The position numbers were made by a program, and so were the translations under genes. Below are positions 1 to 38,087 of a DNA stretch of 38,087 nt, in pieces; the first letter of the stretch is position 1, and every line of letters starts with the position of its first letter. The notes under the pieces are model-generated. The model worked only from the letters and a program-made list of their open reading frames with translations, did not search any database and was not told the DNA's origin. The stretch is taken from IMG/VR virus record IMGVR_UViG_3300045738_001380, positions 1 through 38,087 of that record; one strand, given 5' to 3'. The stretch comes from a virus.

Positions 1-40
1 CCAGCATAGAATAATTTAAGTTAGTTGCTACAACACTCAT
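1..40 (-). CDS. 5' end of a gene running off the left edge
   Basis: An ATG at 38-40 on the minus strand opens a frame reading MSVVATNLNYSML up to the window edge. It starts 14 bases after the stop of the large fibre gene on its right, in the same direction, so it probably continues the fibre operon. No good Shine-Dalgarno is visible; the upstream DNA is AT-rich and contains a 15-base string (49-63) that also occurs in front of the gene ending at 6529. Only 13 residues are visible, so no function can be given. Confidence 0.5.
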   Translation of the reverse strand, partial: MSVVATNLNYSML

Positions 41-54
41 ATTTTTATATTATA

Positions 55-3000
55 CTATAAATTCTTAATAAACCACACATTTTCAGCGCTATAATTTGCG
101 ACATACATCATATCATTTTTTAAACTATGTATCACCTCGGTTGGATACGTGTCTACAGCCATCGTATCGTCAAACGTATTATTTTGGGGGTCTAATATAG
201 AAACGGAACCTTGAGCATTGACGTTATTTTGATGGTTTGTAACCAATATCTTGTCTACCATTGGCGCATATGCGATCCCATGTACTCCTTGTCCCACTCC
301 ACTATTGATAACCTTTTCAACCACGTTCTCCTGTGGATTAATTACACTTATTATGCTATGATAAGAATGCGTAACGTATATTCTGTCGTTTGATGGGCAA
401 TAAATAGTCTTATCTGACTCAGCAGGAATGGGAATCAACTCTACTTCTTCTGTAACTGGATCTAAACAAGTTAAATTATTATTTAATGGATTAGTTATAT
501 AAATTTTATCATTTGAGGGGCAAAATACTCCATAAACACATCCGCTAAGATAGCCGCTTGGCTTGAGGGTCGTCGATTCGTCGAAATTCTCTGGATTAAT
601 TACATTAATCGAAGCTTCTCCGCTATTTACAATATAAATTCTGTCATGTCTAGGAGAATAAATAGCACCCACGGGATTGACTCCGACATTAACCCTGTCA
701 ACTTCTGCCACGGTATCCGGACTGATACCCGTAGGTCTTAAGACGCTTACGTCATTAGAATCAAAATTGGTAACATATAAAGATTCGTTTGATGGGCAAT
801 AAACTATATCTGTTGCGCCCGTGCCCTCAAGATCTATATACCTTTCGACACTTCCTCCCGCATATAGGCCATTCTGAGTGGCTTCAATATTAAAAACGCC
901 TACTTGTCTATGATCTTTAGCTGCGATGTAGATTTTATCATCTAACAAAGAATAAGCCATGTTGTATGGAGACCATACTGGCGTAGGATTATTGACAACT
1001 GTTGGAGCTTTGTTACTTTTTAGAAATTTAAAAGAATTATCATTAAATATATACCCAGTAGGTCCACCATCTATTCTCATATAATAATCTGTATTAAAAT
1101 TTAAATTCTCAGGGAAAAAATATTCGCCTTGGCACGTGCTCTTTCTGGAGTCGACAACAACATTGCTAAAATTTGTATCACTTGCTATTTCAAAATATCC
1201 TCCATCATTAGCTAATCCTCGTCTAAATGATTGCTGCGTCGGTTGATTAGCGTCTAAAATTATATAGTCAGCAACATTTACGGCACCACTAGATTGATGA
1301 AGATCGCTTGTTTTTAAAATAGATTTATGTATGTAATCACTTGTCCTATATGGATTTAAATTAGGTCCCGTAGAGCCCGTTGGGCCAATTACTCCCTGCG
1401 CCCCAGTCGGTCCAACTACAGCAGAAGAATCGCCAATGGGTCCCGTGACCCCCACGGAACCAGTCGCCCCAGTGGGACCAGTGGAGCCGCCTTCTTGATT
1501 GTCTGGTCCGATGGGCCCAGCGGGCCCTATTGGGCCATCGACACCAGTAGGCCCGATGGGTCCCGTTTCTCCTCGCTGATTATATAAACCTATTACCCAA
1601 TCTTTAAAAGATACGTTCTGAAAATTAGTCGCTGGCACTGTTGAAAGACATTCTAATGTTATACTTCCGTTCGTAGAATTATAAGACTCTACTTCTCCTA
1701 CGTATCTATGAGCATAACCAGACAGGGCTCCTCCAGCATCTCTAGCATCGTTAGAGATAATAAATCTTTGTCCTTCTGTATAAGAAAAATACGGGTTTAC
1801 TTCATAGGTTCTTTGTTGTCCCACACTCGGAATTAATTCGTAATTACTCGTAACAAAATAGTCTTGATACACATCTCCTCCAAAACCTGTGGGCCCTGTA
1901 GGCCCAGTCGTTCCTACCGCCAAGCTCGAACTACCTTGTGGCCCCGCTAAGCCTGTTGGGCCTATGGAGCCAACCAAGCCGGTAGGTCCCAGATCTCCCG
2001 TATTTCCCGCTGGACCTTGAGGCGTGATTCCAGTAAATCCCGTAGATCCTATGGGTCCAGTAGGACCTGTAGGTCCTTCTGGAAAGGGGCCCGTGGGACC
2101 CGTGATTCCTTGCGATCCCATATTATAATTTATTGGACCAGTATATCCAGTAGAACCAGTGTTGCCGATGGGGCCAGTGTTGCCGATGGGGCCTATTGCT
2201 CCCGTGTTCCCTACGGGGCCAGAGGGCTTTTCCCCTTGAGGACCGACGGCACCAGTAGGACCCACTATTCCAACCCCCGGCGGGCCCCCTGATCCTGCTG
2301 ACCCTTGAGAACCTATAATGCCCTGAGGTCCAGTCGAACCAGTATCTCCCGTGTCTCCTTTCGGGGGGCCCAAGGGGCCAGTGAGTCCAGTCAGTCCTTT
2401 AGGACCCGTTACTCCAATTACTCCCGTGGTTCCTATCGGACCCGTGGGTTCAACGCCGGTTACCCCCACTGGTCCTTGTTTACCTATCGCGCCTTCTAGA
2501 TTCGTAGATAAATCTGTTCGTGACACACCATGCATGCTACCGACTGTAGCAAGGACTCTGACCTTTAAGTGGCCCGTTACATTATCATATTCTTTAACTT
2601 CGGCCTTGTAATAAAGCGGTTGATCTTGAGGGGACCAATAGACGGTCTTAAAGGAAACCATGATAATTGATCCAGCCGTATAAGCTAAACCTCCATCTAC
2701 CTCTAGCTCTACTAAATCTCCAGCAGAAGGCATAGACCAAGAAGAACCAGACGCCGCGCCTGTACGAGACGCATACTTATCCGCTAATCGTCCTATGAGC
2801 CCCACTGGTCCAGTAAAACCTTGGGCTCCCGTAGGACCCGTCCATCCTAGTACGTTATCAGAATCTCCAATATCCCCTATAGGACCAGTAGGCCCAATTT
2901 TAAAATTAGGTTGGATATATTGAGATTGTACAATTGATTTAAAAGTAAAATCGCCTGTATTAACGTTTAGATTAATTCCGGTCTGTATATTATAACTCAT
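55..3000 (-). CDS. Collagen-like fibre protein with C-terminal YVTN beta-propeller
   Basis: 981 residues. Three collagen-like blocks of Gly-X-Thr/Gly-Pro-Thr repeats (about residues 35-70, 168-375 and 470-545) alternate with two globular domains of about 95 residues (70-167 and 375-470). Each globular domain contains a Y-T-x-G-Q type core and a strand ending in W-x-x-x-L. Residues 545-660 form another domain with the phrase [12 protein letters not shown]. From about 665 to the end come repeats like [10 protein letters not shown]...SVINP, the signature of YVTN/NHL seven-bladed propellers. Collagen stalks with terminal propellers suit a trimeric virion fibre or appendage; receptor binding is inferred. 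The start overlaps the end of the preceding small gene, suggesting translational coupling. It is a paralogue of the gene at 3192-6125. Confidence 0.9.
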
Positions 3001-3190
3001 CCTGCGGACTTATTTCTGGTGCAGACCAAGTTTGGCCAACATCGATATACTGGTTATTTACAAATTTATACTTTTTTGTTGCAAACCATGTAATAACGTC
3101 ATCGCTAGGATTAGGAGCTTCTATACTACCTTCAAAAAAGTCTGTACTGATTACAGATATGAAATTATTTTGATCTAATTTTAAATACAT
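2990..3190 (-). CDS. Small protein between two fibre genes
   Basis: 66 residues, [20 protein letters not shown] onwards, with no signal peptide or membrane segment and a tryptophan/aromatic-rich middle. It starts one base after the stop of the 3192-6125 fibre gene, and its last codons overlap the start of the next fibre gene, so all three are probably translated from one message. The tight packing suggests a fibre-associated or chaperone-like role, but that is inference from position only. I do not recognise the family. Confidence 0.7.
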
Positions 3191-3191
3191 T

Positions 3192-6125
3192 TTATTCTAT
3201 AATTGAAACATTATTTGACACTTGATTTACAAGATAAACTCTGTCGGTACTTGGTGAAAATGCCATGCCCCTAGGATTAGTACCTACAGCCAAAGAGGTT
3301 ACTACTGGGGTAGTAGTCGCGCTCGGATTAGTATGCCAACCAGATCTGGGGTCTATCAAGCTAACGCTATTTCCACCAAAATTACTGACGTAAATTCTGT
3401 CTAAGTTTGGGTTATACGCTAGATTAACAGGATTTGCTCCCAGCCCACCGGTAAAATAATTAAGACTGTCGGAATGAGGATTAAGCACATAGACGCTTGT
3501 CGGTGAAAAATGAGTAATGTATAATCTGTCATTAGACGAACAATATAAAATATCAGTAGGCCAATTAGTAAGTTGTAAAGTCTTAATTACTTTATTAGAA
3601 ATTGGATCGATTATAGACAAGCTACCCGACTGATAATTGACTACATAGATTTTGTTATTTGATGGGCAATATTCTAAATTTCTCGGACCTATTCCAACGG
3701 GGATAGTTGCAATCACTGTTGAATCAGCTGGGTTTATTACGCTTACGGAATCAGACCCCTTGTTAGCGACATATAATCTATCATTAATTGGGCAATAGAT
3801 TATCCCAAACGGCGCATTTTGTACTGTTATTGAAGCTGTTACAGACCCCGAAGATGGAGTAATAGCAAACACGCTACTCCCCGAAGAGCTAGTCACGAAA
3901 ACTTTATCTATAGAAGGGCAATAAGTCATTCCCTGAGGATTCGTTGGAACGTTGACTGATATAGAAGCGGATAAAGATTCTGTTTGTGGGTCGATAATCT
4001 CTATTTTCGGAGAACCTCCCCACGTAGAAACATATATCTCGTCTGTGGATGGCACATATACAGCATCAACAGGATTAGAATTGACGGATATTCTCACGGG
4101 ATTTGCGCCAGACATTTTTTCCGATGGAGCCCTAGAAATCAAATTAAAGCTAAAAGTGTTATCTGGTACTGCTCGTCCATTAATTCTTAAGAAGTAAGTT
4201 GTGCCAAAATTTAAATTTGTTCCGATGCTATCCTTGTTAGTCGTTAATCTCTGCCTCGAATCATAAGAAATGTTTGAAAAATTAACATCCGAAGCTATTT
4301 CAAAATATTTTCCTGCATTGCCAATATTTCTTCTTATAGCTTGCAAGGTTGGTTGTGTTGATGTCAGTTCTAAATAATGAGAAGCTATCTCTGTTCCATC
4401 TAGTCTCTGCGTTGCGGAAAAAGGAGAAGTAACATCTGCTGCATACGCAGAGTTGCGAAATAATCTTTCGATAGCAGATGCGCCCGTTGGACCTATATTA
4501 CCAGTAGGCCCGATGGAACCAATAGCGCCAGTAACGCCAGTGGGACCATCTGGTCCAATTGCGCCTATCGAGCCCTCGCTTCCTTCCGGCCCTATTGGGC
4601 CAGTAACGCCAGTAGAACCAGTAACCCCAATAATACCTGTTGCTCCAATTGGTCCTGTAGCACCCTGTTTACCCACGGCTCCATCTAAAAATATGCTCCA
4701 ATCATTAGTGTAAGCGCCCGAAGAAGTACTAGATATACAAGTGGTGTCTATATCGATGTAATGTGGAGTAGTTGTAAATTGTTCAGTGACTACTGTTATA
4801 TCTGCAATAAAATTATTACCAACAGAATTATAAACTTTTAGTCTTTGTCCTCTAATAAATGTAAATTTCTCGGCATCTTGAATCGGCGTAGTTGCGCGAG
4901 TTGATATTCTCAGTGTTCGTGTTTGAGCAACGGCCGGAGTAATTATATTTGAATCAGACCAAGCTGAATATAGTTCTCCATCATTTCCCGTCGGTCCAAT
5001 CGGGCCTATAGATCCTCCCGGTCCTGCATTTCCTATTGCTCCTGTTGGACCTATGCTTCCTTGCGCTCCCGCGTTTCCTCCCGGTCCATCGTTACCTGTT
5101 GGTCCGATAGAACCAGTAGGCCCAGTAAACCCTGTTGCTCCCGTTGACCCTATGAGCCCCTGAAGACCTATGGGACCTACGGCGCCTGTTGAACCCGGAG
5201 GGCCCGCAATTCCTTGAGGACCTACTGGACCATTATTTCCAGTTGGTCCCACCGGGCCTTGAGACCCCACTACTCCCGTTGGCCCTGCGTTTCCCTGTGG
5301 ACCAGTAGGACCATTTGCGTCTCCCGTTTCGCCAGTTGGCCCTATGGGCCCAACGTTTCCCGCAGAACCTGTTGGTCCTATTGCCCCTACGTTTCCTGTT
5401 GCTCCTATTGGACCAGTAAGACCTGTCGAACCTATTGGCCCATCATCACCTTTTACTCCGCCGCCGGGCCCAGTTGCTCCTTGCGTACCAGTTTCTCCCG
5501 TGCTCCCAATAGCTCCCTGTAATCCTTGAGGCCCGGTTGGCCCAATTGGTCCGACCCCCCCATCTGGACCAGTGTTTCCAGTTTGTGCAACGGCCGCTCT
5601 TAAATTCATTATCCAGTTAGTAAATATTGTTGAGCTAGCTGAGGAGCCCTCTTGACCATTTACTGTTCTTGAAATTACTTTTATATTTATAACGCCCGTG
5701 TTTGCATTGTAATCTTGGACTTCTGCTACAAATAAATTATTTTCATCATAGGTTAGGCTTCCTCCTGATGTAGTAGCAGATAAACTTATAGCTTGTTGAC
5801 CGGGCGTGTAGCCTAAATTAACATCTAATTGTAAAGTTAATAAAGTGGAAATAGCAGGCACTTGCATGCCTCCAGCGACAAGAAATTCAGATACGTAAGA
5901 ATCTCCCGGGGGGCCCGATGGCCCCGTAGGACCATAAGGTCCAAATAATCCTGTCGGCCCAGTAGGACCTCGCGCCCCTTGGGAGCCTTTAGGCCCAGTG
6001 GGTCCCGTGGGGCCCACTAACCCCGGCCCCTGAATAGTCGGAAAAAAAACTTCCGTTATCTTAGGGTCTGCATTAGGATCGCCAAGAGTTACTTCTACTA
6101 CTACATTTTGATTTATTCCAGTCAT
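3192..6125 (-). CDS. Collagen-like fibre protein with C-terminal YVTN beta-propeller
   Basis: 977 residues with the same layout as the neighbour at 55-3000. A short N-terminal head is followed by collagen-like repeats (33-75, 180-385, 480-550) interrupted by two globular beta-rich domains (about 75-178 and 385-478). A domain at 555-670 contains YFEIASDVNFSNISYDSRQR. About seven YVTN-type blades run from 675 to the end, each with a phrase such as YCPSNDRLYI or VFVTSSSGS. The collagen triplets are mostly GPT, GAT and GST, rich in threonine as in bacterial and phage collagens that lack hydroxyproline. It probably forms a long trimeric fibre. The two-gene tandem suggests duplication followed by divergence of the tips. 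Confidence 0.9.
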   Translation of the reverse strand: MTGINQNVVVEVTLGDPNADPKITEVFFPTIQGPGLVGPTGPTGPKGSQGARGPTGPTGLFGPYGPTGPSGPPGDSYVSEFLVAGGMQVPAISTLLTLQLDVNLGYTPGQQAISLSATTSGGSLTYDENNLFVAEVQDYNANTGVINIKVISRTVNGQEGSSASSTIFTNWIMNLRAAVAQTGNTGPDGGVGPIGPTGPQGLQGAIGSTGETGTQGATGPGGGVKGDDGPIGSTGLTGPIGATGNVGAIGPTGSAGNVGPIGPTGETGDANGPTGPQGNAGPTGVVGSQGPVGPTGNNGPVGPQGIAGPPGSTGAVGPIGLQGLIGSTGATGFTGPTGSIGPTGNDGPGGNAGAQGSIGPTGAIGNAGPGGSIGPIGPTGNDGELYSAWSDSNIITPAVAQTRTLRISTRATTPIQDAEKFTFIRGQRLKVYNSVGNNFIADITVVTEQFTTTPHYIDIDTTCISSTSSGAYTNDWSIFLDGAVGKQGATGPIGATGIIGVTGSTGVTGPIGPEGSEGSIGAIGPDGPTGVTGAIGSIGPTGNIGPTGASAIERLFRNSAYAADVTSPFSATQRLDGTEIASHYLELTSTQPTLQAIRRNIGNAGKYFEIASDVNFSNISYDSRQRLTTNKDSIGTNLNFGTTYFLRINGRAVPDNTFSFNLISRAPSEKMSGANPVRISVNSNPVDAVYVPSTDEIYVSTWGGSPKIEIIDPQTESLSASISVNVPTNPQGMTYCPSIDKVFVTSSSGSSVFAITPSSGSVTASITVQNAPFGIIYCPINDRLYVANKGSDSVSVINPADSTVIATIPVGIGPRNLEYCPSNNKIYVVNYQSGSLSIIDPISNKVIKTLQLTNWPTDILYCSSNDRLYITHFSPTSVYVLNPHSDSLNYFTGGLGANPVNLAYNPNLDRIYVSNFGGNSVSLIDPRSGWHTNPSATTTPVVTSLAVGTNPRGMAFSPSTDRVYLVNQVSNNVSIIE

Positions 6126-6133
6126 CCATCTAA

Positions 6134-6529
6134 TTAATTATCACCGCTTAATGGAGTATATTGTATAAACTTGCTCGGTGGATTCGTGACTTCTGGATAT
6201 ATATTTACCCTTCCGTCTAAGAGTTTTATAACGAAATCTTCTGTACCCGTGGGTCCATACATTTCTATATCATATACGGCTTGTGTTACAGGTAAAACCG
6301 CTGTTCCCGTAGCAGGAACAACGATATCTATATATCCACTAGCTTCGAAAGCCGGAGTTGGAACAGGGTTTAAGTCCAAGAGGACGCCCGTATCACTATA
6401 TCTTTGTTTTACGTATCCTCTGGTCTCAAAATGTGTTAAATCGATGGGGCTACCATCTGCGTTTTTGGCCGTCACCCTAGCGGTGAACGTAGATCCTTTA
6501 ATAATATTTAAATCGTAATTTACAGGCAT
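6134..6529 (-). CDS. Small virion protein, BppU-N-like fold suspected
   Basis: 131 residues. The N-terminus (YDLNIIKGSTFTARVTAKNADG followed by PIDLT) resembles the phage baseplate/fibre-adaptor pattern in which a 'rGdt...dG.piDLtg' segment starts an immunoglobulin-like domain, as in BppU N-terminal regions. The middle and end are beta-rich (DIEMYGPTGTEDFVIKLLDG). It lies directly upstream of the two long fibre genes, which fits an adaptor that anchors fibres to the virion; this is inference. No Shine-Dalgarno is visible. Instead an AT-rich motif shared with other genes in the window ends 10 bases before the ATG. Confidence 0.65.
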   Translation of the reverse strand: MPVNYDLNIIKGSTFTARVTAKNADGSPIDLTHFETRGYVKQRYSDTGVLLDLNPVPTPAFEASGYIDIVVPATGTAVLPVTQAVYDIEMYGPTGTEDFVIKLLDGRVNIYPEVTNPPSKFIQYTPLSGDN

Positions 6530-6539
6530 TATACTATAA

Positions 6540-6547
6540 ATTACACC
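6540..6547 (-). promoter_or_regulatory. Candidate phage promoter box (GGTGTAAT)
   Basis: The minus strand reads GGTGTAAT followed 10 bases later by the ATG of the 131-residue gene. A near-identical arrangement (GGTGTAAT, 9 bases, ATG) occurs at 36097-36104. Related AGTGTAAT boxes lie at 10988-10995 and 26523-26530. This could be a -10-like element for the sigma-like factor encoded in the window, but no start site has been mapped. Confidence 0.3.
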
Positions 6548-6552
6548 GTGAA

Positions 6553-6939
6553 CTACCTACCTTCTTCTAGAATTTGTCTCGCTTCGTCAGAAAGCGTAAT
6601 ACTGGTGTCTTGAGTCAGGGGTCTTCGGTAGGAAGCGGTGTGTCTTCTAAATTCTCTTAAAAGTCTTTTCTCAAGAGTATCTCTATTATCCACGGGAATT
6701 AGACCAATTTTCGTTGCATGAGTATGTATATCGATCTTTGTCATGAGGTTAAGCTCATCGATATATACTTCTTCGTTAGTCGTGCTATATTTCCAAAGTC
6801 CATCATCTCCCCAGATCTGATCTAAAGTTGTGGGTTGGAATTTCTCATCCTTACCATGAGCTTGAGACAGTTTGTCTATTCTTTTAACGGTTTTTGGCTT
6901 TTCTGTCGTTTTAGTTGTTTTTTTGGTATTCTTTTTCAT
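6553..6939 (-). CDS. Small head-region protein, function unknown
   Basis: 128 residues. The first 25 are Lys/Thr-rich and probably disordered. The rest contains DELNLMTKIDIHTHATKIGL, an Arg-rich helix (KRLLREFRRH) and an acidic C-terminus. It lies downstream of the capsid gene, separated from it by a strong terminator, and has its own TAGGAT Shine-Dalgarno. Position suggests a head-completion or neck role, as small genes after the capsid gene often have in tailed phages. There is no motif to confirm this. Confidence 0.7.
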   Translation of the reverse strand: MKKNTKKTTKTTEKPKTVKRIDKLSQAHGKDEKFQPTTLDQIWGDDGLWKYSTTNEEVYIDELNLMTKIDIHTHATKIGLIPVDNRDTLEKRLLREFRRHTASYRRPLTQDTSITLSDEARQILEEGR

Positions 6940-6983
6940 ATTTATCCTAATCTCTGTTACACTTTTTTAGACGCAATGGGAAC

Positions 6984-7012
6984 AAAAAAATTCCCCGCCC
7001 GAAGGCGAGGAA
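6984..7012 (-). terminator. Rho-independent terminator after the capsid gene
   Basis: On the minus strand a nine-base stem TTCCTCGCC/GGCGGGGAA (one G-T pair) closes a TTCG tetraloop and is followed by seven T residues. It lies about 20 bases past the capsid stop codon. It should end most head-gene transcription and allow the capsid message to accumulate separately from the fibre genes. Confidence 0.9.
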
Positions 7013-7032
7013 AATATTGTGTTTACCCAGTC

Positions 7033-8199
7033 TTAGGCCCAACGATAGACCATACCAGCGACAGCGCGACCATCGATGCAAACGCGACCCTCTTCCATGA
7101 AACCATAGAAGCCAGCGCGATCAGCACGATTTAGGTTGAACTGGTCATCCGGAAGAGCGGTAAATGTTGCTCCACCTTCAGATTGACGAGCGAGCGCACG
7201 AATAAACGCACCCTTGCTATTGTCAACTCCAACCATGATCTCGTCATCGGCATTAACGAAGGTTTGTACGTCGTATCCACCACCGTTTGTAGTTCCGGAA
7301 AGCCCTGAGGCAAATTCCGAATACAATTTGTTGTACTTCTTGGCTAAGCCAAGCTCTAACAACTCAACGATGTTTACTCCGTAGATTTCTTGCATACCAG
7401 CATTGCGGTAGATGTCCTCTCGCATTGCGTCGGGCAACGGGATATCCGTATTTGAGCCCTTGGTATTCATTGGATTGAACGCGAACGAACGAATCTTCTC
7501 TTTCAACTCTGGGCTAACGTACAGATCGGTAACACCGTTGCTGTAAACGTCAGCGGGAGTTCCCTGCGCGAAAGACTCATTGAGCCTCTTCATGCGAGTA
7601 AGCAGCCTGCTGAAATCAGCAAGCAGCAAATCGGAAACTTCCGCACCAGCAGTTTCCTGCGTGGATGCACCACCGCAGTGGAGAACATGCTTCGTTTGGT
7701 TGTGAATCGATGTCTTCGTGTTGGCCTCGGCCAAAGCCCGAAGGATAACAGCCCAAGCATTCCGCTCTTGCTTTAAGAGCACTTCTTGAGACATTCTCTC
7801 GAGAGCCTTGCTAACAACGTCTAAGCGAGACTTGCGAGCATAACGCTTTAAAAAGCTAACCGCACTATCAATACGATAAGTAGCGATTTTCATTTCTGCA
7901 ACGCCTTCGACTTGTGAACTAGGAAGACCACCGGCCATGTTTTGAGACCAGACACTAACGTATCCAGCACCCTCATTGTAATACAAATCGAGCGGGTAAG
8001 ATGGGGAATCATCCTCATCAAACTCAGAGTCAGTATAAATAGCACTGGCAGTGCCAGCAACATTTAGTACTTCCTGAATTACCGGTCCGAGAAAAGCTGC
8101 AAAAGCCTCTTGCGCTTCGCGCGATTCAGTTGCATTTCTAGAACCAAGTGCTTTAACAAGCTCGACTTGTTCAGGTGTATTTTTTAATTTTAATTTCAT
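7033..8199 (-). CDS. Major capsid protein (putative)
   Basis: 388 residues, a usual length for HK97-fold capsid proteins. The N-terminal segment has charged helices. The middle is helical (SAVSFLKRYARKSRLDVVSKALERM...LLKQERNAWAVILRALAEA), resembling the spine helix and P-domain of HK97-like capsids. Later come DLYVSPELKEKIRSFAFNP and a C-terminal strand ending in DGRAVAGMVYRWA. It follows the protease/scaffold and decoration-like genes, the canonical order, has a strong AAGGAG ribosome site, and is followed at once by a terminator. Codon use is richer in G+C than in neighbouring genes, as is common for highly expressed capsid genes. Assignment rests on position and general pattern rather than a diagnostic motif. 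Confidence 0.8.
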   Translation of the reverse strand: MKLKLKNTPEQVELVKALGSRNATESREAQEAFAAFLGPVIQEVLNVAGTASAIYTDSEFDEDDSPSYPLDLYYNEGAGYVSVWSQNMAGGLPSSQVEGVAEMKIATYRIDSAVSFLKRYARKSRLDVVSKALERMSQEVLLKQERNAWAVILRALAEANTKTSIHNQTKHVLHCGGASTQETAGAEVSDLLLADFSRLLTRMKRLNESFAQGTPADVYSNGVTDLYVSPELKEKIRSFAFNPMNTKGSNTDIPLPDAMREDIYRNAGMQEIYGVNIVELLELGLAKKYNKLYSEFASGLSGTTNGGGYDVQTFVNADDEIMVGVDNSKGAFIRALARQSEGGATFTALPDDQFNLNRADRAGFYGFMEEGRVCIDGRAVAGMVYRWA

Positions 8200-8213
8200 A
8201 ATATTAATTCTCC

Positions 8214-8804
8214 TTATTCATACGCTGCCGGATTGAAGTCGATTAATACATTTCCGTCTAGATCGGCCTTGCCTAAGCAACGACCAACTGTAACGCCTTG
8301 ACCAGCAACCACGGGTGTAACACCCATGCTCCCATTTGTTGAGAGTACTACGTTTGCTCCGGCCGCCGCTGTTCCGACGAATCCATCATACAGAATCAGC
8401 CCCTGTCTTAAAATGGGGACTACCTGTCCGCTAACTGAGGCTTGCATTTCTGCAGCCTTTCTTGGGTTATAAATCAATAACTCGCCATTTTCATCAGTAT
8501 CTCTTACGTCATGTAAAAGCATGCCTAACACCCTATCGGTAGCTAGACCTGTATGAACATGAACCTTAGCTTGCACAGCGAAACGAGGACTTACAGTATT
8601 ATTGTAAGTCGCTGCTTGCGCGTGAATTGTCTCTTGAGTAAGCTCATCTGTAGCTTCCCAGCCTGCTGTGGGAACAAGGGCAACTAAAGTGCCTTTATTC
8701 ACCGGCAGAGACTCGGTAGCTCGAGCTTCAAGAGAGAACAAGTTAAGAACATCATATTCATTATACTGTCTGAAAGGACGAAGATCTCTATCAGTATATG
8801 CCAT
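8214..8804 (-). CDS. Head decoration-like protein
   Basis: 196 residues. The sequence is beta-rich with many small residues (VNKGTLVALVPTAGW; ANVVLSTNGSMGVTPVVAGQGVTVGRCLGKADLDGNVLIDF). The 'vtvGrclgkad.dG...v' ending resembles phage capsid decoration proteins and DUF2190-type products that sit between protease and capsid genes. A Shine-Dalgarno (AAGGAA) precedes the ATG, and the capsid gene starts 14 bases downstream. A role stabilising or decorating the capsid surface is inferred from order and composition. Confidence 0.6.
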   Translation of the reverse strand: MAYTDRDLRPFRQYNEYDVLNLFSLEARATESLPVNKGTLVALVPTAGWEATDELTQETIHAQAATYNNTVSPRFAVQAKVHVHTGLATDRVLGMLLHDVRDTDENGELLIYNPRKAAEMQASVSGQVVPILRQGLILYDGFVGTAAAGANVVLSTNGSMGVTPVVAGQGVTVGRCLGKADLDGNVLIDFNPAAYE

Positions 8805-8829
8805 AATTTTATTCCTTTATTTTATTTGT

Positions 8830-10440
8830 TTAACGACTAATTGTGAACTGATCTAAACTAAAAGCCCTTCGGTACTTGTCATGTACTGATGGCTCTGCAG
8901 CGTCTGTTGAATTCGGAATCTCCGAACCCTCTTCTGCTTCAGCTTGATCAACAGCCTCGTCTACTACTTTAGAAACGTTATCCGTTTCTTCGTCAGTGGT
9001 TGACTCAGCATTTAAAACTTCTTCCTTTTTGTTGCTTTCAACAGTTTTTGTCTCAGCATTCGCTTTAACTTCAGCTGCTTTAGCTTCAATATCTTCAATA
9101 ACTTTTCTATTTTTGGCCGACATAAGAACAGCCAATTTTTTAGAAAACGCTTCGAAGTCCTCATCATTCATCTCCTTAATGTCAGAAGCAAGCACTTCAC
9201 GATCTGCATCGTTAAGCACGTATTCCTCATCCATATAGGACATTCTTTGATTGAATTTTTCCTCGGCTTCCTTAGCTGCTCTCTCGGCTTCAAGCTTCTC
9301 CAAAGTGGCTTTGATCTTCTCGGTTTCCTCAGTAAGAACATTATGCTCTTTCGTGAGATTCTCGAATTTCTCTTTGCCTTCTTCGATGGCCTTCTTGTGA
9401 CCGTCGCGCTGTTCGGCGTAACGTTCTGAAGCCTTTTGCAACTCCTCCTCTACGAAGGTAGTAATAGCCGAGGCGTTTAGAGTCTGAATAGACTCATCTG
9501 TAATATCTGTTAATTTCTCAATTTTCATAATATCATTGCTCTCGGTTTTTGTTTCGTTTTTATTATTATATTGGGATCCTTTACTTTTGTCCCACCGTTT
9601 TTTATTAGTTTTGGTTTTGGTTTTGTTTTTTTTGGTCGAATCATCTAATTCGTTCTCATCTATTTGTTTCTCGTCGTTTTCTTTAGGTTTTTTCGTAACT
9701 GCCACTCCCTCAACTTCCGCTGCGGGACTGTTGGTTAGTCCTATTCCCAAAGGAACGATGTCATTAATTACTTGTCGATAGACAAATCGGTCATCGTCAA
9801 GTTTGCCGTCTCCCCCAAAGCACTTTAAGTTATCTTTGAGAGATTCAACTTTTTCCGGATCATCAATGATGTCCGCACCTTCTAGGTTTTTGTTGTCACC
9901 GACTACAACCACAAGGTTATAGTCAGTAAATCCTAATTCCCAACTAGCTGATACGCTAAGGTACCTGTCACTAGTTGGGTCTGCTGATTCTTCGATGATG
10001 TCGGTCAAGTCAGTATTGACGACCTTCCAAAGGACGCCCCCCAACGTTATATTGAACGGTCCATCTAGTTCCTTGACCTGCTCGTCAGATAAAGATTTAT
10101 CTGTTCCGAACTCGCTGAATCCAGCGGTTAAAATTGTTCCCAAGACCCTTTGTCTATTATGTTCTATATTAATAGGCTTATTTATAAAGGATTTATATAG
10201 CCTCATAGCGGTCTTCGTATCTATTACATCTCCATTTCTATTGATACGATTTGCTACGCAAGCATTAAAGGCTATGGGTAAAAGATCTATGTTCTTCTCT
10301 GTGTCAATGTCAGGAAGGAAGTTACCTACGTCCAGTAAACTAGCCATCGCTAGATATTTATCTTTCTCTTCTGAAATTAACGGCTTGATTGTCGAGCTAA
10401 AAATAGTTGTGTATTTATGCATGTCTAATATACTATCCAA
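8830..10440 (-). CDS. Prohead protease fused to a scaffold-like coiled-coil tail
   Basis: 536 residues in two parts. Residues 50-250 resemble phage prohead maturation proteases: a conserved-looking His in KPINIEHNRQRVLGTI (His94) and a serine cluster in YLSVSASWELGF (Ser162-166) could be the His/Ser catalytic pair of the herpes-assemblin-like fold. After a Lys-rich linker (about 255-300), residues 305-520 are highly charged and helical (KAIEEGKEKFENLTKEHNVL onwards), typical of a scaffold. Such fusions let the protease clear the scaffold inside the prohead. The marked start overlaps the preceding gene; an alternative ATG lies 18 bases downstream (MHKYTTIFSS), just past the upstream stop. The protease call is from pattern only. 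Confidence 0.7.
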   Translation of the reverse strand: MDSILDMHKYTTIFSSTIKPLISEEKDKYLAMASLLDVGNFLPDIDTEKNIDLLPIAFNACVANRINRNGDVIDTKTAMRLYKSFINKPINIEHNRQRVLGTILTAGFSEFGTDKSLSDEQVKELDGPFNITLGGVLWKVVNTDLTDIIEESADPTSDRYLSVSASWELGFTDYNLVVVVGDNKNLEGADIIDDPEKVESLKDNLKCFGGDGKLDDDRFVYRQVINDIVPLGIGLTNSPAAEVEGVAVTKKPKENDEKQIDENELDDSTKKNKTKTKTNKKRWDKSKGSQYNNKNETKTESNDIMKIEKLTDITDESIQTLNASAITTFVEEELQKASERYAEQRDGHKKAIEEGKEKFENLTKEHNVLTEETEKIKATLEKLEAERAAKEAEEKFNQRMSYMDEEYVLNDADREVLASDIKEMNDEDFEAFSKKLAVLMSAKNRKVIEDIEAKAAEVKANAETKTVESNKKEEVLNAESTTDEETDNVSKVVDEAVDQAEAEEGSEIPNSTDAAEPSVHDKYRRAFSLDQFTISR

Positions 10441-10967
10441 TTTCGCCTGACAAAATCTGGCGCAGTTTCCATATAAAAATCATCTGGACTCTTTGCTCTC
10501 GAAACGTCCAAGCCGCTTTTTTCTACATCTTCTTTGGCTTGGTTAAAATCTGATTGATTTGGCAACCAACATGCAGAGACATTTAAAGAACGCCTAGGCG
10601 GGGTCATAGAATACTCAAACACATGCTCATTTGCATTGAAAATTCCAGACTTTAGTTTCAGAAAAGAAATAACCCTCGCTAAACCAAGTTCGACGAGGGA
10701 TAAACCGTTTTTGTTTTCTGCGCGTACGCCCTGCATAAACATTCTCTTTAATTCATCGACAGAGACTTTCTTGCGGGGGTGAGCCTCATTATGAACTTCC
10801 ATTTTTTGCTCAAATATTTTTACTACTTCGATAGAGAAAGCAATCAACTCTTCTTGAACGAGAGCCTTCTTTTTTTGATGACATGAACAGTCACAACCCT
10901 CTTTGCAAGAATCGCCGCACTCGCATTTTTTAGCGGCTCTAATTTGTGATGTAAAGTCAATTTCCAT
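10425..10967 (-). CDS. Unknown protein with an N-terminal cysteine cluster
   Basis: 180 residues. Residues 15-30 hold six cysteines and a histidine (KKCECGDSCKEGCDCSCHQK), a likely zinc-binding knot. The remainder is helical with a region VSVDELKRMFMQGVRAENKNG and ends NWIVY. It lies between a terminator that closes the GTPase gene and the protease/scaffold gene, whose start it overlaps by 16 bases. The C-terminal CDCSCHQK string resembles CKCKCHRK at the end of the 58-residue protein at 32305-32481. I do not recognise the family; a head-assembly role is only suggested by position. Confidence 0.7.
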   Translation of the reverse strand: MEIDFTSQIRAAKKCECGDSCKEGCDCSCHQKKKALVQEELIAFSIEVVKIFEQKMEVHNEAHPRKKVSVDELKRMFMQGVRAENKNGLSLVELGLARVISFLKLKSGIFNANEHVFEYSMTPPRRSLNVSACWLPNQSDFNQAKEDVEKSGLDVSRAKSPDDFYMETAPDFVRRNWIVY

Positions 10968-10987
10968 TTAATAGAATCTAATTAAAT

Positions 10988-10995
10988 ATTACACT
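10988..10995 (-). promoter_or_regulatory. Candidate phage promoter box (AGTGTAAT)
   Basis: The minus strand reads ATTAGTGTAATATTTAATTAG just after the terminator at 11030-11074 and 20 bases before the next start codon. This gene needs a promoter because the upstream transcript should end at the terminator. The same ATTAGTGTAATA string occurs before the fibre operon at 26523-26530. A host-like alternative, TTGAAA with an 18-base gap to TGTAAT, is also possible here. Confidence 0.35.
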
Positions 10996-11029
10996 AATAT
11001 TATCTGCTTTCTTTCAAAAATACTAATAA

Positions 11030-11074
11030 AAGACACGAAAAGCCCTTCCGATTCAAAATGAACCGAAGAGCCCC
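11030..11074 (-). terminator. Rho-independent terminator after the FtsZ/tubulin-like gene
   Basis: On the minus strand GGGCTCTTCGGTTCA pairs with TGAATCGGAAGGGCTT around a short T loop, with one bulged base and a few G-T pairs. T-rich DNA (TTTTCGTGTCTTTT) follows. It stands between the stop of the GTPase gene (11101) and the next gene start (10967). Confidence 0.8.
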
Positions 11075-11100
11075 TACGTCCTATTTATTTTAACCCCGCT

Positions 11101-12258
11101 CTAAAGACCACCCAGTCTTGCGAGTTCTTTTAATTTTTCCTGTGGTCGATCAAGTCCACCGACAGAAGTAAATACCGTTAAAGTGGGCTTATCCCCCACA
11201 TAAATACCACCATGCACAACACTATCATCGCTAAGCATCCTATTCAACTGGCCAAATGCCTGATCAATGTTTGACTGAGGAATGTTGTCAAGCTGTTCTT
11301 TCCCGCCTATAACGACGGCCGCCGCGCATTTGCCCGTGCTAAGATCTACCCCACCTGAAAGCAGGTTATTTTGTAAATTTTCTCTTACGGCGCGAGAAAT
11401 ACTAACTGGATCTTTCCAATCCTCTACAGGCGAAGCACCGAAACTCATCAATCCAGAGTCTAAAATACTTTTATAATCATTTGAATCGAAGGACGTATAG
11501 CTGCTGTCTCTTGCGGTAGTCAAATTAAATAGATGAAATAATCCAGCCATACTCATGTTTGCAGTTTGCCAGAAATTCGAGACGACAAGGTTGGGGTAAA
11601 GTTTGCTAATTTTTTGATTATCCAGAAGAATAAGAGGAGAAACTATCCCCTCTTCTACTAGGTCATAAACTTCATTTAATGTGGCATGAGCATTTGCCGC
11701 TGTACGCTTACCCTCTGTAATTTTGGGTAAAGCTAGGATCACCCCCACCTTTTGAGATTGGGAGCCTAATGTCGCTTGTAATTCTTGGGCGGAACGAGCC
11801 AAATCAGAAACTATTCCTGCTCCTGTGCCGCCTCCTGCTCCAGCGCATATAAAAATTCTATCAAGCTCTTCTCCGAAAGAATACCTCATAAAATCTAGTA
11901 CATCTTCCTTTCTATTTGAAAAAGCTTTTTTTGCTACTGCTCTATCTTTTCCTGCGCCACCATCTCCTATTAAAAGTTTATTCTCTAAATCAATCGTATT
12001 TAAATCTTGCTCCGCAGTGTTCAAAGCGGCGACCCTTCTATAACCCAATTTGTGGAATGTCTCTGCTATGCGAGAGCCCCCTTGACCAGCACCAATAAAA
12101 GCAAAATTAAACGAAACATCTACTTCGTCTTTTATTTCTTTCTTCTCTACTGCTTCGGGCGGGAGAGGCACAAGCATGTCAGGTAATGAAATATCAACGG
12201 GTGACATTTCCCCGTACATGGCTTTTACTTTATCTTCTGAATTTTGATTTTCTTCCAT
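11101..12258 (-). CDS. FtsZ/tubulin-superfamily GTPase
   Basis: 385 residues. After an acidic 48-residue N-terminal extension, the GTPase core shows the T1 loop GAGQGGS (56-62), an N-T-A-x-x-D element (80-85), a T3-like LIGDGGAGKD (96-105) and the tubulin signature GGGTGAG (142-148). A T7-like segment FDSNDYKSIL keeps two aspartates (258, 261) at the positions that trigger GTP hydrolysis in FtsZ filaments. Length and motif spacing suit a full GTPase plus activation domain, so it should polymerise; no FtsZ C-terminal peptide is seen. Unlike known phage tubulins (PhuZ, TubZ), which usually lie outside head modules, it sits between portal and protease/scaffold genes and starts one base after the portal stop. 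Head positioning, DNA positioning or a structural role are possible. Confidence 0.88.
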   Translation of the reverse strand: MEENQNSEDKVKAMYGEMSPVDISLPDMLVPLPPEAVEKKEIKDEVDVSFNFAFIGAGQGGSRIAETFHKLGYRRVAALNTAEQDLNTIDLENKLLIGDGGAGKDRAVAKKAFSNRKEDVLDFMRYSFGEELDRIFICAGAGGGTGAGIVSDLARSAQELQATLGSQSQKVGVILALPKITEGKRTAANAHATLNEVYDLVEEGIVSPLILLDNQKISKLYPNLVVSNFWQTANMSMAGLFHLFNLTTARDSSYTSFDSNDYKSILDSGLMSFGASPVEDWKDPVSISRAVRENLQNNLLSGGVDLSTGKCAAAVVIGGKEQLDNIPQSNIDQAFGQLNRMLSDDSVVHGGIYVGDKPTLTVFTSVGGLDRPQEKLKELARLGGL

Positions 12259-12259
12259 G

Positions 12260-14395
12260 TTATTTTTTCTCTGCTTTACTAGCCTTTAAAATGCTAGCCA
12301 AGTAATTGTCTACTTGGTGTTCTGCTGCTATCTCCATGACTTCATTAAATACATTCTTATTTACACTCGTATTCGGTTTCTTGCAATAAAGTTCGGCTTT
12401 TTCGATCCAATTCTCCGGTTTCTCATTAGAAATAATTAACTCCGTTAACGACTCTGCTACTTCTTTTTGCGACTTATTTAATCTTTTTATCTTATGTCTT
12501 GCCCGAAGAGTTTTCTCTATTTCTTTATATAATTTTGAGGCTAAAATTAAATTATCCTTTATCTTATCTAAACTGAAAAATCTTGCAGCCGTCTTTGATT
12601 GAGGCCCCTGACCTCTAGGAGATACGGTCTTTGTGGATTGGGGTACTCCTGTTCCCGGGGGTCTACCGACTGGTTCTTTCGTTCCGGGTGGCGGAGGAGC
12701 GCCTCCACCGGGTTGACTTACTTGTTTGTCTGCTATTTTTTCTTGTGTTTTTGCCGTCTTATCTGCTAGCTTTAATTGATTTTCTCCTGTTTTATCTGCT
12801 ACCTCTATCTGCCCCTCTACTTGACGATCAGCCATTTCTAATTGGGTGTGTGGTCCTCCTGTTACTGGTTCATAAAGACCCTCGTCCTTAGCTTCTTTGT
12901 ATCTTTTTTGAGATTCTTCAGATTCTTCTGGCGAAGGTAGTCTTCCAGTTTCATGCGCCTGAACAACTTCTTCAGGAGTAAGTAGCCCAAATTGAGCCAA
13001 TTGATTCCAAAGTCTTCCGGCTTGGAATGCGTCTTTTAATAAAATCTTATTAAAGTTTGGAGTTGGATAACTTCTGAAACCAAGGGCCTTAGCAATTCTT
13101 TTAATTTCTGGCATCAGAAATTCTTCTATAAACGACTGTCTTCCGTGATTTAATCTAGCGATAAATACATCTGTTTTGCTAGCTTGATTTGAAAAGGTTT
13201 CTCCAGAGAATAGTATATTATTTAATCCAACATTGATATCTTTCTCAACCACTTCGTATTTTCTGGGATCAAGCAGATCTGCAATTTTTGGCACCACGAA
13301 CTCAGCTTTAGTAGTATAATCAGAAATTAGAACCCTGCCCACAGATTCATTTTCAAAAAGTCTCTGCATAGCTACCAAATTCTTTTGATTAATTCCACCT
13401 TTATCTGGTTCGGCCCCCATGGTTACTAGAAGAATTGCTTGTTGCATTGTTCTTAGGATGGCAGCGTCCATCTTCTTCATTTCGGCTTTTAAATTAATGT
13501 CATCTAATACTGGAAATCCCATGGGGACAGCGAAGGGTTCATAATCCTGTTTCTTATAGAAAATGACTATCATTCTATCCGGGTCTAAAGGAAGTAATAA
13601 AGAACTAACTCTACCATCTTTTATCTTTTTCCTTGTATCTGCGTCTAGATTTCTTAAAATTTCTTCATCTTCCTCAGTATAAGGTTTTCTTAATCTTTCT
13701 AATTCGTAATCTGTGATAGCTTTAGAATATTTCCCCTTAGCAAAAGAAGCTGAGCCCTCCATTTGTATGTCGGCAGGATTAAGAATAAGGTATCTAGCTG
13801 GAACAACCAGCTTTTTAACATTGGGTGGGCCTACTAATTTTTTAGAAGATTTTGGAGGATTTGTTAAAACTAGATCTGTATAATTTTCGTCACCACCGCC
13901 AAATATTTGAGTAATTCTCCTTACGTCTTCTTTTCTTAATTTTGCTTCAAACCTATAAACAAATACATTTCCGCTCCTATAGTATTCCCTAAACCATCTG
14001 TCTTGAAATTGTCTTAATGCTATTTTTTTAAAAAAAGCATCGAAGAACAGTCTTGTTTTTTTAGTGCCCCCAGTAAAATGTATTTCTCCGGTAGAGAATT
14101 CTGTCATTAGGTCTATAATATTTCTAAATGTTGAAAAATTATAATATGCCTTTTGACACAAAACCACAGCGTCCCTTACGGTGACGCTACTAGAACTAGA
14201 CATAGAAGACGAGTTTTTGAAAGGGATTAGGCCATTACTAATATTCGCAAATCTATTTACGCTTTCTATTTGAGAAGTAATGTTACTTCTTACGCGGGTA
14301 GACTCCGTAGTTCCGCCCATAGCTCCTTGCGCGGTGAGAGGAGTTATTTCCTTCGCTCTCGGCCTTCTCTTTCGTTTTGAGTTTTCGTCTGCCAT
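12260..14395 (-). CDS. Portal protein
   Basis: 711 residues. The centre carries portal-like features: YRSGNVFVYRFEAKL (about 140), VPARYLILNPADIQ, DPDRMIVIFYKKQDYEPFAVP, and the long-helix stretch DINLKAEMKKMDAAILRTMQQAILLVTMG. This is followed by VGLNNILFSGETFSNQASKT and EFLMPEIKRIAKALGF. The C-terminal 200 residues contain a repeat (QLEMADRQ, QIEVADKT, QLKLADKT, QEKIADKQ), a Pro/Gly-rich linker and a charged helical tail. The portal forms the dodecameric DNA gate and works with the terminase. No clear Shine-Dalgarno precedes the ATG; the region is AT-rich. Confidence 0.88.
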   Translation of the reverse strand: MADENSKRKRRPRAKEITPLTAQGAMGGTTESTRVRSNITSQIESVNRFANISNGLIPFKNSSSMSSSSSVTVRDAVVLCQKAYYNFSTFRNIIDLMTEFSTGEIHFTGGTKKTRLFFDAFFKKIALRQFQDRWFREYYRSGNVFVYRFEAKLRKEDVRRITQIFGGGDENYTDLVLTNPPKSSKKLVGPPNVKKLVVPARYLILNPADIQMEGSASFAKGKYSKAITDYELERLRKPYTEEDEEILRNLDADTRKKIKDGRVSSLLLPLDPDRMIVIFYKKQDYEPFAVPMGFPVLDDINLKAEMKKMDAAILRTMQQAILLVTMGAEPDKGGINQKNLVAMQRLFENESVGRVLISDYTTKAEFVVPKIADLLDPRKYEVVEKDINVGLNNILFSGETFSNQASKTDVFIARLNHGRQSFIEEFLMPEIKRIAKALGFRSYPTPNFNKILLKDAFQAGRLWNQLAQFGLLTPEEVVQAHETGRLPSPEESEESQKRYKEAKDEGLYEPVTGGPHTQLEMADRQVEGQIEVADKTGENQLKLADKTAKTQEKIADKQVSQPGGGAPPPPGTKEPVGRPPGTGVPQSTKTVSPRGQGPQSKTAARFFSLDKIKDNLILASKLYKEIEKTLRARHKIKRLNKSQKEVAESLTELIISNEKPENWIEKAELYCKKPNTSVNKNVFNEVMEIAAEHQVDNYLASILKASKAEKK

Positions 14396-14433
14396 TTTAT
14401 TATTATATTTTTAAAAATTTATTTTTTCCATTA

Positions 14434-17400
14434 TTATGGATGAGTTTCTGTTGTTATGCTGCTATCTATATATCCTATTAGAGAAGAATACGCCTTAACG
14501 GTTATAGAGCTTCCTTGTATATTAATTGGGCTTGAATATAAATATGAGCTAGATGAGGGAGCGGTACCATCCAATGTATAATAAATATTTGCGCTTCGTG
14601 TTTCTGGCGAGGGCACCGTTGCGTTCATTGTTATAATAAGCGTATTTGAGCCCGTAGCTGCAATACTTACAGTGGGGGCTGAAAGTTGTTGTCTCTGGTA
14701 TTGTACTATCTCTGAATCTAAGTAGACGTCTGAAAAGGCATAAACCTTCAAAGTCGTGCTATTATTGAATTCTGACGTAGTTAATGTATGTATAAAATCT
14801 CCGCTATTGGGCACTAAAGTTACAAAGTTATAAGTGCTTCCGCCGCTCGGATCCGTCCCATCCGTAGTATACCTAACGGTGAGATCTCCTACAGAATCTT
14901 GATCCCAGTTAGGAATAGTAATATCCGGTCCATAGCTAGCATTTGTCTCAGCTGATACTATCGGACCGAGCTTGACTAGTGGATATTCTCCAGTAACAGT
15001 ATCAGAATCTACATATCCATAACCAGTAACTTGAGTAACTATTCTAACTTTGTTTTGTAGCCCAGCTATATCAGGTGGAAAAGCCGCGTCTGGAGTAGTT
15101 TTCGTACTTATTTCTGCACTGCGATAAGCTAAATTTTCATTCGTGTCTAATTGGCTATCATATAAATTTCCTAGATCAAATGTTACGAAGCCAACGGTCC
15201 CGCAACAATTGTCGCTTCCATATGCGCTTGGCACAATGCCATCGTAATAAGCTTCTGCGCCACTGTCGCAAATAGAACCAAACACCAATAATGATCCATC
15301 AGATTTTAAAATGGTCCCATGATCTTTTCCAGCAAAGATTCCAATTCCAGTATTTATGCCCCCCGGAATAGTATCTGAGAAGGATACGGAAGCTGATCCA
15401 TCCCAAACAGTGCCCCAGCCGGTTACTGAACCATCAACTTGTAATGCTAGCGCATGATCATTGCACGCCGCAATAGAAACTACGTCTTTTAGATCAGACG
15501 GTACGTTCGCCGCTTTCTCTACATTGCTTAGCGACCCCCAGCCCACAACATCTCCATTTCTTTTCAATGCAAGGCCAAAGTCTCTTCCCGCAGCAATCTC
15601 CATAACATCATCTAACCCAGATGGTATTCCTGTCACGCCAATCGGAGCACCCCAGCCGGTTATTCTACCATCTCCCAGAAGAGCCAAACTATGGTTGTTC
15701 CCCGCTTTCGTAGATATAGCTCCACGGTCTCCACTTTGGTAAGATGTTAACGGGGTGGGCACATCTATTTGTCCAGAGTGATTTCTGCCCCATGCCCTCA
15801 CAATTCCTCCAGCCAACAAGCCGAGACTGTGGTTTTCTCCTGCAGAAACAGATATTACATTGTTTAAATCGTTGGTAATATTACATTGACCATAGTCATT
15901 GTTTCCAAACGCTATAACCGTTCCATTGGTCTTAAGAACTAAACTATGCTTGTCGCCAGCAGAAACATCTTGAGCATTTGTTACTCCCGAAGACATTAAC
16001 TGAGAATTGGAATTATCTCCCCAGCTTACTAATTCCCTATTACTTTTAATAGTTAAAGAGTGATCTTTTCTATTTGAGTATTTAGAGACCCTACTATCTC
16101 CGGAATAATATTCTAATTCATTTACTTGAGTATTAAGCAGTACAGAATCTCCTTGGCCTATGATTCTATAGTTATTATAAAAATTATTGTTGGTAAAAGT
16201 AGCAGAGCTTAATGCTACTGGTAATCTAGCGATTGCAGATGCATATTCTGTGGGAAAAGATTCGCCTGCGCCCCCCGCTAGATCTAAATCAGCCCAGCCA
16301 GTCAGCCAACCGTTCGTCCACCCTGCTTGGAGAATGAGCGCCCCCGCAACCAAGCAATCACCATCGCTGTCATATTCCCTAAATCCACCTGATGATATAT
16401 TGCCAGTAATTACACCCGGGATAGGGCCAACCAGATAGTGACCAGAATCAAGTTCGCCGGAGGCCCCCTGTAAACCATAATCCATACCGCGATAGGGGAA
16501 CGAGCAGCCTTGAGCGGGGCACAAAGAGAGCACGCTCCCCTTTACACAGTTGATGTACTCTCCGATTACCCCGTTCATTTGGGTACCTCTGCTGGACACG
16601 CCCGGTACGGGCCTCGCATTCAAATGCCCAGACTCGGTGCCATTACTATTAAACATATAAAACTTATCAGCCTTAAAGTCGTGGTAAGTAGACTCAAATC
16701 GATACCCAACCGGCCCTATCTTATGGTTATAATAGGAAGCTGCATACGAACGGTTTATGCCATTTTGAGCTTGATTGGCTTCGTCCACGCTTCCTCCTCC
16801 AGAAATATCTACTATGGGTGCATTAGTGTAATTTTTACCTCCGCTACTAAGCAACAATCCAGTCAAATTACTGGGGGCTTTTGTGCCTACTGCGATAGCT
16901 CCAGCACCTTCGTCGCCCGCAGCAGCAGTCAAAGTAATATCCGGGAAAGCCCTATAACCTGCTCCGCCACCATCCAAGTTGATGCCCGACACTGAATGAG
17001 ACAAAAGAGCTTTGCCTGTAGCAGGGGCAGCAGTTGTGCCTCCACTAAAAACAACTAAAGGATCATTAGTGTACCCAGTTCCAAAATTCGTCATTTCAAT
17101 TCTATCTAAATCTCCACTAGTCAAGAAAGCTTCTACTTTGGAATGTTCCGGCATTAGCGCCTCAATATTTACCCACTCTCCTAATTTAGTTTCAAAATTT
17201 ATACGATTAGCAGAAGTGGCGCTATACATATCATTAGTATGCATTTTCGTTAACTCCAAATCAGGGACGAAGAACTCTATTTGCTCGTGCGGGCGCGTAG
17301 TTTGAGTTTCGTCGGAATGAATACCCTTGCTGTACACGTCTTTCGGATAGCCGCAAGCAGTGCAGCTTTGGTGGCCGTAGGTTTGGGTGTTCCAATCCCC

Positions 17401-20400
17401 CCCGACGTAAGACCACGCAAGCTTTCTAACGCCACAGTACCACATGCCGCGGTAAAGGGTATCAAAGGTACAACCATTCCCGCTATCGAACTGCCCGGTG
17501 TTGTGTTCCCAGTAAGCCTCCTTTACAATAGGCAAGGATCTAAAATCAAAATCAGGAGCATCAATCTCTGGATAATCAGAATTGTAATTGTAAAAATCGT
17601 TATTAAGTCCAGTTTTCGCAGTAGTAATTACCATATGGCAACTGGAAGTGTTGCAGGGGTTCGTTCCTCCGTATCCTTTTCCCCAGTCCAACATGGTAAT
17701 CGATTCGATCCCTGAAGTAGGATTAGTAGATCCTCCGGCATCCGGGACGTTAATATATCCATAACCAGTTTTTTCAGGAAAGCAATAGGCGCTACTTCCG
17801 GGATCACAGGTAGTTTCTGGGAAATAGCATATCAATTTATCCACATAACCGTGCCCGCGATACTGGCTGAAGTTATCTTTCCAGCCTTCGGGGTTGGATG
17901 CGTAGCCGTTCTGTGGAAGGGGCCCAAAGGCGAATGCCGATGCCGAGGTATCTGCCCATCTTGGAAGTGGCGGTGCAGCGCCAAGCCTCCAGTCAACGCC
18001 TAAAGCCCAAAGCGCTTCTTGCGCGTTAGAGGCTGAAGTGTTAGACCCGTTTGTCATACCTAGGACTCTACCAATTCTCATGTGGTCGAAGAATGGATGA
18101 CCACCACCCTCAGGGCTGACGTATGTGGCCTCACCTTGCTCTGGAAACGGGATTTGCATACGGTCATTATCACTAGAACTTAAATATTTATTTGCGAGAT
18201 AATAACCACTACTGCCTATATAATTTGGATATGATCCCCCATCCGAATAATAAACACCGGTTAACGAGCTTGCGCATATACCAGCGGGATTACTAGACGA
18301 TGCAATGGGCGCGCCTGCTGAGCTAACGCCACTTCCCCAGAGGCATTTCCAACCATTCCCAGAGTAAGGATTCCGCCCAGCGGGATCTTCTAAAGCGTGT
18401 AACGCAGCATCTTCCCAATCGTGATTATTTGCATTAATCCCATCTCCACTTCTGAAAGTTGCTCCAGTAGGTTCAATCATGAACATCATCCCCGGGAAAG
18501 ATCTATCGAATTCTTCCGTAATGGTTGGCGCGCTAGTGTAGCCATTTCCAAGCCCAGTTATGTGCAATTTGTAAGGAATTAGGGTCGCGTCATCATCTGG
18601 TAATAATCCGCCCTTGGAAACAGTTGTGCTCCATAACAATTCTTCATAACTTATATCGTTTATATCATGGGCATTAACATTAGCTGAGGAATTGAGAACG
18701 TCGGGGTGAGAATAAAGACATAATAACTTGTCCAAAAGCGAATCATCATCAGTAAATCCTAAAATTTCATTATGATTTCTTAATTCTACATAGCCTCCCA
18801 TTCCTTGTCCTCCACCACCAGTAATATCTATGCGTTGTTGCGTTGCTGAATCCTTGTGAAATTTCAAACGATATAATCTAGATGTGGCAGAATTTTGTGA
18901 GTAAAGTAAGTTACCCGGCGTACTGTGACACGCGCCTTGCGCGACCGTGCCGCCCCCGCCTACAACACAGCCAGCCGGATTTCCCGGAAGGCCATGTTCG
19001 AATTCTCCACTAAATGGAGTGTTGCTGTTATATGGTATATGCCCAGCGCCAGTAAATCCCCCGTACCAGTGGGCCTCGTAATTAGCGTAATCAAAGAACA
19101 CGCGAAAAGGAGTAATGACATCCCATTGGCCAGACAAACGGTTTTTAAAATTGTTATCAAAGTATCGATAAAGGTCACTAGCGCCAGTACCGTAATTAAG
19201 AGAATGATCTCTCAATATGCCCGAGTGATAAGCATGATTTTGTAATTCATCTAAATCTAATTTTTCATCATGCCATGGTTGCAAAGGTAAAACTCCATCG
19301 ACAAAGCCCTGATCTATTGCGCTTTCAATATGTTGGCCGCTAGTAGGACCTCTATCGCCAACAGTTATTTTAACCGCGTACATTCTATTAGGTTGAGTTA
19401 TGGTCCCTCCGGCGAGGCTAACAGTTGGCGCCGAAGTATAACCTACTCCTACGTTATCTATATCAAAATGATCTAATTTAAATACGCCAGTTGGGACAAG
19501 ATCAGCATTTCCTCCGCCATAACCACCGCCCCCGCCAAAACTACCTATGGTTGGAGAGCCTATCCCGGGAACTCCAACGCCATCATAAACATGATAACCG
19601 TATGGAGGATCATAGTTGACATTACCTATAATCAAGCCGCTTGAATTGAGTCCCCCAACAGAAAAGGCGGTTAAAAGTGCCGTGGCTGCCGCGCCTTGTC
19701 CTCCTCCATCTGTAAAGCCTACTGACGGCGCGGTTCTATATGGAACTCCGTGTTCTATAATTTCAACGCCGGTTATCTGAGTTGGAGTAAGATAAGCCAC
19801 TGCTGTTGCTCCGGCTCCAAATGCGGAGCTTGAAGTTGGTGCGCTATTATTATCTACGCCTGAAATAGTTACTATTGGAGTAGACGTGTAGCCCTCTCCT
19901 TCGTAGCCGGTACATGGATATGGAGTGGGTGGACATCCCCCTTGACTATCATCAAAATCTAGAGAAATTCCATGTACAACTCTCTCGGCTGTTAATACTG
20001 CTGTGCCAGAGGCTCCTGCCCCCCCATCAACGGAGGTCATAGTCGCGATAGGTATATCATTATAACCAGTACCTCCCTCAACCATTTGAAATCCTGCTAA
20101 ACCAAATGGCGCAAACAAAGCTTTTGCTTTAGCTCCCTCTCCCTCTTGGCCCATCGCCAGAATAAATCTTATTATAGGATCGGATGAATATCCAGCCCCC
20201 GAAGAGGTCATCTTCAAAGAAGCTAGCCTATCCAAAGCCTCGCCTTCTAAAGATAAAAATGCAGGATAATTATCTGGGAATTTATTCGAAAAGAAATCTA
20301 TATCATCCCAATTTACATTATCGTTTGAGCCCTGTATAACTCCTGCTCCCAATTTATGATAATCATCTGCATTTGTAGCAAAACTTATTTTAGTAACTCT

Positions 20401-23013
20401 TTTGGGGTCTTCAAATTTATATCCCACAAACCCTCCGCGAGAAAAAGCTATATAATTATTTAAACTTTTATTCCCGTCATAAACCTTATCAATATCGCCT
20501 TCTAATAAAGTGCTTGAAAATCTTTTTTCAGTGGCATCATCATTTAGTAAATCTGCTGATGGATAAGTATAAGTGCCCGGGTGGGTTAATTGGTAGACTA
20601 CGCTGGGCTGCTTATCAACGTCTTCGCCCGTTATTTTAACGGCAAATAATCTCTTCGGGGTAAAGGTAGCTGGATTTACGGTGCCTTCTTCTAGAGGTTG
20701 TAGCGTGCCTCTGCTTGAAACTATTCCCGCAGACTCAATTGGACTAAGCTTTTGCTGATTGTAAGTATGTATGCTAAGATTACTAGCGGCCTGAGTGGCT
20801 TTATCTACAGATACAGCTACTAACGTGGTATCTAGTCCTATATTGATGGCACCCGTATATAAAGTCTCGGGAATGTTTTGAGTTAATTCGTAAGCATTTG
20901 GACCTGCGCCTCCTGCTAAACATTCTGCGCAAGAATCGTATTGATAATATTTTCCTGTAAATGTTGATCCCGCGCCAGTATAGGCGTAATAATATGTATT
21001 GTCTACTGCAGCGTTACTGGTGGAAGCAATGGCGCTCCCGTTTATACAAAATACTTGACCATTGGTATACCCAGCCGAACCGCCAGCGGCAGTTGTCTGA
21101 AATCTATAAACTTTAGCAGTATCCCATGTGTGAAAATCAGAAGTAAACACTACAGAGGACGACTCACTCTGGCAATCGCTAGCGTCTACCGTATAATTTG
21201 CTTGCGTAGTAGAGGGCGGTACTAAAGTCCCTAGTCCAACCGCTGTCTCATCATAATAAATATGTTCATTTGGTTCCAAGCCAAACGCCATGCTATAATT
21301 ATCACCACCCGCCACCAAGACGGAGTTACTTAATAAGTTAGTAATTTCAAGTTGGTTGTTCTGATTACTTCCCCAAACGAAAACTGTACCATTTTTTGAT
21401 AAAGCTAAACTATGACTGAATCCGGCATCAATAGAAACTATATAAGCTTTCGAACCATCGAGCTCATTTAGCGTTGGTATAGTAACTTGCCCAAATCCGT
21501 TATCGCCCCAAGCACTAATGTCCCCGTTCGCGTTTAAAACTAATGTATGATTTCCTCCACAAGAAATAGCTACCAAATCTGGAGTTCCATTTTTTAGGCT
21601 ATTGGGCACATTTGTTTGGTTCGCATCGTTTATGCCCCAAGCTACGGCTTTAGATATTGGTCTTGATTCGCTAACGATTTTCCATTCGTTATCTACATAT
21701 TTCAAAGATTCATAAGTCTTTGTCCCATATCCCACCAATGCGGCGCTATGGTTTTGTCCTGCTGAAATTTCTACGACGTCGTTTAGGTTCATGGGGAAAT
21801 TTATTTGTCCATCAGTATTTTCTCCCCATCCCACCACAGTTCTATCTGATTTTAAAGCTAAGCTGTGTTCTCCTCCGGCTGCTATTCTTATGGCTTTTAA
21901 ATTAGTTGGCACGCTTGCTTGTCCTTGTGCATTGCTTCCCCAAGCAATGATATCATTTTCGGTAGTTAAAGCTAAGTTATGAGAATCTCCCGCGTCTATA
22001 TCAGTAATCGCTCCGCTTGTAGTCAGATTAGCATTAGAAAGAGTAACTTGATTCAATGAGTCGTCGCCCCACGCTACAACTGTTCCACTCTTCGTTAGCG
22101 CTAGTGCGTGATTTTGTCCAGCCTTTAAAGAAATGTAGTTGTCAGTTGTCGAAGGAAGGCTATTTTGAACCAGAACGTCAGTGCCCCAAAAAGAAGTCTT
22201 TCTTGTTATAGGCTCCCCCTCCGTAGTGGACATAAAAATTAGGGAAGGGAACGGTATCCTGCTTCCCGTAGGAGTATAGCTAGGCAATTTACCAGCTAGA
22301 TCTCTAACACTGTTGTAAACTCCACTATAATCAATTGAAGGATCATGAGCGTAAGCACTAGCGGTTAATTGGCTATCTGCATGATCATATTTTTCAGCCA
22401 TGGTATTTACCGTGACGCTAGGAGACAAGAAATTAACCACGAACGGTCCTGTATATCTTGTTGAAACGGTATTAGCTCCTCCAGAAGGAACAGTGCCATC
22501 TAATGTATAATATCCTGTCGCCGTATTTTCTATATTTAATGTTACTAACTGATTGTTAGGGACTTGTCCAGCAGGTGGAGAAATTACGACGTCTTGGGTA
22601 GGTTTTATATCATATTCTAAATCAACTATATCCGAAGGGGCATAGTCATTTCTATACCCATAAATTTTTACATTTAAATATCCCGGTGCCCCTGTTAAAA
22701 CTAAAGATGTCTGATTATTTACTAAAGTTGTAGATGCGGGCGTTGGAGCGGAACCATCTATCGTATATTTATACGTAACTGAAGATTGAGGATTAGTAAG
22801 AGTTAAATCGAAATGTCCGGGCACCGAACCTTCGCCCGGAGAAAAGGTCGGGGTAAGAACTTTATTAAATTCATTTACATCTTTATCTACTGGGCCCGTT
22901 AGTCTACGAGAGACAGATTTACCCATAGCAACATCCGATTTCTTGGTCTTTTTATTTACCGGCCCTGTTACCCTAGTCTTACCTGATCTACCTGTCTTTG
23001 CATTTCTACTCAT
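14434..23013 (-). CDS. Giant virion protein: two RCC1 propellers, discoidin-like and CHB_HEX-type domains
   Basis: 2859 residues, the largest gene here. A basic N-terminal tail has two copies of a (V/L)TGPV motif. Two chitobiase/FN3-like domains follow (about 53-222, with YTIDGSAPTPAS and YYTLDGTVPSGG). An RCC1 propeller spans about 290-580 (repeats such as SAGQNHSAALVGYG and ALTKSGTVVAWGDD). A discoidin-like carbohydrate-binding domain is at about 818-904 (VYDGNKSLNNYIAF; VIQGSNDNVNWDDI). Between 925 and 2070 are several GxGYTxxPxV repeats and cysteine-rich segments. A second RCC1 propeller lies at 2310-2590 and two more YTTDGT/YYTLDGT domains close the protein. This near-symmetrical plan suggests a fibre or baseplate adhesin binding surface glycans; that role is inferred. 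No Shine-Dalgarno was seen. Confidence 0.88.
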   Translation of the reverse strand: MSRNAKTGRSGKTRVTGPVNKKTKKSDVAMGKSVSRRLTGPVDKDVNEFNKVLTPTFSPGEGSVPGHFDLTLTNPQSSVTYKYTIDGSAPTPASTTLVNNQTSLVLTGAPGYLNVKIYGYRNDYAPSDIVDLEYDIKPTQDVVISPPAGQVPNNQLVTLNIENTATGYYTLDGTVPSGGANTVSTRYTGPFVVNFLSPSVTVNTMAEKYDHADSQLTASAYAHDPSIDYSGVYNSVRDLAGKLPSYTPTGSRIPFPSLIFMSTTEGEPITRKTSFWGTDVLVQNSLPSTTDNYISLKAGQNHALALTKSGTVVAWGDDSLNQVTLSNANLTTSGAITDIDAGDSHNLALTTENDIIAWGSNAQGQASVPTNLKAIRIAAGGEHSLALKSDRTVVGWGENTDGQINFPMNLNDVVEISAGQNHSAALVGYGTKTYESLKYVDNEWKIVSESRPISKAVAWGINDANQTNVPNSLKNGTPDLVAISCGGNHTLVLNANGDISAWGDNGFGQVTIPTLNELDGSKAYIVSIDAGFSHSLALSKNGTVFVWGSNQNNQLEITNLLSNSVLVAGGDNYSMAFGLEPNEHIYYDETAVGLGTLVPPSTTQANYTVDASDCQSESSSVVFTSDFHTWDTAKVYRFQTTAAGGSAGYTNGQVFCINGSAIASTSNAAVDNTYYYAYTGAGSTFTGKYYQYDSCAECLAGGAGPNAYELTQNIPETLYTGAINIGLDTTLVAVSVDKATQAASNLSIHTYNQQKLSPIESAGIVSSRGTLQPLEEGTVNPATFTPKRLFAVKITGEDVDKQPSVVYQLTHPGTYTYPSADLLNDDATEKRFSSTLLEGDIDKVYDGNKSLNNYIAFSRGGFVGYKFEDPKRVTKISFATNADDYHKLGAGVIQGSNDNVNWDDIDFFSNKFPDNYPAFLSLEGEALDRLASLKMTSSGAGYSSDPIIRFILAMGQEGEGAKAKALFAPFGLAGFQMVEGGTGYNDIPIATMTSVDGGAGASGTAVLTAERVVHGISLDFDDSQGGCPPTPYPCTGYEGEGYTSTPIVTISGVDNNSAPTSSSAFGAGATAVAYLTPTQITGVEIIEHGVPYRTAPSVGFTDGGGQGAAATALLTAFSVGGLNSSGLIIGNVNYDPPYGYHVYDGVGVPGIGSPTIGSFGGGGGYGGGNADLVPTGVFKLDHFDIDNVGVGYTSAPTVSLAGGTITQPNRMYAVKITVGDRGPTSGQHIESAIDQGFVDGVLPLQPWHDEKLDLDELQNHAYHSGILRDHSLNYGTGASDLYRYFDNNFKNRLSGQWDVITPFRVFFDYANYEAHWYGGFTGAGHIPYNSNTPFSGEFEHGLPGNPAGCVVGGGGTVAQGACHSTPGNLLYSQNSATSRLYRLKFHKDSATQQRIDITGGGGQGMGGYVELRNHNEILGFTDDDSLLDKLLCLYSHPDVLNSSANVNAHDINDISYEELLWSTTVSKGGLLPDDDATLIPYKLHITGLGNGYTSAPTITEEFDRSFPGMMFMIEPTGATFRSGDGINANNHDWEDAALHALEDPAGRNPYSGNGWKCLWGSGVSSAGAPIASSSNPAGICASSLTGVYYSDGGSYPNYIGSSGYYLANKYLSSSDNDRMQIPFPEQGEATYVSPEGGGHPFFDHMRIGRVLGMTNGSNTSASNAQEALWALGVDWRLGAAPPLPRWADTSASAFAFGPLPQNGYASNPEGWKDNFSQYRGHGYVDKLICYFPETTCDPGSSAYCFPEKTGYGYINVPDAGGSTNPTSGIESITMLDWGKGYGGTNPCNTSSCHMVITTAKTGLNNDFYNYNSDYPEIDAPDFDFRSLPIVKEAYWEHNTGQFDSGNGCTFDTLYRGMWYCGVRKLAWSYVGGDWNTQTYGHQSCTACGYPKDVYSKGIHSDETQTTRPHEQIEFFVPDLELTKMHTNDMYSATSANRINFETKLGEWVNIEALMPEHSKVEAFLTSGDLDRIEMTNFGTGYTNDPLVVFSGGTTAAPATGKALLSHSVSGINLDGGGAGYRAFPDITLTAAAGDEGAGAIAVGTKAPSNLTGLLLSSGGKNYTNAPIVDISGGGSVDEANQAQNGINRSYAASYYNHKIGPVGYRFESTYHDFKADKFYMFNSNGTESGHLNARPVPGVSSRGTQMNGVIGEYINCVKGSVLSLCPAQGCSFPYRGMDYGLQGASGELDSGHYLVGPIPGVITGNISSGGFREYDSDGDCLVAGALILQAGWTNGWLTGWADLDLAGGAGESFPTEYASAIARLPVALSSATFTNNNFYNNYRIIGQGDSVLLNTQVNELEYYSGDSRVSKYSNRKDHSLTIKSNRELVSWGDNSNSQLMSSGVTNAQDVSAGDKHSLVLKTNGTVIAFGNNDYGQCNITNDLNNVISVSAGENHSLGLLAGGIVRAWGRNHSGQIDVPTPLTSYQSGDRGAISTKAGNNHSLALLGDGRITGWGAPIGVTGIPSGLDDVMEIAAGRDFGLALKRNGDVVGWGSLSNVEKAANVPSDLKDVVSIAACNDHALALQVDGSVTGWGTVWDGSASVSFSDTIPGGINTGIGIFAGKDHGTILKSDGSLLVFGSICDSGAEAYYDGIVPSAYGSDNCCGTVGFVTFDLGNLYDSQLDTNENLAYRSAEISTKTTPDAAFPPDIAGLQNKVRIVTQVTGYGYVDSDTVTGEYPLVKLGPIVSAETNASYGPDITIPNWDQDSVGDLTVRYTTDGTDPSGGSTYNFVTLVPNSGDFIHTLTTSEFNNSTTLKVYAFSDVYLDSEIVQYQRQQLSAPTVSIAATGSNTLIITMNATVPSPETRSANIYYTLDGTAPSSSSYLYSSPINIQGSSITVKAYSSLIGYIDSSITTETHP

Positions 23014-23035
23014 AAACTGACTATTGTAATTTTAG

Positions 23036-23392
23036 TTAATGAGAAATACGATTTACATAGCCATAAATAATAATTTTATCAGCTAGATCGGCATATGCAT
23101 TCACATTCAATCCAAATTGGACAGGCAGGCCGGGGCACACTAAATACAAGCCAGATCTTTGATCGATAGACATTGTAATTTTAGTGGGAGATGTATTACC
23201 GAATTCTACGGTTAGATTTACGGGTTGAACATCTGTGTGGTCATTGTAGGCCCACAACCATAACTCATCAAAATCTGTTGTGCCCGATATAGCTGTGTGA
23301 ACTAAATTCGGGCTAGCAGAAGAAGTGCTAGTTATTTTTATTCCTTTTCCATAGGTTGATCCTATTAATTTATGCTTTGTATATGCAGCCAT
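23036..23392 (-). CDS. Small structural-type protein between fibre genes
   Basis: 118 residues, beta-rich (LWLWAYNDHTDVQPVNLTVEFG; LVCPGLPVQFGLNVNAYADLADKIIIYGYVNRIS). The pattern 'pGlpv.fg..v.a.a..adkI.i.GyvNri' resembles short phage proteins found next to tail fibre genes. An AAAGGAA ribosome site precedes the ATG. It lies between the 492-residue collagen protein and the giant RCC1 protein, with similar size and fold pattern to the protein at 24887-25222. A connector or cap role is a guess. Confidence 0.7.
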   Translation of the reverse strand: MAAYTKHKLIGSTYGKGIKITSTSSASPNLVHTAISGTTDFDELWLWAYNDHTDVQPVNLTVEFGNTSPTKITMSIDQRSGLYLVCPGLPVQFGLNVNAYADLADKIIIYGYVNRISH

Positions 23393-23403
23393 TTTTTTTC
23401 CTT

Positions 23404-24882
23404 TTAACTAAATAATTGAACGTATATTACATCGGCAACTCCTTGTGCTCCTGTATATCCCGTAGCTCCTCGCGCGCCCGTTGGCCCTACTACAGTAGAG
23501 GCCGCTCCTGTGGGTCCCATATCCCCCGTTACTCCCAAAAGTCCTTGCGGACCAGTAACACCTTGGGAGCCTTGTTTTCCGACCGCTCCATCGAGATTAA
23601 CCTTATGGTCGTTCCAAGAATCATAAGGATAAACCCTAGCCGACTCTTGTACTTCAATTGCCATGACACCCGTCGAAGGATTATAAACAAGGATTGGCCC
23701 CTTAAACCAATTAAAAGCGTCATGAGCAACATTTACTCTTTGGCCAATGGTATAGGCTAATCCAGTACCAACTGTAATTTGTTTATTTATTGGGGCACCG
23801 GTAGTTCCCGGCAAGGGTATAGGAAATGCGACAGTCGCATTGGCGTCTATCTCTGTCGCGTATAAATCTCCCGGAGTTCCTTGGCCTCCTGTGAGACCGA
23901 CGGGTCCCGTGGGCCCTTCTTTTCCAATCGCTCCATCGAGATTAACATCCCAGCTATTGTAAGAGCTCCCTTGATTGGTTCCTCCATCAGTTCCGTCTAC
24001 GCGTCGTGATAAACATTTAATTGTTAAATCTTGATTACTGTTTGCTATTGTCGTAATTTCTCCAATAAACAAATTATCGATATCAGCTTCAACTAATACT
24101 TTTTGACCGATAGTATACGCTAAATCTGCTTCTACTAAAGATATGGATACAGGACTATTTACTTGAGGAATATATGTCGCAGTAGTAGATGTTCCTTTGT
24201 ATTTATCTCCCGGGGCTCCTGTCGGTCCGATTACACTTGAGGCCGCTCCTGTCGCTCCTGCTGGACCAGTCGTTCCTATTACTCCTCCCGTGCCAGTCGG
24301 ACCAGCATCACCAGTTAGGCCTATGGGTCCAGTCGGCCCTTCTTTTGCTTGTGCGCCATCAACAGTAATATCCCAATCAGCACCTGTTGCTCCAGTTACG
24401 CCGTCAATATCAGCGGATAAACCCGCTTTTATGTGAAGATTTCCTGATGAGTATTCTTCAATGGTTCCTCTAATAAAATTAACTGTATTTAGGGTAGAAG
24501 TATTCGTGTTTGATATAATTACTTTTTGACTTCTGGCCCATGCAAATCCTGTCCCAATATTTATTGACGGCATCACGGCGTTGGGCACAGGCACGGTAAT
24601 AACTTGTGTCGATGCAGTTGTCCACCTATCTCCAGTTACGCCAATTACGCCTTGTGGGCCCGTTGGTCCTTCTACGGTAGATAGTGGTCCAGTCGGCCCG
24701 GGAATACCCGTGAGTCCCAATGGCCCAATAGGACCGGTAGGTCCCGTGCCTTGTGGGCCTACTGGTCCTGCTCCCCCTGTTGATCCTGTTGCTCCAGTGG
24801 GCCCTGCTCCGGGACCAGTTGGTCCTATTGCCCCTGTTGCTCCTGTTGGGCCTATATATCCTTGTTTTACGAAATGTGCCAT
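23404..24882 (-). CDS. Collagen-like fibre protein with three globular interruptions
   Basis: 492 residues. It opens with [18 protein letters not shown] and collagen-like repeats to about residue 80. Three copies of a roughly 95-residue globular domain follow (81-184, 227-317, 334-430), each with a YTIGQ or ARSQK core and ending [26 protein letters not shown] or [13 protein letters not shown]. Collagen stretches separate them, and a short collagen tail ends in DVIYVQLFS. It is a probable trimeric fibre with bead-like swellings. The ribosome site is AGGAT. It is co-directional and closely packed with the other fibre genes. Confidence 0.87.
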
Positions 24883-24886
24883 AATT

Positions 24887-25222
24887 TTATCCTAATCCAT
24901 CTAATTTTGTATAAGTTGTTACTGCATTTATAATAGTGTTGCTATGAACTGCTCCTGCCGACTTGGCTACAATTTTTTCTTCATTACCTAAAATAATACG
25001 TTGATGCATATTATACGTTTCCTCGGGTGGAATAAATAGATTCTTAAGTAAAAGATTGTGTCCGTCAGCCGTATCTCCACTAGTTACGGCATGCAGATCG
25101 ACGAATTCTCCAGAAGCGGGGTGAGCATTACAAAAAGTTATACCCATAACGATGTACTTCACTCCCAGCGCTTGTACTAGCGTTGTGTAGTCTCCTGTTC
25201 CTATATATGTTCCTGTTACCAT
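24887..25222 (-). CDS. Small structural-type protein between fibre genes
   Basis: 111 residues, mostly beta ([20 protein letters not shown], then [29 protein letters not shown]). The phrase 'ippeeTy.m.[11 protein letters not shown].akSa' matches the general pattern of small phage proteins with a jelly-roll-like strand order found beside fibres. The ribosome site is strong (AAAGGAG). It starts 12 bases after the 417-residue collagen gene and ends 5 bases before the 492-residue one, so it is certainly in that operon. Function not recognised. Confidence 0.7.
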
Positions 25223-25234
25223 GTTTCTCTCCTT

Positions 25235-26488
25235 TTATTCTGATGAAAAAGCCATTGTTAATTCTAATAATTTTCCGGTATTAATTACACGCGTTGGCCC
25301 TGTGGGGCCCGTTATACCTGCTTCTCCTGTAGATCCAGTTGCCCCTGTAGCCCCCCAAGGAGGACCTGTGGCTCCACGATCTCCCGTGGTCCCAGTCGGA
25401 CCTTGAGGACCTGCGACATCAGATACCCTAAGATAACCAGAGAATATCGGGAAGGAGCTACAAACATATTGCAAATTGGTATCGGCTGAAAATGGTACTT
25501 TAAATGTTATAGTAGCGGATCCATTATTTACTACTCCATCGCCAGCCTGCAGATTGTTACCACTTAAATCTTTTATGAACATCGGATGTGTTATAGCAAC
25601 TGTCGGATCAATAAAATCAAAAATATAGGTCATGCCTTTGACTACTGTCAAGTCTGCATTTGCACCCACGAAACCCTCGAATGTATATCCTATAGCGTTA
25701 TCAATACCTACAGCAAAAGTTATACCTCCAATATCCCCTTTCTCTCCAGTCGGCCCTTCGGTTCCTTGTCTGCCTTGGGCTTTCGCTAAATTTACTGTCC
25801 AATACGAAAATTGTCCTGATCCGTTAGAGAATACTGATGTCGCGAGCATAACGCCAGTAAATCTATCATAAGAATCTACGATGGCTGTGAAATTTCTTGA
25901 ACTATCAAAAGCTATAATTATTTCTTGTCCCGCAGAAAAAGCTAGGTATTCTTCTATATCTAATGTAACTTGAGTAGGATTATAAGGAATTGTGAGAGAG
26001 TTATAAGCAGTCGTTCTATATCTGTCTCCGGGGTCTCCCTCGCCCCCTGTAAAACCAGTGGGACCGATTTCCCCTTGCGGGCCCGCTTGCCCCTCAATGC
26101 CTTGGGCTCCTTGATCTCCAGTCGGCCCCGGTACTTCTGGACCTGTATGGCCAGTGATGCCTGTGGGGCCAGTTACTCCCTGTGGACCCGTTGGTCCTCC
26201 GAATTGTCCTGCTGGCCCGGTTGGGCCAATCTGACCACCGGCTCCAGTAGGCCCTGCTCCGGGACCTACAGGGCCAATTACCCCTTGGTCCCCTTGTGAA
26301 CCTGTGGGCCCTATTTCGCCAGTCGCTCCAACGACTCCAACTGATCCTTGAGCACCGGTAGAACCGGTCTCTCCTTGCAGGCCCATAATGCCCGTAACGC
26401 CAGTCGGTCCCTGTGGCGCTGTATCTAAAACAAAATTAGTTAGCTCATCTTGATCTAACTGTTTTATTCTAATTAAATTTTGAGACAT
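25235..26488 (-). CDS. Collagen-like protein with cupredoxin-like domain
   Basis: 417 residues. Collagen repeats (about 27-156 and 353-400) flank one globular interruption of the family seen in the other fibres (about 157-243) and a second domain at about 256-352. The latter contains [28 protein letters not shown] and [16 protein letters not shown], the strand order of a plastocyanin-like fold. One His and one Cys sit where copper ligands would be, but the second His and the Met appear replaced, so copper binding is doubtful. A strong AGGAG ribosome site precedes the ATG. First gene of the fibre operon, downstream of a candidate promoter. Confidence 0.85.
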
Positions 26489-26522
26489 TCCTTACTCCTA
26501 AAAACGGCACTTGTTATCGATT

Positions 26523-26530
26523 ATTACACT
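26523..26530 (-). promoter_or_regulatory. Candidate phage promoter box before the fibre operon
   Basis: The minus strand reads TAATTAGTGTAATAATCG in the 47-base gap between the terminase stop and the first fibre gene. The core ATTAGTGTAATA matches the box at 10988-10995. A separate promoter here would let fibres be made independently of the terminase. Evidence is motif similarity only. Confidence 0.3.
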
Positions 26531-26535
26531 AATTA

Positions 26536-28359
26536 TCAAAGCATCCTTGGCGTAAATGTTAGATTTCCATCGTCCTTTATGGAATTGACGTCGAAGTAAC
26601 ATTTTAAAGCCCAGTTGGCTAGCATAAGCGTCGTATAGTTATCTTTACGTGCTCTATTTGCGCTTGAGGAACGTCTTAAGTGCAAAGGAAGGTCAAAGGT
26701 CTGCGTGCCTCTTGCGGTCGTTGCAACCTCAACTAGAGCGCATTGTTTCTTGGTGTGATAAATTAGGTGATCTTGTTCTTCTATTAAATCTAAGGGAGTT
26801 TCTTGACCCGTACGATTTAATGGTATTTTTTGGACGACTGTTTTATCAAATGCTGCCCCATTAGCCGCGCATCTAGACGCAAACCAAATTCTCTTATGGT
26901 CTATGCAGGCTTGTAAGTGCTCGTTCGCCTTTCTTATAAAATCGGAAGTAAAAGTTTGTTTAAATACTATCGCTCCCTTTTCTTTCTTATAATATCTTTT
27001 AAATCTCCTAATTTCTTTATCATAATCATCCCCTTCCTTCTCGCTGCTAAAATCTATAAATTTTAAATTAATTCTATCATTTAAAAACCACTTGCTCTCA
27101 TTGCAGCTATCTATGAACTGAAAGCCTGCGTTATCAATAATAATCATTTCAAAATTAAAAACGCTCATTACGTAATGCATATACATCATGTGGTCTTTCA
27201 AATTCCCGCCAGCGACAGCATAAGAATGGACAAGGGTGCCCGTTTTACTTTCTTCATCTATTTCTAAAATTGACATTGCAAAATAGTCTGAAGTTGGGCT
27301 GTTTGAAAAACTCGGGTCAATAGATAAAATATATTTCTCTCCTCTTTTACCCCTTATCAGAGTAGTCGGATCTTCTCCATCCGGAATGGTGCACTCGTGC
27401 ATCTTCTTCGCGCTAAAATAAGAATCAGAACCATCTGTAAATTGCGCACAATATTCTCGCTGGAAACTAGAATGACTCTGCCCCCCGCTTTGAGCTTCGT
27501 CTATAATAGTGGTGTCAATCATGTGCTTCGGCAATGCTTCGTAGCCTAATTGTGATATGAAATATGACGCCTCTTCTTCGTTGTCATTATATATTTTTTC
27601 TTTCCAATCGCAATATGTTCTATACAAATTTTCAAATGTATAGCTGGCGGAAGAAAGGCAAATCATCTTTGTGTTATTTTCAAAGACCATTCTGTCTCGC
27701 TCCTTCATGCTCCCCTCGGCAATCAATTTGTCTTCTATTTCTCTTATTTCTATACGCTCTTTCATGTCCTGCGGTGCTACCAAAAATGGCATCAAAACAG
27801 TTTTAATAGTATCTTCTGGTAAAAGCATAAACTCATCAAGTAACAAAACATTAGCGCGAAAACCACGAATCTTCTCTCCACTTAAGGGTATTGCTGTTAT
27901 TGTTCCTCCGTTAATTTGCCACTCATATTGATCATTGCGTTTTGATTTAGCTCCAAAACATTGTAATAGAAGCTCTGCTCCTTTGGATTCTACAATTTTT
28001 TCTAAATTATTGAATATGAAACGAGCAGTACGAAAAGTTGGTCCTGCCAACATGATTTTGGCCCCGGGATTAAAGACGCAATATAGAAAACAAAAGATGC
28101 TCGCAATAAATGTTTTACCACAACCCCGTCCCCATACGCACATGGAGAAATTTCTTTCCATCATTCCTCTCAAGGTAATTTCTTGGAAAGGCGCTAATTT
28201 TATACCAGAAATTAATTCCGTGGTAAAGCCTAAGTTATAATGGAGAAATCGAGCAAGTGATATTTTAGCTTCTTTAGTATTTAGTTCGCCTTCGAGCTTC
28301 AGAAATTCTTTATTTAAATCGAGGCCTTTTCCTTCGTATTTTTTGGGAGCGTACCACAT
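26536..28359 (-). CDS. Terminase large subunit
   Basis: 607 residues. The ATPase half shows a Walker A-like WGRGCGKT (76-83), a Walker B VLLLDE (171-176) and a coupling-type motif SSASY (about 236-240). The nuclease half has the first catalytic Asp in YILSIDPSFSNS (Asp348), followed by SDYF, and a second acidic site in MIIIDNAGF (about 409), as in RNase-H-like terminase nucleases. The product packages DNA through the portal. The ATG overlaps the last codon of the ERCC4 nuclease gene, so the two are probably co-translated. Confidence 0.95.
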   Translation of the reverse strand: MWYAPKKYEGKGLDLNKEFLKLEGELNTKEAKISLARFLHYNLGFTTELISGIKLAPFQEITLRGMMERNFSMCVWGRGCGKTFIASIFCFLYCVFNPGAKIMLAGPTFRTARFIFNNLEKIVESKGAELLLQCFGAKSKRNDQYEWQINGGTITAIPLSGEKIRGFRANVLLLDEFMLLPEDTIKTVLMPFLVAPQDMKERIEIREIEDKLIAEGSMKERDRMVFENNTKMICLSSASYTFENLYRTYCDWKEKIYNDNEEEASYFISQLGYEALPKHMIDTTIIDEAQSGGQSHSSFQREYCAQFTDGSDSYFSAKKMHECTIPDGEDPTTLIRGKRGEKYILSIDPSFSNSPTSDYFAMSILEIDEESKTGTLVHSYAVAGGNLKDHMMYMHYVMSVFNFEMIIIDNAGFQFIDSCNESKWFLNDRINLKFIDFSSEKEGDDYDKEIRRFKRYYKKEKGAIVFKQTFTSDFIRKANEHLQACIDHKRIWFASRCAANGAAFDKTVVQKIPLNRTGQETPLDLIEEQDHLIYHTKKQCALVEVATTARGTQTFDLPLHLRRSSSANRARKDNYTTLMLANWALKCYFDVNSIKDDGNLTFTPRML

Positions 28360-29303
28360 TACAATATCTTAGCGTCATATGCAAGTTGTAGATCTATTTT
28401 TTGATGGAAACATTTACATGAGAATATTCTTTGAACAACTCTAGAAGCTTCTTTTCTACCATTTACGAATAAGAACTGGATAGTCGGATATTTTTGAATA
28501 AGACTTCTTACATTATGAAATATAAATTCTGGAGTTGCTTTTATTTTTTTTGATACATGAGGAAGATAAGGGAACGATTTACAATTATCTAAACTATCTT
28601 CTATCAGTATAATTAAATACGCGTCATTCTCCATCGACCTCACGATTTCCTTCTCGAAACGTTCAAGGCCCCCGCTTAGGGTTCCTACGAAGTCTCCTAT
28701 AGATTTTCTTTCAATATAGGTATTACAAGAATTTTGTTCATGGCTAAACGCGTAGTCTCCGAAATTTAAGGTCTTAACCTCTATGGGCAAATCAAACTTT
28801 AGTGGTTTTTGTTCTCTGGTGTCTACGAATATTTTTCTCTCCTCTTTGTGAAAATCGTTTGTATATATTCGTTTAGGAAAGATCGTGTACTTATTTTTAA
28901 GCCCTAGTTCTTTTTCACAAAATCTATAATAATTTCCAAATAATTTATGAAGATAAGTTATTGGGGGAAACATCAAACTCCTAAGTTCCACCTCAGTGGG
29001 AGAATACTTTATGTCCTTTTCTTTTATTCTATCTGCTAATTTATTCCTGCAATAATCTTTAGCTATATTCTCTGGCTGCTTTGTCAACCAAAGCTTTAAA
29101 TTACGCCTAGAATTGAAATCTGTTTCAAAATAATACCGCTTAGACTTAAACTTAATTATCTTGTCGTCATACCCGTCAAAACGCGGATAGTATTTCTGGT
29201 AATACGCTGCCATTCTCAGTTTGTGAGCTTTAAGGTGCTTGTGTAAAGACCCTTCTGACTCAAATTCTTTTGAACACGCTTTACATTTTATTAATTCGCT
29301 CAT
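28359..29303 (-). CDS. ERCC4-type nuclease with N-terminal C2H2 zinc finger
   Basis: 314 residues. Residues 7-27 form a classical C2H2 finger (Cys7, Cys10, His23, His27). The segment 60-145 is basic and may bind DNA. Residues 155-225 carry the XPF/Mus81 nuclease motif: VDTREQKPL (Asp161, Glu164), GDY (182-184), IERKS (ERK at 198-200) and Asp204, with all catalytic residues present. No helix-hairpin-helix domain was seen. It probably cuts branched DNA; the overlap with the terminase gene suggests a role in resolving or trimming packaging substrates. Co-transcription is clear, but the role is inference. Confidence 0.88.
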   Translation of the reverse strand: MSELIKCKACSKEFESEGSLHKHLKAHKLRMAAYYQKYYPRFDGYDDKIIKFKSKRYYFETDFNSRRNLKLWLTKQPENIAKDYCRNKLADRIKEKDIKYSPTEVELRSLMFPPITYLHKLFGNYYRFCEKELGLKNKYTIFPKRIYTNDFHKEERKIFVDTREQKPLKFDLPIEVKTLNFGDYAFSHEQNSCNTYIERKSIGDFVGTLSGGLERFEKEIVRSMENDAYLIILIEDSLDNCKSFPYLPHVSKKIKATPEFIFHNVRSLIQKYPTIQFLFVNGRKEASRVVQRIFSCKCFHQKIDLQLAYDAKIL

Positions 29304-30370
29304 ATCTCTTCTTCGGTTAGACCCATAATTCTAGCTTTGAATTCGTCCATATTTTTTAGGTTCGATTGCTCTTTTAACAATGACTTTTTACGCATTTGAG
29401 CGAGTTTAATCATTTTCTTTCTAGATTCTTCGTCTTTCCACATCTCTACTAAATTCAAGATGCTGGCGTGGTTTTGTATTTGTTTTCTAAGCTTATCGCT
29501 ACGTTTTTCTTTTAGATCACTTAATAATTTTTGTTGTCTATTTACTGACTGATTGTATTCTGTTTGGGCCGTATTAATCGCGTCTACCAATGCCATAGAA
29601 ATTCTTCGACCTTCTGTATCTGCCGCCACGTCATCTAATAAACCCGATAAATGTGCAACTCGCTGTTGGATATTCGAAGCGATGACAACCTCTGCGGCAA
29701 GGACTATGAATTGATCGACCTCTTCCTGAGTTAGATCTGCCTTGTTATACGTATACCTAATGAAACTACTTTCAAATAATTCTTGATCCGTTACGGAGGT
29801 GTATCTATTCATTTGATGACCGAATCTATAGGTGTTAACGTACCCTATCAAAGCCGTCACCCCTCGTCTTTGTTGATTTGTTATCTTTTCTTTATCTATG
29901 CCCTCATAAACATATTTATTAATTTTATTTAACATAGAATATTCGGTTCTCGCTGGTTTAAATTTTTCCACCCTTGACTCCTCTTCAGAAGAATGGATAA
30001 GAACTCCTTCTAACGTATCTACATAATTATTAACCGTCCTAGTCTCTTGATGTAGATTACTAAGTTCTTCATTTTTAAAAACTACCCTAGCCATCTCTAC
30101 CGAGTTCATCATAGAAACATTATTTACTATAAATTCTTTTTGGTCTTCGTCTAGCATTATTTTCTCCTTAGGCTTATACTCATGAGACGCTCGAGCCTTT
30201 AAGTCGTTTGTCGCTAAAAACTCTTTAACCATTCTACCCTCTTTGCTTCTCCCGTCTACCTTTTTGTCCGGAAAAGCAACGTTTATTAATTTTAATAGAG
30301 AAGGAGGATCCTCTGGATTTTTATTCCATGCATCCAAAATATTCTCACGTTGTTCTTTTGATAATTTCAT
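29300..30370 (-). CDS. Unknown protein upstream of nuclease and terminase; possible small terminase
   Basis: 356 residues, highly charged and almost entirely helical. The region LDEDQKEFIVNNVSMMNSVEMARVVFK (about 72-100) looks like a helix-turn-helix. A long coiled coil (about 270-345) includes KLLSDLKEKRSDKLRKQIQN. It overlaps the start of the nuclease gene by four bases and lies two genes from the large terminase. A DNA-binding, helical protein here could be the small terminase subunit, but no family motif proves it. The ATG has only a weak ribosome site and may rely on coupling to the sigma-like gene 4 bases upstream. Confidence 0.7.
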   Translation of the reverse strand: MKLSKEQRENILDAWNKNPEDPPSLLKLINVAFPDKKVDGRSKEGRMVKEFLATNDLKARASHEYKPKEKIMLDEDQKEFIVNNVSMMNSVEMARVVFKNEELSNLHQETRTVNNYVDTLEGVLIHSSEEESRVEKFKPARTEYSMLNKINKYVYEGIDKEKITNQQRRGVTALIGYVNTYRFGHQMNRYTSVTDQELFESSFIRYTYNKADLTQEEVDQFIVLAAEVVIASNIQQRVAHLSGLLDDVAADTEGRRISMALVDAINTAQTEYNQSVNRQQKLLSDLKEKRSDKLRKQIQNHASILNLVEMWKDEESRKKMIKLAQMRKKSLLKEQSNLKNMDEFKARIMGLTEEEI

Positions 30371-30374
30371 ATAA

Positions 30375-31061
30375 TCAATAAAGGTCTATCTCTCCATCCG
30401 CTAGCATTTTTTTGACTTTCACAAGTATATTTTTCTTAATGTTCTTTATGTGCTTGTATCCCGGGCCCCTATTCTTCTCAGAGGTAGAGTAACCCAAAGT
30501 CTTGGCTAGCTCTTTTTCGTCCTTGCCCTCTATATATAAAAATTTGTATACTTGCCACTCTAAAGGTTTTAAAATTAATTCCATTCTTTCATGCATATGT
30601 TCGGCAGTCTTCTCTATATCTATAGAATCCTCAAATTTACTTGAAACCTCCTTAGTGTGGTTCTCTAGGGGTAAAGCTAACTTAGTATCATGAGCACGTT
30701 TCTTAAATTTCTCCCAATGAGCATAAAGAGGACACTCCGCGCATTGTTTTGTATATATAGTACATAGATCTTCTCCTTCGGCAGCGGCACATCTTAGACA
30801 TGGTCTAGCGAAATTTCCATAATGATTCCTGATTAAATTTTTCAATTGATTGGAGATTATACGATTAATCCATGGGAGGATAGACTTGGAAGAATCGTAT
30901 AAAGTCCATTTCTTATAAATATGTATACGAATAATCTGAGAAACATCATCGAAATCCATCCACGCTAACGCGGTTAGATTCCACTTGTTCCTTCGCTTCG
31001 CTATTTCAGTGTCTATAACGTCGCTATAGTCTTCGTATGTCGGAGGTTTCTTCTTAGTCAT
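30375..31061 (-). CDS. Sigma-like transcription factor with cysteine insert
   Basis: 228 residues. Residues 33-85 match sigma-70 region 2 in pattern (WMDFDDVSQIIRIHIYKKW...ILPWINRIISNQLKNLIRNHYG): an acidic start, an amphipathic helix, then W-I-x-x-I-x-x-N-x-x-x-x-x-I-R. Residues 160-220 resemble region 4 (LEWQVYKFLYIEGKDEKELAKTLGYS, then KHIKNIKKNILVKVKKML), a helix-turn-helix. Between them are five cysteines (88, 91, 100, 107, 110) in a C-x2-C...C...C-x2-C arrangement, probably zinc-binding. It would direct host RNA polymerase to late phage promoters, like T4 gp55, but with two DNA-reading regions. It overlaps the zinc-ribbon gene by 8 bases. Confidence 0.78.
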   Translation of the reverse strand: MTKKKPPTYEDYSDVIDTEIAKRRNKWNLTALAWMDFDDVSQIIRIHIYKKWTLYDSSKSILPWINRIISNQLKNLIRNHYGNFARPCLRCAAAEGEDLCTIYTKQCAECPLYAHWEKFKKRAHDTKLALPLENHTKEVSSKFEDSIDIEKTAEHMHERMELILKPLEWQVYKFLYIEGKDEKELAKTLGYSTSEKNRGPGYKHIKNIKKNILVKVKKMLADGEIDLY

Positions 31062-31455
31062 CGTTGGGCCCCTTGCGCCTCAATGTGCCAGCTTCTTTTC
31101 GAAAACTTTCTAAAAATTCTTCGCTGCTCATCTCAGGATCAGGGAGCCTTGGCTCGTCTGGATTTATCATGCTCTGAGAACCCGCTAAGTCGCCAATGGT
31201 AACCGTGTTAGATTTTTCTCTAGTTGTGTCTATATCTACCTCTAACTTAGAGATGTTGCTCCCGTCGTAATGGGAGTCTTCCTCTAAATCCAAAAAGGCT
31301 CTGGTATCTTTGGGGAGAATTGGTTTCTCGATCGATGCGTCTAAATGATAATTCGCAGTTCCGAATGATTCCGCACAATGAGAGCAAAACTTTGGTTTCC
31401 CACCGTGCAAAGAGTATTCTGTCGGTTGACCGCATTTCTGGCAATAAATTCTCAT
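31054..31455 (-). CDS. Zinc-ribbon protein
   Basis: 133 residues. The N-terminal 28 residues form a zinc ribbon (IYCQKCGQP, then KFCSHCAES: Cys5, Cys8, Cys23, Cys26). The rest is acidic and probably flexible, with a Ser/Glu-rich C-terminus (EMSSEEFLESFRKEAGTLRR). It is the first gene of the sigma/terminase operon. No Shine-Dalgarno precedes the ATG; a TATAAT hexamer ends eight bases upstream, so the message may be nearly leaderless. It could be an adaptor for RNA polymerase or for the sigma-like factor; that is only inference from position. Confidence 0.75.
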   Translation of the reverse strand: MRIYCQKCGQPTEYSLHGGKPKFCSHCAESFGTANYHLDASIEKPILPKDTRAFLDLEEDSHYDGSNISKLEVDIDTTREKSNTVTIGDLAGSQSMINPDEPRLPDPEMSSEEFLESFRKEAGTLRRKGPNDD

Positions 31456-31462
31456 ACACTTA

Positions 31463-31468
31463 ATTATA
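31463..31468 (-). promoter_or_regulatory. TATAAT -10 box for the minus-strand operon
   Basis: The minus strand carries a perfect TATAAT ending eight bases before the ATG of the zinc-ribbon gene. The -35 position holds only a weak TTTTTA/TTTATT. The predicted +1 falls at about the start codon, giving a leaderless or nearly leaderless transcript. It stands back to back with the plus-strand promoter at 31502-31530. Confidence 0.5.
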
Positions 31469-31501
31469 CCCCCATTTTAACGAAATAAAAAAATAAAATG
31501 C

Positions 31502-31530
31502 TTGAGATACAAAGTGCCCCAGTGTAAAAT
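31502..31530 (+). promoter_or_regulatory. Sigma70-type promoter for the plus-strand island
   Basis: TTGAGA and TAAAAT are separated by exactly 17 bases on the plus strand. The predicted start near 31537 gives a leader of about 115 bases before the HExxH gene. The leader contains a possible hairpin at 31548-31570 (CCCG and GGC pairing with GCC and CGGG around CAAA). Confidence 0.65.
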
Positions 31531-31651
31531 AGATAGACAGATCGAGTCCCGGAGGCCAAAGCCAGACGGGTTACGAAAGATTTAAATAAAGTCAAATAGT
31601 GGCAAAAGATGGGCCAATCTGTTTTAGAACAACACATGACAACTTTTAAAA

Positions 31652-32074
31652 ATGGAGAGAAAACGAAATAAAAGGAGATTTACCTTCAAGAATATGGAGG
31701 GAGTAGAATATGAAATTCTTTTTAAAAAACCTAATTCTCACCATTACGGAGATGCTGATGGTACTTGTCAACCTCCTGACCAGAAGAACCCTAAAATAAA
31801 TATAAACCCTTATCTTACTAAACAATCAGAATTAAACACAGCTATACATGAAGTTGCTCACGCATATTTTTGGGACGCACCAGAGCACACCATTAAAGCA
31901 TTTGGAAATACATTAAGCCGATTTTTATACAACTACTGTAAATGGCGCAAACTACAAAGAAGAAATTACAAAAAAGGTAGCGCGCATAAATCAGACCTGT
32001 TAGAAAACGTAAAGGAGAACAAACATGGAGCAAAAGCTAAAAAGCCAAATAGAAGAGTTAGAAAGAAAAATTAA
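31652..32074 (+). CDS. Small HExxH zinc metallopeptidase-like protein
   Basis: 140 residues, one of only two protein genes on the plus strand here. The motif NTAIHEVAHAYFWDAPEHTI carries HEVAH at 66-70 and a glutamate at 78 that could be the third zinc ligand. The protein is short and very basic at both ends (KWRKLQRRNYKKGSAHK; KAKKPNRRVRKKN), like SprT-type or minimal phage peptidase-like proteins. No good ribosome site fits the marked ATG; an AAAGGAG lies at about 31671-31677 but is 16 bases from the next in-frame ATG (31694). A 20-codon frame at 31609-31671 overlaps the start and could couple translation. Substrate unknown. Confidence 0.72.
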   Translation: MERKRNKRRFTFKNMEGVEYEILFKKPNSHHYGDADGTCQPPDQKNPKININPYLTKQSELNTAIHEVAHAYFWDAPEHTIKAFGNTLSRFLYNYCKWRKLQRRNYKKGSAHKSDLLENVKENKHGAKAKKPNRRVRKKN

Positions 32075-32219
32075 AGACATAGGGACTAGGTCCCTAGAAT
32101 TAATTAATCATCATCGTACTAAATATGGCAAAGATACAGAATGGGACATGGCGATAAATATTAATAACAAAGCTCATAAAGTACATGATGAATTTGAAGA
32201 ACTAAAGCGTCGTCTTTAA
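32025..32219 (+). CDS. Small coiled-coil protein
   Basis: 64 residues, MEQKLKSQIEELERKIKDIG onwards: heptad-like leucine/isoleucine spacing in the first 25 residues and again at the end (VHDEFEELKRRL). A good AAAGGAG site lies eight bases before the ATG, inside the end of the HExxH gene, which it overlaps by 50 bases. No motif suggests function. The overlap and shared direction suggest co-expression with the peptidase-like protein. Confidence 0.7.
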   Translation: MEQKLKSQIEELERKIKDIGTRSLELINHHRTKYGKDTEWDMAININNKAHKVHDEFEELKRRL

Positions 32220-32226
32220 ATCTAAT

Positions 32227-32300
32227 GCGGGTGTCGTATAATGGTATTATTCCAGCCTTCCAAGCTGATAACGCGAGTTCGATTCTCGCCACCCGCTCCA
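32227..32300 (+). tRNA. tRNA-Gly (anticodon TCC)
   Basis: A 7-bp acceptor stem GCGGGTG/CACCCGC is followed by discriminator T and an encoded CCA (32298-32300). The T arm is GCGAG-TTCGATT-CTCGC. The anticodon loop CTTCCAA on a CAGC/GCTG stem gives TCC, which reads GGA. The D arm is weak, with TAATGGTA in the loop. The gene lies just after the plus-strand coiled-coil gene, probably on the same transcript. GGA glycine codons are frequent in the collagen-like genes. Confidence 0.93.
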
Positions 32301-32304
32301 ACAT

Positions 32305-32481
32305 CTACTTACGATGACATTTGCATTTGCATTTGTCTAGATTACATAAGCCGACTTTGCAACACCAATGTACAAATCGCGCCCAATTGCGGCTTAAATA
32401 ATTTTTAATTTTTTTCCCAAGTAATCCGTGATTTGGATCTTTCTTCGAAAACTTACCATGTCTTGAACTCCACATACCCAT
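32305..32481 (-). CDS. Small cysteine-rich basic protein
   Basis: 58 residues starting MGMWSSRHGKFSKKDPNHGL. The C-terminus is cysteine-rich (WCCKVGLC, then DKCKCKCHRK), a possible metal knot. An AAAGGAG site eight bases before the ATG gives strong support for translation. The stop lies five bases from the 3' end of the convergent tRNA gene. It is short enough to be missed by common length cut-offs. The final CKCKCHRK resembles CDCSCHQK in the 180-residue protein at 10425-10967. Function unknown. Confidence 0.72.
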   Translation of the reverse strand: MGMWSSRHGKFSKKDPNHGLLGKKIKNYLSRNWARFVHWCCKVGLCNLDKCKCKCHRK

Positions 32482-32494
32482 AATTGATCTCCTT

Positions 32495-32779
32495 TTATTG
32501 TCCGTTCCCTATTAGCCTAGCATGCCAATGCATATGATCTAATATACTTCTTTCTTGTTGATCTATGTAGAAATCATTATCTCCATAGAACTCTAAAGCA
32601 ACCCTTATTAATTGTTTTTCCATTCTACCTCTTAATTGTTGTGGGCCGCCGGATTCAGGGTCTATATGCGCGAATGGTACAGCCATAGGCACGTGACAAC
32701 TCATGCAACTAATTATAATGAAGTCTTCGTCCCTGTAGAACTCTTTGTCTATAATCTTAAGCTCGCAAAGTTCGCACAT
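32495..32779 (-). CDS. HIT-like protein with two CxxC pairs
   Basis: 94 residues. Two cysteine pairs (Cys2/Cys5 in MCELCEL; Cys25/Cys28 in SCMSCHVPM) could bind zinc. Near the C-terminus is DHMHWHARLIG, an H-x-H-x-H array (82, 84, 86) like the catalytic histidine triad of HIT nucleotide hydrolases. The protein is shorter than the usual HIT fold (110-150 residues). It might hydrolyse or transfer nucleotides; the call is by motif only. It lies between a methyltransferase and the 58-residue Cys-rich gene. Confidence 0.65.
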   Translation of the reverse strand: MCELCELKIIDKEFYRDEDFIIISCMSCHVPMAVPFAHIDPESGGPQQLRGRMEKQLIRVALEFYGDNDFYIDQQERSILDHMHWHARLIGNGQ

Positions 32780-32799
32780 CGCTACTTTTTACACATACT

Positions 32800-33573
32800 T
32801 TACCATTGCAAGTCTAATGTTTGATCTTCACTAAAGTTTGTAAATCTTTTTCTATTAAAGAACACGTGAGTACCTCGATTTTCGCATGCATTTGACATTG
32901 CAGAAGAAACCCTAACAACACCATAATCATAAAAGTCGAATATATTTATCCAAAATTTTTCTGGTTGTTCATTGCTATGGTGATAATGAGCACCCGGCCC
33001 CGGTCCTTCAAATGAGAACCATACTAAGTCTGAATGATCAATGATAGTCTTTACTAATTGAGAGCTAAATGGAGTTTCGATATGTTCTGCTACCTCAGTA
33101 CAACATACAATATCAAATTTCTCTTCTAAATGTAGATCTTTTCGTAAATCATGCCGAATAATCACTTCTTTAGGTATTCCCCGCTTTAACATCGCTTCGT
33201 ATCCGCATCGTGTACCCTCAATAGCTGTAATACTTATATTAGAATCTAGAAATTCTTTTGTAAACCACCCTCCTCCTGCCCCAACTTCTAAAACGCTCTT
33301 TAATTGGGGATTATAATTAATAGTTTTCCGCATTATTGACTCATATACGGCTTTTACTATAGAAACATAGTTATTTATGGTCGAAGAAGAAACATGATCG
33401 TTTCCAAAGTAATCAGCATTATACAAACTATCTAAATCAAACAAGTCGAAGCTATCTGGATGGCTACTATCAAACCACCATTTCTGATTATCTCCTATAT
33501 GTCCATCTATTTCGTCTGACTCGAGTTGACGCTGCGGCATATAGGTAGCGTCATAGATCTTAATACTTTTCAT
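32800..33573 (-). CDS. Class I SAM-dependent methyltransferase
   Basis: 257 residues from the ATG chosen here, whose ATGA overlaps the stop of the Lys-rich gene; a GTG 21 bases earlier is possible but less likely. Motif I is VLEVGAGGGWF (94-104). The next acidic strand is ITAIEGTRCG, and motif IV-like FDIVCCTEVAEHIETP contains the EVAEH pattern common in UbiG/Methyltransf_11 enzymes. The substrate is not clear; small molecule or protein is more likely than DNA because no DPPY or PC motif is present. It follows PhoH, ClpP-like, HAD and Lys-rich genes in one run. Confidence 0.82.
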   Translation of the reverse strand: MKSIKIYDATYMPQRQLESDEIDGHIGDNQKWWFDSSHPDSFDLFDLDSLYNADYFGNDHVSSSTINNYVSIVKAVYESIMRKTINYNPQLKSVLEVGAGGGWFTKEFLDSNISITAIEGTRCGYEAMLKRGIPKEVIIRHDLRKDLHLEEKFDIVCCTEVAEHIETPFSSQLVKTIIDHSDLVWFSFEGPGPGAHYHHSNEQPEKFWINIFDFYDYGVVRVSSAMSNACENRGTHVFFNRKRFTNFSEDQTLDLQW

Positions 33574-33899
33574 TTCTTCTTTTTCTTTAGCCACGGTGGA
33601 AGGTTTTTTCCGCCTTCCTTCTCTTCCCCCTTCTTGTCTCCCTTCTTGTCTCCACCCTTCTTGTCGTCGCCTTTTTTGTCGCCGCCTTTTTTGTCGCCGC
33701 CTTTTTTCTTAAACGGATTCTCTTTCTTGTGCTTTTTCGCCTCACTCTCTTCGACGGGAACACAAGTTTTACCGTCTTCACTTACCTCGTAGCCCTCGTT
33801 ACATTTCGGAGGGTAGCCAGCTTTTTTGTTGGCTTCTAGTTTCTTAATTTGCTCTGTGAAATCTACAACGATTTCTTTCTTTATGTTTGAATCACTCAT
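33570..33899 (-). CDS. Lysine-rich low-complexity protein
   Basis: 109 residues. An ordered N-terminal part (VVDFTEQIKKLEANKKAGYP) includes a short Cys segment (PPKCNEGYEVSEDGKTCVPV). Then come repeats of KKGGDKKGD type (about 68-95) and a C-terminus PWLKKKKK. The DNA of the repeat is itself a short tandem repeat (about 33640-33710), so its length may vary between relatives. Its very high positive charge suggests binding to nucleic acid or to acidic proteins. It starts three bases after the HAD gene and overlaps the methyltransferase start. Confidence 0.68.
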   Translation of the reverse strand: MSDSNIKKEIVVDFTEQIKKLEANKKAGYPPKCNEGYEVSEDGKTCVPVEESEAKKHKKENPFKKKGGDKKGGDKKGDDKKGGDKKGDKKGEEKEGGKNLPPWLKKKKK

Positions 33900-33902
33900 A
33901 TT

Positions 33903-34319
33903 TTATAGTTCCTCTATTCTTTTAGCTTTGTCGTCTATAACCATATCGTAAGGTGGTTTTATATATTTACCTTTTGTCCCTGTAGATAGGTCATGAAACT
34001 TACATCCCCATGATTCTAATTGTTTCCAAGTAAAATCATAATAACACTTTCCTAATTTCTTAGATTTTTCAGAACCGCCCCTAGCAGTCCAATAAATTAT
34101 ATGCCAACCCTTATTAAATAATTTATTTATTTTTTCTATGTTCTCCATATTGGGTTCGGCAAGATTATATGTTCTCTTGTCGGAATAAAAACAGATTGTT
34201 TCATCAATATCAACCAATGCTACTTTTTTGTCATCGGCTTCAAATTGTTTTGATTCATGAAATTCCATTTGAAGATAATCCATATATCTTTCGTATTGAG
34301 ACGCTTCTGGGTGTTGCAT
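33903..34319 (-). CDS. HAD-superfamily phosphatase
   Basis: 138 residues. The motifs are VALVDIDETI (D37, D39, T41; nucleophile and acid/base), WTARGG with Thr78 (motif II), a lysine around 115-121 (motif III) and VIDDKAK with Asp129/Asp130 (motif IV). The compact core without a large cap resembles the phosphatase half of T4 polynucleotide kinase and related phage HAD proteins, so it could remove 3' phosphates from nucleic acid ends. The ATG overlaps the TAA of the ClpP-like gene, indicating coupled translation. Confidence 0.8.
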   Translation of the reverse strand: MQHPEASQYERYMDYLQMEFHESKQFEADDKKVALVDIDETICFYSDKRTYNLAEPNMENIEKINKLFNKGWHIIYWTARGGSEKSKKLGKCYYDFTWKQLESWGCKFHDLSTGTKGKYIKPPYDMVIDDKAKRIEEL

Positions 34320-35068
34320 TATTTTTTCTTCTTTTTCTTTTTCTTTTTCGTTATGCTATGTTCTGGCATCATGGCCCTTATCTCATCAACGAGACCAATT
34401 TCTAAACATTCGTCTGCATCTATCCACCAGTCCTTGCGGTCCCAGTTTCTTTTAATCTTTTGCTTGCTTAAGTGAGAACGAGAGACAAAGATGTCAACAC
34501 AGCGTTCTTCAATTCTTTTAACGAGTTTAACTTCATCTTCTACTTCGTAGGTCTTACCAATTGCTCCAAAAGCTGCTCTATGAATCATCATCCACGCTTG
34601 ATGTCCAATCCATCGGTGAGTTCCAGCTTGCAATAAAATTCCTGCCATGGACGCGGCCATACCAAGAGAACCGGTCGTGACTTTATGGGTTCTTCTGAGA
34701 TCCTGAATAAAATCAAATAGCTCAAAGCCGTCAATAATGCTGCCCCCGGGAGAAGAGAAAACAAGTTCTATATCACATTCTGGACTCATCCTATGCCATT
34801 GCGTAAGCTTACTCATACAGGCCTGAACAGAGTTATGGTTTACATCCTTAGAGAATCTATAAAGAAAATTCTCTTCGTCATTAGCCATTTCTCTTTGCCT
34901 AGATCTAAAAGCTTTATCATATTCTAGCGCAGCCACCCCTGCTTCGCTTTCTATCTTTTTCGTCTCAGCTTCTATTTTTGCTGCTTCTGCTAGGGATTTA
35001 TTAGTTTCTGCTTTCTTTGAAGCAATTTCAGCGGCGATTTCTGCTTTTGTTTTTTTTTCTTCGCTCAT
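34319..35068 (-). CDS. ClpP-like serine protease with coiled-coil N-terminus and polylysine tail
   Basis: 249 residues. Residues 5-45 are Ala/Glu/Lys-rich and probably helical. The Clp core follows: FSSPGGSIIDGFELFDF (105-121), GMAASMAGILLQ with nucleophile Ser140, WMMIHRAA with His163, and RKDWWIDADECLEIGLVDE with Asp213. All three catalytic residues align with ClpP. The protein ends in ten lysines, encoded by an A-rich run next to the stop. In phages ClpP-like proteases usually mature proheads, but this one lies far from the head genes among enzymes. It might instead process host or phage proteins. A GGAG ribosome site lies about 17 bases upstream. Confidence 0.87.
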   Translation of the reverse strand: MSEEKKTKAEIAAEIASKKAETNKSLAEAAKIEAETKKIESEAGVAALEYDKAFRSRQREMANDEENFLYRFSKDVNHNSVQACMSKLTQWHRMSPECDIELVFSSPGGSIIDGFELFDFIQDLRRTHKVTTGSLGMAASMAGILLQAGTHRWIGHQAWMMIHRAAFGAIGKTYEVEDEVKLVKRIEERCVDIFVSRSHLSKQKIKRNWDRKDWWIDADECLEIGLVDEIRAMMPEHSITKKKKKKKKK

Positions 35069-35075
35069 AAGATAA

Positions 35076-35083
35076 TTTACACT
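35076..35083 (-). promoter_or_regulatory. AGTGTAAA box and GGAG before the ClpP-like gene
   Basis: The minus strand reads AAGGAGTGTAAATTATCTTATG. The AGTGTAAA part resembles the candidate phage promoter boxes elsewhere, while AAGGAG could be a slightly distant ribosome site. The two readings cannot be separated from sequence alone. Confidence 0.2.
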
Positions 35084-35089
35084 CCTTCT

Positions 35090-35854
35090 TTATTTTACCT
35101 CGTTCAATCGTTTTATTAAAAACTTTATCAATTCCGACCGCATAATGTCATCTTCATCAAACTTAAAGGTATATATGCCTTTATCCCTACTTTTTTGGTC
35201 GTCGAAGATAGAGACCATGTTTTCGAATGACCCCTGTTTGCTTTCTGTTCTTAAGTCGGTTTGCATTGGGTCAGCCAATACAAAAGCTTTTGTTCCTTTA
35301 CTCATTCTAGTTAGGACAGTTACAATTTCTTTTTCTGTACAATTTTGAGCTTCATCAAGAATTATACATTTTGCTATCCAATTCATGCCGCGTGCGAAGT
35401 TAACAGGGAACATGCTTACTCTCCCTTGCTCGTCTAATTTTTCCGGCCTTGTGTTTATCAATAGCTCATCTAATTTATCAAGAAATGGCATATTATAAAA
35501 TTTTAATTTGTCCTCAGCAGAACCGGGCAAGAATCCTAAGCTTCTATCTGAAGACTCTACAGCAGATCTAAGATACATGATATCTGAGACGGCTTTCATA
35601 TTAAGTAATTGTAGCCCGCAATACGTAGCCAAAAGAGTTTTACTTGTTCCCGCAGGACCGCTCACAAACATTATTCTCGTATCAGGATGTAGTGCTATCC
35701 TAAAAAATTCTTTTTGTTTATCTGTCCATTTAAAATTTTTAAGTTTAATTAAACTTTTAATCGGATTTGGATTTTCCCATTTCGGAGCAAGAGCTTCTTC
35801 TATCTCTTGGCGTTTTTCTTCTAGTTGTAATTTCTTTTTTGATTTTTTAGGCAT
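35090..35854 (-). CDS. phoH: PhoH-like ATPase
   Basis: 254 residues. A basic N-terminus is followed by WTDKQKEFFRIAL, Walker A GPAGTSKT (66-73), the family signature RSLGFLPGSAEDKL (about 104-117) and Walker B CIILDEAQNC (163-172). The order and spacing match PhoH/PhoL cytosolic ATPases, common in phages of marine and other bacteria and linked to RNA metabolism. It starts two bases after the small gene to its right and leads the run ClpP-like, HAD, Lys-rich, methyltransferase. Confidence 0.93.
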   Translation of the reverse strand: MPKKSKKKLQLEEKRQEIEEALAPKWENPNPIKSLIKLKNFKWTDKQKEFFRIALHPDTRIMFVSGPAGTSKTLLATYCGLQLLNMKAVSDIMYLRSAVESSDRSLGFLPGSAEDKLKFYNMPFLDKLDELLINTRPEKLDEQGRVSMFPVNFARGMNWIAKCIILDEAQNCTEKEIVTVLTRMSKGTKAFVLADPMQTDLRTESKQGSFENMVSIFDDQKSRDKGIYTFKFDEDDIMRSELIKFLIKRLNEVK

Positions 35855-35856
35855 AT

Positions 35857-36087
35857 TTATTCTAGTCCTGTATATTTTCTTATTATGTTATTTTCTTTAT
35901 CGATTATGTGAGTTGTTATTCTCCTGTCTAGCACGAATCCCTCTTGGTAAAGATAGTTTAAGATATAGGATACGAGGTTGAGGGTTATTTTATGGTCGAC
36001 ATCTTTAATCTCTATTAAATCATATTTCCAACGGCCCATCTTATCCGTATGGACGATCACTGGATAGCCTTCTAAGAGAAGTTCCAT
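35857..36087 (-). CDS. Small unknown protein upstream of phoH
   Basis: 76 residues from the second ATG (MELLLEGYPVIVHTDKMGRW). A longer frame begins at 36108, but a GGTGTAAT box lies at 36097-36104 inside that extension, nine bases before the ATG chosen here, the same arrangement as at 6540. The protein has alternating beta and helical character (LIEIKDVDHKITLNLVSYIL) and no motif I recognise. It is the first gene of the minus-strand enzyme run and probably co-transcribed with phoH. Confidence 0.65.
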   Translation of the reverse strand: MELLLEGYPVIVHTDKMGRWKYDLIEIKDVDHKITLNLVSYILNYLYQEGFVLDRRITTHIIDKENNIIRKYTGLE

Positions 36088-36096
36088 ATACAATAT

Positions 36097-36104
36097 ATTA
36101 CACC
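36097..36104 (-). promoter_or_regulatory. Candidate promoter box (GGTGTAAT) upstream of the enzyme run
   Basis: The minus strand reads CGGTGTAATATATTGTATATGG, ending in the chosen ATG nine bases after the box. It matches CGGTGTAATTTATAGTATAATG at 6540-6547. TATATT within it could also be an ordinary -10, though no -35 is evident. Confidence 0.35.
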
Positions 36105-36210
36105 GCATATGAAAAGGGGTATATGAAAAACAGGTATTTTAAAAAGTCTCGGGCAGATATAAATTACCCCCCCACGGTCACACGCGCGCTATTCATCGTC
36201 ATATTCTTTC

Positions 36211-36236
36211 AAAAAAGGGGGGGGGTATTCCCCCCG
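36211..36236 (-). terminator. Rho-independent terminator ending the leftmost small-peptide module
   Basis: On the minus strand GGGGGG-AATA-CCCCCC is followed by three more C and TTTTTT. It lies about 40 bases after the stop of the 19-residue peptide at 36278-36337. Between it and the next gene (36109-36210) there is only a 12-codon frame and AT-rich DNA. Confidence 0.85.
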
Positions 36237-36277
36237 TCCTATTCGCTCCGATAGTTATTCGGGTTCAAATTTTCATC

Positions 36278-36337
36278 TCAATATTCTTGAACCATCGAGC
36301 CGATTACGAAAACAGTTATAAATGTGACGATTAACAT
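36278..36337 (-). CDS. 19-residue membrane peptide, module 5
   Basis: MLIVTFITVFVIGSMVQEY. The peptide is almost wholly hydrophobic apart from the last three residues, so a single transmembrane helix is likely. It has exactly the length, ML start, Val at position 9 and central Ile-Gly of the peptides at 37582, 36862 and, more distantly, 37218. It follows the 47-residue acidic gene by 12 bases and precedes a strong terminator, so it is last in its transcript. No Shine-Dalgarno is clear. Evidence for translation is family conservation rather than initiation signals. Confidence 0.68.
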   Translation of the reverse strand: MLIVTFITVFVIGSMVQEY

Positions 36338-36349
36338 GATTTCTAGCTT

Positions 36350-36493
36350 TTACCTTTCTGATTTCTGATTTTCTTCATTTTGCAAGTCATATGCCTCTTC
36401 GGACTCATTATCCGAGGGAACTTCGACGCCTTCGCACACTCTTTCGAGTAAACGACGCGTCATAATCTCATTTTTATCGAATTCTTCATTCAT
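36350..36493 (-). CDS. Small acidic protein in module 5
   Basis: 47 residues (MNEEFDKNEIMTRRLLERVC, then an acidic Glu/Asn-rich tail ending QKSER). The start ATG lies in the second copy of a 29-bp tandem duplication; the first copy encodes the tail of a short frame whose TGA overlaps this ATG as ATGA. No membrane segment. It sits between the 54-residue membrane protein and the 19-residue peptide in one transcript. Unknown function. Confidence 0.6.
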   Translation of the reverse strand: MNEEFDKNEIMTRRLLERVCEGVEVPSDNESEEAYDLQNEENQKSER

Positions 36494-36522
36494 ATCTCAT
36501 TTTTATCGAATTCTTTATTCAT
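36465..36522. repeat. 29-bp tandem duplication at a gene start
   Basis: Two abutting copies (36465-36493 and 36494-36522) differ at one position. Each encodes, on the minus strand, an ATG and the first ten codons of the acidic protein (MN-E/K-EFDKNEI). The upstream copy ends in TGA immediately overlapping the downstream ATG. This looks like a recent slippage or duplication event that created a short leader frame. Confidence 0.9.
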
Positions 36523-36552
36523 AGTCATAGTATAACACATCAGGTGAGACAT

Positions 36553-36717
36553 TTACAGTCCTATCGTTAAAATATCTATCGCCTCGATGAGTTGAAAGCC
36601 ATAATCAAGAATGATGGCGATGAACATGAGCGTGACCGCGAACTTTATCATCGGCATGAATACTTCGTCGAGGAACATTTTGTTGAATTCAGAGTTTAGG
36701 TCTTTTATCGTTTTCAT
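36553..36717 (-). CDS. Small single-span membrane protein, module 5
   Basis: 54 residues from MKTIKDLNSEFNK. A hydrophobic segment (MIKFAVTLMFIAIILDYGFQLI, about 24-45) is a probable membrane span; the N-terminus is charged. A longer frame reaching 36759 is unlikely because it runs through the promoter. The chosen ATG lies at the predicted +1 of the promoter at 36724-36752, so the mRNA would be leaderless. First gene of module 5. Confidence 0.72.
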   Translation of the reverse strand: MKTIKDLNSEFNKMFLDEVFMPMIKFAVTLMFIAIILDYGFQLIEAIDILTIGL

Positions 36718-36723
36718 TACTAT

Positions 36724-36752
36724 AATATACCACATAAAAGTCACTTTGTCAA
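36724..36752 (-). promoter_or_regulatory. Near-consensus sigma70 promoter, module 5
   Basis: Minus strand: TTGACA (36747-36752), 17-base spacer, TATATT (36724-36729). The predicted +1 is 36717, the A of the start codon. The spacer ends in TGTGG, shared with modules 2 and 4. Confidence 0.85.
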
Positions 36753-36759
36753 GAGACAA
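36746..36759. promoter_or_regulatory. Operator-like inverted repeat over the -35 box, module 5
   Basis: TTGTC-AAGA-GACAA, a perfect 5-bp inverted repeat, overlaps the TTGACA hexamer. Identical copies sit at the same place in modules 2 and 3; module 4 has only half. A repressor site is a natural reading, unproved. Confidence 0.5.
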
Positions 36760-36777
36760 TGTGTCACACCTCAGGGC

Positions 36778-36797
36778 CTCAGGGCCCGGGGCCTGAG
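36778..36797. repeat. GC-rich hairpin upstream of the module 5 promoter
   Basis: CTCAGGGCCCGGGGCCTGAG, almost fully self-complementary. Similar hairpins stand at 37501-37522 and 37949-37970 just upstream of the other promoters. They may end the preceding module's transcript, but no T-tract follows, so ordinary termination is not certain. Confidence 0.6.
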
Positions 36798-36831
36798 ATC
36801 GGCTTCGCGTTCGACGCGCGTGTGAGTGTTA

Positions 36832-36863
36832 CGCGCTATTACGAGCCCTCATTTGAGGGATCT
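36832..36863. repeat. Module 3' element, copy 1
   Basis: This element contains CTATTACG and TTGAGGGATCT on the plus strand. It overlaps the stop codon of the 19-residue peptide in module 4. Within it CCCTCATTTGAGGG can form a 6-bp hairpin. Related copies are at 37032, 37096, 37159, 37547 and 37994. Confidence 0.7.
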
Positions 36864-36921
36864 AGCTCTGAAACACAGACAGACCGATCCAAAAAACAAA
36901 GAAGAAGGTTAAGAGTAACAT
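36862..36921 (-). CDS. 19-residue membrane peptide, module 4
   Basis: MLLLTFFFVFWIGLSVFQS. It is the only frame in its transcript: the ATG lies two or three bases past the predicted +1 of a near-consensus promoter at 36930-36958. It shares exact length and pattern with the other three complete peptides (ML at the start, Thr5, Val9, Ile12-Gly13, Ser15-Val16). A transmembrane helix is likely. Finding this peptide alone behind a strong promoter argues that it is the key product of the module. Confidence 0.72.
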   Translation of the reverse strand: MLLLTFFFVFWIGLSVFQS

Positions 36922-36929
36922 TATACTAT

Positions 36930-36958
36930 AATATACCACACAAATCAGTGTTTGTCAA
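36930..36958 (-). promoter_or_regulatory. Near-consensus sigma70 promoter, module 4
   Basis: Minus strand: TTGACA (36953-36958), 17-base spacer, TATATT (36930-36935). The upstream block differs from the other modules: only one arm of the inverted repeat is present, so its control may differ. Confidence 0.83.
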
Positions 36959-37031
36959 GCGATTCTTTCAGAAAAATATTAAGATCTCGAGCCCCCGGCC
37001 CCGAGTAGCTGTCGAGTGCGTGTGTGTGTTG

Positions 37032-37063
37032 CGCGCTATTGCGCACTCTCACTTGAGGGGTCC
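37032..37063. repeat. Module 3' element, copy 2
   Basis: CTATTGCGCACTCTCACTTGAGGGG. First of three copies spaced 63-64 bases apart (37032, 37096, 37159) in the gene-free stretch 36959-37217. The stretch between copies is G/C homopolymer-rich. I see no gene there. Confidence 0.7.
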
Positions 37064-37095
37064 ACTATTCACCCAAGAGGGGGTGGGGGTGGCTA

Positions 37096-37127
37096 CATAC
37101 TATTACGCACTCTCACTTGAGGGGTTC
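37096..37127. repeat. Module 3' element, copy 3
   Basis: CTATTACGCACTCTCACTTGAGGGG. Middle copy of the tandem set, flanked by runs of G and C. A possible remnant of repeated module ends. Confidence 0.7.
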
Positions 37128-37158
37128 ACCATGCCCCCCGGGGGGGCGGGGGGGGCTA

Positions 37159-37190
37159 CATACTATTACGCGCGTACACTTGAGGGATCT
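37159..37190. repeat. Module 3' element, copy 4
   Basis: CTATTACGCGCGTACACTTGAGGGATCT. It lies 28 bases downstream (minus strand) of the 19-residue peptide stop of module 3, after a C7/G9 hairpin. Confidence 0.7.
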
Positions 37191-37217
37191 GCTATTACAC
37201 CCCCCCCCACGGGGGGG

Positions 37218-37277
37218 CTACATGCGCTGGAGCATTAGCCACGCGTAGCACACTATAATGAGAATGAGTATCAGCAT
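37218..37277 (-). CDS. 19-residue membrane peptide, module 3
   Basis: MLILILIIVCYAWLMLQRM. Hydrophobic apart from the QR near the end. The ATG comes four bases after the stop of the 55-residue gene, with no Shine-Dalgarno, so re-initiation or coupling is likely. Its DNA is almost identical to the partial gene at the right edge (two differences in 54 bases). It shares ML, Val9 and the exact length with the other three peptides. Confidence 0.7.
   Translation of the reverse strand: MLILILIIVCYAWLMLQRM
37220..37273. repeat. 54-bp direct repeat, left copy
   Basis: Matches 38034-38087 at 52 of 54 positions. It covers most of the 19-residue peptide gene, showing that at least two modules arose by recent duplication. 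The right copy is cut by the window edge, so the true repeat may be longer. Confidence 0.9.
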
Positions 37278-37281
37278 CAGT

Positions 37282-37449
37282 CTAATTCAGGGGTAAGCTG
37301 AACACGTTCACCACACACGCGTCTACCCACATTACGCGCTTGGCCGGATACCAATCATTTGTAGCGCAGTTCGCAGCCTGCGTGCTAGTCATATGGAAGT
37401 AGGTGGCAGTGCTGCCATCGTCAAAGGTAATAGTCCAATCGTTAATCAT
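37282..37449 (-). CDS. Small protein of module 3, leaderless start
   Basis: 55 residues (MINDWTITFDDGSTATYFHM onwards, ending VFSLPLN). A longer frame to 37476 would begin inside the promoter, so I chose the ATG at 37449, which falls at the predicted +1. The protein is not hydrophobic overall and has two cysteines and several aromatic residues. It begins with a beta-like TITFDDGS segment. No family recognised. It precedes the 19-residue peptide by four bases. Confidence 0.68.
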   Translation of the reverse strand: MINDWTITFDDGSTATYFHMTSTQAANCATNDWYPAKRVMWVDACVVNVFSLPLN

Positions 37450-37454
37450 ACTAT

Positions 37455-37483
37455 AATATAACCCATAAATGACCATTTGTCAA
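37455..37483 (-). promoter_or_regulatory. Near-consensus sigma70 promoter, module 3
   Basis: Minus strand: TTGACA (37478-37483), 17-base spacer, TATATT (37455-37460). The ATG of the 55-residue gene lies within one base of the predicted +1. The 30 bases from 37477 upstream match module 2 exactly. Confidence 0.85.
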
Positions 37484-37490
37484 GAGACAA
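37477..37490. promoter_or_regulatory. Operator-like inverted repeat over the -35 box, module 3
   Basis: TTGTC-AAGA-GACAA, identical to the sites at 36746 and 37925, overlapping the TTGACA hexamer. Confidence 0.5.
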
Positions 37491-37500
37491 TGTGGCACAC

Positions 37501-37522
37501 GCTCAGCACCCGGGGCCTGAGC
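37501..37522. repeat. GC-rich hairpin upstream of the module 3 promoter
   Basis: GCTCAG at one end pairs with CTGAGC at the other around a GC-rich loop. A second, stronger hairpin follows at 37528-37546 (GCGGGCCC-CAC-GGGCCCGC). Together they lie downstream of the module 2 peptide on the minus strand and could stop its transcript, although no T-tract is present. Confidence 0.6.
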
Positions 37523-37527
37523 CATAG

Positions 37528-37546
37528 GCGGGCCCCACGGGCCCGC
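37528..37546 (-). terminator. Strong GC hairpin after module 2
   Basis: A perfect 8-bp stem GCGGGCCC/GGGCCCGC with a three-base loop, 36 bases past the stop of the 19-residue peptide. It lacks a T-tract, so it may be a pause or processing hairpin rather than an intrinsic terminator. Confidence 0.45.
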
Positions 37547-37577
37547 TTTGTTATTACAGGTTCTATTGGGGGGATCT
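37547..37577. repeat. Module 3' element, degenerate copy 5
   Basis: GTTATTACAGGTTCTATTGG followed by GGGGATCT. It keeps the TATTAC and GGGATCT ends but not the middle. It lies four bases after the stop of the module 2 peptide, in the same place as copy 6 in module 1. Confidence 0.5.
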
Positions 37578-37581
37578 CGTT

Positions 37582-37641
37582 TTACATTTGGTTGACGCTG
37601 GCCCCAATGTACAGCACCACGATGAGGGTAACAACCAACAT
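37582..37641 (-). CDS. 19-residue membrane peptide, module 2
   Basis: MLVVTLIVVLYIGASVNQM. The ATG overlaps the TGA of the 37-residue membrane protein (TGATG), a classical coupling arrangement. Length and pattern match the other peptides: ML, Thr5, Val9, Ile12-Gly13, Ser15-Val16, Gln18. It is last in the transcript and is followed by the shared 3' element and GC hairpins. Confidence 0.72.
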   Translation of the reverse strand: MLVVTLIVVLYIGASVNQM

Positions 37642-37754
37642 CACAGGCTCAACAACATCGCCAACACGAAGATTGCCACGGGCGTAACCATCACAGCAGC
37701 AACGATTATGCCAACCAGTTCCAACATCTCTCTCTCATCTCTTGTTAGTTTCAT
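37641..37754 (-). CDS. Small single-span membrane protein, module 2
   Basis: 37 residues: a charged N-terminus (MKLTRDEREMLEL) and then a hydrophobic stretch (VGIIVAAVMVTPVAIFVLAM) to the C-terminus, one membrane span. It overlaps the 19-residue peptide start by one base. There is only a weak ribosome site (AAGAAT). The layout resembles module 5, where a charged-start membrane protein also precedes the 19-residue peptide. Confidence 0.68.
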   Translation of the reverse strand: MKLTRDEREMLELVGIIVAAVMVTPVAIFVLAMLLSL

Positions 37755-37796
37755 ATTCTTAAATTGTAATGCCACTTACAAACGTCTCTCGCGTTC

Positions 37797-37892
37797 TTAT
37801 GTTTCCTCACCGTTTGCAGAGGTGGCGTCCGTGAGCAGTAGAGTCTTTCTCCAGCCGATTTGCAGTGTGGTCTGCGTGGCTAATACCCTCAC
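37797..37892 (-). CDS. Possible 31-residue GTG-start frame, module 2
   Basis: The frame reads from a GTG about five bases past the predicted +1 of the module 2 promoter: residues beginning VRVLATQTTLQIGW and ending ANGEET. Not hydrophobic, no motif. It occupies the same first-gene position as the 55- and 54-residue genes in modules 3 and 5. The start is weak and the region could simply be a leader, so confidence is low. Confidence 0.3.
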   Translation of the reverse strand: MRVLATQTTLQIGWRKTLLLTDATSANGEET

Positions 37893-37902
37893 GAACTACT
37901 AT

Positions 37903-37931
37903 AATATACCACACATTTGGCCCCTTGTCAA
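37903..37931 (-). promoter_or_regulatory. Near-consensus sigma70 promoter, module 2
   Basis: Minus strand: TTGACA (37926-37931), 17-base spacer ending TGTGG, TATATT (37903-37908). Predicted +1 near 37896. There is no ATG at that place, unlike modules 3 and 5; a GTG lies at 37892. Confidence 0.85.
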
Positions 37932-37938
37932 GAGACAA
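37925..37938. promoter_or_regulatory. Operator-like inverted repeat over the -35 box, module 2
   Basis: TTGTC-AAGA-GACAA, identical to the sites in modules 3 and 5. The block continues identically into GCTCAG of the upstream hairpin. Confidence 0.5.
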
Positions 37939-37948
37939 TGTGGCACAC

Positions 37949-37970
37949 GCTCAGGCCCCGGGCCCTGAGC
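37949..37970. repeat. GC-rich hairpin upstream of the module 2 promoter
   Basis: GCTCAGG and CCTGAGC form a 7-bp stem around a GC core. A second hairpin lies at 37979-37993 (GGGGCC-TAC-GGCCCC). Both are downstream of the partial module 1 peptide on the minus strand. Confidence 0.6.
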
Positions 37971-37993
37971 CTTAGGCGGGGGCCTACGGCCCC

Positions 37994-38027
37994 GACCTAC
38001 TATTACGCGCCCCTATTAGAGGGATCT
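37994..38027. repeat. Module 3' element, copy 6
   Basis: CTATTACGCGCCCCTATTAG followed by AGGGATCT. It lies four bases past the stop of the module 1 peptide; CCCTATTAGAGGG can form a small hairpin. Confidence 0.65.
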
Positions 38028-38031
38028 CGTT

Positions 38032-38087
38032 TTACATGCGCTGGAGCATCATCCACGCGTAGCACACTATAATGAGAATGAGTATCA
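38032..38087 (-). CDS. 19-residue membrane peptide, module 1, cut by the right edge
   Basis: The last 18 codons plus two bases of a gene almost identical to the module 3 peptide: ILILIIVCYAWMMLQRM before a TAA stop. The start codon lies outside the window. It shows that the module array continues to the right. Confidence 0.65.
   Translation of the reverse strand, partial: ILILIIVCYAWMMLQRM
38034..38087. repeat. 54-bp direct repeat, right copy
   Basis: Matches 37220-37273 at 52 of 54 positions; truncated by the window end. Confidence 0.9.

Follow-up and report, generated by a model that had tools for sequence, protein, structure and literature searches.

A tubulin-like GTPase encoded in the head-gene module of uncultured phages

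The window tubulin and its described relatives

Proteins of the tubulin/FtsZ superfamily bind GTP and polymerise, and the known phage tubulins belong either to plasmid-like partition or to very large, nucleus-forming phages. TubZ is the tubulin of the TubRZ type III partition systems found on Bacillota plasmids and in some prophages. PhuZ, likewise a phage tubulin, is encoded by the phiKZ-like nucleus-forming phages and has a proposed role in the positioning of capsids and DNA. CetZ is the haloarchaeal form, and Bacillus phage G encodes an FtsZ-like protein. The phiKZ TubZ is described as having a C-terminal helix and tail and no significant N-terminal extension; in PhuZ this helix is H11, which bears an acidic knuckle (PMC3678025).

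The DNA analysed here, called the window, is a 38,087-nucleotide stretch of a viral genome (IMG/VR record IMGVR_UViG_3300045738_001380). The initial annotation had placed a tubulin-like GTPase at 11101–12258. These coordinates are right, and the gene lies on the minus strand. Its 385-residue product matches the Pfam Tubulin family (PF00091) beyond chance, with a score of 49 bits (cut-off 33; E 1.2e-12), in support of that assignment. With 63 bits, it does not reach the 295.2-bit cut-off of the FtsZ equivalog (TIGR00065). Among PDB sequences, TubZ matches best (4ei7; E 3.5e-15 with the single protein and 2.4e-21 with the family profile), followed by CetZ and FtsZ. The AF2 model, for which 34 family members were the input, has a pLDDT of 86.5 and a pTM of 0.85. 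When it was compared with solved folds by VIA-align, TubZ 4ei7 (Z 36.5; 2.3 Å over 329 residues) and CetZ2 (Z 35.9) were tied as the nearest, and c-st TubZ (Z 32.8) and FtsZ (Z approximately 31.8) followed.

The nucleotide-binding and catalytic loops that had been read from the ORF are all present. The T1 loop is GAGQGGSR (residues 56–63; 12070–12093, minus strand), within FIGAGQGGSR (54–63), and the T3 loop is NTAEQDLN (80–87). The T4 signature loop is AGAGGGTGAG (A-G-A-G-G-G-T-G-A-G; residues 139–148; 11815–11844, minus strand), and its GGGTGAG motif falls within CAGAGGGTGAGI (138–149). The T7 catalytic loop is FDSNDY (257–262; 11473–11490, minus strand), with the two aspartates D258 and D261. 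No row of the 34-row alignment deviates at the T1 glycines, the T4 glycines or either T7 aspartate (34/34). Within the first member set, the T1, T4, T7 and DN[EQD] patterns were found in 81/81 proteins and the T3 pattern in 76/81. From its sequence and model, we assign the ORF to the tubulin/FtsZ superfamily as a GTPase with intact nucleotide and T7-loop residues. GTP binding and polymerisation are predictions well supported by the fold and the conserved residues.

The nearest sequences are those of plasmid TubZ, with approximately 24–33% identity in 19 plasmid records. CetZ has a similar T1 loop (GxGQ.G) and is approximately 21–26% identical, whereas the window tubulin is viral and sits in a head module. 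FtsZ shares the superfamily, the T4 motif GGGTGxG and the DxxD of T7; four FtsZ references are 21–25% identical, and FtsZ is set apart by the equivalog score and by the tree described below. The best structural match in BFVD is A0A6J5RW92, named 'FtsZ cell division GTPase', from an uncultured Caudovirales phage (30% identity, E 3.1e-34). The phage G protein is 24.7% identical to the family member L066; its gene sits among nucleotide-metabolism genes, and no portal annotation appears in the 17 kb shown.

The phage family differs from both TubZ and PhuZ at the two ends of the chain. The protein opens with an acidic N-terminal arm (residues 1–49; 12112–12258, minus strand), which is of low confidence in the model to approximately residue 40. 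Arm length ranges from 40 to 72 residues across the family. A motif in the arm, D-[ILV]-x-hydrophobic-[PS]-[DEN], usually with I-P-x-P next, is conserved in 47/47 dereplicated members; its form in the window is DISLPDMLVP (residues 22–31; 12166–12195, minus strand). A stricter version was run against the ORFs from ten records, of which seven have a tubulin; it matched six tubulins and no other ORF, and did not catch the tubulin of the relative G010. The C-terminus stops soon after the last strand, with a short terminal helix at residues 373–382 of the AF2 model. At most 26 residues lie beyond the last GG[LI] in the 47 members, and a long C-terminal tail is absent. In this count the window protein and L002 score 0, as they end in GGL, and 16 residues follow the core GGL. 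The PhuZ combination of helix H11 with its knuckle and no N-terminal extension is not seen in the family. The acidic arm could be a capsid-targeting peptide and the gene sits among virion genes, so that a structural or internal virion protein, which retained the fold and lost polymerisation, might be imagined. We find this highly improbable, as invariant T7 aspartates and GTP-loop glycines would be needless for a dead scaffold.

The portal junction and the head module

The gene upstream of the tubulin (12260–14395, minus strand; 711 aa) is assigned as the portal from PHROG matches of its homologues, a weak PDB match to YonE and the Foldseek results. The commonest of the PHROG portal families is matched by 10/19 portal homologues, and the window protein itself matches none of these families. 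The structure model is of low confidence (pLDDT 58) and was used for fold matches alone; all 50 Foldseek matches listed are portals or portal-containing neck or vertex structures. One base separates the portal stop (12260–12262) from the tubulin ATG (12256–12258), which confirms the junction as first described. At the 13 adjacent loci measured, the spacers are 1–6 bases, and a purine-rich stretch was seen by eye before many tubulin starts. With such spacers and such stretches, translational coupling of portal and tubulin is possible, and each start could also be read alone. The claim that the tubulin is closed by its own terminator is backed by folding: a terminator-like hairpin with a T-rich tail lies 3′ of the stop (11030–11082, minus strand; −21.8 kcal mol−1, z −2.9), though a simple consensus terminator scan did not list it. 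The other 16 loci inspected by eye show no obviously shared terminator after the tubulin.

The link to the head module, suggested from the window, proved far stronger when many loci were compared. The synteny counts refer to 126 tubulin loci, after H52 and phage G were removed from 128 rows. In 124 of the 126, a portal gene on the same strand precedes the tubulin, and in the two exceptions (L056 and L059) less than 2 kb of sequence is available upstream of the tubulin. The large terminase subunit (TerL) lies upstream wherever a locus contains it (106/106), and wherever a locus contains any head genes, these lie downstream (75/75). Portal and tubulin are directly adjacent in 100 loci; in 24 of the 124, they are separated by 1.1–5.0 kb of other sequence. 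The inserts, read in 10 loci, are mostly one or more structural-looking ORFs. One insert family of approximately 365–476 aa recurs, and a PHROG scan of three of its members named no family. A portal lock by co-translation, as initially proposed, overstates the link, given the inserts and the existence of relatives without a tubulin. Since structural-looking genes intervene in some lineages, the tubulin does not need direct coupling to the portal.

Four genes follow the tubulin on the minus strand. The first encodes a 180-residue protein of unknown function (10425–10967), which is also present in tubulin-less relatives. A scaffold/protease-like head protein (8830–10440), a decoration-like protein (8214–8804) and the probable major capsid protein (7033–8199) come next. 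These labels are given by position; the scaffold/protease-like gene is in conserved order and has no family match. The capsid homologues match a head family weakly (1/15 hits the PHROG major head family, 9e-4), and the capsid profile found no match in the PDB. Elsewhere on the minus strand are the terminase large subunit (26536–28359), a sigma-70-like factor (30375–31061; 24.5 bits for Pfam Sigma70_r2, cut-off 24) and a head maturation protease of the ClpP type (34319–35068; PHROG 94, E 7.9e-46; Pfam CLP_protease). The sigma factor family is located in the same module in 10/10 records compared. Between terminase and portal, positions 14434–23013 encode a 2859-residue protein that has RCC1-like repeats and matches virion-structural PHROG families. 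An ERCC4-type nuclease with a zinc-finger-like start (28359–29303) lies directly upstream of the terminase in the window and is present in 10/10 records compared.

A phage tubulin with an intact GTPase might also act as a PhuZ-like spindle, with filaments that centre or rotate replicating phage DNA, and its adjacency to the portal would then reflect late expression only. PhuZ places phage DNA at mid-cell and carries capsids (PMC7950403). We nevertheless regard a spindle as unlikely. Identity to phiKZ PhuZ is 20% over 257 aligned positions, and in BFVD the models of the PhuZ type match more weakly (13–16% identity). Chimallin, the phiKZ shell protein, was unmatched in 10/10 tubulin-bearing records in a search that can detect close homologues only, in records that may be fragments; the phiKZ control was positive. 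The gene neighbourhood is also different, and in phiKZ no portal is annotated within the 30 kb surrounding phuZ.

Distribution, selection and phylogeny

With the single protein as the query, a scan of viral sequences found 100 encoding contigs, of which 80 were kept (57–89% identity). An IMG/VR scan with the alignment gave 277 relatives; 80 were kept, and 40 of those were new. By tblastn, the window protein had no match at 1e-3 in 50,697 phage records, and a scan of genome_contigs with the family confirmed no relative. The member L066, when used as the query, matches phage G (two records). Of its other 'phage' matches, the three inspected (H52, H54 and H55) were rejected as bacterial ftsZ operons. 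The records behind these (loci L220, L230 and L231) carry ftsA-ftsZ and cell-wall genes and are probably mislabelled host DNA.

Relatives were also recruited through TerL, irrespective of the tubulin query. This yielded 80 loci, 79 of them new; the portal is present in 57 of the 79 and the tubulin in six, besides L024, which had already been fetched. The tubulin follows the portal in every TerL-recruited locus that has a tubulin. Of the loci that bear TerL and are long enough to be scored, 83 have a tubulin, 22 do not, 25 were indeterminate and 22 have no visible portal. A tree of TerL with 77 rows after dereplication (61 with and 16 without a tubulin) calls for at least four changes, of which strongly supported branches force at least two, and one tubulin-less clade is nested inside tubulin bearers. 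Early presence followed by losses is probably the simplest history, and gains are also conceivable. The family profile at E 1 found no tubulin in 23 records of tubulin-less TerL relatives (0/23), which may be fragments; as positive controls, 10/10 members were found at 625–676 bits.

The tubulin is under strong purifying selection. The median dN/dS is 0.033 for the tubulin (31 independent pairs), 0.0375 for the portal (28) and 0.0795 for the capsid (20); these values are rough, because dS is often near saturation. Together with the 277 relatives, they rule out a chance or degenerate ORF. Across the 41 loci compared, identity averages 65% for the tubulin, 58% for the portal, 67% for TerL and 65% for the capsid. 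In the same loci, the tubulin–portal distance correlation (r 0.924) is the top of six gene pairs, and 0/2000 permutations were as high; the values for tubulin–TerL and tubulin–MCP are 0.825 and 0.812. Physical linkage alone could be sufficient for the top rank of the portal pair. The tubulin evolves like a core morphogenesis gene.

Phages often attack FtsZ, and a protein with an FtsZ-like fold could be a poison of host division, a decoy that co-polymerises with host FtsZ or blocks it. The D-I-P core of the arm may also bear a faint likeness to the FtsZ C-terminal peptide. Such a decoy is very improbable in our view: the protein has its own intact GTPase and stands far from the FtsZ references in identity, its constraint is as strong as that of core head genes, and its location is the head module.

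Among the clusters common to at least 3 of 10 records, no partner gene tracks the tubulin. The tubulin is itself the only cluster present in 6/6 tubulin-bearing and 0/3 tubulin-less long records, and we conclude that no separate partner gene follows it. The cluster closest to this pattern is a collagen-repeat cluster (5/6 against 0/3). The window has long collagen-like proteins with G-P-T-G repeats at 55–3000, 3192–6125, 23404–24882 and 25235–26488; two collagen-like proteins end in repeats that look beta-propeller-like by eye.

A quick tree, to which 10 FtsZ sequences from the candidate host phylum had been added, recovered the phage clade as a single group (SH-aLRT 100), with all FtsZ beyond a branch of support 100. 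Its nearest neighbours there are TubZ and the phage G protein (SH-aLRT 93). The careful tree had no host FtsZ and omitted the long branches of phiKZ and Cetobacterium; it joins the phage clade to TubZ and the phage G protein at 85/75. Alternative sisters were not rejected (p-AU 0.353 with FtsZ and 0.236 with CetZ), and the CetZ grouping is absent from the best tree. When phiKZ PhuZ was kept in the tree, its long branch split the phage clade. The trees thus point to TubZ as the nearest neighbour, not firmly. A recently captured host ftsZ with broken residues had been named as the finding that would overturn the initial annotation. Recent capture was rejected: FtsZ lies across the support-100 branch, genome_contigs held no relative, and the family profile, run against 387 genomes from the phylum of G049, reached at best a partial, FtsZ-like match of 39.9 bits, as against 625–676 bits within the family.

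The likeness to TubZ in fold, sequence and tree raises the reading that the protein is a TubZ-type partition protein, which would segregate an extrachromosomal prophage in a quiescent phase. We judge this quite improbable. In the plasmid tubZ loci fetched, an ORF of 90–119 aa precedes tubZ in 7/7, and in the window the portal occupies that place; the family is without TubR upstream and lacks the long C-terminal tail. No iteron or tandem array was found within 10300–14700, around the gene, although a centromere elsewhere in the genome is conceivable. Integrase and ParA (AAA_31) families were found in 0/12 records, two of them tubulin-less, and the genome_contigs scan noted above held no relative.

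Proposed role and genome setting

We put the chances at about even that the gene encodes an active phage tubulin, in a clade of its own, whose GTP-dependent filaments serve head assembly or the positioning of the packaging site. This reading draws on the fold and active site, the place in the module, the TerL recruitment, dN/dS, the co-divergence, the lack of a separate partner, the sigma factor in the module and the lack of an integrase. The tubulin would be made late, together with the virion morphogenesis genes, and would polymerise with GTP. Its filaments would probably position portal-bearing proheads or deliver them to the DNA-packaging site, and the acidic arm may be a docking peptide for a head partner. 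A precedent is PhuZ, whose filaments bring empty capsids to the site of packaging (PMC7950403). Two observations count against a role in head assembly: the 24 of 124 loci with inserts, which make coupling non-obligatory, and the 22 TerL-bearing loci without a tubulin, which presumably assemble heads anyway.

We tentatively go one step further, to a possibility that we hold to be rather doubtful. The family could be a third type of phage tubulin, made late and acting as a head-module cytoskeleton in phages that form no nucleus (approximately 100–160 kb). Filaments would grow from nascent portal-bearing proheads or carry them to the packaging site, and the N-terminal arm would serve as the cargo hook, a task for which TubZ and PhuZ use their C-terminal tail. 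A large set of uncultured phages encodes its own tubulin-like, probably filament-forming protein in the head-gene block beside the portal, and this suggests a cytoskeleton for head assembly or packaging. If a widespread group truly has a tubulin bound to the terminase–portal–capsid module, filament-driven virion assembly would not be tied to a phage nucleus. The gene set is compact, so that portal, tubulin and arm are testable together, and the relatives with and without the tubulin lend themselves to a comparison that asks why a phage needs a cytoskeleton. That phages encode tubulins was already known; the new element here is that the gene is committed to the head module. A search of the literature by title and start of abstract, with most subscription journals and preprints outside its coverage, found no portal-linked phage tubulin described.

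The 158-kb relative G010 encodes a bacterial-type DNA polymerase III alpha subunit, a DnaB-type helicase and a ribonucleotide reductase. Its genome also holds an IS605 OrfB/Cas12f-like (TnpB-type) protein (L176:8130–9638, plus strand). Two tubulin-bearing records have tmRNA genes (131 and 148 bits), located at L174:3676–4080 (minus strand) in G010 and at L242:10829–11256 (plus strand) in G003. Their predicted tags are unusually long, with 31 and 21 residues, respectively. A 20-base stretch common to both tmRNA 5′ ends has seven matches in the genome collection, all (7/7) titled Verrucomicrobia or PVC group, and ARAGORN reads 6/7 of the matching stretches as tmRNAs. As the overall tmRNA identity is only 45–57%, this stretch is a lead towards a Verrucomicrobia/PVC host, not proof. 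Near the contig end, the window carries a 63-bp tandem repeat in 2.4 copies (37036–37186).

Follow-up and report, generated by a model that had tools for sequence, protein, structure and literature searches.

Near the right edge of the window (the whole 38,087-nucleotide stretch making up IMG/VR virus record IMGVR_UViG_3300045738_001380), successive small transcription modules each end in a reading frame of exactly 19 codons. This raises the question of whether such frames are genes and, if so, what such short peptides would do. Our preferred answer, for which we see somewhat better than even support, is that the frames are real genes, that they encode a single family of minimal membrane peptides with one predicted span each, and that these peptides would be made early, act on targets in the host membrane and be diversified by cassette exchange.

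Nineteen-codon frames at the ends of small modules

A sequence-only reading of the window had described four complete minus-strand frames of this length, a fifth cut by the edge, and promoters of the form TTGACA-N17-TATATT. The coordinates and translations of the frames were borne out, and four such promoters were located (Table 1). Translation likewise agreed that all complete window frames start with ML and have Val9, and that three have Thr5 and Ile12-Gly13 in common; each frame is the last of its module, with W2 alone in its own. The same reading held that three of the four differ strongly in DNA. In fact all four do (33–50% identity). Only W5, the partial frame at the edge, is a near-copy: it is identical to W3 at 53/56 nucleotides up to the stop codon, where the identity stops. 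Copying alone was ruled out as the origin of the frames, except for the W3/W5 pair.

We also considered whether the frames could be accidental. In 200 dinucleotide shuffles of the 2 kb region, hydrophobic 19-codon ATG frames numbered 0.015 on average and at most 1 in any shuffle, compared with 4 observed and none on the opposite strand; together with the leave-group-out ranking given below, this ruled out a chance origin. Accidental hydrophobicity of T-rich DNA was ruled out as well, given that T makes up just 27–48% of the frames yet occupies 8–12 of 18 second codon positions. Residues 1–16 are free of any charge in every family member, while C-terminal charge varies among members from -1 to +2, with a basic tail in several. 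The peptide architecture is that of a core, about 16 residues long and uncharged, followed by a polar, often basic, tail of three, with a single span predicted from hydrophobicity.

Table 1. Positions of the 19-codon frames, their modules and associated features (window coordinates unless a contig is named).
Feature	Position	Strand	Sequence	Remarks
W1, 19 residues	36278..36337	-	MLIVTFITVFVIGSMVQEY	final frame of module
W2, 19 residues	36862..36921	-	MLLLTFFFVFWIGLSVFQS	sole frame; ATG 8 nt past -10 box
W3, 19 residues	37218..37277	-	MLILILIIVCYAWLMLQRM	start 4 nt past upstream stop
W4, 19 residues	37582..37641	-	MLVVTLIVVLYIGASVNQM	ATG overlaps upstream stop codon (TGATG)
W5, partial 19-residue peptide	38032..38087	-	...ILILIIVCYAWMMLQRM stop	cut at window edge
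W1 orthologue	L001 9506		MLILSIIAVYVFGSMTWRM
W1 orthologue	L002 9511		MLLAVIILVYVFGSMTQRL
W3 orthologues	L001 8515; L002 8521			downstream of same DWTITF frame as in window
Promoter	36724..36752	-	TTGACA-N17-TATATT	first ATG 6 nt past -10 box
Promoter	36930..36958	-	TTGACA-N17-TATATT	W2 module
Promoter	37455..37483	-	TTGACA-N17-TATATT	first ATG 5 nt past -10 box
Promoter	37903..37931	-	TTGACA-N17-TATATT	followed by conserved structured RNA, then W4 module
GC palindrome	36778..36797		CTCAGGGCCCGGGGCCTGAG	upstream of promoter 36752
GC palindrome	36986..37005		CTCGAGCCCCCGGCCCCGAG	upstream of promoter 36958; read from sequence
GC palindrome	37501..37522			upstream of promoter 37483
GC palindrome	37949..37970			upstream of promoter 37931
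54-aa hydrophobic protein	36553..36717	-	MKTIKDLN...	opens W1 module; relatives in L201-L204
47-aa acidic protein	36350..36493	-		W1 module; 46-aa orthologue at L001 9332
55-aa protein	37282..37449	-	MINDWTITF...	upstream of W3; orthologue at L001 8334
37-aa hydrophobic protein	37641..37754	-	MKLTRDEREMLELV...	upstream of W4, overlapping it
Intrinsic-terminator-like hairpin	36216..36235	-		about 40 nt past W1
Phage sigma-like factor	30375..31061	-		Pfam Sigma70_r2, E 2.3e-5, just above curated cut-off

The modules recur in L001 and L002, two phage contigs related to the window phage (PhoH 85–86% identical). Each carries 13 promoters upstream of phoH, compared with 4 in the window, and the matches are clustered, with 13/14 falling within one 6.7 kb stretch of a 95 kb contig. 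The phage sigma-like factor supports these TTGACA promoters serving the host polymerase. For the majority of 63 promoters, the distance from the -10 box to the first ATG is 5–9 nt (mode 6); a first ATG at about +1 of near-perfect promoters implies leaderless mRNAs, and the first genes of the modules are thus probably leaderless. A GC palindrome lies at most 90 nt upstream of the promoter in 4/4 cases in the window, 11/15 in L001 and 12/15 in L002; the sense strand continues with A, not T, leaving no sense-direction U-tract. Some of the 19-codon frames (W1, W3 and A1) have no clear Shine-Dalgarno site.

One peptide family, selection and islands of divergence

L001 and L002 contain four 19-codon frames each, two of them at positions orthologous to the window's. 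The family comprises 12 complete peptides over three related uncultured phages, with 4 or 5 genes per phage. In a leave-group-out profile, each of the 12 ranked above all 4,276 non-member 19-codon frames (3.4 Mb), with scores of 18–29 for members and 12–14.5 for the best background. Core shuffles of member peptides gave p values of 0.0002–0.009. Although paralogue identity between groups is low (at most 9/19 residues), the groups are similar by position (p 0.0002), with positions 2, 5, 9 and 13–16 in common. Judged by their sequences, the 12 complete peptides are one family.

The family was found in these three phages only, other relatives having hydrophobic frames of 21–25 residues instead. 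Searches for more alleles with the family-1 DNA motif, the DWTITF protein and a 242-aa gene returned essentially L001 and L002 only, the remaining matches being weak and partial, or relatives of 42–50%, without 19-codon frames. We found no cultured relative, no isolate relatives of the 54-aa protein that is the first frame of the W1 module and no bacterial genome contigs bearing the terminase; terminase matches were only distant (<60% identity), mostly to Bacillus and Lactococcus phages.

The suggestion that selection acts on the peptide, beyond mere copying, held up. Specifically, the peptide itself is under selection because dN/dS pooled over the four orthologous L001/L002 frame pairs is 0.21 (76 codons; Fisher p 1.3e-6), and the positional similarity across groups and the conserved frame length point the same way. 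The length of 19 codons is exactly conserved in L001 and L002, in fam5 despite a shifted usable TTG start codon. Between the window and L001/L002 the dN/dS ratio was 0.53 (p 0.037).

At the same time, the 19-codon frames form islands of divergence between related phages. The clearest borders are those of fam4, where L001 and L002 are 69% identical within the frame and 96% and 97% identical in the flanks, with the borders at start and stop, and where pS is 0.62 inside the frame vs 0.031 in the adjoining gene. This island suggests allele replacement at the scale of a single frame. Sharp borders on both sides are found in fam4 only; the fam1 and fam3 islands take in adjoining DNA, and the upstream side of the fam5 island resembles fam4. 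Between L001 and L002 module order also differs, identity is mosaic and modules have been replaced, and we infer that recombination may be the source of the islands.

Possible roles of the peptides

How the peptides might act can be proposed from these features. A host-type promoter would drive the first, probably leaderless, gene of a module, and the 19-codon gene, alone in one module, would be translated either with a Shine-Dalgarno site of its own or through coupling of its start to the upstream stop. Soon after infection the peptides would enter the inner membrane of the host and attach to particular membrane proteins there, so that host functions are altered or rival phages blocked. Early expression and a membrane location can reasonably be expected from the host-type promoters, the phage sigma-like factor and the uncharged 16-residue cores. 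The diverged paralogues in each genome and single-frame replacement between related phages would fit a repertoire with varying targets. Taken this way, the set would amount to a toolkit of minimal proteins directed at the membrane of the host cell. Only tentatively would we go on to propose that the frames are exchangeable micro-cassettes swapped from start to stop (as in fam4 of L001/L002 and in W3/W5), which would sustain a membrane-peptide repertoire whose specificity shifts as alleles are replaced during an arms race over the host membrane.

Length and polar tail alike recall IbsC of Escherichia coli, a 19-residue hydrophobic inner-membrane peptide whose overexpression poisons the bacterium (PMC8309996; PMC7192591), and Ibs peptides of the Ibs/Sib type I toxin-antitoxin system are single-span (PMC8309996), as predicted here. 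Membrane disturbers of the Ibs or TisB kind would depolarise the host membrane, with expression limited by antisense RNA or dose. We consider this unlikely. The frames here are phage-borne, last in operons and present as several diverged paralogues that have fixed positions in common, whereas the toxicity of IbsC survives extensive mutation, even frameshifts (PMC7192591). No antisense RNA was found either: the Rfam search of the region returned no known RNA family, no antisense promoter-like site crosses the window frames, and in L001 only weak 9/12 sites occur, within or close to three of the frames. Depolarisation early in infection would presumably also damage the phage itself.

It is rather improbable, too, that the peptides are host-takeover factors with one fixed common target (e.g., a membrane protease or a secretion component), their paralogues adjusting only dose and timing. 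The positions common across groups would be expected of such a target, but the few identical residues between paralogues and the sharp allele differences between close relatives would not. We give little credence to a purely cis-acting role, in which translating any hydrophobic stretch would bring the ribosome to the GC palindrome and tune termination or polarity, with the peptide as a by-product: although the frames are invariably last in their modules and the stop codon lies within the palindrome in fam3 and fam5 of L001/L002, the fam1 and fam4 frames end outside it, and the amino acids and residue positions are themselves under selection. Least probable of all is a late, holin-like or lysis-timing role: the peptides are small and hydrophobic, several have a basic tail and each genome has several, but host-type promoters are a poor fit for such a role, no lysis gene was identified beside the frames, and 19 residues fall far short of known holins.

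The reading that we prefer, of early peptides with host-membrane targets, can be compared with other described systems. Small phage proteins such as T4 Imm and lambda CIII act early at the membrane of the infected host, as predicted here, but they have 54–83 residues rather than the 19 of the present multi-copy family. The sequence-only reading knew of no described system with this layout, which stood for the peptide family, without relative in the sources searched, but not for the modules. These resemble the PeSL (promoter early stem-loop) cassettes by which T4-type phages shuffle small early genes (Arbiol et al. 2010; Comeau et al. 2014, as cited in PMC4503421). Both have dense host-type promoters, which here too would be early, each near a palindrome, between small genes, in a region where related phages shuffle modules. 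In PeSL cassettes the stem-loop beside the promoter serves as a terminator. The palindromes here are without a sense-direction U-tract, the first genes appear leaderless and the same peptide family closes many of the modules; nor does the terminase, with its distant matches, mark the phages as T4-type.

Provided that the peptides are expressed, few conserved protein families known in phages would be shorter than this one, whose length is close to the least that a membrane span needs, and 19-residue peptides escape gene callers and profile libraries that need at least 20 residues. The recurrence of the frames where early modules end, together with the frame-sized islands, gives a testable argument that minimal membrane peptides are used, and exchanged, by phages in controlling functions of the host membrane. 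These modules also suggest that an entire early region may be translated from leaderless mRNAs. Among the matches listed in a strong-promoter scan of all viral contigs, mainly from other phages, many have an ATG 5–9 nt past the -10 box.

A conserved family of 19-residue peptides

The window covers an entire uncultured viral record (G000, 38,087 bases), in which the small modules are followed on the minus strand by an 83-aa gene, phoH, a ClpP-like head maturation protease and other small genes and, further along, by a sigma-like factor and an ERCC4-type nuclease through to the terminase and collagen-like structural genes. The terminase shares less than 60% identity with its phage matches, and no close isolate is known. 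A PhoH search returned two related contigs, L001 and L002, at 85–86% identity. Scanning for the family-1 DNA motif and for two module proteins brought up essentially just the same two contigs; such scans of sequence collections relied on exact-pattern matching, by which more distant relatives may be missed.

The sequence-only reading had described four complete 19-codon frames (W1–W4) and a partial fifth (W5) cut by the edge, and their positions and residues are all correct. When this 2 kb stretch was shuffled with its dinucleotides preserved, the mean number of hydrophobic 19-codon ATG frames was 0.015 against the 4 seen, and 0.165 when 15–25 codons were allowed (all 4 observed frames have 19); the opposite strand of this region contained no hydrophobic frames of this kind. 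With a pairwise DNA identity of 33–50%, W1–W4 are not accounted for by recent duplication. W5, by contrast, is a recent copy of W3 (53/56 nt identical, with identity ending at the stop codon).

L001 and L002 carry four 19-codon frames each, forming orthologous pairs (fam1, fam3, fam4 and fam5; see table). In fam5 a 5-nt difference at the boundary shifts the TTG start relative to the upstream stop, and both contigs retain 19 codons. More distant contigs (L010, L202, L203 and L214) have hydrophobic frames of 21–25 residues in place of the 19-codon ones, one of which, in L010, precedes the same tRNA-Cys as fam4.

Features of the window and of related viral contigs (nt positions; minus strand marked −)
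Feature	Location	Description
Small modules	window 38,087 down to ~36,200 (−)	
W1	window 36278–36337 (−)	19 codons
W2	window 36862–36921 (−)	19 codons
W3	window 37218–37277 (−)	19 codons
W4	window 37582–37641 (−)	19 codons
W5	window 38032–38087 (−)	partial
fam1	L001/L002, place of W1	MLILSIIAVYVFGSMTWRM / MLLAVIILVYVFGSMTQRL
fam3	L001/L002, place of W3	MLLIALIVVWWTWLAVEQV / MLLLALIVVWWVWLAVDQY
fam4	L001/L002, preceding tRNA-Cys	MLIITIFMIWCAYSMARRM / MIAITIFMCWCAWSMLKRM
fam5	L001/L002	MILLTLLIIVTIWLMVKRY / MILLTLLIVITIWLMVKRY, TTG start
Promoters	window, L001, L002, L010, L014, L026, L027, L204	first ATG 5–9 nt after −10 box almost throughout
Structured RNA	window 37757–37902 (−); L010 3527–3645; L014 4300–4445	in window, behind promoter 37931–37903
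manA RNA/tmRNA	L001 4413–4850; L002 4101–4504; L014 8549–8976	
Tandem units	window 37018–37216	after W3
54-aa protein	window 36553–36717 (−); L201–L204, L010, L014	FMPMIKF...LDYGFQLIEAIDIL
32-aa protein	L001 8944–9042; L002, L010, L014, L202, L203, L209	MKDDYRDIYFV...GIYIETL

The proposal that selection acts on the peptide held when dN/dS was computed over the 19 codons: the four L001/L002 pairs pooled (76 orthologous codons) gave pS 0.57, pN 0.19 and dN/dS 0.21 (Fisher p = 1.3e-6), and the window against L001/L002, with synonymous sites near saturation, a ratio of 0.53 (p = 0.037). Since some members were initially chosen by eye (hydrophobic, 19 codons), the permutation and profile tests speak to shared residue positions and not to length: ungapped similarity among the five paralogue groups exceeded all 5,000 column permutations, likewise with only the hydrophobic core permuted; with a leave-own-group-out profile, each of the 12 complete members outscored every one of the 4,276 distinct 19-codon frames outside the family that 3.4 Mb of phage DNA contains; and with the same profile members beat nearly all shuffles of their own core (p = 0.0002–0.009). 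Every member lacks charged residues at positions 1–16, and the rough consensus is M-L-[IL]-[ILV]-T-[LI]-[IF]-x-V-[WFY]-x-[IA]-[GW]-[SL]-[MSA]-V-x-[RQ]-[MY]. By these sequence comparisons, which sample three phages, the 12 peptides are one family kept by selection.

Divergence islands

While L001 and L002 are 95–100% identical over many stretches, the four 19-codon frames all fall where conservation is poor, at 70–80% identity, below most other module genes (mostly 92–100%). The island is sharpest at fam4, whose frame is 69% identical between flanks of 96% (150 nt upstream) and 97% (100 nt downstream). Divergence there starts around the start codon and stops at the stop codon, and pS in the frame is 0.62, compared with 0.031 for the 242-aa gene next to it (p = 2.6e-15 for the overall difference). 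Since point mutation with amino-acid selection cannot yield such synonymous divergence, the frame was probably replaced by recombination; hypermutation may be an alternative. Within the window, the break between W3 and W5 likewise falls at the stop codon. Exact frame boundaries are not general, as the fam3 island takes in half of the upstream gene and the fam1 flanks diverge as well.

Module architecture and proposed role

As anticipated from the sequence, the 19-codon frame closes its module in every case, W2 being the sole frame of its own. W3, W4, fam3, fam4 and fam5 start at or beside the upstream stop, and Shine-Dalgarno-like sites occur at several starts (fam4, fam5 and the member A3). 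Upstream of phoH, L001 and L002 each have 13 TTGACA-N16–18-TATATT promoters; in the 95 kb L002 contig these fall within 6.7 kb, with one extra match elsewhere on the other strand. The first module frame usually begins 5–9 nt past the −10 box (mode 6 nt; seen at most of the 63 promoters from eight contigs), which places the AUG at about +1 and makes leaderless module mRNAs likely. Early regions of other viral contigs look leaderless too: in a sample of many such contigs, 60 of the 97 listed promoter matches that have a frame of 15 codons or more within 50 nt share this spacing. Many loci of L081–L200 have it, for example that of a frequent MIDEIICEECG... protein. Alphaproteobacteria are known to have leaderless AUG mRNAs, 171 of them in Sinorhizobium meliloti (PMC3616915).

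A GC palindrome lies at most 90 nt upstream of 4/4 promoters in the window, 11/15 in L001 and 12/15 in L002. Gene-shuffling modules of promoter and palindrome are, as cited in PMC4503421, a known arrangement of T4-type phages (PeSL, promoter early stem-loop cassettes), which the layout here resembles. That the modules are expressed early is suggested by their host-type promoters and by the sigma-like factor that the phage encodes.

On the favoured reading the peptides would be early, single-span inner-membrane micropeptides that bind host membrane proteins. Their several paralogues and frequent allele replacement suggest that the targets vary, as they would in superinfection exclusion or counter-defence. 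The strongest competing reading is a membrane-disturbing peptide of the Ibs type. IbsC matches these peptides in length and hydrophobicity (PMC8309996), but extensive changes to it are tolerated (PMC7192591), and it is paired with an antisense RNA; we found no good evidence of a counterpart at these frames.

Other conserved elements

A conserved structured RNA of ~120–146 nt starts at its promoter and keeps two hairpins in three phages, in which two base pairs differ in both partners (AU to GC); it had no match in Rfam. In L001 a strong promoter and then a tRNA-like stretch precede a manA RNA (RF01745), and L014 has a tmRNA; the manA RNA of these phages may belong to a permuted phage tmRNA. 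Each of the three tandem GC-rich units (63–64 nt) combines a GC hairpin with a conserved CCCTCAAGTG...GCGTAATAG stretch; W2, W4 and W5 are each followed by a single related copy. The 54-aa hydrophobic protein, conserved in several related uncultured phages, has no family assigned, and a 32-aa membrane protein is strongly conserved.
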